Of a stretch of 64,000 nt of DNA, positions 1 to 64,000 are shown in pieces. The stretch lies in NCBI RefSeq assembly GCF_022539665.2, contig NC_081338.1, positions 992,001 through 1,056,000 of the forward strand, given 5' to 3'. Numbering within the stretch: the first letter of the stretch is position 1; each line of letters begins with the position of its first letter. This DNA comes from Daphnia carinata (taxonomy: Eukaryota; Arthropoda; Branchiopoda; Diplostraca; Daphniidae). The notes under the pieces were generated by a model. It was not told the DNA's origin. It saw only the letters and a list, made by a program, of their open reading frames with translations, and did not search any database. The translations under genes and the position numbers were made by a program.

Positions 1-1193
1 ACTTCGGGTTTTTTGCCCTTCGACAGTTGTTTGATTTATGGCCAATTTCCCGACATGCATAGCATATTGGTGGCAGAGCTTGTTCCAAACTTTGCCGTTG
101 ATATTTGCGACAATCAACCTGAGAATGACCCCGAATTCCACAAAAATTAAATCAAGTCAGCTGTGGCGGTGTAGGCTTATAGTTAGAATCACCAGCTGGT
201 TTTGAAAAAGAGGGTCTAGGAGCTGTAGGCCTATCTGGAAATTTATTGAAATTTTGTGCACCATTGTATTTGTTCTCGGCTGAGGAGGTCTCCAATTTCT
301 ATCCTGGTTACTGTTACTAGCTTGGAACGAAACTTGTTTTTTATAGGGTGCACTTGATACGTATCTTTTTTGTCGAATTGCAATTGCCTTACCGCTTGCG
401 TTAGCTCGAGAAATGCGCTCTTAATTTCGTCCTTCTCAGTTTTAGGGTCATCTACTTGTTTACTCTCTTGAATAATATTTGCTACAGCATTACTGACAAA
501 TTCTTTTTGGTCCAATATCATTTCCTTTAATTCTTTAAATTCTGCGTCTCTGGTGGCAGACGGCTCAGTCACTGCCCGAATAAAATCGTGTTTTTCCCTA
601 TCTGTTTCCATGGCTTCTAATCGTAAAGCATACACTCGCGTTGCAGCAACAAGATCGTTAAAGTTCTTGAATTCTTTATATTTAACTTTCGATTGTTATT
701 TGGAATCCAACCCCTCTATAAATTTTTGCATAAAGACTATAGCGAAAGACGCTTCTGAATAGCCTACAGGATATGCGCGTTTGAAAGTTTCCTGCAAACG
801 ATGAGCATATTCTATAATCTTTTCCCCTGGCTTACGCTTAGCTTTATTAAACTTCTTTTGATAAAAATCTGCATTTTCGTCACCATGAAAATGATCAAGA
901 AGAGATTCCTTAATCAGAGCATAGTTGTGAGGATGAACCTTCAAAGTTGCCTGAATGATCGAGAAAGCTTTATCAACCAATTTTGCCCTTAACATCTGAA
1001 TAATTTTCCCCTCAGACCAACCTGGCCCATCTAATATACTTTCAAAAGATTTTAACCGGGAGTCGAAACTTACGATGGGGTTACCAGAAAACGAGGGAAG
1101 TAGCTATAAACGGGAAAAGGTGTGTTGATTATTTTGGAAATCGTTCAAATCATCGACCGTGGCCGCTCTTGATGGAGAACAAGATTCCGCCAT
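1..1193 (-). pseudogene. E1 gag-like protein with two CCHC zinc knuckles, interrupted by stops
   Basis: This would encode the capsid/nucleocapsid protein of E1. The chosen start is the ATG at 1193-1191, which begins MAESCSPSRAATVDDLND. The frame is kept through to 243, but stops interrupt it near 1105, at about 696 and at about 243. The middle part has the amphipathic helix pattern of retrotransposon gag domains, including a GEKIIEYAHRLQETF stretch. Below 150 the same strand carries two knuckle motifs. The outer one is complete (CYACREIGHKSNNC, about 25-65); the inner one has lost its first Cys (FNFCGIRGHSQVDC). The tandem knuckles and coil-rich spacer support gag. The C-terminus and pol lie beyond position 1. 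Confidence 0.7.
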
Positions 1194-1216
1194 GTTTCAA
1201 GTAAATATGGGAAAAT

Positions 1217-2011
1217 TCAAAGTTCTTCTCTGTGGATTCTGAAAGTGTTCTGAAGTGTCGTTCGTAATTGCCTTAGATTCTCTTGCGTTATATCCGATTG
1301 GCTGAGTGGGTGGGCTCGAGGACAGTGTAGAGTGTGTGACTGATTGGAACAATAGTATCTTCTGCGTGTCCGTTTCCTCTTCGGAATGCTTCCCGACAGC
1401 GGCGATGTTTGTTGGATTGGCGTGCTTTGCTGCTGTGTTGGTCTCGTTTGTATGAACGTCAGCGATTGTCTCAATTTTATTTCCGTTTGCGTGATTATTG
1501 GCTTGATGTCGCTCGACTGCTGTGCGAAAAATGGGTTGATTGCTTCCAGAAAATTGTTCGGTTTGTCCAAAAGAATAAAATCTCCGGCTGTAGCACCTCC
1601 AAATTGTTGATGAGTTGTAGTTTCTTTATGTACGACGCTAGGTTGGCTACTTCTTTCAGGAACGTTCGTTGGGGCTCCAGCAAGATCTCTTCCAGATGAA
1701 TTGATGTGTCGCTCACTATTGTGATTATTTCCACGTATCTCCCATCCACGTCTCTGTCGGTGATGTCCCGTCTCGGAACGAACCCGAATAGTTCCCGCTT
1801 TCTTGTTGGTGTGATCTCTTGCAGGTCTATTATGTTGTAAATTTGTCCGTGCAGGCAAGTTAGAACCTGTCTCGCGTGTCGTGTGAAAATTTCCTTGAGC
1901 TCCGTCACGATTTCCTCTGTGTGCTTCTTCGTCTTCTTCGTGATCGGTCCACTGGCTTTCACTTCCAGAATGGATGTCAGATACTTCAGCAGCGTCTTCG
2001 GTTGTTTCCAA
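1217..2011 (-). pseudogene. E1 -1 frame continuation overlapping the 250-aa ORF
   Basis: This 264-codon open frame has no ATG at its head or inside, so it cannot start on its own and could only be reached by frameshifting from 1495-2247. Its upstream half is an Arg/His/Asn/Thr-rich shadow of the other frame. Its downstream half, from about 1640, looks like a natural Gln-rich protein tail with a basic KRKRTRRRYYC patch near the end. It stops at 1217, just before the gag ATG at 1193. It is most likely the true C-terminal part of the upstream ORF, now in another frame. Confidence 0.3.
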
Positions 2012-2247
2012 TCCGTCTGTCTTAGCTGTTCGGCGTCGTAATTCCTCTGAATGTCGCGCATCAACTCGACAAGGTGATTCCAGATTTCCGGGTCGCTCGA
2101 TTGGAAGTCCTTCTCCCTCTCCTTGAGGCTCTTGATGGCTAGCAGTAAGAATGGTAGCTGGCTGTTTGGTAGCTGGAAGATGCTGTCCTGTTTCTTCTTG
2201 ACCTCTTGAAACAGATGCTGGAGGCTGACGTTGAGCTGGTCTTCCAT
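1495..2247 (-). CDS. E1 ORF of unknown function upstream of gag (250 aa)
   Basis: An open frame from the ATG at 2247-2245 starts MEDQLNVSLQHLFQEVKKK. It is rich in Leu, Lys and Glu in the first 180 residues and is probably mostly helical. I do not recognise a family. It lies between the E1 leader and gag in the same orientation, so it is probably an element-encoded accessory or N-terminal gag protein. Its last 50 residues look less protein-like than the overlapping -1 frame from about 1640 downwards. A frameshift, programmed or mutational, may therefore carry the real product into the ORF at 1217-2011. Confidence 0.4.
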   Translation of the reverse strand: MEDQLNVSLQHLFQEVKKKQDSIFQLPNSQLPFLLLAIKSLKEREKDFQSSDPEIWNHLVELMRDIQRNYDAEQLRQTDWKQPKTLLKYLTSILEVKASGPITKKTKKHTEEIVTELKEIFTRHARQVLTCLHGQIYNIIDLQEITPTRKRELFGFVPRRDITDRDVDGRYVEIITIVSDTSIHLEEILLEPQRTFLKEVANLASYIKKLQLINNLEVLQPEILFFWTNRTIFWKQSTHFSHSSRATSSQ

Positions 2248-2264
2248 TGGTTGTCTTCTTTTTT

Positions 2265-2737
2265 TTAAAAAGACTCGAAATGGTGTTCGAAAAAACGTTT
2301 GTTGGGGAAGTGGTTGTGGAAACGGTTTTCTTGGGTAAAAGATGATACTAGTTTGGCTAATAAGGAAGGGGAATTTCGTGTAGTCGAGGTGCTAACATTT
2401 CTTTGGGTTCGTGGTTTGCGAACGTTTGAAAGGTCTACTCCCGTTACCAACTCATACGCAGAGTTCGATTTTAACTTTCCTAACTGGGGATTATCATGAA
2501 TTGCACTAGGCTTCAAAACAGGAGAGGCAGATTTCCTAATAGCTTCTGTTGCCCTTTTCGAAGTCTTATTACCCGTAAACGTATCAGATCCAGCAAGATT
2601 TGAAGTGGAAGTCTTATCAAAATTAATCGGTCTGGCTACAGCTTCGTCAATTTGTGTAACTGGCTCAATAGGACTTTAGTAGCGGATACAGGAGTACGAG
2701 AAAGTTTAGGCCTACTAACAAAAATATTATCCGTCAT
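2265..2737 (-). pseudogene. E1 5'-most ORF, Ser/Thr-rich, frameshifted
   Basis: An ATG at 2737-2735 opens a frame starting MTDNIFVSRPKLSRTPVS. It shifts phase near 2675 and continues as a Ser/Thr/Asn/Lys-rich, probably disordered stretch to a stop at 2265, 18 bp before the ATG of the next ORF. I recognise no domain. Its position directly after the primer binding site and before two other same-strand ORFs suggests it is the first translated part of E1. It may be the N-terminus of one long, now broken gag polyprotein. Confidence 0.3.
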
Positions 2738-2750
2738 TGTGGGTGAGTTC

Positions 2751-2768
2751 GATAGATCGCTGCCACCA
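2751..2768 (-). promoter_or_regulatory. E1 primer binding site
   Basis: TGGTGGCAGCG lies three bases inside the presumed LTR end. From memory it resembles the complement of a tRNA-Leu 3' end (TGGTGGCAGCGGTGGG), with only the first 11 bases matching well. A tRNA set from the same genome would settle the primer identity. Confidence 0.4.
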
Positions 2769-2771
2769 TTA

Positions 2772-2975
2772 TGTAAGGCATTCTTCTGTGGAGATGAATA
2801 ACTTTACGTTATTAAGACAAACAGTAATAAAAATGCACTCGGAATGCGTTACCACAATGTCGAATATATTTTATTTTAAAAGGCCAAATGAGTAACAAAG
2901 GAATAAGGCACAAATGGGAAACAGAAATACAAAATGGAGTTATGCGAATTTAGTTTTACCGTCACCGCCGTGGCG
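2772..2975 (-). repeat. E1 probable 5' LTR (outer edge uncertain)
   Basis: On the minus strand a sequence ending CCTTACA is followed after three bases by TGGTGGCAGCG, which has the form of a tRNA primer binding site (2751-2768). The LTR would run from about 2975 down to 2772. It holds an AATAAA-type signal and AT-rich promoter-like DNA near 2860-2880. The matching 3' LTR is outside the window, so the outer boundary is placed only where satellite sequence resumes. Confidence 0.4.
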
Positions 2976-3591
2976 AATTCAGTGTGAATATAGTGTTATT
3001 GAATCAGTTTCATGATCTACATTCAAACAGTATCAAATATACGTGTATTCCATGTGAATATAGTGTTATAGAATCAGTTTCATGATCTACATTCAAACAG
3101 TATCAAATATACGTGAATTCAATGTGAATATAGCGTTATAGAATCAGTTTCATGATTTACATTCAAACAGTATCAAATATACGTGTTTTCCATGTGAATA
3201 TAGTGTAATAGAATCAGTTTCATTATCTACATTCAAACAGCATCAAATCTACGTGTATTCAATGTTAATGTAGTGTACGATGAGTTTCGTGTTATAGAAT
3301 CAGTTTCAATAACTACATTCAAATAGTATCCAATATACATGTATTCAAGCTGAATATATTGTTATGTAATCAGTTTCATGATCTACATTCAAACAGTAAA
3401 AATATAGGTATATTCAATGTTAATATAGTGTGATACAGTGAGTTTTGATATCTACATTCAAACAGTATCAAATATACGTGTATTGAATGTGAATATACTG
3501 TGAAACACTGAGTTTCACGATCTACATTCAAACTCTATCAAATATACGTGTATTCAATGTCAATATAGCGTGATACAGCGAGTTTCAATAT
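2976..3591 (+). repeat. 70-bp satellite array, block 1
   Basis: About nine units of a 70-bp AT-rich tandem repeat. Typical parts are AATATAGTGTTATAGAATC, CATGATCTACATTCAAACAG and CATCAAATATACGTG. Units come in two subtypes that differ mainly in one 20-base segment: A carries TTATAGAATCAGTTTCATGA, B carries GATACAGTGAGTTTCAATA. Several units have small indels and substitutions. The block is cut at 3591 by insertion of E2. No ORF. Confidence 0.95.
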
Positions 3592-3905
3592 TGTTAGAAC
3601 CTGAGGCTGTCGATACAAGAAAAAGAGAACAATAAAGACAGAATTCTACTATAACTTACTTGTATTACGGGGCAGCAAGACACATGACACATGCAGGGAA
3701 CCCTTAACACACGGAGTCACTCGAAAACGGAGGGCTACCCTTCCAGACTCTCAAACGCAGCGATCGTATCCTTACTCTCTCAAGTCACCAAGGGAACTGC
3801 CCCCCTCACATTTCCCTGGTCTGTCCCGGCATGGGGTTTGTTAGTACATCTAGCGGTCGGTATTGGAAGGGGGTCGTAGAAGGGTCATGGAACGTAGCCG
3901 TAACA
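3592..3905 (-). repeat. E2 3' LTR
   Basis: 314 bp, beginning TGTTAGAACCTGAGGC and ending GCCGTAACA on the plus strand. It pairs with 9835-10148. As the pol genes run on the minus strand, this is the 3' copy. No strong purine tract is visible just inside it (3906-3930), so the polypurine tract has probably decayed. Confidence 0.95.
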
Positions 3906-4284
3906 TTCGGGTTTTTCTGACATGATTTTTTTTAATATATATTTTTCCTTCCCTTTTTCCTAACTGAAATAAATGTTAGGAAAATTTGGAACCTGTATGG
4001 GAGATGGTGGCTATGCCCATGGGCATGGGACGGTTCTTCGCTCACGGCTGACGAAAACAACAACAACAACACAAAACAACAAAACAAACAAACAAAAAAA
4101 AAATAATAAGAAAAAGAAAAAAAACAAAATAATACTAATAACAGATCCCAGCTGACACAAAGCCCTGAGTACTAGGCCTACACTTACAATGGTAAACACT
4201 TAAAACAGAACAATAATAACATAATGGCATAGAAACAACCTGCGCAACCACGATAGCGGATCTTCAACCCGAGGACCGGTACAC
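3906..4284. other. E2 3' untranslated region, low-complexity
   Basis: No gene seen. It contains an A/C-rich simple-sequence stretch at about 4055-4135 (repeated AAC and A runs on the plus strand) between the end of the integrase frame and the 3' LTR. The small open frames here are composition artefacts. Confidence 0.7.
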
Positions 4285-5532
4285 TTACGCCTTGTTAGAA
4301 GCGTACGAAATCTGCGTGCCATTGAGGTGGTCTGATATTCCTCCCCCTGTGTGAAATGACTTGCGGTGGTGCTCTACCGGCGTCGTATCTTCGTCAAGTA
4401 TTTCCGGCTCGTGTTCAACTGCCCCCTCCCAGTCGTCATCCCTTCTTGCTCGGAACTGTCGTATTTGACACACATGGGCGTTAAAGCGTCGGAAACGCCT
4501 CTTTCTCCTACGAGCCGGAAGATCCTCTTCTAGGTAAGTTGTGGGCGCCACTTGTTTCACAACTTGAAAGGGGCCCGTGAACTTCGCCAAGAACTTACTT
4601 GTTAGACCCTTCTTCTTTATATGCCGTCGGACTAGCACCAGATCGCCAACATTGAGCTGAACTGCAGCTTAGCGACGGGCATCTGTCAACTGTTTACTTC
4701 GCTCCTGATTGTTTTTCATTCTCTCTCTCGCTGCTCCCCTCAGGGCGGCCACTCTGCGTGTGAAGGCGTGATGTGTCTCCTGCCTATCTTCTGGCAATTC
4801 ATACGCATTTTCGCCCGTATGGGTTGGTAGTCGGCCGTAAAGTAACTCAAACGGCGATTCTTCTGTCGTGCTCTGTTTGGCCGAGTTGATTGCATAGACT
4901 GCATCTCCAACCAGGTAATCCCAGTTGGCATGATTTGGGTCCACCCCTGCGGCTAAAATGAGCGCAAGAGTCCGATTTACCCTTTCAACAAGTCCGTTCG
5001 TCTGGGGGTGTTCAGCAGTTGAAAAAACGTGGCGAATCTTCCACGCTTGCATCGCTGACTCCATTTCCCCGCTAGTGAAAGCCGCTCCTAGGTCGCTTAT
5101 CATGCGTGTCGGAAATCCATGGCGATTGATGATGTTGTCTTTTATAAAGTTGACGACGGGTTCTGCGGAAGTGTTGGGCACTGCTGTGGCTTCCACCCAT
5201 TTGGAAAGATAGTCGTTTGCCACTATAATGTGTCGGTTTCCCCAAGGCGTAACTTTGAACTGCCCTAGGTGGTCGATCCCGAAAGTCTCGAACGAACGTG
5301 TGGGGGGCGGAATCGGTTGAAGTGGTCCGCGGGGAAGGCTTGCACTATTTTTATGACACTGGCAATACAGACAAGACAACACATACATCCGCACACTCTT
5401 AGTCAGCCGTGGCCACCAGCAGCGTTCAGAGACCCGGGACAAAGTTTTCTGCACCCCCCAAATGCCCACTCTTGGATCTTCATGACAATTATTGAGTATT
5501 TCTCGCCACAAGATAGAAGGAACTACTAGCAA
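4285..5532 (-). pseudogene. E2 integrase (IN), core and C-terminal domain
   Basis: Integrase inserts element cDNA into chromosomes. The zinc-binding part near 5490-5350 keeps CHEDP and the CLYCQC pair, but the second His of the HHCC motif is replaced (VGIWG where GGHLG is usual). The catalytic triad is visible: Asp in FGIDHLG, Asp in ISDLGAAF and Glu in NGLVERVNR. A stop at about 4668 separates the core from the C-terminal domain, which continues in the same frame with GPFQVV and a basic tail (LPARRRKRRFRRF). The lost His and the stop mark it as inactive. Confidence 0.88.
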
Positions 5533-5602
5533 ATACTTTTTACCCCGTGGTTGTTCGTTACGCTTAAATAAGACTCCGTTATGTAAAAAAAAACAGACAG
5601 GG

Positions 5603-6137
5603 CTATCTGGTTAGGAAGCAGGGTTTCAAAAAAGGTCGTAACTGGTTATCTGTTTGTTGCAGATATGCCAGTTCGCTTGGCGTATAGCCATTACTTGTAA
5701 GCAAGCAACTAACGTTATGTTTTGTCGTGGATTCGCACGTTCCCGAGCGGGATGCAACTGGATTCCGCGAGAGAACATCTGCCACCGTATTTTCTCTACC
5801 TTTTAGGTGGTGGATCTCAAAATCAAATTCCTGCAAAGACAAAATCCAACGTGAAAATTTCCCAGTTCAATTTTTTTCCCCCAAAGCCATCTAACGACCG
5901 AACTGTCAGTTCGGACTGAGAATGGACAGCCATACACGTAACATCGTAACTTTTTCAGAGCCCAGACCAGCGCTAGGCATTCTAATTCATTTGAGTGATA
6001 CTTAACCTATGCTTTTGTGAGACGTCGGCTCACGAACGCTCTTGGTCTGTTTTCCCCTGGCTGCATCAGTACCGCACCTAGGCCTACCACGCTGGCATCT
6101 GTTTGGATTTCGATGTCTTCTCGTTCACCGAAGTGCG
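5603..6137 (-). pseudogene. E2 RNase H region, decayed
   Basis: The end of the RNase H/connection region is recognisable at 5603-5842 by EFDFEIHHLKGRENTVADVL followed by SRNP, the standard end of gypsy RNase H before integrase. Between 5843 and 6137 the catalytic part is present only as short shifted pieces. A phase change separates it from the reverse transcriptase frame, which ends in unrelated residues around 6138-6230. Confidence 0.75.
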
Positions 6138-7106
6138 CTAGAACAGGGGCGGTCGACAACCGCTCCACCAATGCCGTTCGTGCCTGGTCGGTCGTCCAAT
6201 TCCACGCAACCCTTTTTTAAATAATAGATGCAACGGGTGTGCGATGGCAGCAAAATCCGGCATAAGCTTCCTGTAAAATGATGCGAACCTCAAGAATCCA
6301 CGCAGTGTCTTTACGTTGGTGATTTTCCGCCCCATCAACGCCCTTACTTTGTCTGGGTCAGGCCGGACACAGTCGGCAGCGATAACGTGACCCAGATGTT
6401 TCACCTGATTAGTTCCAAATACATATTTAGCACTGTTTAAGGTTAAATTTGCTTTCTTCAGTGCTGATAACACTAACTTGAGTCTTTCTTGATGTTCTTC
6501 AAAATTTCTGACAAAAATCAAAATGTCGTCGAGATATACCAGGCACATATTCCACTTTAGTGTTCCTAGCACTCGATCCATCAACCGTTGGAAGGTAGCA
6601 GGTGCGTTCACCAGACCAGATGGTAGCCTCATGAATTCAAACAATCCGTCTGGCGTTACCAATGCCGTTTTGTTTCTATCCTTACTCGCTACTGGAACTT
6701 GCCAGTACCCATTCTTCAGGTCGAGCGAAGAAAAAAATGCAGCTCCAGCCAACCGATCGAGCACATCATCGATTCTGGGCAGCGGGTAAACGTCTCTTTT
6801 GGTTACCCGATTGACGCGACGGTAGTCTACGCAGAACCTGTGATCGCCCGATTTCTTCTTAACAAGCAGGACAGGAGAAGCCCATGGGCTGTGTGGCGGC
6901 TGTATAATCCCGTCTTTCAGCATCTCTTCAATTATTTTCGTAATGATTGCCCGTTCAAATGGTGATACTCTGTAGGGGGCCGCCAGTAGTGGTATGGCGT
7001 CACCCGTCTCGATGACATATGCCGTCTTATCCGTCCGTCCGGTTTATCCATCTTTTCCTGGAAAACAATTTCGATAGTTATTCAATAATTTTTTAATTTC
7101 CTTAAT
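6138..7106 (-). pseudogene. E2 reverse transcriptase (RT)
   Basis: Copies element RNA into cDNA. Motifs in order: SPWASPVLLVKKK, RFCVDYRRVN, YPLPRIDD, FSSLDLKNGYWQVP, the LVNAPATFQRLMD stretch and the catalytic CLVYLDDILIF (about 6525-6545), then the thumb with HLGHVIA and FLRFASFYRKLMP. The frame extends upstream of 6923 to about 7106 with an in-frame stop near 7045. The downstream end is frameshifted. The catalytic YLDD is retained. Confidence 0.92.
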
Positions 7107-7868
7107 TTACCTTTCGTTAAGATTTTCTCCTACTCTTACCTCTCCAATACCGTTTGAGTCCACTTCCTCGTGTACGAACGTAAAGGCAATTTCTGATCGA
7201 GTTTTCCCCCTCGAAACTACCGCAATTTCACATTCGAAATCAAACTCTAGGTTTGCTAGGAGCTCTCTGCGCTTCAAACACAGCGTCTCTCTGTGAAAAT
7301 TTAATACAGGGATTTTTACGCGTCCCGATTTCACCGTCACCAGGCATGAAGGAATCACCCATGCTTTCTCTGGATGGACAAAGCAAACCGTACGTACCAT
7401 ACCCGTTCCTGAAAATTCGACTGGAAATTTCCCACTCCATACGAACGCCATACAGTCGGTTGGGATTCTCACCGTACCAGTCACGTTAAATGTTACTGAT
7501 TGGTGGTGTCTCTTTGGTGGACTCTCTGCGGCCATTGATTCCAACAGCTCCTGGCTCACCATTAGGGTTCCGTCCTCCGGGTTGTCTTCGACGTCGGGGT
7601 GTTTCTCGTTGTCGGCCCCACTGCTGCTATCCGGCTCCGTTGAACAACTTTGATCTGCGGAATCAGTTGGCGATGATTCTACTGAGGGCATGGAATGCGC
7701 TGCTGGTTGCATAATTTTTGACGCCGACTTGTCTTCCTTCCGGTTTCCTTTTGGCACAATTTTCTCATTTTCTACGACTAAGCTAGTTTTACTTTTGACA
7801 ATCCACTCTGCTCCCAGAATCAAGGCAAAGGGTGCAAATTTTACTACGGCAACTTTTTCTAACCCCAC
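7107..7868 (-). pseudogene. E2 protease C-terminal part plus protease-RT linker
   Basis: The upstream end holds the second conserved retropepsin element (FALILGAEWI, where ILGxDW is usual), which completes the protease begun in the frame at 7871-8269. About 60 Ser/Asp/Glu-rich residues follow, then a region with PEKAWVIPSCLVTVKSGRVK, as found between protease and RT in some gypsy groups. A one-base phase change near 7870 splits it from the catalytic half. Confidence 0.65.
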
Positions 7869-7870
7869 TG

Positions 7871-8269
7871 CTAACCCTTCCCAGTGTTTTCATCTATGAC
7901 ATCTACTCTTCTGTTATCTATCCCCAGTAATGTTGGTAATTCGGATCTTCTCTCTCCCATTTTTCCCATCTCCCTTATTGTACTTGATCTTACGGTCGAT
8001 ATTGTTGCTCCCGAATCAATTAGAGCCAGCACTACCCCCACACCTGTATTCCACACTTTTACTAACGGAAGTTGGCAAGTTTTTCTCCGCGGAAAACCCC
8101 ATCCGGTCAACGCCGTTCTGCCCTCGGGGAACCGCCTAGCCCGTTTACCGAATTTAATGGGCAATACCGGCTGGTGTGCCCAGTCGCGTTGCACCGGTAA
8201 CATTTTTGAGTATCTGGAACAGCTACTTCCCTCCTCTCCGTAGCGAAATGAACTTGGGGCTGGCGGCAC
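7871..8269 (-). pseudogene. E2 aspartic protease, catalytic half
   Basis: Retropepsin that would process the Gag-Pol polyprotein. The active-site motif is LALIDSGATIST at about 7995-8030, a DSG variant of the common DTG. The frame overlaps the 3' end of gag by about 160 bp in another phase, as expected for gag-pol frameshifting elements. It runs out at 7871, and the rest of the fold lies in the next phase, so the protease is broken. Confidence 0.7.
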
Positions 8270-9393
8270 CTGCTTTCCATTTGATTTAACCTGGCAGTCA
8301 ACTCGGTGATGGAATCCTCAACTTTAGCTAGGACTGTCGTTAAACCAGCCTGAGGAGAACGGACAGCACTAGGATAAGATACTGGAAAGTTAGACGCGGG
8401 GAATTGGCTGGGAAGAGGTGGAGACGCGGTTTGACGAAATATTGGACTTACCTCAGGCCTGGCGGTTATTCCCATTTCCTCTCGTTGCTGGATACGTTCG
8501 ATAAAGAGCCGAACGCTTTCCGGAGGCGTCGCCATCATGGCAGCCACATGTTCCCATATGGCCAAGCCATTTATCAGGAACGAGACCGATAGCTCTGGAG
8601 TAAGGGCATACGGAAACTGCCGGCAGATGGCAGCCTTTGCCAGTGCGTAGGAAATGCCCGTCTCACCTAGCATTTGAACCCGAGCTCCTACCTGCCTGTA
8701 CCACTCTGCCAGAGACAGCCGTCTGGTGAAGTTTCTCGCCAGTGCATTCGACCAGAGGTTCCAAGGTGCGATCGTGTAGCCTGTTGTTAAATGCTACTGC
8801 AGTGATGTTCCGCCTAATTGTCGAATAGCAACTAACCGCCTGGTCGGTCCGTCTCAATGCTCCACCTCTCCAATTTGGTTGATGTGTTCCACCCATTCGG
8901 TCCCTCTATCTTCGTCACTTCCCTCAAATTTGGGAATTGCCTCTACCACCGCCGTAGGGACTTGCCCTAGACCTGCTGGACGGCCTACGCCTACCTCTGC
9001 CAACGCAGCCTCCCTCTGCAGCTGTGGTTGTATCGCGGCCAGGAGCTCCCTCTGGTTCTGCTGTTGCGCGGCTCTATCCTCGGCCATCACCTGGGCAAAT
9101 TGCCGCATAAAGACCTCCATTGGAGCCGGCGCCTGTGCTTGGTCCTCTTCAGCCTGCATGCTTCCTTCTCTCAACTTATTCTTAGTGGTTTCCCTCTTTC
9201 TAACCGCGGGTGATGTAAACTTCGCCTCGGCTGTCACGGGTTCCCTCTGTTGTTGGACTGGATTCCAAGGTTTCGCGTTTTGCTCGGGATCTGAAGTTAT
9301 GGGTCCGTCTCTTCTCTCGCGAAAATGGTACGGAGACCTCGTACGCTCCGTGTTGGACCCAACTGACGTCATACGCTGGCCGTTATACCACAC
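8107..9393 (-). pseudogene. E2 gag with one CCHC zinc knuckle
   Basis: Capsid/nucleocapsid protein. One frame runs from 9393 to 8107, interrupted by two stops at about 8854 and 8797. The N-terminal 140 residues are Gln/Glu/Ala-rich. The gag domain follows, with IPKFEGSDEDRGTEWVEHIN, WNLWSNALARNFTRRL and FLINGLAIWEHVA. The nucleocapsid knuckle CYRCNATGHTSRYC is at about 8168-8210. The stops lie in an otherwise well-kept reading, consistent with point decay after insertion. Confidence 0.85.
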
Positions 9394-9834
9394 GCACTCC
9401 CGTTGTCCGCCGTTAAACTCGAGCTACTTGCTAACCGCAGATTCGTACTCCCAGTGGAAGACAAAGTCACTCCAAAAGAAAAAATTATTGCATATAGGGC
9501 AGACAAAGGAAGAAAAACGAGAGAAAAAACAAAAAGAAAACCCGAACATTACTATGCACTGGTTCTTGACAAGACCTAAGGCAGACCACTATAAAGAGAG
9601 AAAGAGAACACACAAAATAAAAAAAATGGCCGCTTCACCGACTTCAGAACCACGCGTAACCGATTTTTTTATTCCAATATATATGTATATCTCTACTCCA
9701 CATGGTACTAATTAACTCCACACTGGGCGAGATTCTAGAGGCAGCTCACGCAAAAAGGGCTAACGAAACTCCACAAGGCTTCAACCCAACATCAGAGCTG
9801 TTCGGAGACCTCAAATCCCTCTTCTGACACCAAA
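9394..9834 (-). promoter_or_regulatory. E2 leader and primer binding site
   Basis: Non-coding leader between the 5' LTR and gag. Two bases inside the LTR the minus strand reads TGGTGTCAGAAGAGGG (9832-9815). From memory this is a primer site used by many animal gypsy elements and complementary to a tRNA-Leu 3' end. The remainder is A-rich on the plus strand and carries no clear gene. Confidence 0.75.
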
Positions 9835-10148
9835 TGTTAGAACCTGAGGCTCTCGATACAAGAAAAAAAGAACAATAAAGACAGAATTCTACTATAACTT
9901 ACTTGTATTACGGGGCAGCAAGACACATGACACATGTATGGAACCCTTAACACACGGAGTCACTCGAAAACGGAGGGCTACCCTTCCAGACTCTCAAATG
10001 CAGCGAGCGTGTCCTTACTCTCTCAAGTCGCCAAGGGAACTGCCCTCCTCACATTTCCCTCGTTTGTCCAAGCATAGGGTATGTTAGGACATCTAGCGGT
10101 CAGTATTGGAAGGGAGTCGTAGAAGGGTCATGAAACTTAGCCGTAACA
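9835..10148 (-). repeat. E2 5' LTR
   Basis: 314 bp, same ends as 3592-3905 and about 6% different by hand count. The flank at 10149 (ATGT) pairs with ATAT before 3592, and satellite resumes in phase at CTACATT. Confidence 0.95.
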
Positions 10149-12216
10149 ATGTCTACATTAAAACAGCATCAAATATACCTTTATTCAATGTGAACATAGT
10201 GTTATAGAATAAGTTTCATGATCTACATTCAAACAGTATCAAATATACGTGTATTCAATGTGAATACAGTGTGATACAGTGAGTTTCAATATCTAAATTC
10301 AAACTGTATCAAATGTACATGTATTCAGTGTGAATATAGTGTTATAGATCAGTTTCAATTACTGCACTTAAACAGTATCAAATGAACGTGTATTCAAGCT
10401 AAATATAGTGTTATAGAATCAGATTGATGAGCTATATTCAAGCAGTATCAAATATACGTGTATTCAATGTGAATATAGTGTTATAGAATCAGTTTTAATA
10501 ACTACATTCAATCAGTATAGAGTATACGTGAATTCAATGTGAATATAGTGTTATAGAATCAATTTCATGATCTTCATTCTAACAGTATCAAATATACGTG
10601 TGTTCAATATGAATATAGTGTGATACAGTGAGTTTCAATATCTACATTCAAACAGTATCAAATATACGTGTATTCAATGTGAATATAGTGTTATAGAATC
10701 AGTTTCAATAACTAGATTCAAAAATATCAAACATAAAAGTATTCAATGTGAATGTAGTGTGATATAGTGTGATATAGTGTTATAGAATCTGTTTCATGAT
10801 CTACATTCAAACAGCATCAAATATACGTGTATTCAATGTGAATATAGTGTTATAGAATCAGTTTCATGATCTATATTCAAACAGCATCAAATATACGTGT
10901 ATTAAACGTGAATGTAGTGTTACAGAATCAGTTTTAATATCTACATTCACACAGCATCAAATATACGTGTATTTAAAGTGAATATAGTGTTTTAGAATCA
11001 GTTTCATGAACTACATTCAAACAGCTTTAAATATACGTGTATTCAATGTGAATATAGTGTTATAGAATCAGTTTCATTATCTACATTCAAACACCATCAA
11101 ATATACGTGTATTCCAATGTGTATATAGTGTTATAGAATCAGTTTCATGATCTACATTCAAACAGTATTAAATATACGTGTATTCAATGTGAATATAGTG
11201 TTATAGAATCAGTTTCATGATCTACATTCCAACAGCATCAAATATACGTGTATTCAATGTGAATATAGTGTGATACGGCGAGTTTCAATATATACATTCA
11301 AACAGCATCAAATATACGTGTATTCAATGGGAATATAGTGTGATACAATTAGTTTCAGTATCTACATTCAAACAGCATCAAATGTACGTGTATTCAATGT
11401 GAATATATTGTGACACAGTGAGTGTCAATATGTACATTCAAACAGCCTCAAATATACGGGTATTGAATGTGAATATAGTGTTATAGAATCAGTTTCATGA
11501 TCTACATTCAAACAGCATCAAATATACGTGTATTAACCTGAATATAGTGTTATAGAATCAGTTTCAAGATCTACATTCAAACAGCATCAAATATACGTGT
11601 ATTCAATGTGAATATATTGTGATACAGTGAGTGTCAATATCTACATTCAAACAGCATCAAATATACGTGTATTGAATGTGAATATAGTGTTATAGAATCA
11701 GTTTCATGATCTACATTCAAACAGCATCAAATATACGTGTATTAACCTGAATATAGTGTTATAGAATCAGTTTTAATATCTACATTCAAACAGCATCAAA
11801 TATACGTGTATTCAATGGGAATATAGTGTGATACAATGAGTTTCAATATCTACCTTCAAAGAGCATCAAATATACGTGTATTCAATGTGAATATAGTGTT
11901 ATAGAATCAGTTTCATGATCTACATTCAAACAGCATCAAATATACGTGTATTCAATGTGAATATAGTGTTATAGAATCAGTTTCATTATCTACATTCAAA
12001 CAGCATCAAATATACGTGTATTCAATGTGAATATAGTGTGATACAATAAGTTACCATATCTACCTTCAAACAGCATCAAATATACGTGTATTCAAAGTGA
12101 ATATAGTGTTATAGAATCAGTTTCATGATCTACATTCAAACAGCATCAAAAATACGTGTATTAAGCGTGAATATAGTGTTATAGAATCAGTTTCAAAATC
12201 TACTTTCAAACAGCAT
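10149..12216 (+). repeat. 70-bp satellite array, block 2
   Basis: About 29 units of the 70-bp satellite in the same orientation as block 1. Subtype A (ATAGAATCAGTTTCATGAT) dominates, with scattered subtype B units (GATACAGTGAGTTTCAATAT) and hybrids. A short internal duplication (GTGATATAGTGTGATATAGTG) lies near 10755-10780. It is cut at 12216 by insertion of E3. Confidence 0.95.
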
Positions 12217-12419
12217 TGTAAAGTTTCAAAACCTCATGTATTTTCAGTGAGTTGCCGAAACAACTCCGAATTACAAGTTACAAACATGTGGTATTTATAC
12301 TACTACAGAACACAAATTATCAAGGTGAAATAGGAGGGGATACGTTCATTTTCACTTGTGAAATGCTTGAGGGATGTAAGAGGTGTTGCTTCCTTTGGTT
12401 AGCCTTTGGGCTCGTTACA
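12217..12419 (-). repeat. E3 3' LTR
   Basis: 203 bp; on the minus strand it starts TGTAACGAGCCCAAAGGC and ends AACTTTACA. It keeps a TATAAATA box. It is clearly related to the 201-bp E5 LTR, which shares the first 12 bases and the TATA region. Confidence 0.95.
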
Positions 12420-12434
12420 TTCCTTCCCCTCTTC
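12420..12434 (-). promoter_or_regulatory. E3 polypurine tract
   Basis: The minus strand reads GAAGAGGGGAAGGAA directly before the 3' LTR. The identical tract precedes the E5 3' LTR, so this is the plus-strand cDNA primer site. Confidence 0.85.
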
Positions 12435-12697
12435 GATAGAAAAATTGGTCCTCCAATTTGTATTTTCCTTTACCGACTACAGTTGCTGCTAGGGGCGAAT
12501 AATGTAACTGGTTCCTCCACCTATGAAATTTAAGAAAAAGAGTTGCATGTGATTTTAAGAAAATTGCTGGTGTATTTTTTTTTCTTTTCGTCTTTTATTC
12601 TTGTTTTTCTTTTGTCCCAGTATTTCGGCTTTATTGATTATGGCTTGTTCGTTTTGCTCGCGGCGGTATTGTGGTTGTTCTTTTCTTCCAGTCTTGG

Positions 12698-13684
12698 TCA
12701 GGGAACTACCGTTGTATTTTTGTTCCCATTCTTGGAATATAGCTGCACTTTTTTATTAAGAGGTGAGTCCGATCCAGCCGTGCGTCCATGGGAGTCTTTT
12801 ATTCTTGCGTCTGCTCCGTGTACAAGTAATATCTCAATCATATCAAATCGGTTTAATCCGACTGCTACGTGTAAGGCGGTTGTGCCTGTATTGTCTTGTT
12901 TGTTGATGTTAATGATTCTTTTTGCACAAATTTGGGTGGCAAGATTTTCGAGGCCCTGCATGGCCAGATATTGTAAAACGGTTCTGCCATCTGGTGTTGT
13001 AATGTTAGTTGCTGTCCATATGTACTTCGCACATTCTTCGTTTCTATGTGAAATTGCCAACGTTAAGGGATTTTCCCCGTTTGCGTTGCGAGCTGTAAAC
13101 TGGCACTTATTGTGTTTCAGGATTCGTAGTAATAGTAAATCATACTCGAAGCTTAAATGCTGTTTCTGGCTGGAGCCGTGAAAATGCCCCAGGCTCACTC
13201 GACCTACTCTCTGTGTTAGACACTTCCTGTCTGATGCAGGTGAATGTAACCCAGTTCTATCTGTTGCCATAAGCTGTCCTGTGTGCTCAAATGTGCCCCA
13301 GATTGAGCTAGTGTTAGCGCATTCCTGAAGGACTAGCATTGTCGTGTTGGCTTTGGCACAGGTGTTTGTGTTGAAAGGTCTGATGGTAAAGTCAGATGTA
13401 TATTCAAAAGCTTGTCCTCTTTCTGTTGCTTTGCTACAGTTGGCTACCGTAGTTTGTGATTGGACTAATGGATCGTTGCTGCTTACCAGTTTTCTTAGTT
13501 CTTCTTGACATCTCGGCCACACGTTGTCACATTTTTCCAACGTCATTTGTTTGCTTGCTCCGTGGTGTGTTAGACACTTTTCATTCGGTGCTTTCCCATT
13601 TTTCAATAATCCCCAGCCAATCATGTCCCAGATTATATTTCCGCTGCAGTGATTAGTTTTTATAATTCCTCCGAATAATGGCAA
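12698..13684 (-). pseudogene. E3 env-ankyrin fusion frame (328 aa)
   Basis: The N-terminal 190 residues match the middle of the E5 env-like protein (SSIWGTFEHTGQL, KCLTQRVGRV). At about residue 190 the frame passes without a break into ankyrin repeats equivalent to the E5 ankyrin ORF: ENPLTLAISHRNEECAKYI, GRTVLQYLAMQGLENLATQ, TTALHVAVGLNRFDMIEILL. In E5 these lie in separate genes about 3.5 kb apart, so an in-frame deletion made the fusion. The env stalk, membrane segment and the N-terminal half of the ankyrin protein are gone. It has no own signal peptide in this frame, since the preceding env part is broken. Confidence 0.8.
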
Positions 13685-13685
13685 A

Positions 13686-14721
13686 TTAATTAATCCTGGT
13701 TGTGATTGCCTTTCGTTGTTCTAGCTGAATTTCCTGCATTTCTGCTAATGTTGTATCCGGGAAATTTTCAAGGATATAAGGATTGGTGTTTACAGTTTCG
13801 AAGATCCATTGGTGTTTTGCGTATTCACTTCCTTCTTCTCTGCATTCTGCCAGTTTGGTTATTTGGCCCATGCCTAAGGTGATGCATAGATACGATTCTT
13901 GAGAAATTAACTGATAATTTTGTTGATCAAGAATCCAGCGTGTTGAAAAGTCTGAACAGGTAGCTGCAACTAGACGATCTGCTTCTGCTTCAGTGATGCA
14001 AATATTAGTTTTCTGAAGTCTTATTGCTTGATCTACGATGTATTCGAATTCTGATCCTCGAAGTTCTTGGTATCCATTCCCTTTAACCAACGTTTGTGAA
14101 TATGAATTATTTGTTGTTTTGCTATCTCCCCACACAATGGTGTTTTGATTCTGGATGAAGTGTCCTTCTTGCTGGGTGGTACTCAACGGTCCGAAAGGGC
14201 TTTCAATTGGGTTATCCGGTTTTTCCTGCCGTAGCGTGATTTGTTCCACTACACACTTGAGGGTATAGTATTCTTTTATGGCATACCATTTCCCTTCGCC
14301 TGTCGGTGTGGCTGTGAAACTTAGGCCCGATGGTCCGGTCTGCATGTTGTTATCGCCACACTTCTTGTCGTTCACCATTTTCCAAGCATTCCAGTGGGGT
14401 TATTAGTTTAGTTTCTTGTGAATATATTGTGTCAAAGGATCCGATCCAAAATGATCCTGTTATTTTCTTCGTTTTTATCCATTGTTTACATGTCCAACCT
14501 TTCCAAGAAGCTGCTGGTTTCTGCGTTGTTTTTAAAGTGTACAACATGAGTATTCTGGGTTAGCGTGCTGTATCCGTTTCCTTGTTGTTGCAGTAATATG
14601 GTGCTTCTATATCTAAAATTCCTCTGGTTTTTACGTTGTTACAGTCGCATATGGTTGATTAAATGGGGTATGTGGAATGAATGATGGTGAATAAGTGGAT
14701 GAATAATAGTATCAGTTCCAT
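13686..14721 (-). pseudogene. E3 env-like glycoprotein, N-terminal part, broken
   Basis: Starts at the ATG 14721-14719, directly after a CAG acceptor, with a hydrophobic leader that meets a stop after about 20 codons. The next pieces, 14350-14547 and 13686-14378, match E5 env (WKGWTCKQWIKTKK, GSFWIGSFDTIYSQETKL). About 170 residues present in E5 are deleted between GNGYQEL and RGSEFEYIVD. A ricin-B-like stretch with CSDFSTRWILDQQNYQL is retained. A TAA at about 13687 separates it from the fusion frame. Confidence 0.75.
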
Positions 14722-14740
14722 CTGTGAAAAAGAAAATTTG
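14722..14740 (-). promoter_or_regulatory. E3 env 3' splice site
   Basis: On the minus strand a pyrimidine-rich stretch ending TTTTCACAG abuts the env ATG. The same CAG-ATG arrangement is found in E5 and E6. Confidence 0.6.
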
Positions 14741-14747
14741 AAGGTTT

Positions 14748-15289
14748 TTAGAATCTCGATACTTCGTGGCGTTGCCGTAAGTTGTATCGTGGATTCGTCA
14801 TTCTAGTGTGTGCAGGATTATTTGGTATGGGACCGGGAATGTTCCGTGCGATGATAATATATGACTCCTCTTCTGTTGCTCGAAGTATGTGCGTTTTAGG
14901 AGGAAGCCGTCTTTCGTTGTTATTATAGTATTTTCTTGGCCTTCTTGGTCCTCGTCGTACTGTTTCGTTTTTCGGTTGGTTTGTCACATGTGATGTTTTT
15001 TCTGTTCCTAGGTTTCCTGGGACGTAAAGTTTTAGACGGTTGACGTGTACTACCGATTTTAGTTTTTCGTTGTTCCGTTTTGAATCTCGTAAGTGAGATC
15101 TGAGAAACTTCTGGTGATTTTGAATGGTCCATTCCACCTGTTGATGAATTTTCCGGCAGTTGGTGGGGCTTTCAATAGCACAAGGTCGCCGATGTTGTAT
15201 TTGATTGCTTTTGTTCCCTTGTCATAGTATCTTTTTTGTTTTGTCTGTGCCCGGAATAGGTGTTCTTTCGCCAGTTACTGAGCCTTCTT
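14748..15289 (-). pseudogene. E3 integrase C-terminal domain
   Basis: Contains the end of the GPF/Y module and KSVVHVNRLKLYVPG in shifted frames, then a basic RRGPRRPRKYY motif and the pol terminus (NPRYNLRQRHEVSRF) ending at 14748. A phase change near 15137 and another near 15289 separate it from the integrase core. Confidence 0.75.
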
Positions 15290-16456
15290 TCATTGATGTT
15301 GGTACATTACACTGGTGTCGTATGTTTCGTACCGTCTGTCTATTTTGATGTCGTTTGGAAGCACTGGTTGTCTCCCGAAGAATAGGAAGAATGGGCTTTG
15401 TTGTAGTGCCGAGTGCTTCGCTGTGTTATAAGCAAATGTGACGAATGGAAGATATTTGTCCCAAGTTTCGGGTTCATCCGTCACGTAACAAGCTAACATG
15501 TCACACAGGGTTCTGTTAAATCGTTCTACTAATCCGTCCGTTTGGGGATGGTATGCTGTTGTTCTGATTTGTTTGATTTTCAATAATTTGCAAATTTCTT
15601 GGATTAGGGTCGACAGGAAACGACTGGCGTAATCTGATAGGACTAGCATATACCTATGTCTCTTTGCGCTTTCTGGAATTGGACACACAATATCCATCGC
15701 TATTCTTTCACACGCCCTTTCGGCTGGGGGCATCGGCTGCAATGGTGCTTTACTTCCTCCCACAACTTTGCGTTTTGCACATTTTAGGCAATTTTTGATG
15801 TGTTCTGTTAAAATTTGTCGCATGTGTGGAAAGAAGTATTGGTTTTTATGTCTGGCCACTGTTTTTTCGATTCCTAAATGTCCTGCTAACATGTGATCAT
15901 GGTTTGCACGTAAAATCCCTGTGATTAACAGTGTAGGGACTACTAATTTTCCTTGCCTATCTGTTAATAGATCTTTTTCGTTGATTATAAATTTGCTCTT
16001 GAATCTGCTATTACTATTTTTCTGGCTATCTTCTTGTATTTTCTTCATTAATTTATTGCAATATTTATCTGCTTGCTGTAGTTCTATCCATCTGTTTTCT
16101 CTCCAAGACCTTTTACTTTCAATTTCAATTTCCCTCTCGAAACTTTCGTTTTCTTTTTGAAGACTTTCATTTTCTCTCTCAAGGATTTTTTGTTTCTCTA
16201 ATATTTTGATCCTTACTTGTTCCTTTAATGTTTCCCTTTCCTTTCGAAGACTTTCTAGCTCTATCATGATGTTTCTTTTTTTCTTTGCTGGTGGTTTGGC
16301 TATGGTTTCTACTCTTGCTAGTGGCACTACTGGAATACGGCTCAGGGTGTCAGCATTTTGGTGCGACTTCCCAGGCCGGTATCCAATTGCGATGTCAAAT
16401 TCTTGTAGTTTGAGTGCCCATCTAGCTAATCTTCCTGCGGGTTCTGTCTTGCTCAT
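15290..16456 (-). pseudogene. E3 RNase H end and integrase, catalytic Asp deleted
   Basis: Begins with the RNase H end (GRLARWALKLQEFDIAIGY, ADTLSRIP), then an E/K/R-rich linker of about 100 residues, then the integrase zinc domain (HDHMLAGHLGIEKTVAR, CLKCAKRK) and core. The frame jumps from SDYASRF to LSTLIQEICK: about 40 residues present in E5 are missing, including the second catalytic Asp (LTDQGTNF). The Glu (GLVERFNRTL) remains. Integrase activity is impossible. Confidence 0.88.
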
Positions 16457-16459
16457 CAG

Positions 16460-17623
16460 TCATTCTAAAGGTCTGTGGTCGGTAAATACGGTGAATCTGC
16501 GTCCGTATAAATATGTCCTAAACACGTTGATTGCGTGGATGATAGCGTAAGCCTCTTTTTCTGTGGTTGACCACTTGGCCTCGCGGTCGTTCAGATGTTT
16601 AGAGCTATACGCTATGACGACTTCCACGCCGTCTGATTCACGGGGTTCCTGTACGTCGGACTCCGCCGAATCTGCTGATTGAGGTAGAGTCTGTTTCTGA
16701 GCCAAGACTGCTCCTATTCCGTATCCTGAAGCATCCGTGTAGATGATAAATTCGCGCGTGAAATCTAGATACCTTAAGGTAGGTCTAGTTATGAGAAAGT
16801 TCTTGATACAGTCAAAGGCGTCCCTTTGCTCCTCTTCCCATTTCCACTCGGCTGATTTTCTCGTTAGCGCTATCAGTGGGTGGGCTTTATCAGCAAAAGC
16901 CCGGATGAATTTTCTGTAATAGCTAGCCAGACCTAAAAATGAGCTTAATTCGTTCACGATTTTGGGAGCTGGGTATTTGATGATTGCTTCTAGCTTTTTC
17001 GTACTCGGCGTTATTCCTTTTTTCGAAACAAAGTATCCTAAATAATCTAACTCTTCTTTAAAAAACTCACATTTCTTTCTTTTTAACTTGAATCCTGCGT
17101 CTTTAAGAAGCTTGAACACTGTTTCTAGATGTGTCACATGTTCTGTAATATTATTACTGAACAATGCGATGTCATCCAGATAAACCAATGCGAATTTGAA
17201 CAACACTGATTTCAAGATGTTATTCGTTGCTCGTTGAAAGGTGCTTGGTGCATTTGTTAATCCAAATGGCATTCTATTAAATTCGTATTGTCCAAATTCA
17301 CATATGAAGGTGGTTTTGTGTTTGTCACTTTCTTCTATCTCAATCTGCCAGTAGCCGCTTAGTAAGTCCAATGTTGAGAAGTAAACTGATCCGCTCAATG
17401 CATCAACGGTGTCGTCAATTCTTGGTAATGGATATTTGTCTTTAACGGTTATTTTGTTTAATGCCCTATAGTCAATACACATTCGCATTTCTCCATCCTT
17501 GTTGGGAACCATTACAATTGCTGCTGCAAATGGGCTGGGACTTTCTCTAATAATCTTGTTATTCAACATCACTTCAATTTTTGTTTTGACAATAAGTTTT
17601 AATGCTTCTGGTGTTCTGCGCAA
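16460..17623 (-). pseudogene. E3 reverse transcriptase and RNase H
   Basis: A 387-codon open stretch with MCIDYRALNKITVKDKYPLP, LLSGYWQIEIEE, LTNAPSTFQRA and catalytic LVYLDDIALFS, followed by RNase H (FIIYTDASGYGIGAVLAQ, AYSSKHLNDREAKWST, FTDHRPLE). It ends at a TGA that replaces the Trp codon of the conserved RPLEWL, and a stop (PITQ-stop) separates it from the protease frame. Otherwise close to E5. Confidence 0.92.
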
Positions 17624-18460
17624 TCATTGAGTAATTGGGGCGTTGTATCCTATGTTAATGGAATGTTTTACATCAGTTGCTAAACCCAAATCTGATTCCT
17701 TTTCTACGAAATGGGCCTCGTGTTTTTTCAATAAAATTTCGATTTTAATGCGTATTTCGTCAGAGATGTTGGTCGCTTCACTTTCATGGGTTTGTCTAAT
17801 TCGTTTGGATTTCTTGTTTTTGTCTGATTGGGAGAAAGATTCTAGGCTGCGGTAATCCGCTTCTCTAAGGTCATTGTTATCGTTATTTTCTGTTGAACGG
17901 TCTGGGAGGAGGGGAATGTGGATGCCTACTTTGCCAAATGTTAGGCTGTATATTGGGTGTATGTTTTTTCCAAAGCTGTGTTCTATTCCAAAATGGTCGT
18001 AGTTGATCTGCCTGTTTCTGGTATTAATTTTTACATTGTTACTCGATAAAAGGTCTAATCCCAAGATGCAGGTTTCGTTTAAGTTTTCCATGATATAGTA
18101 ATGATGATTAATATCGCGATTGTCGTTAATGATAATTGAAAATTCAAATTTCCCAATTGATTTTAGTGTTTCTCCTGACACCGTTCTTAATATTGGAGAG
18201 GGTGTGTTTTTTATTTGTTTAAGCGTTTCCGTGGTCCGTGGTCTTCCGAGGTTGAAAAATATGCTGCCTGAAACTCAACTGGCTGCGGCTCCTGTGTCTA
18301 CTAAAGCATGAATTTCTTTTCCAAAAATTCTATTGGGTATACGTATTAGTTTGGGTATCGCTGATTCTAAATTATGTGTTGGGGAATTGTTTGGTAGGGA
18401 TATTGTGTTTACTGTATTGGACGGCGGTTCGGATTGTTGATACGTGCCATATCTGTCCAA
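17624..18460 (-). pseudogene. E3 protease region
   Basis: The active-site stretch ALVDTGAAAS is at about 18275-18305, but a phase change follows at once. The second retropepsin element (CILGLDLLSSNN) and the linker to RT lie in the frame 17624-18181. The same features are continuous in E5 and E6. Confidence 0.8.
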
Positions 18461-19850
18461 TATTCTCGTGCAATGCGTCCTCTTTTGTTGCGCTTGTGGC
18501 CGTTAATAATTCTATTCCCAAGGCTGTCGGTTGTGGTTGGTTCGTTTTGTCGTGGCTGTGGATATTGATGAGAATAGGTTGGGTTTTCGATGATACACTT
18601 GTTGATTGTGGTGTGGTTGAAAATTCGGTCGATTGTAGTGTATCGGTCTGTTGTTGTACGAAGGTTTCTGTACTGCTTGTTGGTAAGTTGGGTAATTGAA
18701 TTCTCTATACCCTGTGAAGGTACCTTCTCTTCGTGGTGAAGTATAGTTGTTGCGGTACGGGCGGTTTTCTTTGTTACGATTGAAGTTTCGGTCACTACTG
18801 GAACCTCTGCTATTCGGTCTTTCGTGAAATTGAACGCGCGGATTTTGTGGTCTGGAGTACCGATCCCTTTTTCACTGAGATCTTGGTTCGTATCGATCTG
18901 CTGCTGCTACGGTTATATCGGTATCCTGCGATAATTCACGATTTTTATTAGTATTTTCCAGTTCCCGAATTTTTTGTTTTAGGAATTCGATTTCTGTCTT
19001 TTGTTATGAAAGTTCTTTGTTTTGTTGTTTCTCGTGATGCGTTTTCCCTACGATTACCGCGTTTATTTCTTTGTCTTCTGCAGTCTCCTTGCTATATAGG
19101 ATGCCTTCTGATATGATTAATTGTTTACATAACTGATCGAAATCTTCAAGGTCTTCAGGCATCCTCAAGTAGAGTTCAGCTTTGAATTTTGGTGAAATGC
19201 CTTGCATCAAAATTTTGATTTTGGTGGAATCCCTCAATTTCCTGACTGTGTTTATGAGTCGGCCTTCGACGATGGTTTGGTTTTGGTCCGTTTTTTCTTC
19301 TTTGCCTTCAATGGAATCGTATGGGCTGTTGATTTTTGAGATAAGGGCTTTGAATTTTTCTTCAGGTTTCTGTTTTAGCGTTAACAACATTTTTCTTAAT
19401 GCTGCTAAGTCGTATGCGTCCTGGAACCTTGCAATGATGGCTGTTTTCCATTCGTCGTCGTTTAACTGGTCACCCTGCTCTTCTACGTAGTTTGGCCATG
19501 GCCATGGCCATGCCATTCTAAGGCATCACCTTTTAGTCTGTCTGAAAAGAATCGTATTTTTTGGTTGTCATCCCAGTCGTTGTTACGTGCTACATGTTCT
19601 GCATCCTTCAGCCATTCTGTTATTAGTTTGTCAGTGCTTTTTCCTTTGAAAATTGGAATTGACTTTTTGTCTTCTCTCGAAAATAATTCTCCTAGCGCTT
19701 TTACGTGAGTTAGGTTGTGGTCGTACAGATGTGGATGTCATCGGCATCTGCTGCGTCGCGATCAATTCTCGATGTTTCCTTGTGTGAAAGTACCGTTTTG
19801 ACTTTTTGTTTGAGAGTCTGATACACACAATCACTGAAATAAGGTACGGG
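18409..19850 (-). pseudogene. E3 gag, coiled coil deleted and zinc knuckle lost
   Basis: The gag domain lies at 19004-19516 (KQKPEEKFKALISKINS, LMQGISPKFKAELYLRMPED) and the Gln/Asn/Arg-rich tail at 18409-18795. Where E5 has CYKCNKKGHIAREC, E3 reads GHKRNKRGRIAREY, so every zinc ligand is lost. The coiled coil is missing: the leader sequence corresponding to E5 34090 joins directly to sequence corresponding to E5 35498. Further phase changes lie near 19500 and 18800. Confidence 0.85.
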
Positions 19851-19941
19851 TAAGAAACTTTGCACTGGACAACAAGTGTTTGTCTCGTTGGGACCAACAC
19901 TTGTTAAGTTGCTGCTCCAATTGTTGCCAAGCTGCTCCAAT
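19851..19941 (-). promoter_or_regulatory. E3 leader with interrupted primer binding site
   Basis: In E5 and E6 the LTR is followed by TTGGAGGTCCCAACGAGAC. In E3 the minus strand has TTGGAG, then about 40 extra bases (partly a repeated ATTGGAGCAGC), then GGTCCCAACGAGAC. The primer site is therefore split by an insertion or local duplication. Confidence 0.65.
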
Positions 19942-20144
19942 CGTAAAGTTTCCAAACCTCCTGTATTTTCAGTGAGTTGCCGAAACAACTCCGAATTACA
20001 AGTTACAAACATGTGGTATTTATACTACTACAGAACACAAATTATCAAGGTAAAATGGGAGGGGATACGTTCACTTTCACTTGTGAAACGCTTGACGGAT
20101 GTAAGAGGTGTGGCTTCCTTTGGTTAGCCTTTGGGCTCGTTACA
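19942..20144 (-). repeat. E3 5' LTR
   Basis: 203 bp, with a TATAAATA box on the minus strand at 20024-20017. It differs from the 3' copy at about ten sites, including the terminal base (A to G). It is followed by the GCAT target duplication and satellite. Confidence 0.93.
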
Positions 20145-20276
20145 GCATCAAATATACGTGTATTCAATGTGAATATAGTGTTTTAGAATCAGTTTCATGA
20201 TCTACATTCAAACAGCATCAAATATACGTGTATTCAATGTGAATATAGTGTGATACAGTGAGTTTCAATATTGCTC
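20145..20276 (+). repeat. 70-bp satellite, block 3
   Basis: Nearly two units, one subtype A and one subtype B, same orientation as blocks 1 and 2. This is the right flank of the E3 insertion. It stops abruptly at E4, beyond which the satellite runs the other way. Confidence 0.93.
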
Positions 20277-20359
20277 TCGTACCGAAAGAAACCATCATTA
20301 ACTAATATGGAAAACTGGATCGAAGCCCACTGTATTTCTTAACTCAAGTTCAAAGTTAC

Positions 20360-20398
20360 ACTCGCGATTACACTCGCGATTACGCTCGCAATTACACT
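20360..20398 (+). repeat. Short tandem repeat, about 13 bp x 3
   Basis: Three copies of a unit like ACACTCGCGATT (third copy GCTCGCAATT) in the non-coding 3' end of E4. Confidence 0.75.
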
Positions 20399-20421
20399 TC
20401 CCAACTCAAACGTATACACAG

Positions 20422-22027
20422 TCACTCTGTGGTCACTCGTCCGTCTCTGGTCATCACTCTAGCCGTAGACAAGAAAGTGGACGAACCTTGAAGAGGGGTG
20501 AGAGAGGGGAAAAGGTAACAGGGTTGCCAGTGCTTGGTTCTCCAACATTCGGCCCTTCCTGATAAACTAAATCCTCCCGGCTTTAAAGATCGAGTAACAA
20601 CTGCCGGCATCTCTTCCGCAGGATTCATGGTACCATGAACGGGCTCCAAAGTTCTTGTGTTGTCCAACAGCTTTTGGGGGCTGGCCTCTAGTGAATTCAT
20701 GATTTCGTGATTGCTCTGAGAAGCTAAATCCTCGTTGTTGATGGCTCGTTTGGCAGCCGTTTCCTCGGGTCCTGCCTCTAATTCCCACTGGTTCTCCTCA
20801 TCATTGGATGCAGTCAATTCGTTGAAGGCTTCGGGGGTCCACTCTGTTTCTACTCGTGCCCGGTACTGTCTCAGCTGAGACGAATGAGCGTTGAACTTTC
20901 GCCAAATTCTTTTTCGTTGGTTTGCCGGTAAGTCTTCCAACAAATAGCACGTTCGAGATACCCGCTTGATCACTTGATAGGGCCCGATAAATTTAGGCAA
21001 AAACTTCTTCGTTCTTCTGTTTCCGCGCCGCTTTCTTGCTACCAAGCTTGTCGGGGCTGAAAACTGGATCCGGGCTGCGATATTTATCGTAAGCGGCTTT
21101 ACTCTTCTTTTGTCGACGAATGGTAAGCTGACGCGCTATTTTCCTCCAGGGAGCCACCTTCTTTACCCGATCTTCATGCGTCTCCATCTCGACTGGTGGC
21201 CAAGGACAAGCATATTCGTGGGGTAGTACCGCAGTACGACCAAAAACAAGTTCAAATGGTGTGATCTCCGTCGTCGAATGTTTTGCCGTATTAATGGCGA
21301 CTACAGCTTCTGGTAATCGTAGCTCCCAGTCCAAATGGTCGAAATTAACAAATGCCGCGATAGTCAATGTTAGGGTGCCATTGACCTTTTCCACCAGCCC
21401 ATTCGTTTCAGGGTGCTCGGCCGACGCCATAGTATGCTTGACTCTCCATTCCTTTAGAAAGTCGGCAAAAAGTGAAGATGTAAATGCCGTACCTTGGTCA
21501 CTGATTAATCTCTGCCCAGCCTGTGTTCCGTGCTGCAAGAAGACATCTTTCTGTAGGAAATGACAGGCTGACTCAGCACCTGTATCTTTCACCGCCCTAG
21601 CCATTACCCATCTAGTCAGGTAGTCGTTGCACACTATAATGTGCCGGGTTCCAGTAGCGGTGGCTTTGAACGGCCCGAGAAGGTCGATGCCCAGTAGTTG
21701 GAACGTAAGTTTTGGGGGTCGTATTGAACACAATTTTCCGGCTGGAAATCCCACTCTTGACTTGAAGGTCTGGCAAAACACACAAGATCCCACATAGGCG
21801 TCGACACTTCCCTTCATCCCCCTCCACCAGTAACGTTAAGCCAAACGAGAAAGGGTTTTGGCTTTGACATGATTGCCGCCATTCGGCGCGTCGTGACATT
21901 CGTTCAGTAAATCTTTCCGCAGAATTGAAGGTACTACCAGGAGATTGGGGCGACCAACGCTTTTACTTTTTCGATACAATATACCGAGGTGCAGGACAAA
22001 CTGGTCATTGACTGTTTCTCTCCTCAC
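20422..22027 (-). pseudogene. E4 integrase, broken
   Basis: The zinc-binding part is in 21836-22027 (LLVVPSILRKDLLNECHDAP). The core is in 20993-21817, with CVFCQTF, LGIDLLGPF, RLISDQGTAFTSS and NGLVEKVNGTL supplying the CxxC, both Asp and the Glu. The C-terminal GPYQVIKRVSRTCYLLEDLP and a long acidic tail lie in 20422-21045 in another phase. Phase changes near 21830 and 21010 break it. The catalytic residues themselves are present. Confidence 0.87.
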
Positions 22028-22852
22028 ATTCTTGAGTGTTGAACCCTTGTAGGTCTAAGACGATGGATTTTATATCGTTGTCAGCATGCTGTAATAAGGC
22101 GATCTGACGCCTTGAATAACCAGCTGGTTGCAACGCACCCAGTACATGGTCGGCCGTTTCTTCAATTACTCCCACAGGAGATCTAGATAATGCGTCGGCC
22201 ACCACATTTGCCGTTCCACTGAGATGTTGGATGTCGAGTAAGTACTCCTGTAGTGTCATCAACCACCTCGCCAGTTTCCCGTTGATATCTTTCTTCTTAC
22301 ACAACCACGTAGTACGTTGCTGTCGGTCTTGACTAACAATCACCTTCCATATACGTAATGTCTTATCTTGTTGAGAGCCCACACCAATGCGAGACATTCC
22401 AGCTCATTCAATTGGTAATTTTCTTCTGCTGGAGATAACGCCTACTAATGAAGGTAATTGGCCGATCACCCTCGTCCTTTTTCAGTACCAAAACAGCTCC
22501 AATTCCTCTACTGCTGGCATCAGGGAATAACTCGAGATCCTACACTCCGTCGTCGTAAATTAGGACTGGGGCAGTTGTAAGTTTTTCCTTTAGTTGGAGC
22601 ATAGTCTCATCGTGTTCAGAGGTCCAATCTTTTGCTACGTTTGAATCCTTTTTTAGTAGTCGGTTGAGTGGCCTAGCTATTCCCGCAAAACCACGAATAA
22701 ATCGCCTATAATATGAGGCTAGACCCAGAAACGACCTCAGCTGCGTAGTGGTTTTCGGTCACGGAAAATTTTCCACAGCGTTTATCTTTGCGGGATCGGG
22801 GCTTATTTCATCAAAGCTGAGGCGATGGCCTAAATACGAGACACTTGCTGCC
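22028..22852 (-). pseudogene. E4 RNase H and RT connection, broken
   Basis: The RNase H end is clear at 22005-22397 (LARWLMTLQEYLLDIQHLSG, VVADALSRSPVG). Upstream, 22400-22850 gives only short fragments of RT thumb and RNase H in mixed frames. Multiple indels. Confidence 0.7.
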
Positions 22853-23430
22853 TCAACATTTCTTTACGTTGAGGGTGAGGCCGGCGTTCCCTATGGCATC
22901 CAGTACGCGATCTAACCGTTGATTGTGTTGCGTAAAATCGCCTCTAAACACCAGGATATCATTCATGTAGACTAAGCATTCGGTCCATTTCAGTCCTTCC
23001 AAAAATTTGTCCATGAGGCGTTGAAAGGTGGGAGGAGCCCCGCAGAGACCAAAGGGGAGTTGAGTGAATTGGAAAAGGCCATCTGGAGTGACGAAGGCAG
23101 TTTTTTCTTGATGTTCCTTTGCCACGGGTAGCTGCCGGAATCCACTTTCGAGGTCAAGGCTGCTAAAATACCTCGCTCCCGTAAGCCGATCAAGTACATC
23201 CTCTATCCTCGGAAGAGGATAAACGTCTTTTTGTGTAACGGCGTTGAGTCGCCGGTAGTAAATGCAAAATCGGTGGTCGCCATTTTTTTTTCGAACCAGT
23301 ACGACTGGGGAGCTCTAGGGGCCATTTCCTGGAACAACAACTTCTTCGTTCAACATTTCTCCTACTTTCTGCCAGATGACTCTTCCCTCCGCCTCGGAAA
23401 CGCAGTAGGGAGCTCAATGAACAGGTCGAG
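22853..23430 (-). pseudogene. E4 reverse transcriptase fragment with altered catalytic box
   Basis: RT palm motifs in more than one phase: AFVTPDGLFQFTQLPFGLCG, PPTFQRLMDKFL and ECLVYMNDILVF. The catalytic box reads YMND where Y(L/V/M)DD is required, so the first Asp is replaced by Asn. The upstream part (23190-23430) is frameshifted and the 5' end is cut by satellite. Confidence 0.85.
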
Positions 23431-23433
23431 CAG

Positions 23434-25128
23434 AATATTTGATTCTGTTTGAATGAAGATCATGAAACTGATTCTATAACACTATATTCACATTGAGTAT
23501 ACGTATATTTGATGCTGTCACGAGCCCAAAGGCTAACCAAAGGAAGCCACACCTCTTACATCCGTCAAGGTGTGAATGTAGATATATTGTTTGAATGTAG
23601 ATATTGAAACTCACAGTATCACACTATATTCACATTGAATACACGTATATTTGATACTGTTTGAATATAGATAATGAAACTGGTTCTGTAACACTATATA
23701 CACATGACTACACGTGTATTTGATGCTGGTTGAATGTAAATATTGAAATTCACTGTATCACACTATATTCACATTGAATTCACGTATATTTGATACTGTT
23801 TGAATTTAGATCATTAAACGTATTCTATAACACTATATTCACATTGAATACACGTATATTTGGTGCTGTTTCAATGTAGATATTGAACCTCACTGTATCA
23901 CACTATATTCAAATTGAATACACGTATATTTGATACTGTTTGAATGTAGATATTGAAGCTCACTGTATCACACTATAATCACATGGAATACACGTATATA
24001 TGATGCTGTTTGAATTTGGATATTGAAACTCACTGTATCACACTATATTCACTTTTAATACACGTATATTTGATGCTGTTTGAAGGTAGATATTGAAACT
24101 CACTGTAGCAAACTATATTCACACTGAATACACGTATATTTGATGCTGTTTGAATGTAGATATTGAAACTCACTGTATCATACTATATTCACATTGAATA
24201 CACGTATGTTTGATGTTGTTTGAATGTAGATATTGAAACTCACTGTAGCACGCTATATTCGCATTGAATACACGTATATTTGATACTGTTTGAATGTAGA
24301 TCATTAAACTTATTGAATAGCACTATATTCACATTGAATACACGTATATTTGGTGCTGTTTCAATGTAGATATTGAACCTCACTGTATCACACTATATTC
24401 ACATTGAATACACGTATATTTGATGCTGTTTGAATGTCGATCATGAAACTAATTCTATAAGAGTATATTCACCTTTACTAGCCGTATACTTGATGCTGTT
24501 TGAATGTAGATATTGAAATTCACTGTATCACACTATATTCACATTGAATACATGTATATTTGATACTGTTTGAATGTAGATCATGAAACTGATTCTATAA
24601 CACTATATTCACCTGGATTACACGTATATTTGATGCTGTTTGAATGTAGATATTAAAACACACCGTATCACACTATATTCAAATTGAAAACACGTATATG
24701 TGATGCTGTTTGAATGTAGATATTGAAACTCACTGTATCACACTATACTCACATTGAATACACGTATATTTGATGCTGTTTGATTGTAGATATTGAAACT
24801 CACTGTATCACACTATATTCACATTGAACACACGTATATTTAATGCTGTTTGTATCTAGATATTGAAACTCACTGTATCACACTACATTCACGTTGAATA
24901 CACGTATATTTGATACTGTTTGAATGTAGATCATGAAACTGATTCTATAACAATATATTCACATTGAATACACGTATATTTGATGCTGTTTGAATGTAGA
25001 TATTGAATTCACTGTATCACATCATATTCACATTGAATACACGTACATTTGATACTGTTTGAATGTAGATCATGAAACTGATTCTAACACTATATTTCTG
25101 ATTCTAACACTATATTCACACTAGTATA
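23434..25128 (-). repeat. 70-bp satellite array, block 4 (reverse orientation)
   Basis: About 23 units, now reading TGATGCTGTTTGAATGTAGA on the plus strand, i.e. inverted relative to blocks 1-3. Subtype B is commoner here than in block 2. A 52-bp LTR fragment interrupts it at 23519-23570, and the right end shows a broken unit (TTCTAACACTATATTTCTGA). Confidence 0.95.
23519..23570 (+). repeat. Fragment of an E3-type LTR inside satellite
   Basis: ACGAGCCCAAAGGCTAACC, then AAAGGAAGCCACACC and CTTACATCCGTCAAG match the start of the E3 LTR read on the plus strand. It is bounded on both sides by satellite out of phase. It is too short to be a complete solo LTR. Confidence 0.85.
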
Positions 25129-25850
25129 TGGCGGCCCGTCTCAGGACGGTAATAGGTGAAGTCTAGTATTAAGTGTCTGCTCTTGTTTTCTCCCTGCTTG
25201 CAGCTTCCCCCTCCCTTCTTCCACCCTCGGCTCACGATTATCCATCCCTCTGCTTTTACATACTGACTGATATTTTATTCCAGTCCTTTTAAGTTCGAAA
25301 AATTAATGTTGAACTCTTGCCGGTTGCAGTTGGAAATCTTGTTCAGGTTTTCGTACCTTACTCCAGGTATTTGAATGTCATGCGGTTCCTTTTCGACTAA
25401 TGGTAAGAGGGACGGAAAAGAAGAAAGCAAAATGTTAAACCTAGCCAGAGTCAGTTGAAGTTTTTACTTCTTTTGAGTTATAAATTTTTACACAACTTAT
25501 TCGTTGTTATCTGATGATGGGTCACGAACGAATCGGCCAACGAACGATCAGTCGTCAGTTGGGCAACAACGTTGATTTAGCATTACGCTGATGAAATTGC
25601 AAAAGCTTCTGTTTAGAATGTCCCCTTCTCGTAGGCGAACAATTTCCGAAATCCACTGTAAATTGCCATAAAATGAGAATACTGGATGTTGCCACTTGCT
25701 CGATTATGAACTCTGTTAAAGGATATGTTGACAGTCAAGAGTTTGCAGCTAAATGTTTAACTCGTGGACTGCTGATATGCATCTCAGACGTAAGGTATCG
25801 TTTCTCTAGAATGCATAATTGTACTGAAAGCTTTATGTCATATGTGACTG
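25129..25850. other. Non-coding, non-satellite region
   Basis: About 720 bp in which I see no gene, no tandem structure and no mobile-element motif. It starts with a small GC-rich stretch (TATGGCGGCCCGTCTCAGG). Confidence 0.5.
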
Positions 25851-28440
25851 GTTGAATGCTTTGTACGTGTGACTTTCAAATTTCTTGCAGTTTAGTGGTG
25901 GTTTAGCTTAGCTTAGTTTAGGCATCCTTTTGGGCGAGCGCAGAAGTCAAAGAAAACTGCTGTCCCTGGTTGAAACGCAGATCCTTATGTGTTGGTTACG
26001 TGACAGTCACACTTGTCACCCGGAAGTTCAACCAATTCTGTACAAATGTAATTGAGGCCTTCGATGAAATGGCATACACAGTTTGCTGAGGAGTGCACTG
26101 CAGAATAGAAATCTAGCAGCAGAATGCTATCAGCTGTTCCAATGAAAAACTTCGGTGAGAAACAGAAATTCAAAAAGTATGTGGTAAAAAACGTTTAACA
26201 CAACCAGTTAATAGCTATAGTGAAAATGCGCAGCACCTTCGCCAGCAAGGTTTGAAAAAAATGAACGTTGTTGGTTGATGTTGGTGGAACTTGTTGAATG
26301 CTAAAATCTGAACGTTTTAATGAGGCACCTGTTGACAAATGAACACAGAAAGCTTTAAATCAAAGGTGATTTGTCTAGGGCTTTGCACCTGTGAGTTTGA
26401 CATTTGTTTTCATTAATCATCAGTCTGAAATGGAACGGAAATGGAGAGCCCTATCCCATGCACTGGTTTGACAAAGTTGAACGCCGTTGTTTGAGGTGGC
26501 GGAAGTTGTCAAATGCCAACCTCTCCACGTTTCAGTGAGGCACCTATTAGCAAATAACCACTGGTAGCTATAAATAAAACGTTACTTGTTGAGTGCTTGA
26601 CACCTGTGAATTTGGTATTTCTTTTAGTTGATCAACAGTCCGTCCTCGCGTAGCTCTTCACTTCGAAAATTGCAAATAGAGTGTGCCTGTGAAAATTGCA
26701 GTATGCAACTCAACGAATTGTTCATCTGTAAACATGAGAAAATGTGTGATCTTCAAATTAAGAAACGATAATTTTTTGAAAACGTAAACAGCCAAACGGT
26801 AAACAAAAACCACAAAGTATGTTGAGAAAGAACTGAAGCGGAAGTGTATACCCTTTACCTGGATGAGTTGGCAAAGTTAAACTGTGTTGATTGAGGATGG
26901 TTGGAGCTCGCTGCATGCCAAGATCTGCACGTTTCAATGAGGCACATGTTAATAAGTAACTACTGAAAGCTTGAAATAAAACGTGGCTTGTTGAATTTTT
27001 GACACCTGTGAGTTTGTTATTTCTTGTAGTTGATCAGCAGTCCATTCTGGCGTAGCTCTTCACTTTCAATGTTGCAAATGAACTTGGCCTGTGAAATTTG
27101 CAGAATGCAAATCAATGAATGCCTCATCAGTAAACGTGAGAAAAGTTGTGATCTTCGAAGAAGCCACGATATCTTTGTGTAAACGCATCCAACAGCCAAT
27201 TGGTAAACAGAAGCACCAAAACACTTTAAAATGGAACTGATGTGGAAATGCAGAGCCCTTTACTTGAAATGTGTCGAAAAACCTGCACACCATAGGTTGA
27301 GAATGGTAGAACTTGTTGAACCTCAATATCTGCCCGTATCAATGAGGTTTCTAATTACAAACGAACATTGAAAGGCTAACGTCAAACGTGACTAATTGAG
27401 TGCTGTCTACCTATGCCGATGACATTTCTTTTAGTGGACCAGCAATCCATCCTAACATTGCTTTTCCCTCTCGGGGTTGCGAATGAAGCGTGTCTGTTAA
27501 ATTTGCAGATTGCAATTCAAAGGAATGCTTCACCTGTCAACGGGAAAATTGGAGGTTTTTAGATGAAGCCACTGACTGTAAATTAAAACAGCAAGGCAGT
27601 GCAAGAAAACATAAACGCACGTTAAAATAGAACTGAAGGTAAAAATGCTCAGCCCTTTCATCTGGAAGGTGTTGAAAAAGACTAAATTTTGTTGGTTTAG
27701 GGTATTACTTGTTGATTGCTTAAACGTGCATGTTTGAATCAGCTACCTGTCGACGAATAAACCCTGAGAGCTTCAAGTCATACGTGACTGGTTTAGCGCT
27801 TTGCACCTAAGAGTCTCACACTTTGTTGTAGTTTAGTAGGAGTTTAGTTTAGTTTTGGTACCCTTTTCGCAAGCCCAGACGTCAAGGAAAACCCATAACT
27901 GTTATCACCTGGTTAAAAACTGTTATTACCTGGTTGGAAACGCGTTCTAAAAAATTGGCTTAAAGTAATCGGTTACCCTGGTCAGTTAACAGCTGAGAAT
28001 ATAGAGCTCTTTCACCTGGAAGATATTGAAAAAGTTAAGCGCAGTTGGCTTAGTGTTGCGGAATTTGTTGAATGCCCGCTTCAATCAGGCACCTGTTGAC
28101 AAAAAACCACTGAAAGCTGTAAATAAAACTTGACTTGTTTGAACGTTTCATAACTGTGCGTTTGGCATTTCTTTTGATCGGGCAACAATCCGCCCTTGCG
28201 TATTACTTCACTTTCAAAGTTGCAAATGAAGTGGGCCTGAGAAATGTACAAAATGCAACTCAAGTAATACTTCACCTGTAATTAGAAAATTTGTGCGATT
28301 CAGATGAAGCCACACTATCTTTTTGTGAACGTAAACAGTAGTCTATTGCTTACTATACCATACCAACACCTGTTGAAGGAGAACTGAAGTGGAAGTGAAG
28401 AGCTCGTTCACCTGAAATGGGTTGACAAAGTTCAACGCTG
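25851..28440 (+). repeat. Highly diverged long-period repeat (about 400 bp)
   Basis: Landmarks recur at near-constant spacing. Variants of AATGAGGCACCTGTTGACAA occur near 26540, 26936, 27340, 27737 and 28082 (gaps about 396, 404, 397 and 345), with an extra one near 26320. Variants of GATCAACAGTCCGTCCTCG followed by TTGCAAATGAA occur near 26630, 27033, 27437 and 28180. Another landmark (GTTTAGTTTAGTTTTGG near 27850) has a partner near 25900. Units are too diverged for simple satellite homogenisation. No long ORF. Confidence 0.7.
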
Positions 28441-28461
28441 TTCGCTGAGGATGGTGGTTCC

Positions 28462-28815
28462 GGAGGTCTTAGAAAAAGGCCCAGACGAAAAAGGCCCAGA
28501 CGAAAAAGGCCCGCAAAAAAAGCCCAGACGAAAAAGGCCTACTTTTTTCCAAATTTAAAAGTGGGCCTTTTTCTCCATTGGACTGGGCCTTTTTCTCCGT
28601 TTAATTTCCATGTTCGTACAAACTTTATATTTGTTTCCAAAATATATTTCCAACCTCCTATTCCGTGGAAAGTGGAATGTACATAGGTTGCTGAAACCGT
28701 TACCTTCTATAAGGTTTGCCGAGATGAAACAATGTTAGCGTATGTACGCTAGTTAACCTTTGATTATTTATTCGTTAGCAATCTGATTTCGGATTATATT
28801 AGTATTTATATTAAA
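28462..28815 (+). repeat. Left inverted end of the foldback-like transposon
   Basis: Starts with four 15-bp AAAAAGGCCCAGACG-type units. The innermost bases contain a small palindrome, AGCGTATGTACGCTA. Matches 33365-33706 in reverse complement with scattered differences. Confidence 0.85.
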
Positions 28816-28961
28816 ATTATTTAAGATCTTACAAATATGTTTGTCAAATTGAAAGTTTACCTGAAAACCTTCAGCTCTTTGCAGAGCACCATTTCATGAC
28901 TGTTTCTCTTCAATACTTCTCGCATTCCAACTTCAGCTTGGCCATCCAAGATTTTCACTTT

Positions 28962-30485
28962 GGTGGAATCTATTGCACCGAAATATTTCGGTGCAATAAC
29001 GGCCTTTTCCCCTATTGCACCGAAATCTTTCGGTGCACTAAGGACCTTTTTGGCTATTGCACCGAAATCTTTCGGTGCACTAAGTGGTTTTATTCCCTAT
29101 TGCACCGAAAGATTTCGTTGAAATAATATAGTTTTTCCCCTATTGTACCGAAATATAAAAATTCTTATACGACTAATATGCTATGTTTATTACTAATTAA
29201 GATTTCGGTACTCGCGTGCTAAGTGCCGTAATTTAAATATTTGTGTTGTACAGTGGCAGTGTCTTGTTGTGGTTAAGGCTTTTATTAAGGTAAGCCCCAT
29301 TTCCGTATTTTCATTATGCACGGCATTTTTTTACATTTTCCACTTCGGCCTGACTATGCCTTCGTGGGCGTATTTTTTTTTCTTTTCTTTCGGCACGCCA
29401 TTTTTGCCCACCGGACCATGCCTTCGTTGGGCATTTTTTTTATTTTTTTTCTTTCGGCGGGCCATGTTTGCCATCCAGACTATGCCTTTATGGGGCATAA
29501 TTTCTTTTAATTTTTTTTTTCCGGCGGGCCATTTTTGCCCGCCGGACTATGCCATCGTTGGTCTTTTATTTAATTTTTTTTTTCGGGGGCCATTTTTGCA
29601 TATGCCTTCCTTGGGCATCTTCACAAGTCCATTTCTTCACTGATTCTACCCTTGTGGTAGAATTTCGACCCTGGGTGCCAAAAAATATTTCTGTTTTTTC
29701 CCGCGGGCCATTTTTGCCCGGCCGCCTATGCAATCGCGAATTATTTTTTTTTGTCGTCACATTTTATGCCATGGAAAGATGCACCATGTGCGACTGGTTA
29801 AAATGACCCGCCCAAAAAAAAGAAACAAAAAAAAATCGGGCCGGAACAAAATGGCGAGATGAAAAGAAAAAACAAAAAAATTAATGTCTCGTTAAGGCAT
29901 AGGGGGCCGGGTAAAACCGGTGCACCGTAAAGAAAAAACTTTAAAAATGCCCCACAAAGCTGTAGGTGGATGGGGAAAAATGACCCGCCGAAAAAAAAAC
30001 GAAATTCGAAAAGAAGAATTATACTACGAAGGAAGAAAAAATAGGCAAAAAATTACTAATTAAACACTCAAATATACCTCGGGATCTTTTGTTACGATAG
30101 GGTAGAACAGTTTTAAGTGCAACGAAATCTTTCGTTGCAATAGGGGAAAAGGCCGTTATTGCAACGAAAGATGTCGTAGCAATACACACAGCAATACGAA
30201 TACGACGTTATTATTAAGATATTTAAAATTTGATAATTTAAAGAAGTAAATAGTTAAATTTAATATAGTTCTTAGTAATAGAGGTGTTAATTTTTAGTTA
30301 TGATAGGCTAGAAACAACTTTTAAGTGCAAGGAAATCTTTCGGTTCAATATCGAATAAGGCCACTTATTGCAACGAAAGATTTCGGTGCAATAGTGGAAA
30401 AGCCCTTATTGCAACGAAAGATTTCGGTGCAATAGGGGAAAAGGGCGTTATTGCACCGAAATATTTCGGTGCAATAGATTCCACC
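28962..30485. mobile_element. Nested palindrome-rich element with 9-bp target duplication
   Basis: 1524 bp with inverted ends starting GGTGGAATCTATTGCACCG. The ends are arrays of short palindromes, each like TTGCACCGAAATATTTCGG, separated by pyrimidine-rich spacers. TTTCACTTT flanks both sides (28953-28961 and 30486-30494). No convincing protein is encoded. The middle is low-complexity with T runs and a degenerate GC-rich tandem motif. The 9-bp duplication is typical of Mutator-like and foldback elements, so this is probably a non-autonomous member of one of these. Confidence 0.85.
29330..29740 (+). repeat. Degenerate tandem motif inside the nested element
   Basis: Four or five imperfect units of roughly 70-85 bp, each with a variant of GGGCCATTTTTGCCCGCCGG, then CTATGCC(T/A)TCGTTGGGCA and a long T run. 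The open frames here are a by-product of this repetition. Confidence 0.65.
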
Positions 30486-30494
30486 TTTCACTTT

Positions 30495-31340
30495 GGCTTC
30501 GAGTTTTTTTTGTTATCGTTGCCACTTTTGAATCTGAAGTGTTCGCAAATTTTTAATGTGTTCTTCTAGAAAACAAAATAAACATTGAATGTGAATGAGA
30601 ATGCATAATATGTTCCACGTCAACAATTTAAGTGCAAGCTGCACCTAAGTCTCTGTAGAAGAGCTTACTCAATTTACCTCTTTAAAGCAGCTATCCGTCC
30701 TTTATGGTAAAAGGAGTTTTTGGTAGAATCTATTGCACGGAAACATTTTGTCGACGAATCTAGCATATTGTTATTTTCTTTAGAGAACGACATTTTCAAA
30801 CCAAATCTAGCTTCAGGACGCCTCCACTTGAGGGCAGTATAAGCAGAGTAAGTATCCAAAAAATCGTATGAAGGGTAGTACAAAAAACCAACGTAGTAAA
30901 ATAAACTCTTAAGATTGCCGATTGAAATTTTAAAAAATGTAATTCTTGTATTACAAATTCAACAAAATTTAGTTACTTCTTTATTGTTCATGGTTTCCAT
31001 CTGCTTATACTGCCCTCAAGTGGAGGCGTCATGAAGCTGGATTTGGCTCGAAAATGTCGTTCTCTAAAGAAAATAACAAAAAGCTAGGTTCAGATAGTGT
31101 GATTTATGGAGTGATCAGTGATAATGTTGAGAGATCAAGGTAAATAATAATAAAGTTTAAAGGTTATAATATGAGAGGCAGTTTTTGTAAATGGAAAAAG
31201 AGAAAACAAGAACTTGAAAGTGACGTCTAAACAAAATTTGTAGGAAATGAAGACCCAAAAAATCAAGAGCCTTATAAAACGCGAGGGTCCATTGACATCG
31301 TCGCTCTTAAAAAGCAACTCTCTCCTGAAGACTTTTTCAT
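30495..31340. other. Transposon interior with a large hairpin
   Basis: No gene seen. Arms at about 30771-30846 and 31002-31078 are nearly perfect reverse complements (shared core TATACTGCCCTCAAGTGGAG), separated by about 155 bp. A partial nested-element end (GGTAGAATCTATTGCACGG) lies at about 30722. Confidence 0.75.
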
Positions 31341-31344
31341 TTCT

Positions 31345-32445
31345 AGCTTATTGACCAGCTTCCAACTGAAAGTGTATCTACAGTTGACGATCTCAATAGC
31401 AATAAGGTTGGTGTTGAACTGGAAGAATGTCTAGCAGCTAACACCTCACACTTAATAGGTATGTATTAATCTTTACGTTTAAGGAAGGCGTGCCAGCTTA
31501 TTCCATCTATTTTCAGGGAAAAGGCTGGATTTGTCTGATAGGACAATGAAAACAAAACTTAAAAGGAGTTAGAAAAATTGAAGAAGAAGAAATTTAAAAA
31601 GAAAAATAACAAGAAGCGGTCCTGAATTGCCAAACTTGCACAAGCCACCGAGGCAGCATCAGTGTCATCAACCTCTGATCCCACAGAGTTTGTCAAAACA
31701 GGTATTCCTGAACCAAGAACAACAAGTACACTGCTAACAACAATTTTCAACAGTGAAGGCTGCCTAGTTTTCAGAAAATTGGATTGAGGAGAACTACCTA
31801 ATCCCTCACTCATTCTGAACAAGACCACTTTAGAGCCAGAAGCGGCAATGATTAAAACTAAAAAAAACTCAAAGACAAAGTGAAAATCTTCTATGGCCAA
31901 GCTGAAGTTGAGAATGCAAGAAGTATTGAAGAGAAACAGGCATGAATAGGTGCTCTGCAAAGAGCTGAAGGTTTTCAGGTAAACTTTCAATTTGACAAAC
32001 ATATTTGTAAGATGTTCAAAACTTTTAACCTTTCTGTATTGCAATAGGTAAAAAACAATGTGGAATTGCTTGCTAAATCAATTAAGAAACGAGATGAAAT
32101 CAAATCAGAAAGTAAAAATAAGTTGGCTGAACACATCGAAGAATAGGAAAAGAGAATGGAATAACAACAGAAAACAAAGAAAACCAACATTAAGAAAAAG
32201 GAAACTGAAAAGAAAGAGCATAAACTGAGAAAACCAAAGATAAAAGGCAAGTTTATCGTATGAAAGACCGATACTGTCTCATGGATGAGATAGCTCCGTG
32301 TTCTTTCATGTGCAAGACATGTCGTGATAGTTTTTTACAAAAATACACTGGAATGCCTTCCATGATCGTGGAAAATTTGAAGAAAAAAAATCTTAGATTC
32401 ATTTTAAAAGGTTTCATGTCTTCATTAATCATAGACTCATAAAAA
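31345..32445 (+). pseudogene. Decayed intron-containing gene of the foldback-like transposon
   Basis: Exon-like stretches joined by good splice signals. A LIDQLPTESVSTVDDLN-type exon ends at GTATGT (31459); the 58-bp intron ends TTTTCAG (31516). A Lys/Glu-rich exon with several stops ends TTTTCAG-GTAAAC (31979); the 69-bp intron ends at 32047, and the phase then continues into NNVELLAKSIKKRDEIKS. A last piece (32260-32442) has CLMDEIAPCSFMCKTCRDSF. The product is charged and coiled-coil-like. I do not recognise the family. Probably the transposase or an accessory protein. Stops and frameshifts make it a pseudogene. Confidence 0.5.
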
Positions 32446-33364
32446 AAAGTCTTTCATGGTAGAAATTACAATTGATTTGTCATTATTAGTAGCTTTGTTA
32501 ACGTCAAGTACAAAGCTTCCTTATATTTCAGTGCAGTATGTGATGTAATTAGGTAACCAATAGCTCCTTGAAAATGTGCGTAAGGGGTAAACTAGATACG
32601 AACAACGTAAAAAATCATTTATAAAAATGCTGGAAAAATGCAAGTTCTTGCCAGAGACGTAGATGGTTTTCTCGGAGTAAATGTGAGGTTATTCTTTAAC
32701 AAACGGTTGCTCTTTAACAATAGCCATGCATTTACTTTCGAATTTTGACTCATCGATGTTCCTACGCAAATTGTATATTCCAGTTTTGCTTGAACTATTT
32801 ATTGCTTTGGTGAAAAGCGCTCCTAGCCTAGATAACAGTCAGCAGTCACACCGCCTGGAATAGTTATAGCAGTAGGTTATGATTTTAATATATATATTGG
32901 GCTCTTTGTAACTTTGAAAAGAATTGAAAATATGATAAGGAAATAAATGATGTAAAATCAATATTGAATTATAACAGTCTCTTTTTTTGTTCCTTACTTC
33001 AGATGATACTTTAAGTTTATAATATTATTCCTATAAACATTGTTGATCAAATTTTAATAAGAACGAACTAGTCTTCATGTTAACATATCTTTGTACCCAG
33101 CACCCACAAAAGCCCCGCAAAACTCATTCAATTTTCGTATTCAAAATGAACAAACGGTCTTTATCTATGGCATAAGCATCGGCAATGGGAAGTGATAAGG
33201 GAGGTGGAAGGGGAGTTGGGGGGAATGAGCAAAGAGGTTGGACAGAACAAGGCGAATTGCGAAAAACATAGATTTCTTATATTCTGTTCAAAGAAGCGAT
33301 AGTTGTTCAATAAACAAAAATTGTAAAAAATGAACTTTATATAACGGGATATTAGCAATGGATA
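32446..33364. other. Non-coding interior and inner part of the right inverted end
   Basis: No gene seen. Positions 33060-33364 match, in reverse complement, the sequence about 350-650 bp inside the third transposon end at 63670-63960 (for example CATAGATAAAGACC and GCGGGGCTTTTGTGG on that strand). The 33706 end therefore resembles the 63311 copy over about 650 bp, further than it resembles the 28462 end. Confidence 0.65.
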
Positions 33365-33706
33365 AATACTAACATAATCGGAAATCAGATTACTACCGAA
33401 TCAATAATCAAAAATTAACTAGCCCACATACGCTAACATTGTTTGATCTCGGCAAACCTTATAGCAGGTGACGGTTTCAGCAACCTTCGTACATTCCAAA
33501 TTCCACGGAATAGTAGGTGGGAAATATATTTTGAAACAAAAATGAGGTTCTTACGAACTTGGAAATTGAGCGGAGAAAAAGGCCCAGTCCAATGGAGAAA
33601 AAGGCCCACTTTTGAATTTGGAAAAAAAGTGGGCCTTTTTCGTCTGGGCCTTTTTCGCGGGCCTTTTTCGTCTGGGCCTTTTTCGTCTGGGCCTTTTTCT
33701 CCGCCA
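33365..33706 (-). repeat. Right inverted end of the foldback-like transposon
   Basis: Reverse complement of the left end, with about five 15-bp GGCCTTTTTCGTCTG units at the outer tip ending TTTTTCTCCGCC. Satellite follows after about five bases. Confidence 0.88.
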
Positions 33707-33810
33707 ATCGTAGATCATGAAACTGATTCTATAACACTACATTCACATTGAATACACGTATATTTGATGCTGTTTGAATGTAGATATTGAAACTCACTGT
33801 ATCACACTAT
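33707..33810 (-). repeat. 70-bp satellite, block 5 (reverse orientation)
   Basis: About one and a half units between the foldback-like transposon and E5. Ends TATCACACTAT at the first base of the E5 LTR. Confidence 0.92.
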
Positions 33811-34011
33811 TGTAACGAGCCCACAGGCTATCCGAAGACAGCCACACCCTCAACATCCCTCAAGCGTTTCACAAGTGAAAGCGAACGTGTCCCCTCCCAT
33901 TTTACCTTCATTTTGTATGTGTGTTAGTAGTATAAATACTGCATGATTGTAACATGTAATTGGGACTTGTTACGACAATCCACTGCAATACACGAGGTTT
34001 GAAACTTTACA
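33811..34011 (+). repeat. E5 5' LTR with TATA box
   Basis: TGTAACGAGCCC..CTTTACA, 201 bp. TATAAATA is at 33931-33938, which puts transcription start near 33961-33968. From there to the gag splice donor there is no ATG. Similar in layout to the 203-bp E3 LTR. Confidence 0.95.
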
Positions 34012-34013
34012 AT

Positions 34014-34031
34014 TGGAGGTCCCAACGAGAC
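34014..34031 (+). promoter_or_regulatory. E5 primer binding site
   Basis: TGGAGGTCCCAACGAGAC begins two bases after the LTR. From memory it is the complement of a tRNA-Gln 3' end with one or two differences (TGGAGGTCCCACCGAGAT). The same site is present in E6. Confidence 0.8.
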
Positions 34032-34139
34032 TCACACTTGTTGTCCAGTACAAAGTTTCTACCCGTACCTTATTTCAGTGATTGTGCTCTACACTTCCCC
34101 GACGAGTCTCCAACAACTCTACCAGACCAAGGAACACCA

Positions 34140-34152
34140 TCAAAGGTAAGCG
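34140..34152 (+). promoter_or_regulatory. E5 5' splice site before the gag ATG
   Basis: AAAG-GTAAGCGA, with GT at 34146-34147, eight bases upstream of the gag ATG (34154). E6 keeps the same GGTAAGCGAATG at its gag start although surrounding bases differ. Joined to the acceptor at 40716 it would give an env mRNA whose first ATG is that of env. Confidence 0.65.
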
Positions 34153-34153
34153 A

Positions 34154-36886
34154 ATGCCGCTTGATCATATTGTATCAGAGACTACTCGTAAGGAGAATAC
34201 TTTGTATCCGAACATTGCTGACGAACTATCTCCACCGTTGTACCCCGTATTTCCCGAGCCAGACACAACCAACCAAAATCCCAACTACTCTCGAGAAAAA
34301 TTTTTAGACCACTGGAAAACTCTTGTGGACTTAGAATTTGAACAAGAAGTAGAACAAAACAAAACCTATCAGACTACCACGACAAAAGCAAAAATCCAAC
34401 AAATAGAATCCAAAAAACAAGAAGTTATTAAAGAGACCCACAACGCATTACAATTGTATTCATATACGTTGTTAGAACCATCGTTGCAAGTACCAAGTGG
34501 TATAACAGCAGAAACTATTACAAACACCACAAAGACAGTCAAAAATTACGTAGAATCCCTTGGTGGCAACACCGAAAACCTTGACAGTTTATTACAGCAA
34601 ATTAGCATTGTACATGGTAAAGAGAAAGAATTCTTATTAGGTACCAGCCGTATTTTACAAAGAGAAGTAGTACTTGCGCAGATTACAGAGAAAAAATGTT
34701 CGTCTGAACTCAATTTTGAGTTACAGAGCTTAAGAAAGCAGCTAGAGAGCAACAAGAAAAAGGCAAAGAGTTCCAAATACACCTTAAGTAGCTCCCTCGA
34801 ACAACTCCAAGAAAGTAACGAAACTCTAAAAAACTCCCTTGAAAAAACTGCCAATCGAATAAGCGAATTAGAAACAAGCCTTGAAAGTGCCACAGCAACA
34901 GAAAACCAACTACAAAACCTGTTACGAAAAAAAGAAGCCAATATCATAGCAGTTGAGAGAGAAGGGCAAGAAATAATTAGCAAACTTGAAAGTGAAAGAA
35001 AACAACTGGTTACGAAGTTAGAAACCGCCGAGCAACAGATAAAAGCAGCTTTAGAAACAAACAAACAACTTCAGACAGAAACAAAAGAAACAAAAGAGAT
35101 CCTTGAAAAAACCTTAACAGAAAAAGTCGCCTTACGAAGAAGTCTGATAGATATTACTACAAAGAATAAAAATCTTGAAACAGAATTACAAAAAATCAAC
35201 GCGCAGACAATAAACCAAGAAGAAAAGATTAAGTATCTGGAAAACAGGATAAGAGAATATAGAAAGCAACAGGTAACATTCGCTGAAACCGAAGACTTAG
35301 ACAATTCCAACGAACCAGGAGAGATAACGAAATTAGTAAGTGAGATAAACGACCTAACCTCAATAACAGAAGGAGACAAATCCCTTCACTTCGAGTTAGA
35401 ATCTGAACAAGTTGAAAAACTACAGCAATTCAACAACGACCTACAAAACCAAATCGAGATCCAAAACGACAACCTTCTTCAACTAGAGCGAAAGTACCAA
35501 ACTCTCAAAAACAAAATCGAAATGGGACTTTCACACAAAGAAGCTTCAAGAATTGACCGCGACACAACAGATACCGATAGCCTTGATACATCCACAACCC
35601 AACCAATTGTAAAAGCATTAGGAGAATTATTTTCCAGAGAAGACAAAAAGTCAATTCCAATCTTCAAAGGGAAAAGTACTGATAAACTAATAACAGAATG
35701 GCTGAAGGACGCCGAACATGTCGCACGCAACAACGACTGGGACGACAACCAAAAAATACGATTCTTCTCTGACAGACTAAAAGGCGATGCCTTAGAATGG
35801 CATGGAAACTACGTGGAAGAGCAAGGTGACGAATTAAGTTATGACGAATGGAAAACTGCCATTATTGCAAGATTCCAGGATGCATACGACTTAGCAGCAC
35901 AAAGAAAAAAGTTATCCACGCTAAAACAAAAACCTGAAGAGAAATGCAAAGCCTTTATTTCAAGAATCAACAGTCTCTACGAGTCCATTGAAGGCAAAGA
36001 AGAAAAATCTGACCAAAACCAGACCATAGTTGAAGGTCGACTCATAAACACAGTCAAAAGAATGAGAGATTATACCAAAATCAAAATTCTGATGCAAGGC
36101 ATTTTACCAAAATTCAGAGCAGAGCTCTATTTTCGAATGCCCGAAGACCCTGAAGATTTTGATCAGCTTTGTAAACAATTAATCATATCCGAAGGTATCC
36201 TATATAGCAAGGAAACTGCAGAAGATAAGGAAATAAATGCGGTGATAGCAGGGATAACGCACCACGAGAAACAACAAGACAACGAACTTTCACAACAAAA
36301 GACAGAAATTGAATTCTTAAAACAAAAAATTCAGGAACTGGAAAAAACTAATAAAAACCGTAACTTGGCACAGGATACTGATATAACCGTAGCAGCAGCA
36401 GATCGATACGAACCAAGATCCTCACGATCAAGTGATCGGTACTCCAGATCACAAAATCCGCGAGTTCGATTCGACGACAGTTCAAATAGCAGAGGCCCCA
36501 GTAGTGACCGAAATTTCGGCCGAAGCAGGGAGAACAGCCCATACCGCAACAATTATACTTCACCACGAAGACAAGGTACTTCCCCAGGGTATCGACAACC
36601 CAATTACCCTTCATATCAACAAACACCGAGACCTTCATACAACAACGGACCGACCCATTACAATCAACCACACTTTCAACCGAGCAACAATCAACAAGCG
36701 TATCACCAAAACCCAGGTTATCCACGACAATACCCGCAGCAACGACAAAACCAGCCGAACACCCACGACACTCTTGGAAATAAGATTATTATCTGTTACA
36801 AGTGCAATAAAAAAGGACACATTGCACGAGAATGTTGGACAGATATGGCACGTATCAACAACCCGAACCACCGTCCAATGCAGTAA
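34154..36886 (+). CDS. gag: E5 Gag with long coiled coil, capsid domain and CCHC knuckle (910 aa)
   Basis: Forms the particle and binds RNA. The start is the ATG at 34154; the frame is open 72 bp further upstream, but without an ATG. Residues about 60-470 are almost entirely Glu/Lys/Gln/Leu coiled coil (for example KKAKSSKYTLSSSLEQLQES), which normal gypsy gags of 300-450 residues lack. The gag domain is at about 498-690 (IPIFKGKSTDKLITEWLKDA, ARFQDAYDLAAQRKKL, MQGILPKFRAELYFRMPED). Then a second short coil, an Arg/Ser then Gln/Asn/Tyr/Pro-rich disordered tail, and the knuckle CYKCNKKGHIAREC at about 881-894. Overlaps pol by 55 nt in the -1 frame. Intact; E6 gag is the same build. Confidence 0.93.
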   Translation: MPLDHIVSETTRKENTLYPNIADELSPPLYPVFPEPDTTNQNPNYSREKFLDHWKTLVDLEFEQEVEQNKTYQTTTTKAKIQQIESKKQEVIKETHNALQLYSYTLLEPSLQVPSGITAETITNTTKTVKNYVESLGGNTENLDSLLQQISIVHGKEKEFLLGTSRILQREVVLAQITEKKCSSELNFELQSLRKQLESNKKKAKSSKYTLSSSLEQLQESNETLKNSLEKTANRISELETSLESATATENQLQNLLRKKEANIIAVEREGQEIISKLESERKQLVTKLETAEQQIKAALETNKQLQTETKETKEILEKTLTEKVALRRSLIDITTKNKNLETELQKINAQTINQEEKIKYLENRIREYRKQQVTFAETEDLDNSNEPGEITKLVSEINDLTSITEGDKSLHFELESEQVEKLQQFNNDLQNQIEIQNDNLLQLERKYQTLKNKIEMGLSHKEASRIDRDTTDTDSLDTSTTQPIVKALGELFSREDKKSIPIFKGKSTDKLITEWLKDAEHVARNNDWDDNQKIRFFSDRLKGDALEWHGNYVEEQGDELSYDEWKTAIIARFQDAYDLAAQRKKLSTLKQKPEEKCKAFISRINSLYESIEGKEEKSDQNQTIVEGRLINTVKRMRDYTKIKILMQGILPKFRAELYFRMPEDPEDFDQLCKQLIISEGILYSKETAEDKEINAVIAGITHHEKQQDNELSQQKTEIEFLKQKIQELEKTNKNRNLAQDTDITVAAADRYEPRSSRSSDRYSRSQNPRVRFDDSSNSRGPSSDRNFGRSRENSPYRNNYTSPRRQGTSPGYRQPNYPSYQQTPRPSYNNGPTHYNQPHFQPSNNQQAYHQNPGYPRQYPQQRQNQPNTHDTLGNKIIICYKCNKKGHIARECWTDMARINNPNHRPMQ

Positions 36887-39800
36887 ACACAATATCCCTA
36901 CCAACCAACCCTTTAACACAAAATTTAGAAATAGCGATACCCAAACTAATCCGTATACCAGTAAGAATTTTTGGAAAAGAAATTAAGGCTTTAGTAGACA
37001 CAGGAGCAGCAGCCAGTTTAGTTTCTGACAGCATATTTTTTAATCTAAAGGAGTATGAAGAACTTAAACATGTTAAAGACTCCCCTTCGCCAATATTTAG
37101 AACGGTGTCAGGAGAAATACTAAAATCGAAAGGGAAATATGGGTTTTCAATCACCATTAACACCAATCACGTCATTAAGCATGATTTCTTTATTATGGAA
37201 AACTTGAACGAAACTTGCATATTAGGATTAGACTTCTTATCGAGCAACAATGTAAAAATTAATACTAAAAACAGGCAGATCAATTACGATCATTCCGGAA
37301 AAGAACATAGCTTTGGTAAATACACACTCCCAGTATATAGCATAACTTTTGGCAAGACAGGTATTAATATTCCACTCCTCCCAGACCGTTCGTCAGATAG
37401 TAACTACAACAACGATCTGACAGTAGCAGATTATCGCAGCCTAGAATCTTTCTCCCAATCAGAAATTAACAAGAAATCTAAGCGAATTGGACAAACCCAA
37501 GAGAGTGAAACGACTAACATCTCCGACGAGATACGCATTAAAATTGAAAATCTATTGAAGAAACACGAAACTCTATTTGCAGAAAGAGAATCAGATTTGG
37601 GTCTAGCAACTGATGTAAAACATTCCATTAACATAGGATACAACGCCCCAATTACTCAACGATTGCGTAGAACACCAGAAGCATTAAAACTAATTGTCAA
37701 AACAAAGATTGAAGTAATGGTAAATAACAATATTATTAGAGAAAGTCACAGCCCATTTGCAGCAGCAATTGTAATGGTTCCCAAAAAAGATGGAGAAATG
37801 CGTATGTGTATTGATTATAGGGCACTTAACAAAATAACCGTAAAAGACAAATACCCATTACCAAGAATCGACGACACAATTGATGCATTGAGCGGATCAG
37901 TTTACTTCTCAACATTGGACTTACTAAGTGGCTACTGGCAGATCGAGATAGAAGAAAACGACAAACACAAAACCGCCTTCATTTGTGAACTTGGACAATA
38001 CGAATTTAATAGAATGCCATTTGGACTAACAAATGCACCAAGCACTTTTCAACGAGCAATGAACAACATATTGAAATCAGTATTGTTCAGGTTCGCATTG
38101 GTTTACCTGGATGACATCATAGTGTTCAGTAATGATATTGCTGAACATGTGATACATCTAGAAGCAGTGTTTAAACTTCTTAAAGACGCAGGACTAAAAT
38201 TAAAAAGAAAGAAATGCGAATTTTTCAAAGAAGAATTAGACTATTTAGGATATATTGTTTCGAAAAAAGGAATAACACCGAGTACAAAAAAGTTAGAAGC
38301 AATCATCAAATACCCAGCTCCCAAAAACGTGAAAGAATTAAGCTCATTTCTAGGTTTGGCTAGCTATTACAGAAAGTTCATCAGGGCTTTTGCTGATAAA
38401 GCCCACCCACTGACAGCGCTAACGAGAAAATCAGCCGAGTGGAAATGGGGAGAGGAACAAAGGGACGCCTTTGATTGTATCAAGAACTGTCTCATAACTA
38501 GACCTATCCTAGGGTATCCAGATTTCACGCGCGAATTTATCATCTACACAGATGCCTCAGGATACGGTATAGGAGCAGTCTTGGCTCAGATGCAAACTCT
38601 ACCTCAATCAGCGGATTCAGCGGAGTCCGACGTACAGGAACCCCGTGAATCAGACGGCGCGGAAGTCGTCATAGCGTATAGCTCTAAACATCTGAACGAC
38701 CGCGAAGCCAAGTGGTCAACCACAGAGAAAGAGGCTTACGCCATCATCCACGCAATTGACGTATTTAGAACGTATCTATACGGACGCAGATTCACCGTAT
38801 TTACAGACCATAGACCTTTAGAATGGTTAATGAGCAAGACAGAACCCGCAGGAAGATTAGCTAGATGGGCACTAAAAATACAAGAATTCGACATCGTCAT
38901 TGGGTACCGGCCTGGGAAGTCGCACCAAAATGCAGACACCCTAAGCCGTATTCCCATAGTGCCAATAGCACGAGTAGAAACAAGGGCAATGGAAAGAGGA
39001 ACTGTCACAAGAGAGCTAGAAAATATTCGAAAAGAAGGTGAAAATCTAAAAGAAAAACTAAGGATTGAAAGATTAAAGAAACAAGAACAGCTGGAGAAAG
39101 AAAACGAAAGTATTCAAAAAGAAAACGAAAGTTTTGAGAGGGAAAGTCAAAGGAAGAGCGTAGGTTTCGAAAGAGAAATTGGAAGTGAAAGTAAAAGGTC
39201 TGAGAAAGAAGACAGATGGATAGAATTACAGCAAGCAGATAAATATTGTCAAAAACTAATGATGGAAATACAAGAAGATAGCCAGAAAAATAGAAATAAA
39301 AAATTCTCAAGCAACTTTATAATCAATGAAAAGGGTCTATTAACAGATAGACAAGGAAAATTAGTAGTCCCTGTACCGTTAATCGACGGAATTTTACGAG
39401 CAAATCATGATCACATGATGGCAGGGCATTTAGGAATCGAAAAAACAATAGCCAGACTTAGAGAACAATACTTCTTCCCATACATGCGACAAAACGTAAC
39501 AGAACACATCAAAAATTGCCTTAAATGCGCAAAACGCAAGGCTGTGGGAGGAAGTAAAGCACCATTGCAACCTATGCCCCCAGCCGAAAGGGTGTGGGAA
39601 AGACTTGCGATGGATATTGTGGGTCCCGTTCAAGAAAGCGCAAAGGGACATAAGTATATTTTAGTCCTATCAGATTATGCCAGTCGTTTCGTCTTCACGG
39701 TTCCAATGAGAGATCAAACTGCCCAAACAATTGCTACAATACTGGTTAATGATATTTATACAAAATATGGATCCCCCGAAGTAGTACTAACAGATCAAGG

Positions 39801-40692
39801 AACTAATTTCCTGTCGAGCTTAATCCAAGATATTTGCAAATTATTTAAAATCAAACAAATCAGAACAACAGCATACCATCCCCAGACAGACGGATTAGTA
39901 GAACGATTTAACAGAACCCTATGTGACATGTTGGCTTGCTACGTAACGGATGAACCAGAAAATTGGGACAAATATCTACCATTTGTCACATTTGCTTACA
40001 ACACAGCGAAGCAATCAACACTGCAACAAAACCCATTCTTTCTATTCTTCGGGAGACAACCAGTGCTCCCAAACGACATCAAAATAGACAGGCGATACGA
40101 AACATACGAGGATACCAGTGTAATGTACTCACACCAATGGAAGAAGGCTCAGCAACTAGCGAAGGAACACCTATTTCGGGCACAGACAAAACAAAAAAGA
40201 TACTACGACAAAGGAACACAAGCGATCAAATATAACATTGGTGACTTTGTGCTACTGAAAGCTCCACCAACTGCCGGAAAATTCATCAACAGGTGGAATG
40301 GACCATTCAAAATCATCAGAAATTTCTCAAATCTCACTTATGAGATTCAACACGCGAGCAATGAAAAACTAAAATCAGTGGTACACGTCAACCGCCTAAA
40401 GCTCTACGTCCCGGCAAACCAAGAAACAGAAAAATTATCTAGTGTTCCACAACAACCAGGAAGTGAAACAGTGCGACGAGGACCAGGCAGACCAAGAAAC
40501 AACTTCATCAACAACAAAAGAATACCTGTCCGTAGAGCGTGTTGGCATCGGCATCATCATGCAGCAGAAACGGAAAATTGTAAAATCATCGCACCAAATC
40601 TCCCCGGTCCTATACCAATTAATCCTGCACACACTAGAATGACGAATCCACGATACAACTTACGGCAACGCAACGAAGTCTCGAGATTCTAA
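36832..40692 (+). CDS. pol: E5 Pol: protease, RT, RNase H, integrase (1286 aa)
   Basis: Uninterrupted polyprotein in the -1 frame relative to gag, opening with an ATG inside the overlap. Protease ALVDTGAAASLV (Asp about 56) and CILGLDFLSS. RT with MCIDYRALNKITVKDKYPLP and catalytic LVYLDDIIVFS (about 422-432). RNase H FIIYTDASGYGIGAVLAQ (about 570) and TDHRPLEWL. Then an E/K/R coiled-coil linker (about 715-825). Integrase zinc domain (HDHMMAGHLGIEKT, CLKCAKRK), catalytic Asp in AMDIVGP (about 927), Asp in LTDQGTNF (about 986), Glu in LVERFNRT (about 1022), GPF module (WNGPFKIIRNFS, about 1155). All catalytic residues are present. Confidence 0.96.
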   Translation: MLDRYGTYQQPEPPSNAVNTISLPTNPLTQNLEIAIPKLIRIPVRIFGKEIKALVDTGAAASLVSDSIFFNLKEYEELKHVKDSPSPIFRTVSGEILKSKGKYGFSITINTNHVIKHDFFIMENLNETCILGLDFLSSNNVKINTKNRQINYDHSGKEHSFGKYTLPVYSITFGKTGINIPLLPDRSSDSNYNNDLTVADYRSLESFSQSEINKKSKRIGQTQESETTNISDEIRIKIENLLKKHETLFAERESDLGLATDVKHSINIGYNAPITQRLRRTPEALKLIVKTKIEVMVNNNIIRESHSPFAAAIVMVPKKDGEMRMCIDYRALNKITVKDKYPLPRIDDTIDALSGSVYFSTLDLLSGYWQIEIEENDKHKTAFICELGQYEFNRMPFGLTNAPSTFQRAMNNILKSVLFRFALVYLDDIIVFSNDIAEHVIHLEAVFKLLKDAGLKLKRKKCEFFKEELDYLGYIVSKKGITPSTKKLEAIIKYPAPKNVKELSSFLGLASYYRKFIRAFADKAHPLTALTRKSAEWKWGEEQRDAFDCIKNCLITRPILGYPDFTREFIIYTDASGYGIGAVLAQMQTLPQSADSAESDVQEPRESDGAEVVIAYSSKHLNDREAKWSTTEKEAYAIIHAIDVFRTYLYGRRFTVFTDHRPLEWLMSKTEPAGRLARWALKIQEFDIVIGYRPGKSHQNADTLSRIPIVPIARVETRAMERGTVTRELENIRKEGENLKEKLRIERLKKQEQLEKENESIQKENESFERESQRKSVGFEREIGSESKRSEKEDRWIELQQADKYCQKLMMEIQEDSQKNRNKKFSSNFIINEKGLLTDRQGKLVVPVPLIDGILRANHDHMMAGHLGIEKTIARLREQYFFPYMRQNVTEHIKNCLKCAKRKAVGGSKAPLQPMPPAERVWERLAMDIVGPVQESAKGHKYILVLSDYASRFVFTVPMRDQTAQTIATILVNDIYTKYGSPEVVLTDQGTNFLSSLIQDICKLFKIKQIRTTAYHPQTDGLVERFNRTLCDMLACYVTDEPENWDKYLPFVTFAYNTAKQSTLQQNPFFLFFGRQPVLPNDIKIDRRYETYEDTSVMYSHQWKKAQQLAKEHLFRAQTKQKRYYDKGTQAIKYNIGDFVLLKAPPTAGKFINRWNGPFKIIRNFSNLTYEIQHASNEKLKSVVHVNRLKLYVPANQETEKLSSVPQQPGSETVRRGPGRPRNNFINNKRIPVRRACWHRHHHAAETENCKIIAPNLPGPIPINPAHTRMTNPRYNLRQRNEVSRF

Positions 40693-40696
40693 AACG

Positions 40697-40716
40697 TCCA
40701 AATTTTCTTTTCGCAG
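40697..40716 (+). promoter_or_regulatory. E5 env 3' splice site
   Basis: A pyrimidine tract ending TTTTCTTTTCGCAG abuts the env ATG at 40717. E3 (TTTTTCACAG) and E6 (TTTTTATATAACAG) have the same placement, arguing for selection rather than chance. Confidence 0.7.
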
Positions 40717-42368
40717 ATGGAACTGATACTATCACTCATCCAATTACTCACCATCATTCCATCCACATATCCCATCTATTCAACCGTATGCGACTGCCAG
40801 AACGTAAAGACCAGAGGAATTTTAGATATAGAGGCACCCTATTATACTGCAATAACAAAGAATCAGATACAGCTCACTTACCCAGAATACCCACGTTGTA
40901 CACTTTAAAAACAACACAAAAACCAGCAGCCTCTTGGAAAGGCTGGACCTGCAAGCAATGGATAAAAACGAAGAAAATAACTGGGTCATTCTGGATCGGA
41001 TCTTTCGACACCATATATTCACAAGAAACTAAACTAATTTCCCCACTGGAATGCTGGAGAATGGTGAACGACAAGAAATGTGGCGATAATAACATGCAGA
41101 CCGGACCAGCGGGTCTGAGTTTCACAGCCACCCCGACAGGCGAAGGGCAATGGTATGCCATAAAAACATATCACACCCTCAACTGTGTTGCAGAACAAAT
41201 CACCTTACGGCAGGAAAAACAAGACGACCCAATCGAGAGCCCATTTGGACCATTAAATACTACCCAGCAAGAAGGACACTTCATCCAAAATCAAAACACA
41301 ATAGTATGGGGAGATAGGACAACAAATAATTCATATTCTCAAACCTTGATCAAAGGAAGCGGTTATCTGGAACTTCCGAGAATACCGGAACGCGAAAACA
41401 CCAGCCGTCTTTACGACACCAATCGACAGATCGAGATTTCATTCTTCAACAAACCAGATCGGGACATAACACCACAAGGTTACAAAGTTGTGGGCGTACC
41501 GCTCACATACCTAATCTTTCCAACCGAAACAACGAGAAAATTGTACGAGATGTTCAAAACAACTATACATACATGTATACAAAATACTCACATAGATACA
41601 TCGGTGTGCAAGGACTACAGGGAACTCCAGTTAACCAAGCGGAAACGATCCATTCAACAGGAAGTTACATTCTTGCTCAACACCCCCTCGGAAGACTCAG
41701 GAAAACGTCTGTACAGCATTTCGTACGCCTGGGGACCAATAAGAATGGGATATCAACAGGCAATCAGGATCAACGAGAAGGACCGGAGTGTAAATTACAA
41801 CGCCACTATATACATAATATACAAACCCGACGAAAACACTCAGTTAACCGCCCACTTTCGTCTCAAAGACGATGATCCACTTCCTCAAGGATCAGAATTC
41901 GAATACATCGTTGACCAAACAATAAGAATCCAGAACAGTAATATCTGTATCACGGAAGGAGAAGCAGGCCGACTAATTGTTGCTAAATGCTCAGAATTTT
42001 CAACACGGTGGATTCTAGATCAACAAAACCATCAATTAATTTCACAAGAATCGTATCTCTGTATTACACTAGGAACATACCAAGCTATCATATTGACAGA
42101 ATGCAGAGATGATAAGAACAGCGTAACACAAAAATGGATCTTTGAAACTGTCAACACCAATCCAGACATCATAGAAAATTTCCCAGACACAACTTTAGCA
42201 GAAATGCAGGAAATTCAACAAGAACAACGGAAGGCAATCACAACCACGATTAATTCGCCGCTATTTGGAGGAATTTTAAAAACTAATCACGGTAGCGGAA
42301 ATATAATCTGGGATATGATTGCCTGGGGCCTATTGAAAACGGAAAAACACCAAACGAAAAATGTCTAA
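40717..42368 (+). pseudogene. env: E5 env-like glycoprotein, N-terminal part
   Basis: Begins at the ATG directly after the splice acceptor with a hydrophobic signal peptide (MELILSLIQLLTIIPS), then CDCQNVKTRGIL. A one-base phase change at about 40850-40860 moves the reading into the long frame 40788-42368, as comparison with E6 shows. Conserved features are WKGWTCKQWIKTKKITGSFW, many Cys and Trp, and ricin-B-like repeats near the end (CSEFSTRWILDQQNHQL, YLCITLG). A second phase change near 42340 separates it from the next part; E3 reads through that point. Probably a secreted or membrane ectodomain. Broken as assembled, unless the shifts are sequencing errors. Confidence 0.8.
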
Positions 42369-42391
42369 CACACCATGGAGTAAACAAGCAA

Positions 42392-44770
42392 ATGACATTA
42401 GAAGAATGCGACAAAGAGTGGCCGCAATGTCAAGAAGAACTAAGAAAACTAATTAACAGCAACGATCCATTAGTACAATCACAAACAATGGTAGCCAACT
42501 GTAGCAAAGCAACAGAACGAGGACAAGCTTTCGAATATACATCTGATTTCACCATCAGACCGTTCAACACAAACACCTGTATCAAAGCCAATACGACAAT
42601 GCTAGTACTTCAAGAGTGCGCTAGCACCAGCTCAATCTGGGGCACATTTGAGCACACAGGACAGCTCATGGCAACAGATAGAACTGGGCTACATTCACCC
42701 TCATCAGACAGGAAGTGTCTCACACAGAGAGTAGGACGGGTGACCCTGGGGCATTGTCACAGCTCCAGCCAAAAACAGCACTTTAACTTTGAATATCGCA
42801 ACCCACACCAAATACGGACTCTCTCAGCGGCAGCCATCATAGCACTGCACACTAAACAGCCATTGGACGGGAAAACACTCCCAACCATACCACCACTAAT
42901 GAAAAGAGAGGATAACAACCAATCAGAGAACAGCAAAACTTTGGCCACACCCCCTGCCACGCCCACAACAGAAAAACACACAACAACGACAAGCGTTACA
43001 ACGACTACAAAGCCCACAATAAAAACCACACTGGGAACAACAGCAAAAACAACAGTAAAAAGCACTACGACAATTAAACCAGTTACAAGCACAGCAGCTA
43101 GCAAACCCACCACAACACAGAAAGTGACAACTAAACCCAGTATGACATCAACGTCAACAAAACCCACCACAACTACAAAACCAATAATCACATCGACAAG
43201 CACTAAACCCACCACTACTACTAGACCTACGGCAACTGCTAAGATAACTTCAACTTCAACAACCACTACAACTACAAAACTTACGACAACAACAACAATG
43301 GCCACTACGACAAGTTCCACAACAACAGCGACAACAACGACGCACCAGCCAAGCTCAATAACGCCGAGCACAAAAACAGTAATCGAAAGTTCGACTACCC
43401 AACAATCATCAACACATACTGCCGGAGTAACCCCTTTAGCACTAACGGGAACAACGTCTACAACAGAAGGAACTCAAATTCAGGCCATCGAAGAAAGCAG
43501 TATTCGAAACTTGCCGTTAGCTGATTCTTTGATAATTTCAATGGATCAAAAAGCTGAAGATACATCAAACAATGAAAATTTAGAAGCCGATTTACCCAAA
43601 AACATTGAAGAATTCAACGACAAAATTAAATACGAAATAAGTAAAATGCACGACCAATATAAGATAAGCATCGAAACTGAACACGAAAACAAGTTGGCAA
43701 AAGAAATTCGGGACGTTTATTGTCAACTATCAGCAATCAAAAGAACACAAGCAGTTATATTAGCCCAAACCAACGGAATTTTAGCAGCAGCAGCAGTAGG
43801 TTTACCAATCTGCACAAGACTACAAGGCTTCGGTCAAGCAATGACACTTCAACAATGCGAGGCAAAAAGAATTTTTATATCAGCAAACGAAACCAAATGT
43901 GGATTTCAGCCGTTTTTTACTTACGAAGGAAAAAACTGTACGATTGGAACAGATGGATGGTCAATTCATCCATATTCTGATTGTTTCTGGAAAACACCTT
44001 TGGTAAATTTAAATGGAAATCCACACACATGGGAACACAATTCTACGACAGGAGATTGGATACGCCAGAAACCTAGCATTCACATGCCTAATTTAGACCT
44101 CATTTCAGAATTTGAAGAACTCCATCTTAACGATTTCGACTTCGCGCTGAAAAGCCATCCAGCACACGAGACGATGGAAATGGAACAATTAAATATTCTA
44201 AATGACCTAGTTGGCAGAATGCAAGAAGGCAACTCCAATTCTGTTGGAGACATTGTAATGTCAGAACAACAAGATAATCAAATAGGAAACATGTTCTCAT
44301 GGTTCGACAAACTAAAAATAATTGGTCTATCAGCGATAGGATTTGTACTATTCCTCGTATGTTTACGAATCTTCATTATTTGCAACCCCATCTCGAAGAT
44401 AAAAGAACATATCCGCAGAAAACGGAACTTTACAACCAGATACGATGATGGCGTAGAGGAAGAACACGAACTCGCATCAATGATACCGGCACGAGAAACA
44501 AATTACCATTCGGAAATAGCAATCGAACAACCGTTCCTAAGAACAACCGCCCCTGCACAACTAACAACAGAAAGACAAGGTCAAATGCGCCCTCCCCGAC
44601 CAAGTGCACCAAATTCATTAATTTACCCCTCTATCGAAACAACTGACACAATCACACGATGTACAGGAAAACACACCATGTGCACTTACGTCGTCGGATA
44701 TGGCATGGTTTGGGAAGACCTATGCCGTTGCATGTCAGAAACAGACAATAGTAATTCAGCCAGAAAGTAA
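42392..44770 (+). pseudogene. env: E5 env-like glycoprotein, stalk, ectodomain core, membrane anchor and tail
   Basis: Open frame of 792 codons continuing the env protein; the ATG at 42392 is probably internal to the gene. Order: ricin-B-like repeat (WGTFEHTGQL, RKCLTQRVGRVTLGHC); Thr/Lys/Pro-rich mucin-like stalk at about 185-355; a helical stretch with heptads; a Cys/Trp core (CTIGTDGWSIHPYSDCFW, HTWEHNSTTGDW); a polar segment; one membrane helix at about 642-664 (IGLSAIGFVLFLVCLRIFII); a basic stop-transfer (HIRRKRN) and a cytoplasmic tail of about 120 residues. Type I topology. The core is reminiscent of glycoproteins from chuvirus-like negative-strand viruses, but this is from memory and unproven. 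Confidence 0.8.
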
Positions 44771-45507
44771 AAGTCCCAAGGTCATTGAAATTAAAAGTAG
44801 CCACTAAACATAACCCCTGACAAATTTAATTAATTACAAAATAAATTAGCTCCCAGAAAATAACACACTTATCAGCATTTTTTTTTTTTTTTCTCGACCA
44901 CTTAGGTGATTTTTAAAATATATCCCATACTCGTAACTTTATAGTAAAACAAAAGGTAGAGACAAAACCCGAATAACAATTTTGTATTCCAAACTAACAT
45001 GAAATAAAAAAAAAATTCAAAATAGAAAACCTTTGGGATAGACAAAACAAAAATTACAAACCCAAATAACATTTTTTTTTCCTCAACTAAAACAAACAAA
45101 AAAAAAAAAAAAAAAAAAAACAAAAAAAAAAAAAAAAAAAAATCAATAACAAAATCACCGGAGAAAAAGCAGTGTAGTGTAACAAAGAACGACAGAAACT
45201 AACGCACGAAGAAAAAGAGACGCAAGAACCCCTATAAGAAAAGACAATGACTTAAAAAGGAAAATAGAAAGTTCAAAATGTAACGGTATATTCATCAATT
45301 CGCCCCACGGCGAAATAGAAGACGGAACACATTAAAATAGAAGAAACTACCTGTTTTGAAATTAAGAAGAGGGGAACAAGAATTTATGAAAAACTCTGCA
45401 AAAGAAGACTTTTCAAAAAACTAACCTCTTCCCAGTGTTTCAACGACATAATTCAGACAAAGTTCTACAAAGAAAAGTGTCATCACAAGTCAACCTTTAC
45501 TCTAAAA
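44771..45507. other. E5 spacer between env and ankyrin ORF, A-rich
   Basis: No gene seen. Long A and T runs (44878-44893, 45097-45141). A candidate 3' splice site CTCTTCCCAG ends at 45435; from there to the ankyrin ATG no other ATG occurs, so a second spliced mRNA for the ankyrin ORF is possible. Confidence 0.55.
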
Positions 45508-46725
45508 ATGGAAAACAACAACATCACTCAGGATAACGCAATGGACGTAACCATCATCCCACAAGAAGAAAAAGAATACGAATTAATATACATTAGTGAT
45601 ACTGAAAGTGAGAATAGCCAGCAGGAGTACAAAGAAAAGGAAAGTGCTAAAAATGCAGATGTGAACAAGCAGATAGTGAAAAATGTAGAATGGAACGGAA
45701 TCAAAACCGAGAAAAACGATTTTTCCGAACTAGAGAGAAAAAGGAAAGACATCAGTGAATCAAGTGACGACGACACCGAGGAGGTAAATGCCTATAGTGA
45801 AATGGAACCCGATCTGGATAGTACCTACAGTACTGAATTTATATTGGAAAATAACAGTGACAACGGTTTCCAATATGACCCACCCCACGGTACCGAATTG
45901 GAAAATGTTAGTGACACCGACCTCCAATGTGAACCGCCCAAAAAACGGAGCAGACCGAATAACCAACAAAGGGAAACAGAAACATGCAAGAACTGTCGGA
46001 TGAAGACAATAGCACCCCTTTCAACAGAACAAGCAGAGAAGATTCAACTGCACCGACAGGCTACTATTGACTTGGAAGACGGAAAACTTTGTCTATCAAT
46101 GATGGAAGCTACACTACCAACTATAAGAAGATGCATCCAAAAAAGATTAGAATCGCTAGGATGTTGGCCACGACAAAAAATGGCCATATTCCTTAATAAA
46201 AGATACGAGGAAGGACGTACCCTGCTCCACACCAGTATACAAAAAGTAAGGTACGACATAACTGATGCTCTACTTGCCTATGGGGCAAACCCCGAGATAA
46301 TGTATCGAGGCAGCACAATTGGACACATGGCAGCGGAAAATAACGACTTATTCCTGGTAAGGATACTAAAACACCACAACTGCGAGTTCACAAATCGCAA
46401 TAAAGACGGAGAAACCCCGCTAATGACAGCAATATCACACGAACATGAGGAATGCGCACGCCTAATTTCGACACCAACAAACATCAAAATAGCAACCAGC
46501 AAGGGCAGAACCATCTTGCATTACCTCGCCAGATATGGACTCGAAGACTTGGCTACGCAAATCTGTACAAAAAGAATAATTGACGTCAACCAACAAGACG
46601 AAACGGGCACAACTGCCTTACACGAAGCAGTGAAATATAAACGACTGGACATGATCGAATTACTGCTTCTACATGGAGCAGATAAAAAGATAAAAGACAA
46701 CCGTGGACATACTGTAGTCAAATAA
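45508..46725 (+). CDS. E5 ankyrin-repeat protein (405 aa)
   Basis: Intact ORF with a good start context (AAAATGG). Residues 1-150 are acidic, Ser/Glu/Asp-rich and disordered, followed by a basic PPKKRSRPNNQQR stretch that could be a nuclear localisation signal and a CKNC pair. Residues about 235-400 are five ankyrin repeats: GRTLLHTSIQKVRYDITDAL, GSTIGHMAAENNDLFLVRIL, GETPLMTAISHEHEECARLI, GRTILHYLARYGLEDLATQI and GTTALHEAVKYKRLDMIELL. Such a gene is not part of the standard gypsy set. It lies between env and the polypurine tract, inside the LTRs, and its relative is in E3, so it belongs to the family. Likely role: binding host proteins. Function unknown. Confidence 0.85.
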   Translation: MENNNITQDNAMDVTIIPQEEKEYELIYISDTESENSQQEYKEKESAKNADVNKQIVKNVEWNGIKTEKNDFSELERKRKDISESSDDDTEEVNAYSEMEPDLDSTYSTEFILENNSDNGFQYDPPHGTELENVSDTDLQCEPPKKRSRPNNQQRETETCKNCRMKTIAPLSTEQAEKIQLHRQATIDLEDGKLCLSMMEATLPTIRRCIQKRLESLGCWPRQKMAIFLNKRYEEGRTLLHTSIQKVRYDITDALLAYGANPEIMYRGSTIGHMAAENNDLFLVRILKHHNCEFTNRNKDGETPLMTAISHEHEECARLISTPTNIKIATSKGRTILHYLARYGLEDLATQICTKRIIDVNQQDETGTTALHEAVKYKRLDMIELLLLHGADKKIKDNRGHTVVK

Positions 46726-46945
46726 TAACAGCACAAACATACAATAATCAAGACAAAGGTGGAACGAGTTATTCAACCATAGTCATCATTAGTATTCATA
46801 GAAGCAGCTGTAGTTGGTGACGGAAAAAGAAGAAGGAGAACAATTTCTGCTAAAAATTCAGGTGAAGGAACAAGTTTTTTATATTATCCGTAAAACAATA
46901 GTCGGTGATGGAAACACACACATTGGAGGACCAATTCTTCTCATC

Positions 46946-46960
46946 GAAGAGGGGAAGGAA
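46946..46960 (+). promoter_or_regulatory. E5 polypurine tract
   Basis: GAAGAGGGGAAGGAA directly before the 3' LTR, identical to that of E3. The region 46726-46945 between the ankyrin stop and this tract is non-coding. Confidence 0.88.
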
Positions 46961-47151
46961 TGTAACGAGCCCACAGGCTATCCGAAGACAGCCACACCCT
47001 CAACATCCCTCAAGCGTTTCACAAGTGAAAGTGAACGTGTCCCCTCCCATTTTACCTTCATTTTGTATGTGTGTTAGTAGTATAAATACTGCATGATTGT
47101 AACATGTAATTGGGACTTGTTACGACAATCCACTGCAATACACGAGGTTTG
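46961..47151 (+). repeat. E5 3' LTR, last 10 bp missing
   Basis: Identical to the 5' LTR except for one base (GAAAGTGAAC against GAAAGCGAAC), but after GAGGTTTG it passes straight into satellite (TAGATCATGAAAC). The terminal AAACTTTACA is lost. Confidence 0.95.
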
Positions 47152-48388
47152 TAGATCATGAAACGATTCTATAACACTATATTCACATTGAATACACGTA
47201 TATTTGATGCTTTTTGAATGTAGATATTGAAACTCACTGTATCACACTATATTCACATTGAATACACGTATATTTGATACTGTTTGAATGTAGATTATGA
47301 AACTGATTCTATAACACTATATTCACATTGAATACACGTATATTTGATACTGTTTGAATGTAGATCATGAAACTGATTCTATAACACTATATTCACATTG
47401 AATACACGTATATTTGATGCTGTTTGAATGTAGATATTGAAACTGACTGTATAACACTATATTCACATTGAATACACGTATATTTGATGCTGTTTGAATG
47501 TAGATATTGAAACTCACTGTATCACACTATATTCACATTGAATACACGTATATTTGATGCTGTTTGAATGTAGATAATGAAACTCACTGTATAACAACTA
47601 TATTCACATTGAATACACGTATATTTGATACTGTTTGAATGTAGATATTGAAACTCACTGTATCACACTATATTCACATTGAATACACGTATATTTGATA
47701 CTGTTTGAATGTAGATCATGAAACTGATTCTATAACACTATATTCACATTGAATACACGTATATTTGATGCTGTTTGAATGTAGATATGAAACTGATTCT
47801 ATAACACTATATTCACATTGAATACACGTATATTTGATACTGTTTGAATGTAGATCATGAAACTGATTCTATAACACTATATTCACATTGAATACACGTA
47901 TATTTGATGCTGTTTGAATGTAGATATTGAAACTCACTGTATCACACTATATTCACATTGAATACACGTATATTTGATGCTGTTTGAATGTAGATATTGA
48001 AACTCATTGTATAACACTATATTCACATTGAATACAAGTATATTTGATGCTGTTTGAATGTAGATATTGAAACTCACTTTATCACACTATATTCACATTG
48101 AATACACGTATATTTGATACTGTTTGAATGTAGATCATGAAACTGATTCTATAACACTATATTCACATTGAATACACGTATATTTGATGCTGTTTGAATG
48201 TAGATATTGAAACTGATTCTATAACACTATATTCACATTGAATACACGTATATTTGATACTGTTTGAATGTAGATCATGAAACTGATTCTATAACACTAT
48301 ATTCACATTGAATACACGTATATTTGATGCTGTTTGAATGTAGATATTGGAACTCACTGTATCACACTATATTCACATTGAATACAAG
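47152..48388 (-). repeat. 70-bp satellite array, block 6 (reverse orientation)
   Basis: About 17-18 units in the same orientation as blocks 4 and 5. Units are visibly more alike than in block 2, and include A/B hybrids (ATATTGAAACTGATTCTATA). Ends within a unit at GAATACAAG. Confidence 0.95.
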
Positions 48389-48657
48389 TTCTGATTGGCT
48401 GTTGTAGTCAGGTGACGAAGTCACGTGACCAATGTCACGTGACCCAAAGTTTTTGTTTTTATCGGCAGCCATTTTGTTTTTTCTGAAATAGGTAATTTTG
48501 TTTAACAAAACAATCACCTAAGTGTAGCACTTTAAAATTTAGTTACTCGTATTTCGTGAGGTAAGTTAATGTATTAACCCTATATTACACTATTTAAAAG
48601 ATTTCTAATAATAATTTGTTCTAAATCCTTTGCTTGTTATCCAAGGAAACTGGCAAT
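48389..48657 (+). promoter_or_regulatory. Upstream region of the KDZ-like gene
   Basis: Contains a cluster of CACGTGAC motifs (GAAGTCACGTGACC, ATGTCACGTGACCC at about 48418-48445), i.e. E-box/CRE-like palindromes in a short span, then GGCAGCCATTTTG. Probably promoter or transposon end. No gene. Confidence 0.4.
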
Positions 48658-50695
48658 ATGGATGATTTAGAACCCAAAACAAAACGAATGAAGATGGACG
48701 AATACAATGAAAGGAAAAAAATAGAAAGAAGCAAAAAAAATCCTTTTCCTGGTACCCGTGGGTATGGTATTTGTAGCTCCGCGGTTCTTCTAAGCAAAAA
48801 CGGTATTGAAACTAAGAACTTGCCTAAAGTTAGTAGGGAAAGAAGAACACGAGAAAGTTATTTAAAGAATCTTGATCAACGTTCATGTTCTGGTAAGTCT
48901 ATTTCAGATATATCATCAATTAATTTAAGTTTTTATTGTATATAGTTATAAATATGTTTCCGTTGTCTGTTTGTGGTATTTTGTGAATTTTTTCTCCATC
49001 GTTTGTTTACAGGAAAAGATAACAATTCAAATATTCAAGACACAGAGGAAGATGCTGTTGCCTCTTCTTTGTCTTTTAAGGAGTATATGGAAACTACCAG
49101 TGGAATGGGTGAGTTACAAAGTTTATGAAGGAGAAACTTTTCGTCACACGCATTTTATGCACGTTGATCTTCCGGAAAAAAAATGCTCTTTCTTTTGTGG
49201 CGATGTCATATGTCGTTATTGGAAGTGGGCTCAAAAAGTTGCGCTACTCTTCCCTGAATTTAAGTCGACGACTGAAGACATGAAACCATTTCTTGAAAGA
49301 ATGCATGCAAAGGTGCACGTATGGTACTGTCAGGTAAATAATTAAATTTTTATAAATAAACTATGTTTTACAAGAAAACTTTCAATTTCAGATTCTCTGG
49401 GTTGGGCATTGGATGTTGAATGCTGTCCTGACACTTGGAGAAGAGCAGGAACAAGTGTTCTCTAAAATGTCAAGATATGGTAGCGTAACGAAACATATGG
49501 GAAAAGCAAGTAATCATATTTTTATTGTAACCAACAATTACAAATACAATTGCCCTTACTATTATTCTTAGACCGCAGGGACCATATAACTGCTGCTGTT
49601 CTATTCTGGAACGTACAAAAGGAAAAAGGAATGGTCCACCAACTTGTTAAAAGAAGAGAGAGAGTATGGAATTTCTCATTTGTTTTATACTACGTTCAAC
49701 CTTTATAAATTCACTTTTTAGGCTTTAAACCAAATAAAGGTTTCAAGTAAGCAGCTTAAAAGTGATTTTGAAACATATCATTTAAAATCTGAGGAGCTTC
49801 CCAGACTTCTTGAGGAACTCAGGAAGACGGCCGAAGAATACAAAGGTATCATTGAAGTTACTTAATTTAAAACGTATCTGAAAGTATATTCATTTATTCC
49901 TAAAAAGCGGGGAGGAAACAAAACAAAGATGCGGAATCTCTGTTAGAAATGGCTCAAAAGACTCTGGAAGGATATAACGCGCATATCAAAATTCTTAAAA
50001 GTCGAGTCTCTAGGATTGCCACAACATCCGGACAAAGGATAAAAATCAGAAAGGCAATGGCGCTGTTGTCGAAAAAAATCACGGAACTTATGGCGTTCAT
50101 TACTACAAACTCAAAGTACAACATTAACAAAGACCACTTGCTGAATGGTCACTTTCCGTGGCAAAACTCTGAGCCATCTACAACCAAAACAAAAAGTATT
50201 CCTGCATTCGCTCAAGTAATTTAAAAACGTACTAAAAATTTATTTTTTTCTTTTAGTGACCTTTCACGAAAAATTCCAGATAATCGATAACTGGATGTTG
50301 CTATTGCGATCAAAGGAAGAAATATTGCAGCCAGAAAAAGAGATGCGCAACTTCGTTAATGGAACAGAAAGTCTTACTCGAAACAGAAACAAAGTCACAT
50401 GTTTCCTTGATAACGTCAACTAGTTCAACATAGAATCGCTCAACAAAAGGCCGTTCTTATATTGCATGAATTAGCTAGTCTGCATGAAATGTTGATTTCT
50501 GCTGTTACTACATTTCATGAAATCGACGAACAATTTGTAGATAAAACTGACACAAGGAGTTTAATTTCTTCCACCTCAAAAAGTGTCATCAGGAAAGAAA
50601 CTAATAAGGAGCATGACTACAACTTTTCAGATTCAGAAATCCTAGAAGATTCGTCTGATGAGGAAACGTCCGACAACTGGTCTGATAACGAATAA
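48658..50695 (+). pseudogene. Intron-containing gene with KDZ-type transposase C-terminal half
   Basis: Exons inferred from frame and splice sites: 48658-48892, 49013-49108, about 49121-49333, 49392-49509, 49572-49663, 49722-49845, 49908-50195, 50257-50420 and 50426-50695; most introns are 58-62 bp. The first two give a basic, disordered N-terminus (MDDLEPKTKRMKMDEYNERK). The later ones contain CGDVICRYWKWAQKV, MHAKVHVWYCQ, LTLGEEQEQVFSKMSRYG and ITAAVLFWNVQKEK, which resemble the C-terminal part of KDZ (Kyakuja/Dileera/Zisupton) transposases, then coiled coil and an acidic tail (EDSSDEETSDNWSDNE). The catalytic middle seems absent between 49108 and 49121, and the phase changes near 50421. 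Probably a deleted transposase copy; domesticated gene possible. Confidence 0.6.
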
Positions 50696-51515
50696 ATATC
50701 TTTTTTGAAGTTGTATTGAAGAGATTGAATATGATATAAATATAATTGAATTCTTCTTGTATCTATGTTGCATTTTAAAAGTAACCATAAGTAATGCTAT
50801 ATTGTTTTTGGGGTTAAATAAGATGTACCGTTATACATTTAAATTCCCAATGAAAAAATGGCCGCCAGATGCCAGCAGCTGATCCAAATTTAAACATAAT
50901 TTGAAAAACTAATTGCTATTTATTTCTTGTTCTAAAATTAACAAATATTATAGCAATTGATAGCTTTTAATGAGATCTATCGATTGGTGCCAAAACTGTA
51001 GTGGGAACAAGAAAAACAACAAATTCCCAAAAGCGTTTCTACTTTTTCGTTTTTGCGGGTCATCTCAGACCTCGACCTAACTGAGAAAACGAAAAAGTTA
51101 CAACTTCTTTTGAAATTTTGGTTTTTTCATTTTCCCACTTTAAATCTTCAAAAAATCTTCGTAAACAGATTTCTATAGATCTCGTAAAGAGCTATACGTA
51201 TTTATAAGATTTATTAAGTTTGGACTTATAATAAGGTAGAAAACAACAATGAATTTTTAAAGAAATTTACTGAAATTTTGGCATCTCGTGGTGGGATTTT
51301 ATTCGACATTATATGTGTAAATCTAAAAATAATCGTCAAAACAACGAAATTTTTAAAAACACTACACCATTACTGATTTTATGCAAGTTATAACTAGATA
51401 CATCAAAAATCGATTATATTCTTATCATATTTAATCTCTTCATTTGAACAAAGAATATTTCTTCGTTATCAGACCGAATCTTTCTAGAATTCATAAATCC
51501 TATGTTAAACTAATG
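50696..51515. other. AT-rich non-coding DNA with a small inverted repeat
   Basis: No gene seen. CTTTTTCGTTTT (about 51041) and GAAAACGAAAAAG (about 51085) can pair around a 35-base loop. GGCCGCCAGATGCC near 50860 may be related to GGCAGCCATTTTG upstream of the KDZ-like gene as a weak inverted pair. Confidence 0.45.
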
Positions 51516-51615
51516 NNNNNNNNNNNNNNNNNNNNNNNNNNNNNNNNNNNNNNNNNNNNNNNNNNNNNNNNNNNNNNNNNNNNNNNNNNNNNNNNNNNNN
51601 NNNNNNNNNNNNNNN
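51516..51615. other. Assembly gap of 100 N
   Basis: Exactly 100 N, a conventional placeholder length. It interrupts E6 env. The DNA left of the gap shows no E6 sequence. Confidence 0.99.
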
Positions 51616-51796
51616 TATTGAAAGGTCTGATTGTGAAATCCGCTGAATATTCGAACGCTTGACCTCGTTCCAATGTCCTACTGCAGTTTGCGACTGTTGT
51701 TTGAGTTTGTACTAGTGGGTCATTGCTAGTTAGCAATTGTTGTAGGCATCTTTGGCATTTGATCCAGTCTCGGTCGCATTCTTCCAGCGTCATCAT
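51616..51796 (-). pseudogene. env: E6 env-like fragment at the gap edge
   Basis: Matches E5 env around its MTLEECDKEW segment (MMTLEECDRDWIKCQRCL, ANCSRTLERGQAFEY, SADFTIRPFN) and runs into the N run. The upstream link (51797-51971) is frameshifted and lacks part of the sequence found in E3 and E5. Confidence 0.8.
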
Positions 51797-51971
51797 TGTG
51801 TTAGTTCCGTTGTATGTTACACATTTTTCATTTGGTGGTCTTCCGCTTTTAAGTAGTCCCCAATTTAATTAAGTTTCCAAAAATCGGCGAATTAATGGTT
51901 GTCGTTACTGCTCTTCTCTGTTCTAGTCTTATTTCTTCCAGGTCGTCGATGGATGTTTCTGGGAAGTTCTC

Positions 51972-52745
51972 TTATACTTCTGGGTTTGAATTTAGTGTTT
52001 CAAATACCCATTGCTGGTTGTCGTCCATATCGTCAGGTCTGCTGCATTTTTGCAGGATTAAAGAGCGTTTGGTTCCTTCGTCCTCGTCTCGTAGTGTGAT
52101 GCATAGGTGTTTTTCCAATGATATTAGCTGGTGGTTTTTTGTATCGAATAGCCAGCGCGACGTCCGTTCACCGCATTGTCCCGTAATGATCGTGTTTATC
52201 TCCGATGTCGTTAGACACGTGGTGGTTCTTCTGATTCGTAAGGTGTGGTCCATTAGGTACTCGAAGTCTGTTCCATAAGGTAATTTTTCGTCTATGTCGA
52301 ATTGGTTATGGATGGTCACTTGTTTTTGGGTGTACATTATCTTGATGTAAACGATTGAATCTTGTTTGCGTATTACGCCGTTTTCTTCTATCTTTGTTAT
52401 TTTTGGATGGCCTAAACGAATCCATCCCCAAGCATAAGAAATGCTGTAGAGTCGTTTTCCCAATTCAGCTTCTTCGAGTGGATCGTTTAAAAGGAATTCG
52501 ACTTCTTGCTTTATGGATCTTTTCGTTTTGCTATTCCTCGGTTCTGCAAACTCATTGCATGACCATGAGTCGATATTGGTTTGATTTTTACAGGAGGGTA
52601 GGGTGTTTTTATGTATTTTGTATAACTTTCTTGTTGTTTCGGCGGGGAATATCAAAAAGGTTAGGGGGATGCCGACTACTTTAAAGCTGGGTTGAGCTAG
52701 TTCTTTATTATTATTATCAGGGGTCAGACTTGCCGCGCCGATCAA
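51972..52745 (-). pseudogene. env: E6 env-like glycoprotein, middle part
   Basis: Homologous to the later half of E5 40717-42368: FKVVGIPLTFLIFPAETTRK, KRLYSISYAWGWIRLG, FEYLMDHTLRIRRTTTCLT and ricin-B-like GERTSRWLFDTKNHQL. Its first few residues come from the inserted repeat. It stops at about 51972 short of the region that is continuous in E5. Confidence 0.82.
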
Positions 52746-53013
52746 TTTTCCGATCTCGATCTCCGATCCGATCTTTTGAGTTTGATCGGATCGCCGATCA
52801 AGATCGGCCGATCATTTTTACCGATCTTTTCTACGACATCTGCGCTCAAAATTTATATTTATCGAATTTAGTTGGCTGTCACAGCGACAGTCACTGACGG
52901 CCATTGATGAACTAAACAGAATTGTTCGCAAAAATAGTAGTGGTATTTAAAATCGACTTTGGCGAAAAGTGATGGTTTGGGTCAATCTTCTTTATCATTT
53001 TTTTGATCGAAGA
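52725..53013 (+). mobile_element. 289-bp insertion in E6 env with 16-bp target duplication
   Basis: TATTATTATCAGGGGT occurs at 52709-52724 and 53014-53029, and env is continuous if the intervening DNA is removed. The insert begins CAGACTTGCCGCGCCG, carries several GATCGG/CCGATC motifs and ends with an imperfect palindrome (ATCTTCTTTATC..TTGATCGAAGAT). The long duplication suggests target-primed insertion (SINE- or LINE-like), though I see no clear A tail or pol III boxes. Confidence 0.75.
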
Positions 53014-53764
53014 TATTATTATCAGGGGTGTTAAAGAATGATATTTCAATTTGTCTACTGGTATCTAAGAGTCTACTGGTATTTACGATTTCTGTGGTTT
53101 GGGTCAATTCTAGATATCCAATACCTTTAAGGATTATTTGGGAATTGGAAACATTACTAGATTTATCTCTCCATACTATTGTATTATTATTTTGAATGAT
53201 TTGGCCGTCTTGTTGGGTAGCATTTAAATATCCAAAAGGGCTTTCAATTGGGCTTTCAGGGGTTTCCTGTCTTAATGTTATCTCTTCTGCAAGGCAATTT
53301 AGGACGCGATATTCTTTAATGGCATACCACGCACCCTCTCCCGTTGGGGTTGCTGTGAAACTTAATGAGGTTGGGGTGGCCTGCATAATATTGCCTCCGC
53401 ATCTCTTATCGTTAACCATTTCCCAACATTCTAACGGTGAAATCAGTTTTGTTTCTTGGGAGAAAACCGTGTCGAATGATCCAACCCAAAAGGATCCTGT
53501 AATTTTTTTTGTTTTTATCCATTGTTTACAAGTCCATCCTTTCCATGTTTTAATGGGTTTTTGTTTTGTCATTAGGGTATAACTAGTGGGGAAACGTGGG
53601 AAATGTAGCCTGGTTCCGACATTTTCTTTATCGCAATAATAGGGTGAATTTATATCCAGTATGCCTCTTGTTTTCACATTCTTACAATCGCATACGGACA
53701 CGTAAATTGTTTGGGAAGTTTCAAGGGTAGCTAACACGCAAATTACTAGTAGGATTATCTCCAT
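52982..53764 (-). pseudogene. env: E6 env-like glycoprotein, N-terminal part
   Basis: Starts at the ATG 53764-53762 right after a CAG acceptor, with signal peptide MEIILLVICVLATLETS and CDCKNVKTRGIL. Homologous to E5 env through WTCKQWIKTKKITGSFWVG, LSFTATPTGEGAWYAIKEY and RQIEISFFNTPDNN, where the 289-bp insertion interrupts it. This copy shows the uninterrupted N-terminus that E5 has lost by a phase change. Confidence 0.85.
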
Positions 53765-53785
53765 CTGTTATATAAAAAAAATAGT
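53765..53785 (-). promoter_or_regulatory. E6 env 3' splice site
   Basis: Minus strand TATTTTTTTTATATAACAG immediately before the env ATG, preceded by a long A run from the plus-strand T tract at 53804-53822. Confidence 0.65.
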
Positions 53786-53830
53786 AATTTTATTACTACA
53801 GGTTTTTTTTTTTTTTTTTTTTAGTTTTGC

Positions 53831-56800
53831 TTAATAAGTTCTTTTCCTAAGATTATAGCGGGCATTTCCCGAATTGGTTGGGGTGTTTAGTTCGGCATAG
53901 GACATTCTTTGGTTTTTGATCAGGGGTACAGGATTCGTGGAGTTTTTTTCTGTTTTCAAATTTAATGGGCCAATCTCTGTTGTTACATTTTTACGTGGTC
54001 TTCCAGGGCCTCTTTTGATTTTACTTTCGATTTTCACGTTTGGATTTAGTATTTCTGTGGTGTTTGGTACACTTTCTCGAGGGATATAGAGTTTCAGGCG
54101 ATTAGAGTGAACTGTTGCTTTTTGTTTTTTGTTTTCAATGTTTTCGACCTCGTAAGTTATGTCTGAGAAGTTTCGTGTGATTCGGAACGGTCCGTTCCAT
54201 CTGTTAATGAATTTACCTGCTGATGGTGGAGCTTTTAGCATTACTAAGTCACCAATTTTATACGCAATTCCTTTTGCTCTTTCATCGTAGTATCCTTTCT
54301 GTTTAGTTTGTGCTTTGAAGAGGTGACTTCTTGCCAGGTCTTGAGCGTTTCTCCATTTTTGGTAGTATAATCCACTACTGCCTTCGTCGTGCTCGAAGTT
54401 CCGATTTATTTTTATGTCGTTAGGTAGAATTGGTTCTCTTCCGAAGAAAAGGTAAAATGGGGTGTCCTTTAGCGTAGCTTGTTGTGATGTGTTGTACGCC
54501 AAGGTGACAAATGGTAGGTATTTGTCCCACTCTTCTGGTTCATCTACTACGTAGCAAGCTAGCATATCACACAGAGTTCTGTTGAATCTTTCTACTAGTC
54601 CGTCGGTTTGCGGATGGTAGGCGGTAGTTCTTATTTGCTTGATTTTAAAAAGTTTACACATTTCTTGAACAAGGCTCGAAAGGAAATTCGTTCCTTGGTC
54701 GGTTAGCACAATCTCGGGTGCTCCATATTTCGTTATCACTTTATTTACCATAATGGATGCGATTGTTTGGGCGGTCTGGTTTTTCATTGGAAATGCAAAA
54801 ACGAAACGACTGGCATAATCAGACAGAACTAGAACATATTTATATCCCTTAACACTTTCTTGAATTGGTCCTACTATATCCATTGCAATGCGTTGCCATA
54901 CTCTGTCAACTGGTGGCAGAGGTTGCAATGGTGCTATCGTTGCGCCGAAGGCTTTACGCCTTGCACATCTTAAGCAACTGTTAACGTATGTCGTAACATC
55001 TGTTCTCATGCTTGGCCAAAAATATTGTCTTTGTAGTCTCGCTAAAGTCTTCGCAATTCCTAAATGTCCTGCTAACATGTGATCATGATTTTCTTCCATT
55101 ATTTCTCTTATTGTATTTCCTGGCACCACTAGTCTTCCATATTTGTCTACTAATTCACCTTTTTCGTTTATCTTATATCCATTTATATTCTCTTCCTTTC
55201 TGGTTCCCTGTTTCTTTTTTTTCATTAAATTACCTATAATTCTTCTGCAATTTATATCGTTATGCTGTAGTCGAACCCATTCGCTTTCTTCCTCTTTAAT
55301 TTCGCTTTTAATCGCTCTTGCGTCTACACTAGCTATAGTTGCTACTGGGGTACGACTAAGGGTATCCGCATTTTGGTGCGATTTACCTGGTCGATATCCA
55401 ATTACGATGTCATATTCTTGGATTTTGAGTGCCCATCTAGCTAGTCGTCCTGCTGGTTCCGCTTTACTCATTAACCATTCTAACGGTCGGTGGTCGGTGT
55501 ATACTGTAAATTTACGTCCGTATAGGTAGGTTCGAAATACGTTGATTGCATGAACGATCGCATAAGCTTCCTTCTCTGTGGTGGACCACTTGGCTTCGCG
55601 GTCATTCAGATGTTTGGAGCTGTATGCAATGACGACTTCTGTGTCGTCTGATTCACTGAGAACTGGTTCGTTAGTCTCACCTGAATCCGCTGATTGAGGT
55701 AGAGATTGTATTTGTGCCAAGACTGCTCCTATTCCATACCCTGACGCATCCGTATAGATGATAAAGTCGCGCGAAAAATCCGGATAACTCAGGATAGGTC
55801 TAGTGATGAGACAGTTCTTTATACAATTAAAGGCGTCCCCTTCTGACTCTCCCCATTTCCATTCTGCTGACTTTTTCGTAAGTGCAGTCAATGGATGAGC
55901 TTTATCAGCAAAAGCTCTGATAAATTTCCTGTAGTAACTAGCCAAACCTAAGAATGAACTCAATTCTTTTGTATTTTTGGGAGCGGGGTAATCTATAATT
56001 GCTTTTAATTTTTTCAAATTTGGTGTTATCCCTTTTCTAGAAACGATGTATCCGAGATAGTCCAATTCTTCTTTAAAAAATTCACACTTCTTTCTTTTTA
56101 GCTTAAGTCCCGCAATTTCCAGAAGCTCGAAAACTTTATCTAGGTGCGATAGATGTTCCTTAATCGATTTACTAAATATAATTATATCGTCTAAGTATAC
56201 TAGGGCGAATTTGTACAGCACGTCTTTCAGAATGTTATTCATTGCTCTTTGGAACGTACTTGGTGCGTTTGTTAACCCAAATGGCATTCTGTTAAATTCG
56301 TACTGTCCAAATTCGCAAATGAAAGCTGTTTTATATTTATCCTTTTCTTCAATCTCGATTTGCCAGTATCCGCTCAAAAGATCCAATGATGAAAAATACA
56401 TAGACCCGCACAATGCATCCACAGTATCGTCAATTCTTGGTAAAGGGTATTTATCTTTAATTGTTATTTTATTTAGCGGCCTATAGTCGATGCACATACG
56501 CATCTCTCCATCCTTTTTGGGTACCATTACGATGGCTGCGGCAAACGGGCTGTGGCTCTCCCTTATTATCTTATTTTTTAGCATTACTTCAATTTTAGAT
56601 TTTACGGTTTCTTTCAGTGCTTCGGGTGTTCTACGGAGTCGTTGATTAATCGGGATGTCATGTCCGGTATTTATAAAATGTTTTACTCGTGATACGAGAC
56701 CAAGGTCTGATTCCTTGTCCGCAAATAATTGCTCATGTTTGTTAAGTAAGTTTTTTACTTTTGTTAAGACTTCAGTTTCAAATTCTGGGATATTGAATTG

Positions 56801-57466
56801 TGGTGGTTGGCTATCTAGCGCTTTCGTCTTGTCTTGTTTCGAGATATCACACTGGCTGAAAGGTTCTAAGTTACGGCGATCTTTTGCTGTTAGTTTTCCC
56901 TCTTGATTGTTAGTAAGTACTGGTATTATTGGTATGTTAATTCCCGCATTCTCGAAGGTTAGGTTATATAACGGTATATTCTGCCTATAGCTATGTTCTA
57001 CGCCTAAATGGTCATAGCATATTTCTCTATTTCTAGTATTAATTTTCACGTTATTGTTAGATAGAAAATCTAAGCCTAAAATGCAATCTTCGTTCAGTTT
57101 TTCTATGGCATAGAAGTAGTGATTGATTAAATGGTTATTATTTATGGTAATTGTTAGTTCATATTGCCCTATTGATTTTAGTGTCTGACCGGATACGGTC
57201 CTAAATGTGGGCATATTTTTATTTTTTATTTGTTTTAGTTCTTTTTCATTTATGCTGAGTAAGGTATCTGCGGAAACTAGACTGGCTGCTGCTCCAGTGT
57301 CTATCAAAGCTCTAATTACTATTCCATAAATTCTAATGGGTATGCGTATTAGTTGGGGTATGTTAGAATCTAATTTATCCGATTTTATGCTACTGCGGGT
57401 TAGTGCCTTATCTATTCTATTTGTTGGTGATTCGCATAATTCATAAGTGCCATATTGGTCCAACAT
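53831..57466 (-). CDS. pol: E6 Pol: protease, RT, RNase H, integrase (1211 aa)
   Basis: Uninterrupted, with all motifs: protease ALIDTGAAASLVS and CILGLDFLSNN; RT MCIDYRPLNKITIKDKYPLP and LVYLDDIIIFS; RNase H FIIYTDASGYGIGAVLAQ and TDHRPLEWL; integrase HDHMLAGHLGIAKT, CLRCARRK, AMDIVGP, LTDQGTNFLSS, GLVERFNRTL, and the GPFRITRNFS module. It lacks most of the E/K/R linker between RNase H and integrase that E3 and E5 carry, which accounts for the 75-residue difference in length. The opening ATG lies in the gag overlap. Confidence 0.96.
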   Translation of the reverse strand: MLDQYGTYELCESPTNRIDKALTRSSIKSDKLDSNIPQLIRIPIRIYGIVIRALIDTGAAASLVSADTLLSINEKELKQIKNKNMPTFRTVSGQTLKSIGQYELTITINNNHLINHYFYAIEKLNEDCILGLDFLSNNNVKINTRNREICYDHLGVEHSYRQNIPLYNLTFENAGINIPIIPVLTNNQEGKLTAKDRRNLEPFSQCDISKQDKTKALDSQPPQFNIPEFETEVLTKVKNLLNKHEQLFADKESDLGLVSRVKHFINTGHDIPINQRLRRTPEALKETVKSKIEVMLKNKIIRESHSPFAAAIVMVPKKDGEMRMCIDYRPLNKITIKDKYPLPRIDDTVDALCGSMYFSSLDLLSGYWQIEIEEKDKYKTAFICEFGQYEFNRMPFGLTNAPSTFQRAMNNILKDVLYKFALVYLDDIIIFSKSIKEHLSHLDKVFELLEIAGLKLKRKKCEFFKEELDYLGYIVSRKGITPNLKKLKAIIDYPAPKNTKELSSFLGLASYYRKFIRAFADKAHPLTALTKKSAEWKWGESEGDAFNCIKNCLITRPILSYPDFSRDFIIYTDASGYGIGAVLAQIQSLPQSADSGETNEPVLSESDDTEVVIAYSSKHLNDREAKWSTTEKEAYAIVHAINVFRTYLYGRKFTVYTDHRPLEWLMSKAEPAGRLARWALKIQEYDIVIGYRPGKSHQNADTLSRTPVATIASVDARAIKSEIKEEESEWVRLQHNDINCRRIIGNLMKKKKQGTRKEENINGYKINEKGELVDKYGRLVVPGNTIREIMEENHDHMLAGHLGIAKTLARLQRQYFWPSMRTDVTTYVNSCLRCARRKAFGATIAPLQPLPPVDRVWQRIAMDIVGPIQESVKGYKYVLVLSDYASRFVFAFPMKNQTAQTIASIMVNKVITKYGAPEIVLTDQGTNFLSSLVQEMCKLFKIKQIRTTAYHPQTDGLVERFNRTLCDMLACYVVDEPEEWDKYLPFVTLAYNTSQQATLKDTPFYLFFGREPILPNDIKINRNFEHDEGSSGLYYQKWRNAQDLARSHLFKAQTKQKGYYDERAKGIAYKIGDLVMLKAPPSAGKFINRWNGPFRITRNFSDITYEVENIENKKQKATVHSNRLKLYIPRESVPNTTEILNPNVKIESKIKRGPGRPRKNVTTEIGPLNLKTEKNSTNPVPLIKNQRMSYAELNTPTNSGNARYNLRKRTY

Positions 57467-60174
57467 TCTCTTGCTATGTGTCCCTTTTTGTTACACTTAT
57501 GACAAATTATATCTCTGTTTACTGGGGTACGGACTCCTGTACTGCGATATTGGCGATTGCTATCGTTTTGCTGCGGGTACCTGATATCTGCGTGGTTGTT
57601 AGTCCTGAAAGGTTGTTGGTATCTTCCCGGTTGATGTGTATAGGGGTGGTTTCGTTGGTGTCGGAAGCCTGTTGTATATGTTGGCTCACGATCCCTTATT
57701 GGTGCGTTATGCCTCCAACGTTGTGTAGGTTCGTTTCTCCTAAACGGGCTCGCTTCTCTGCTTTTTGAAAAACTCGGTTCTCTACTGCGTGAATAACTTG
57801 ACGCTCTGCTGCGGTCTAAGGTATCTCGGAAACGGACTCTGCCTGAGTACTGTTCTCTGGGGTAACCTGGTCTACCTTGGCGTATGTTCGACTGCCGTCC
57901 GCTGTTGCCGTAACGGTCGGTGGCTGCAATCTGCACACTGCTTTCCTGTGATGATTCACGATCTTTATTAAAACATTCCAACTCTAATAATCTCTGGCTA
58001 AGTTGTTCTAGTTCAGTTTTTTGTTTAGACAATTCGTGATCTTGTTCTTTCTCACGGTCTGTAATTCCAGCAATTACTGCCGTTATTTCTCTATCTTCAT
58101 TATTTTCCTTTTCGTGCAATATCTGTTCTGATATGAACAGTTGTTTGCAAAGCGAATCGAAGTCGTCGGATTTTTCTGGCATTCTGAGGTATAGCTCCGC
58201 TTTTACTTTAGGTAAGATCCCTTGAAGTAATATTTTTATCTTTGTCGTATCTCTCATCTTCTTTACTTTATTAAATAGTTGATCCTCTATTATTGTTTTG
58301 TCGTGGTCGAGTTTTTCTTCCTTTCCCTCTATGGTGTCGTATAGGCTGTTTAATCTCGACACGAAAGCTCTGCAATTTTCTTCAGGTTTCTGCTTTATCT
58401 TCATTAGTTTTTTCTTCAGCGCTGCTATGTCAAATGCATCTTGAAATCTTTCAATTATTGCTGCTTTCCACTCTCCATATTCCAGCTCGTCTCCTTTCTC
58501 GTCGACGTAAGCTTCATGCCATTCCATGGCTTCTCCTTTAAGTCGGTCCGAGAAGAATCGTAGCTTTTGCTCGTCGTCCCAGTTGTTATTTCGGGCCACG
58601 TGCTCAGCTGCTTTGAGCCATTCGGTTATTAATTTATCGGTGCTTTTACCCTTGAATGGCGGGATGGATTTCTTGTCTTCCCTCGAAAAAAGTTCTCCCA
58701 GCACTCTTACAATGGGTTGAGTGATGCTCATCATGGCCTCTTCTTCAGCGGTATATTTTCTGCTTCCTAGATCCGGTCTGGTGGAATCGTCGTGGTGTTT
58801 ACCCATGGTCCTTTTGAGATGATAGTTTTCTTTTTCCAAGGAGGTTATATTTTTACTTTGGGATTCAACTTGTTTTCCCAATAGTTCAATAACTTTTTGC
58901 AGTTCTGTTATTTGCTCAGCTTCAAGTTCAAAATGTAGTGATTTATCTTGCACTTCACTTAACGAGGATAGGTCGTGTATTTCATTAATTAATCTTGTTA
59001 CTTCCCCGGGCTGTTCCTGTTTTGTATGGGTCTCTTCGGCTTCGATGAATAGAAGTTCTCGTTGTTTATACTCTGCGATACGATTCTCCAGGCGGGATAT
59101 TTTATTTTCTTGTTCTGCTGTCTGCTTTTTTATTTGCTGAAGTGCTCGATCAAGGTCTTTATTTTTAAGAACAGTTTCTGCTTGTGTCTTAGTTAGCGTG
59201 ACTTTTTCTGCTTTTGACTTGTCTAGCTGAGTTTTTATTTCGTTTGTAGCTGCTTCTAATTCTTTTATCCTTTCAACGTTTACTGCTATCTGTTTTCTGG
59301 TACTGTTTAGTTTTTCTTGTAGTTGGATATTTTCTGCTTCGAGTTTATTAATTGTCTCTTGACCCTCTCTTTCAACGTTTTCGGTAATTTCTTCTCTCTT
59401 TTTCAGCCGGTCTTCGAAATATTTTTCAGCTTCTTGTGATTTTTGTAAGTCACTCTCCAATTCTGCAATTCGGGTATTTGCTTTTTCAAGTGAATTTTTC
59501 AAGGACTCGTTGTTTTCTTGCAGGCGCTCTAGGGAACTGCTGAGCGTGTACTTTGAACTCTTTGCCTTTTTCTTGTTGCTCTCGATCTGTTTTCGTAGAT
59601 TGGTATTTTCTGCGGTAATCTGATCTTTTGCTTGCTGCTCTTCTACTTGCTGGTGTAGAGTTTCACTTTGAAGGACAGCTAACGTTTTGCTGAGGAATTC
59701 TTTTTCTTTGCCGTGGACTGTTTTTAACTGGTGGATAAGAGTGTCGACGAAATTATTTTCTTCGCCAGATTTCGCTAGTTGACTTTTTAAGGCTTCAGTG
59801 GTCTTGCTGATTGACTCGTGTGAGGTGGTGTCGTCTTTTGTCTCGAGATTTTGCTTTATTAGTGAGTGAGTGTATAGTTGTAGAGCGTTGTTTAGCTCTC
59901 TGTGGGAGAGTTTTCTCCTTTCTTCCAATTGTTTTATATTTGTTGTTGTTGAAGTTGTTTGGTATGTTTTATTTTTCTCGAGGAGATAGTTATATTCTAG
60001 CTCTACGAGCTCTTTCCACTTTATAGCAAAATTTTCTTTGAGGGTTTGTGTCTCAGAGTTTTGTGTTGGTAAGGTAGGATATAGTGGAGGTAATGTTACG
60101 ACGGGTAAGTCTGGGTAGATCGGGTTGGTTTCGAGAGTTGCCACTACTTGTATATCTTTAAAAGTGCTATACAT
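57412..60174 (-). CDS. gag: E6 Gag with long coiled coil and CCHC knuckle (920 aa)
   Basis: Starts at the ATG 60174-60172, eight bases after the GGTAAG donor. Coiled coil at about 60-450 with the segment KKAKSSKYTLSSSLERLQEN shared with E5; the gag domain at about 490-690 (IPPFKGKSTDKLITEWLKAA, MKIKQKPEENCRAFVSRLNS); an Arg/Ser/Pro-rich tail; the knuckle CHKCNKKGHIAREC near 888-901. No stops. Together with E5 this shows that the extended gag is an established family trait. Confidence 0.93.
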   Translation of the reverse strand: MYSTFKDIQVVATLETNPIYPDLPVVTLPPLYPTLPTQNSETQTLKENFAIKWKELVELEYNYLLEKNKTYQTTSTTTNIKQLEERRKLSHRELNNALQLYTHSLIKQNLETKDDTTSHESISKTTEALKSQLAKSGEENNFVDTLIHQLKTVHGKEKEFLSKTLAVLQSETLHQQVEEQQAKDQITAENTNLRKQIESNKKKAKSSKYTLSSSLERLQENNESLKNSLEKANTRIAELESDLQKSQEAEKYFEDRLKKREEITENVEREGQETINKLEAENIQLQEKLNSTRKQIAVNVERIKELEAATNEIKTQLDKSKAEKVTLTKTQAETVLKNKDLDRALQQIKKQTAEQENKISRLENRIAEYKQRELLFIEAEETHTKQEQPGEVTRLINEIHDLSSLSEVQDKSLHFELEAEQITELQKVIELLGKQVESQSKNITSLEKENYHLKRTMGKHHDDSTRPDLGSRKYTAEEEAMMSITQPIVRVLGELFSREDKKSIPPFKGKSTDKLITEWLKAAEHVARNNNWDDEQKLRFFSDRLKGEAMEWHEAYVDEKGDELEYGEWKAAIIERFQDAFDIAALKKKLMKIKQKPEENCRAFVSRLNSLYDTIEGKEEKLDHDKTIIEDQLFNKVKKMRDTTKIKILLQGILPKVKAELYLRMPEKSDDFDSLCKQLFISEQILHEKENNEDREITAVIAGITDREKEQDHELSKQKTELEQLSQRLLELECFNKDRESSQESSVQIAATDRYGNSGRQSNIRQGRPGYPREQYSGRVRFRDTLDRSRASSYSRSREPSFSKSREASPFRRNEPTQRWRHNAPIRDREPTYTTGFRHQRNHPYTHQPGRYQQPFRTNNHADIRYPQQNDSNRQYRSTGVRTPVNRDIICHKCNKKGHIARECWTNMALMNYANHQQIE

Positions 60175-60177
60175 TCG

Positions 60178-60190
60178 CTTACCTCGTCTA
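60178..60190 (-). promoter_or_regulatory. E6 5' splice site before the gag ATG
   Basis: Minus strand GAG-GTAAGCGAATG: a consensus donor ending eight bases before the gag ATG, at the same place as in E5. Confidence 0.65.
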
Positions 60191-60283
60191 CGTCAACTTC
60201 GGACTCGTATATTTTGCTCTTACTTCATGTGGTACGCATGTACTTTTAGGGTTTATTACGGTGAACCTTTTATATATCTGAAT

Positions 60284-60301
60284 GTCTCGTTGGGACCTCC
60301 A
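60284..60301 (-). promoter_or_regulatory. E6 primer binding site
   Basis: Minus strand TGGAGGTCCCAACGAGAC two bases from the LTR end; identical to E5. Confidence 0.82.
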
Positions 60302-60303
60302 AA

Positions 60304-60720
60304 TGTAAGGTTCTCATAACCGTTTATTATACCCCAGTACAAGTGCACACAGTGACAGAGCAAAGGCAACTCCGATTAATGATTAAGAAACACGGGTTTA
60401 TATACCAGTAAGGGGCTACAGCAGCGCACGTCATGGTGATAATTAGCATCACGCTTAGACGGCGGGGGCGTGACAAGGTCATGGCGCGATGGCTGTATAC
60501 CACGCGCCATACCCAACTCCGTGTCATGGAGGCGCTGCGCTAAACATACTCAGAGCGGCTCCTATTCGATAGGTGATGACGTAGTGTGTACACTACGCGT
60601 CGCACTTACGTCAAGGATAGCATAGGCTACCGTCAAGTAGGCTATACATGAAAGTGTATATCGACGCACTTACCCCTTAGTTATAGGACTTTTTAAAAAT
60701 GTATTTAGACTGGTTCAGTC
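60304..60720 (-). repeat. E6 5' LTR, outer edge not determinable
   Basis: Inner end GAACCTTACA on the minus strand. A TATATAAA box is at 60405-60398 and an AATAAA signal at about 60327-60322. The sequence is more GC-rich than its surroundings (60450-60620) and unlike the E3/E5 LTRs. The partner LTR is missing, so 60720 is only an estimate. Confidence 0.5.
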
Positions 60721-61272
60721 TACCTCTGATAAGCAGCAACCGTTTGAATCTCTTTTTGTTCGTAAGAAGATAAGATGAGGAAACGAGATGATTCCGCTTA
60801 CCCTACTGTTTGCATTGTTTGATCAGCTTTAATATTTTTATTATACTATGAAGTAGATTACAAAATATTCAATGAAGAATTTTCCTGTCTAGTTTCTATT
60901 CTGGCCACCGTCTCCATACTGCAATTCATTGCTTCGAAACAAAAAATATTAATGACCTAATTTTTCTGTTTCTATACGTGCCATATTATGCCGTTTCCAT
61001 AAAATAAGCTGAAGTCTAAAACTCTAAGCGGAACTGGGAATACTGATAGAAAAGATTGTTTTATTTTGTATATTATGTGATTTTAACTTAGTAATAACCC
61101 ATACGAGGCGGAAGAGGCAAAGAAGGTGGGGGAGGTGATTGGGATTCCTCCTGTTGCCGAATGTTTGTTTTCTTTTCCTGGCATTGCCAACACTACTTTT
61201 ATTCCTTTCTGAATCTGTTGTCAAAATGTTTTCCATCTGTAAAGGCGATTTGCATTACGCCTTTCTTCTTGG
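60721..61272. other. Non-coding region right of E6
   Basis: No gene seen; AT-rich unique-looking DNA. Confidence 0.5.
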
Positions 61273-61274
61273 TA

Positions 61275-62251
61275 GGGGAGACCAGGGCTAATCGGGACAC
61301 GGGTTAGTTGGGAGTAGCTATGTTTTACAAAAACGGTTAATTAAAAAATTATGAAATTTACACATCATATTTGTTAACTACATGGGCATTTGGGGATGAG
61401 TTTTTGTGGTAAAGGTGGCATCCGTTATTGAGATACGGCCATAAGAAATTTTTAAGGGTTCGTAAAATTATGTTGCGCTCTATTAAAATATTTATTTACG
61501 GCTACGTCATTTGATGTAAAATTTTGCAAAAAATAGAGTGAAATCCACTGTTAATTTTCACACATTTCTTTGGTTTAAAAAAGAATTCTGAAACGGTTTG
61601 CTGAAAATCACACATTTTCAAAGACACCACCCATGGAGCAGGTTGGGACAACAAATTCTGGGGTAAAATGGGACGGGATAAAGCTTTTCCGTGGCCGAAT
61701 ATGTAAATTCCTTTCTTGCCACTATGTGAAAGTTTGTCCAAACAATATTAGAACTCAGCTGTGATTTTATATTTTGTATTTTCATCATTCGTATTTCAGT
61801 AAAAAAAAAAAAAAAGTTTTTTTGACGGTGACCTTACTTTTTGTCGTTTCATCTTGTCAATTTTCTAGTCTCTGGCAATTTTATAAAATTCTCGCAGATT
61901 GATTAAACGAACCATGCCAAACTATATACTGGCTGGTTTGTAATGAGACAACGTACTTGGAAACTTTTTTTTACAAAATTGTAGGACCAGCCAGTAGCAT
62001 GATATTAGCTCTGTCCTGAGTTACCCCATGTCCGTCCCAAGTTACCCCGGTCATCGAGTGAGCTAACGGATTTGAAGTAAATTTCAGTATTTTTTTTTAC
62101 CACTAAAAATGAAAATACTTTCCTTAAAAAAATACTGTGTATAGATAAAGGCATTGTGGTTTTAATGGAAAAGAAAAGTTATGTTTATCTCTCATTAGTC
62201 GAAAGTTATTCGAGAAAAAAGAAACTCGTCCCGAGTAGCCCCGGTCTCCCC
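61275..62251. mobile_element. MITE-like element with inverted ends and TA flanks
   Basis: 977 bp. The left end GGGGAGACCAGGGCTAATCG and the right end, read in reverse, GGGGAGACCGGGGCTACTCG are inverted repeats flanked by TA on both sides. Sub-terminal relatives of the same motif occur inside (GTCCCAAGTTACCCCGGTC near 62034; GGGGTAAAATGGGACGGG near 61660). No transposase. TA flanks fit Tc1/mariner-type integration. Confidence 0.8.
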
Positions 62252-63310
62252 TATTATCTGAACGACAAATTATATCGAAAAAAAAAACAATACTGATTGA
62301 AGAATATGTTTGCAATGTAATCTAAAAACGAAACTCATACCGAAGCCTTTCCTAACACGGGCAGGATGTTTTCTGTTTTTCCCTATATGGCCCGTATCTT
62401 AATTCTAGGAATTTTGTTAAATGCTTGCATTTGGGGGACCTCAAACAGGCTTCGCCGTCAAACAATGCCTCCTCCGGCGCCAGGGAATAGCAGACGACCA
62501 TCCAGACCAACCGGAGTTTTCCATGACAGCATTCCGCCCAACCATGTTTCCATGATCGCCAAGGAAAAACTTCGCCACTTTAGTAAAAGGTACTGAGTAC
62601 CCAAACCGAGGATTGAACCCTTGGTTGGTTTGTCAAAGAGTATCGTAATCCAGATTGCTACCTAGCACCCTACTATTCGACGTAAATCAATTACAAAGTT
62701 CCTAGCCTGTATGATGTCTCATGCATATATGTTGTTAAGTGCTCCACACAATTGGTTTCGGTTTAATCGCTTATTAGGTGTATTTCCTTACGGTGTGGCA
62801 CAAATGTAAGTACTGGCACATTCCGCTAGCGTTATGAAGTGTTCCGCACAATTTGTTTTGATTTGATCGATTATAAAGGACCACAACGTGATTTTACCCT
62901 ATTTATTTGCGGAATCCTATACCCTATATTATGCAAATCATTTTGCGTAGCACATTCTATCGGGTAGAGCGTAAAACTGATAAACCATCGTGTTAATGTT
63001 CGAATTTGAATGAAAGGCTTTATGTGAATTCCAAGAAATATGTCATTTGGCATACGAACATCGATATCCTCTTGTGATATATCAGTATGGTAATATTCAA
63101 GACTAACACCGATAATCGATAGCATTACAGAAAAACTATAATTGTTTCTCGTGACATCGCATACTTATATTATCATATGAAATTTTAGTACCATAAACTC
63201 AAATACCAGCATGGGTAAACATTGAAAAAAACCGTTATGGAAAAAATGTAAAAGTAAAAATAGGAATGAAGTATTTGATGTATAATTGAATTATGAGTAA
63301 ATTATGGATT
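62252..63310. other. Non-coding region
   Basis: About 1 kb without a supported gene. A 76-codon frame at 62366-62596 starting MFSVFPYMARILILGILLN has an ATG and a hydrophobic start, but no recognisable homology or splice context. See also the tRNA-like stretch at 62597-62690. Confidence 0.45.
62597..62690 (-). repeat. Possible tRNA-derived (SINE-like) remnant
   Basis: On the minus strand AAGGGTTCAATCCTCGGTTT contains a B-box-like GGTTCAATCC, and GCTAGGTAGCAATCTGG upstream could be a decayed A-box region. No cloverleaf can be completed. Confidence 0.2.
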
Positions 63311-64000
63311 GGCGGAGAAAAAGGCCCAGACGAAAAAGGCCCGGACGAAAAAGGCCCGCAAAAAAGGCCCATACGAAAAAGGCCCACACGAAAAAGGCCC
63401 ACTTTTTTCCAAATTTAAAAGTGGGCCTTTTTCTCCATTACACTGGGCCTTTTTCTCCGCTCAATTTCCATGTTCCTACAAACTTTATATTTGTTTCCAA
63501 AATGTATTTCCAACTTTCTATTCCGTGGAAGTTGGAATGTACCGTTGATGAAACCGCTGTTGCTGAAACCGTTACCTTCTATAAGGTTTGCCGAGGTCAA
63601 ACAATGTTAGCGTATGTACGCTAGTTAATCTTTGATTACTTATTCGGTAGCAATCTGATTTCGGATTATGTTAGTATTTATATATTGCTAATATCCCGTT
63701 AAATAAAGTTCATTTTTCACAATTTTTGTTTATTGAACTACTATCGCTTCTTCAAATATAATATAAGAAATAAATGTTTTTCGCACTTAGCCTTGTTCTG
63801 TGCACCTTTTTTGATCATTTCCCAAAACCCCAGTCCATCTCCCTTATAACTTCCCTTTGTCGATACTTATGCCATAGGTAAAGACCACTGATTCGTTGTG
63901 AATACGGAAACTGAATGAGTTCCGCGGGGCTTTTGTGGTTGCTGGGAACAAAAATGTTAACACGAAGACTAGTTTATTATTATTAACATTTTATAAATAA
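63311..64000 (+). mobile_element. End of a second foldback-like transposon copy, cut by the window edge
   Basis: Begins GGCGGAGAAAAAGGCCCAG, with about five 15-bp units, AAAAGTGGGCCTTTTTCTCC and the same inner sequence as 28462-28815 and the reverse complement of 33060-33706. It has one small extra insertion (near 63541-63560) relative to the left end at 28462. Confidence 0.88.

Follow-up and report, generated by a model that had tools for sequence, protein, structure and literature searches.

Descriptions of arthropod LTR elements usually list gag and pol, with env as the one further gene at most. In Errantivirus (gypsy of Drosophila), the genes follow the order gag-pol-env and env is spliced; we know of no Errantivirus with an ankyrin gene. 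Extra open reading frames are a known kind of addition to LTR elements, as the accessible text of two studies indicates (PMC5408684, PMC7264820). The earlier note on this DNA held that standard gypsy gene sets lack ankyrin genes, which fits general knowledge, but ankyrin repeats do occur in planarian Burro (GYPSM1), giant Gypsy-like LTR elements with env homology and other host-like domains (PMC6431247). The Daphnia element described below can be likened to Burro by description, as both are Gypsy-like LTR elements with env homology and ankyrin repeats. However, in the available part of that description ankyrin is one motif in a 4,873-aa ORF1 polyprotein with BIR, BCL2-like and MATH motifs (PMC6431247), whereas in Daphnia it is a separate 3' gene of 405-511 aa after env. 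LTR elements of bdelloid rotifers are similar to those of Daphnia in their captured non-env ORF3 and modular sharing, but the ORF3 is a GDSL esterase or DEDDy exonuclease and the accessible text makes no mention of ankyrin (PMC5408684), as is also true of the accessible text of a survey of LTR elements in D. pulex (PMC2996953). Polydnavirus vankyrins and poxvirus ankyrin proteins are likewise viral ankyrin proteins, although in a different carrier. Within the open-licence PMC literature, as far as its text was available, no report was found of a separate ankyrin accessory gene in any LTR element, which suggests that such a gene is new, while extra open reading frames and the ankyrin repeats of Burro were already known.

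The window, a stretch of 64,000 nucleotides from Daphnia carinata, contains the element E5 (33811-47151, plus strand), in the order LTR, leader, gag, pol, env-like gene, ankyrin ORF, polypurine tract and 3' LTR. Judged by this layout and its Pfam domains, E5 is an env-bearing LTR element of the Ty3/Gypsy type. The 5' LTR (33811..34011, plus strand) has the form TGT...ACA and is about 201 nt long, its end, ...ACTTTACA at 34011, being set from other copies; the 3' LTR (46961..47151, plus strand) lacks its last 10 nt, and the TGT/ACA-ended pair is thus truncated at E5's own 3' end. The two LTRs are almost identical, as had been claimed, with 190 of 191 nt matching between the first 191 nt and 46961-47151. 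We saw no target duplication around E5, and a 4-bp duplication flanks 8 of the 12 other copies for which both ends were printed. Most simply, the missing 10 nt and the missing duplication would reflect a small deletion in the surrounding 70-bp satellite. This tandem satellite lies around E3, an older element in the window, and E5 (10051-12327, 23435-24499, 33710-33810 and 47150-48430). The idea that it serves as a target site was unsupported: among copies with the ankyrin gene, 45 had a 3' flank that could be read, and 13 of these flanks match the satellite. Membership in Troyka was also considered and dropped, since Troyka LTRs end CG...CG and have 3-bp duplications in the available part of their description (PMC12440569).

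The LTR is followed by a presumed primer-binding site (34014..34031, plus strand), which is nearly invariant, with one change in 1 of 14 aligned leaders. Its 17-mer was found at 10 places, none of them shown to be a tRNA gene; one (C7:691038) is located where an element copy begins, at its 5' end. The gag gene (34154..36886, plus strand) encodes a Ty3 capsid-like protein with a CCHC knuckle, and pol (36832..40692, plus strand) has the domain order PR-RT-RH-IN according to Pfam. The pol frame is -1 relative to gag, and the two genes overlap by 55 nt (36832-36886). In E5, gag and pol are open, as is the ankyrin ORF, and the env-like gene (40788..44770, plus strand) is split into ORFs 40788-42368 and 42392-44770 in different frames; ten other env sequences have open frames of 1,363-1,386 codons. 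The env-like gene is similar to that of Errantivirus in following pol, but differs in its length of up to about 1,370 codons and its matches to ricin-type lectins. Near the C-terminus of its product, Pfam gave a weak match to Baculo_F (E=0.0025), which at 16.9 bits falls short of the 24.1 cut-off. The relatives of env (P0166-P0233) come from D. magna, D. sinensis, D. pulex and metagenomes, and a collagen-like insert is present in some of the metagenome proteins (P0214); no relative was found in viral contigs. A purine run at 46946..46960 (plus strand) abuts the 3' LTR and forms the polypurine tract.

The ankyrin ORF (45508..46725, plus strand) has 405 codons and is intact and located after env, which ends at 44770, and before the purine tract, just as the earlier note had described it; it matches Pfam Ank_2 at 2.3e-25. 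It is 8 codons shorter at its end than its nearest relatives. The protein consists of an acidic N-terminus, a CxNCxxKT motif and an ankyrin solenoid, and the predicted model contains ankyrin-type helices over about residues 191-405, with a mean pLDDT of 76-96 in the blocks and below 50 in residues 1-162. Thus, the roughly 160 acidic N-terminal residues are predicted to be disordered. The suggestion of an acidic N-terminus with a possible nuclear localisation signal was borne out by a net charge of -24 over 159 residues, of which 26% are D+E, and by the sequence KKRSR. The N-terminal charge ranges from -7 to -38 in all 16 element ankyrin sequences, and the C-terminal tail is basic (+6 to +28) in 5 of the 16, with +13 to +28 in three clade A relatives that have a longer C-terminus and +6 in the clade B sequences; in D. 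magna the tail could be measured in two models, and its charge is 0 in one and +2 in the other. The basic tail, of the KKSKNKRRKERR type, was seen in L031, L036, L037, L038 and L045, and the E5-type lineage lacks it. The E5 sequence LIYISDTESE is an example of a hydrophobic-acidic motif that may resemble SUMO-interaction motifs; one and the same pattern detects it in 7 of the 8 clade A proteins but in none of the 8 clade B and D. magna sequences.

Searches of the 108-Mb D. carinata assembly identified at least 112 matches to the E5 ankyrin protein, some of them pieces of one gene; the count is a lower bound, as 103 of 394 candidates were scored. The query is spanned to at least 95% without a stop by 28 matches, and LTR sequence of the element lies downstream in 45 of 50 fetched loci, on many contigs. 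We grouped the reverse transcriptase (RT) sequences by identity to E5 into A (89-100%, 64 sequences), B (84-88%, 15) and C (53-57%, 17), with 7 in between, a binning by identity alone that can place decayed A copies in B. An ankyrin match on the same strand, 3.5-9.5 kb downstream of the RT, was scored for 30/64 in A, 9/15 in B and 0/17 in C, with controls of 0/103 on the wrong strand and 4/103 upstream. In the distant pol group C neither query gave an ankyrin match, which leaves some room for a more diverged gene there. The gene of clade B (L100:1541-3073, 511 aa) is 31% identical to that of E5 and has the same plan of acidic N-terminus, CxNC motif and ankyrin repeats, plus a mildly basic tail. 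By these positions, two pol groups of D. carinata carry the ankyrin gene in a constant location, downstream of both pol and env.

The window holds two further elements of interest. For E3, a homologue had been proposed at the same end of the element. Ankyrin sequence is indeed present there (12698..13681, minus strand), but only as the C-terminal half of the gene, which a deletion has joined to the lectin part of env; this half is 59% identical to that of E5 over 138 aa, and the LTR pair of E3 is identical at 196 of 205 positions. The clade B element of the window (51972-60174, minus strand) has open gag and pol genes, only part of env and no ankyrin match, and no LTR pair was found for it by the repeat search. 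A run of 100 N is located at 51516-51615.

A search beyond D. carinata revealed homologous repeats after env in D. magna. Using the E5 env as a query, we collected 68 proteins, 9 of which contain ankyrin Pfam domains; all nine are D. magna gene models, whole or partial, in which env runs into ankyrin repeats. The (C/R)xNCxxKT motif region is present in six of these models and the other three lack that stretch. The absence of an ankyrin domain from the remaining 59 env relatives says little, because the models predicted for element genes are frequently truncated. A tree was built from 29 sequences; one of its branches (support 98/97) separates the 19 ankyrins of the elements from 10 outside ankyrin proteins, and the D. 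carinata clade B gene grouped with two D. magna sequences (100/98); the tree program flagged long branches, including those of these two D. magna sequences. On this tree, the element ankyrins of the two species form one clade, and the position of the clade B gene would mean that the ankyrin gene diversified before the species did, or moved between them. Profile searches with the ankyrin protein gave no named carrier besides D. carinata among the best 120 of 127 and 120 of 294 matches, a method that, as is evident from the D. magna cases, misses remote relatives and models with long fusions. Among the same best matches, those outside Daphnia were generic ankyrin proteins that aligned to part of the query with an identity of roughly 20-50%, none of which could be named as the donor gene.

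We also estimated the selective constraint on the ankyrin gene. Comparisons between lineages with a dS of at least 0.4 gave dN/dS values of 0.09-0.29 (66 pairs in all, 4 of them saturated and giving no ratio). The median is 0.27 for the acidic region, compared to 0.13-0.14 for the linker and ankyrin domain. In a neutral simulation, 164 random changes, the number between L001 and L016, were put into the E5 frame; 0 of 500 frames stayed open and, with stops masked, dN/dS was at least 0.53, compared to 0.15 observed. The closest pairs gave 0.17-0.19 inside the E5 type and 0.46-0.62 elsewhere, and pooled close pairs gave 0.28-0.52 in four groups, higher ratios of the kind expected where selection has had little time. 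L020 against L022 gave 2.52 from 10 against 1 changes, and the trio of L019, L020 and L022 gave a pooled 2.51 from 20 against 2 changes, a total of 22 that is too few to use. Across the whole gene, no sign of positive selection was seen among the 66 pairs, and an arms race is unsupported, since the ankyrin dN/dS is just modestly above that of env and RT. Judged by these ratios, the ankyrin gene is under purifying selection and is no recent passenger.

These data bear directly on the thought that the gene is a host gene captured recently as a passenger, or placed in the element by an assembly error. Ankyrin repeats are common in host proteins, which lends the thought some initial appeal. However, the many copies on many contigs with an element LTR downstream, the age and selection of the gene, its occurrence in D. 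magna and the neutral simulation together led us to reject it, and we consider it very improbable. In particular, the gene is not confined to E3 and E5 by one recent capture, being shared with a second lineage and a second species, and misassembly of a host gene is very unlikely given the LTRs. The earlier observation of a family of elements with its own ankyrin gene thus holds, and is stronger than first stated.

How the gene is expressed may be read from two conserved blocks. The leader contains a candidate major splice donor, CAAAG/GTAAGC (34140..34150, plus strand, exon end 34145), and the block is identical in all 14 aligned leaders; of 20 fetched 5' regions, 14 contain the 16-mer without a mismatch. 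There is no AUG in E5 between 33960 and 34145, and the AUG of gag at 34154, 8 bases past the donor, would be met by unspliced RNA. The non-coding DNA before the ankyrin gene aligns poorly across lineages, save for stretches around CTCTTCCCAG/TGT, and a candidate 3' splice acceptor, CCTCTTCCCAG/T (45425..45436, plus strand, exon start 45436), is located there 72 nt before the ankyrin AUG. The acceptor pattern was found in 42 of 50 copies, at least one of the others (L019) having been scanned in the wrong stretch; these loci total 181,093 nt and contain the pattern at 21 further places. The distance from acceptor to AUG is 72 nt in E5, L016, L020 and L025, and 75, 67 and 102 nt in L031, L036 and L038. 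A different acceptor-like site, TAACTTCAG, precedes the clade B gene, also at 72 nt. No AUG intervenes between acceptor and ankyrin start in E5 or L100. The conserved donor and acceptor predict that the ankyrin protein would be made from a singly spliced, subgenomic mRNA, as are the 3' accessory proteins of retroviruses.

We favor the hypothesis, to which we assign a probability of roughly 0.55, that the ankyrin ORF is a retained accessory gene, expressed from a spliced mRNA, whose product serves as a host-directed adaptor that relieves host control of the element. The target of the solenoid would be a protein of the host, and the flanks, which are charged and disordered and in E5 resemble an NLS, would bring the resulting complex into the nucleus or attract another partner. 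What the element would most likely gain is relief from host control over its expression or replication. The host-targeting role put forward in the earlier note is still reasonable, although unproven.

The 3' position and predicted spliced expression would also suit a transcriptional or post-transcriptional regulator of the element itself, comparable to Tas, Tax or Rev, in which the acidic region would act as an activation domain, the ankyrin repeats as a scaffold and the basic tail in nucleic-acid binding or import. The consistently acidic N-termini and the five basic tails speak for such a regulator, but the E5-type lineage has many intact copies without a basic tail, the measured tails in D. 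magna are close to neutral, and Pfam identified no known DNA- or RNA-binding domain in E5 or its relatives. We therefore consider self-regulation a possible but clearly less probable function than that of an adaptor directed at the host.

Comparison of closely related copies suggests that the gene moves between elements. E5 and the copy C7:6478570 (C7c) differ by a dS of 0.03 in RT and 0.004 in env, but 0.53 in the ankyrin gene. The flanks of the two are for the most part 97-100% identical, with 94-95% in a portion of the spacer, and identity falls to 81-91% at 45.67-46.87 kb. Conversely, C7:6478570 is 97-100% identical to L020 over about 45.74-46.79 kb, with L020 flanks at 67-93%, and L012 switches again near 46.5 kb. 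The env gene has been exchanged as well, E5 and C5d having a dS of 0.04 in RT and 0.60 in env. By these identity patterns, ankyrin alleles are swapped between elements. Retroviruses switch templates between co-packaged RNAs, and the same process would explain the cassette exchange; under the host-directed adaptor hypothesis, such recombination would shuffle the ankyrin alleles.

The exchange is relevant to whether the protein might instead be a component of the particle or its assembly, or a chaperone of env, with no host target. Among the 49 full-length RT sequences of A and B, 28 have an ankyrin match, 29 have env and 24 have both. Env lies between RT and the ankyrin gene in 24 of the 28, an association that, together with the purifying selection, agrees with a particle function, and 5 of the 29 with env have no ankyrin match in reach. 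Yet the ankyrin gene is swapped while env stays constant, as in E5 and C7c, the N-terminus is acidic and predicted to be disordered, and inspection of the E5 protein by eye revealed neither a signal peptide nor a membrane segment. A particle component thus seems unlikely to us, and we return to the host-directed adaptor in considering what it might bind.

The fold is similar to those of Bcl-3, gankyrin, FEM1, EHMT1, ankyrin-2 and DARPins, all within one Z unit. The lowest Foldseek E-values were obtained for the ankyrin domain of RNase L, with the IkB comparison at rank 50. Many ankyrin proteins of DNA viruses match, and several from pox and giant viruses are among the 50 best viral fold matches. 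Since the fold is generic, the binding partner cannot be named from it. The earlier note had pointed to DNA viruses whose ankyrin proteins interfere with host NF-kB/IkB or ubiquitin pathways, and a role in these pathways in particular was not upheld for the Daphnia protein. An inhibitor of host Rel/NF-kB signalling of the IkB or vankyrin type is improbable because gankyrin, FEM1, EHMT1 and DARPins match equally well, no IkB is among the best 60 of 416 and 489 sequence matches, and a DSGxxS degron is absent from all 16 element sequences, some of them partial. Likewise, Pfam gave no match to F-box, PRANC or SOCS box (E5 at E<=1, relatives at E<=0.5), and a single relative matched an ankyrin ubiquitin-binding model at 17.0 bits, below the cut-off of 26.1. 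In contrast to vankyrins and poxvirus ankyrin proteins, the Daphnia protein thus shows no F-box or PRANC in these searches and no affinity specific to IkB.

A more speculative, and in our view rather improbable, hypothesis is that the protein acts as a nuclear anti-silencing factor, in which the ankyrin domain would bind a chromatin or SUMO-pathway piece of the piRNA machinery and the swapping of alleles would track host variants. If true, we would know of no earlier example of such a counter-defence gene among the LTR retroelements of arthropods.

The presence of an ankyrin gene that is kept intact by selection and common to two Daphnia species suggests a use for the element in dealing with its host. 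With a long-kept accessory gene, predicted splicing and allele exchange, the Daphnia elements resemble complex retroviruses. The occurrence of the gene in D. magna, a laboratory animal, permits a direct hunt for the host partner, which bears on whether endogenous retroelements of arthropods may carry counter-defence genes.
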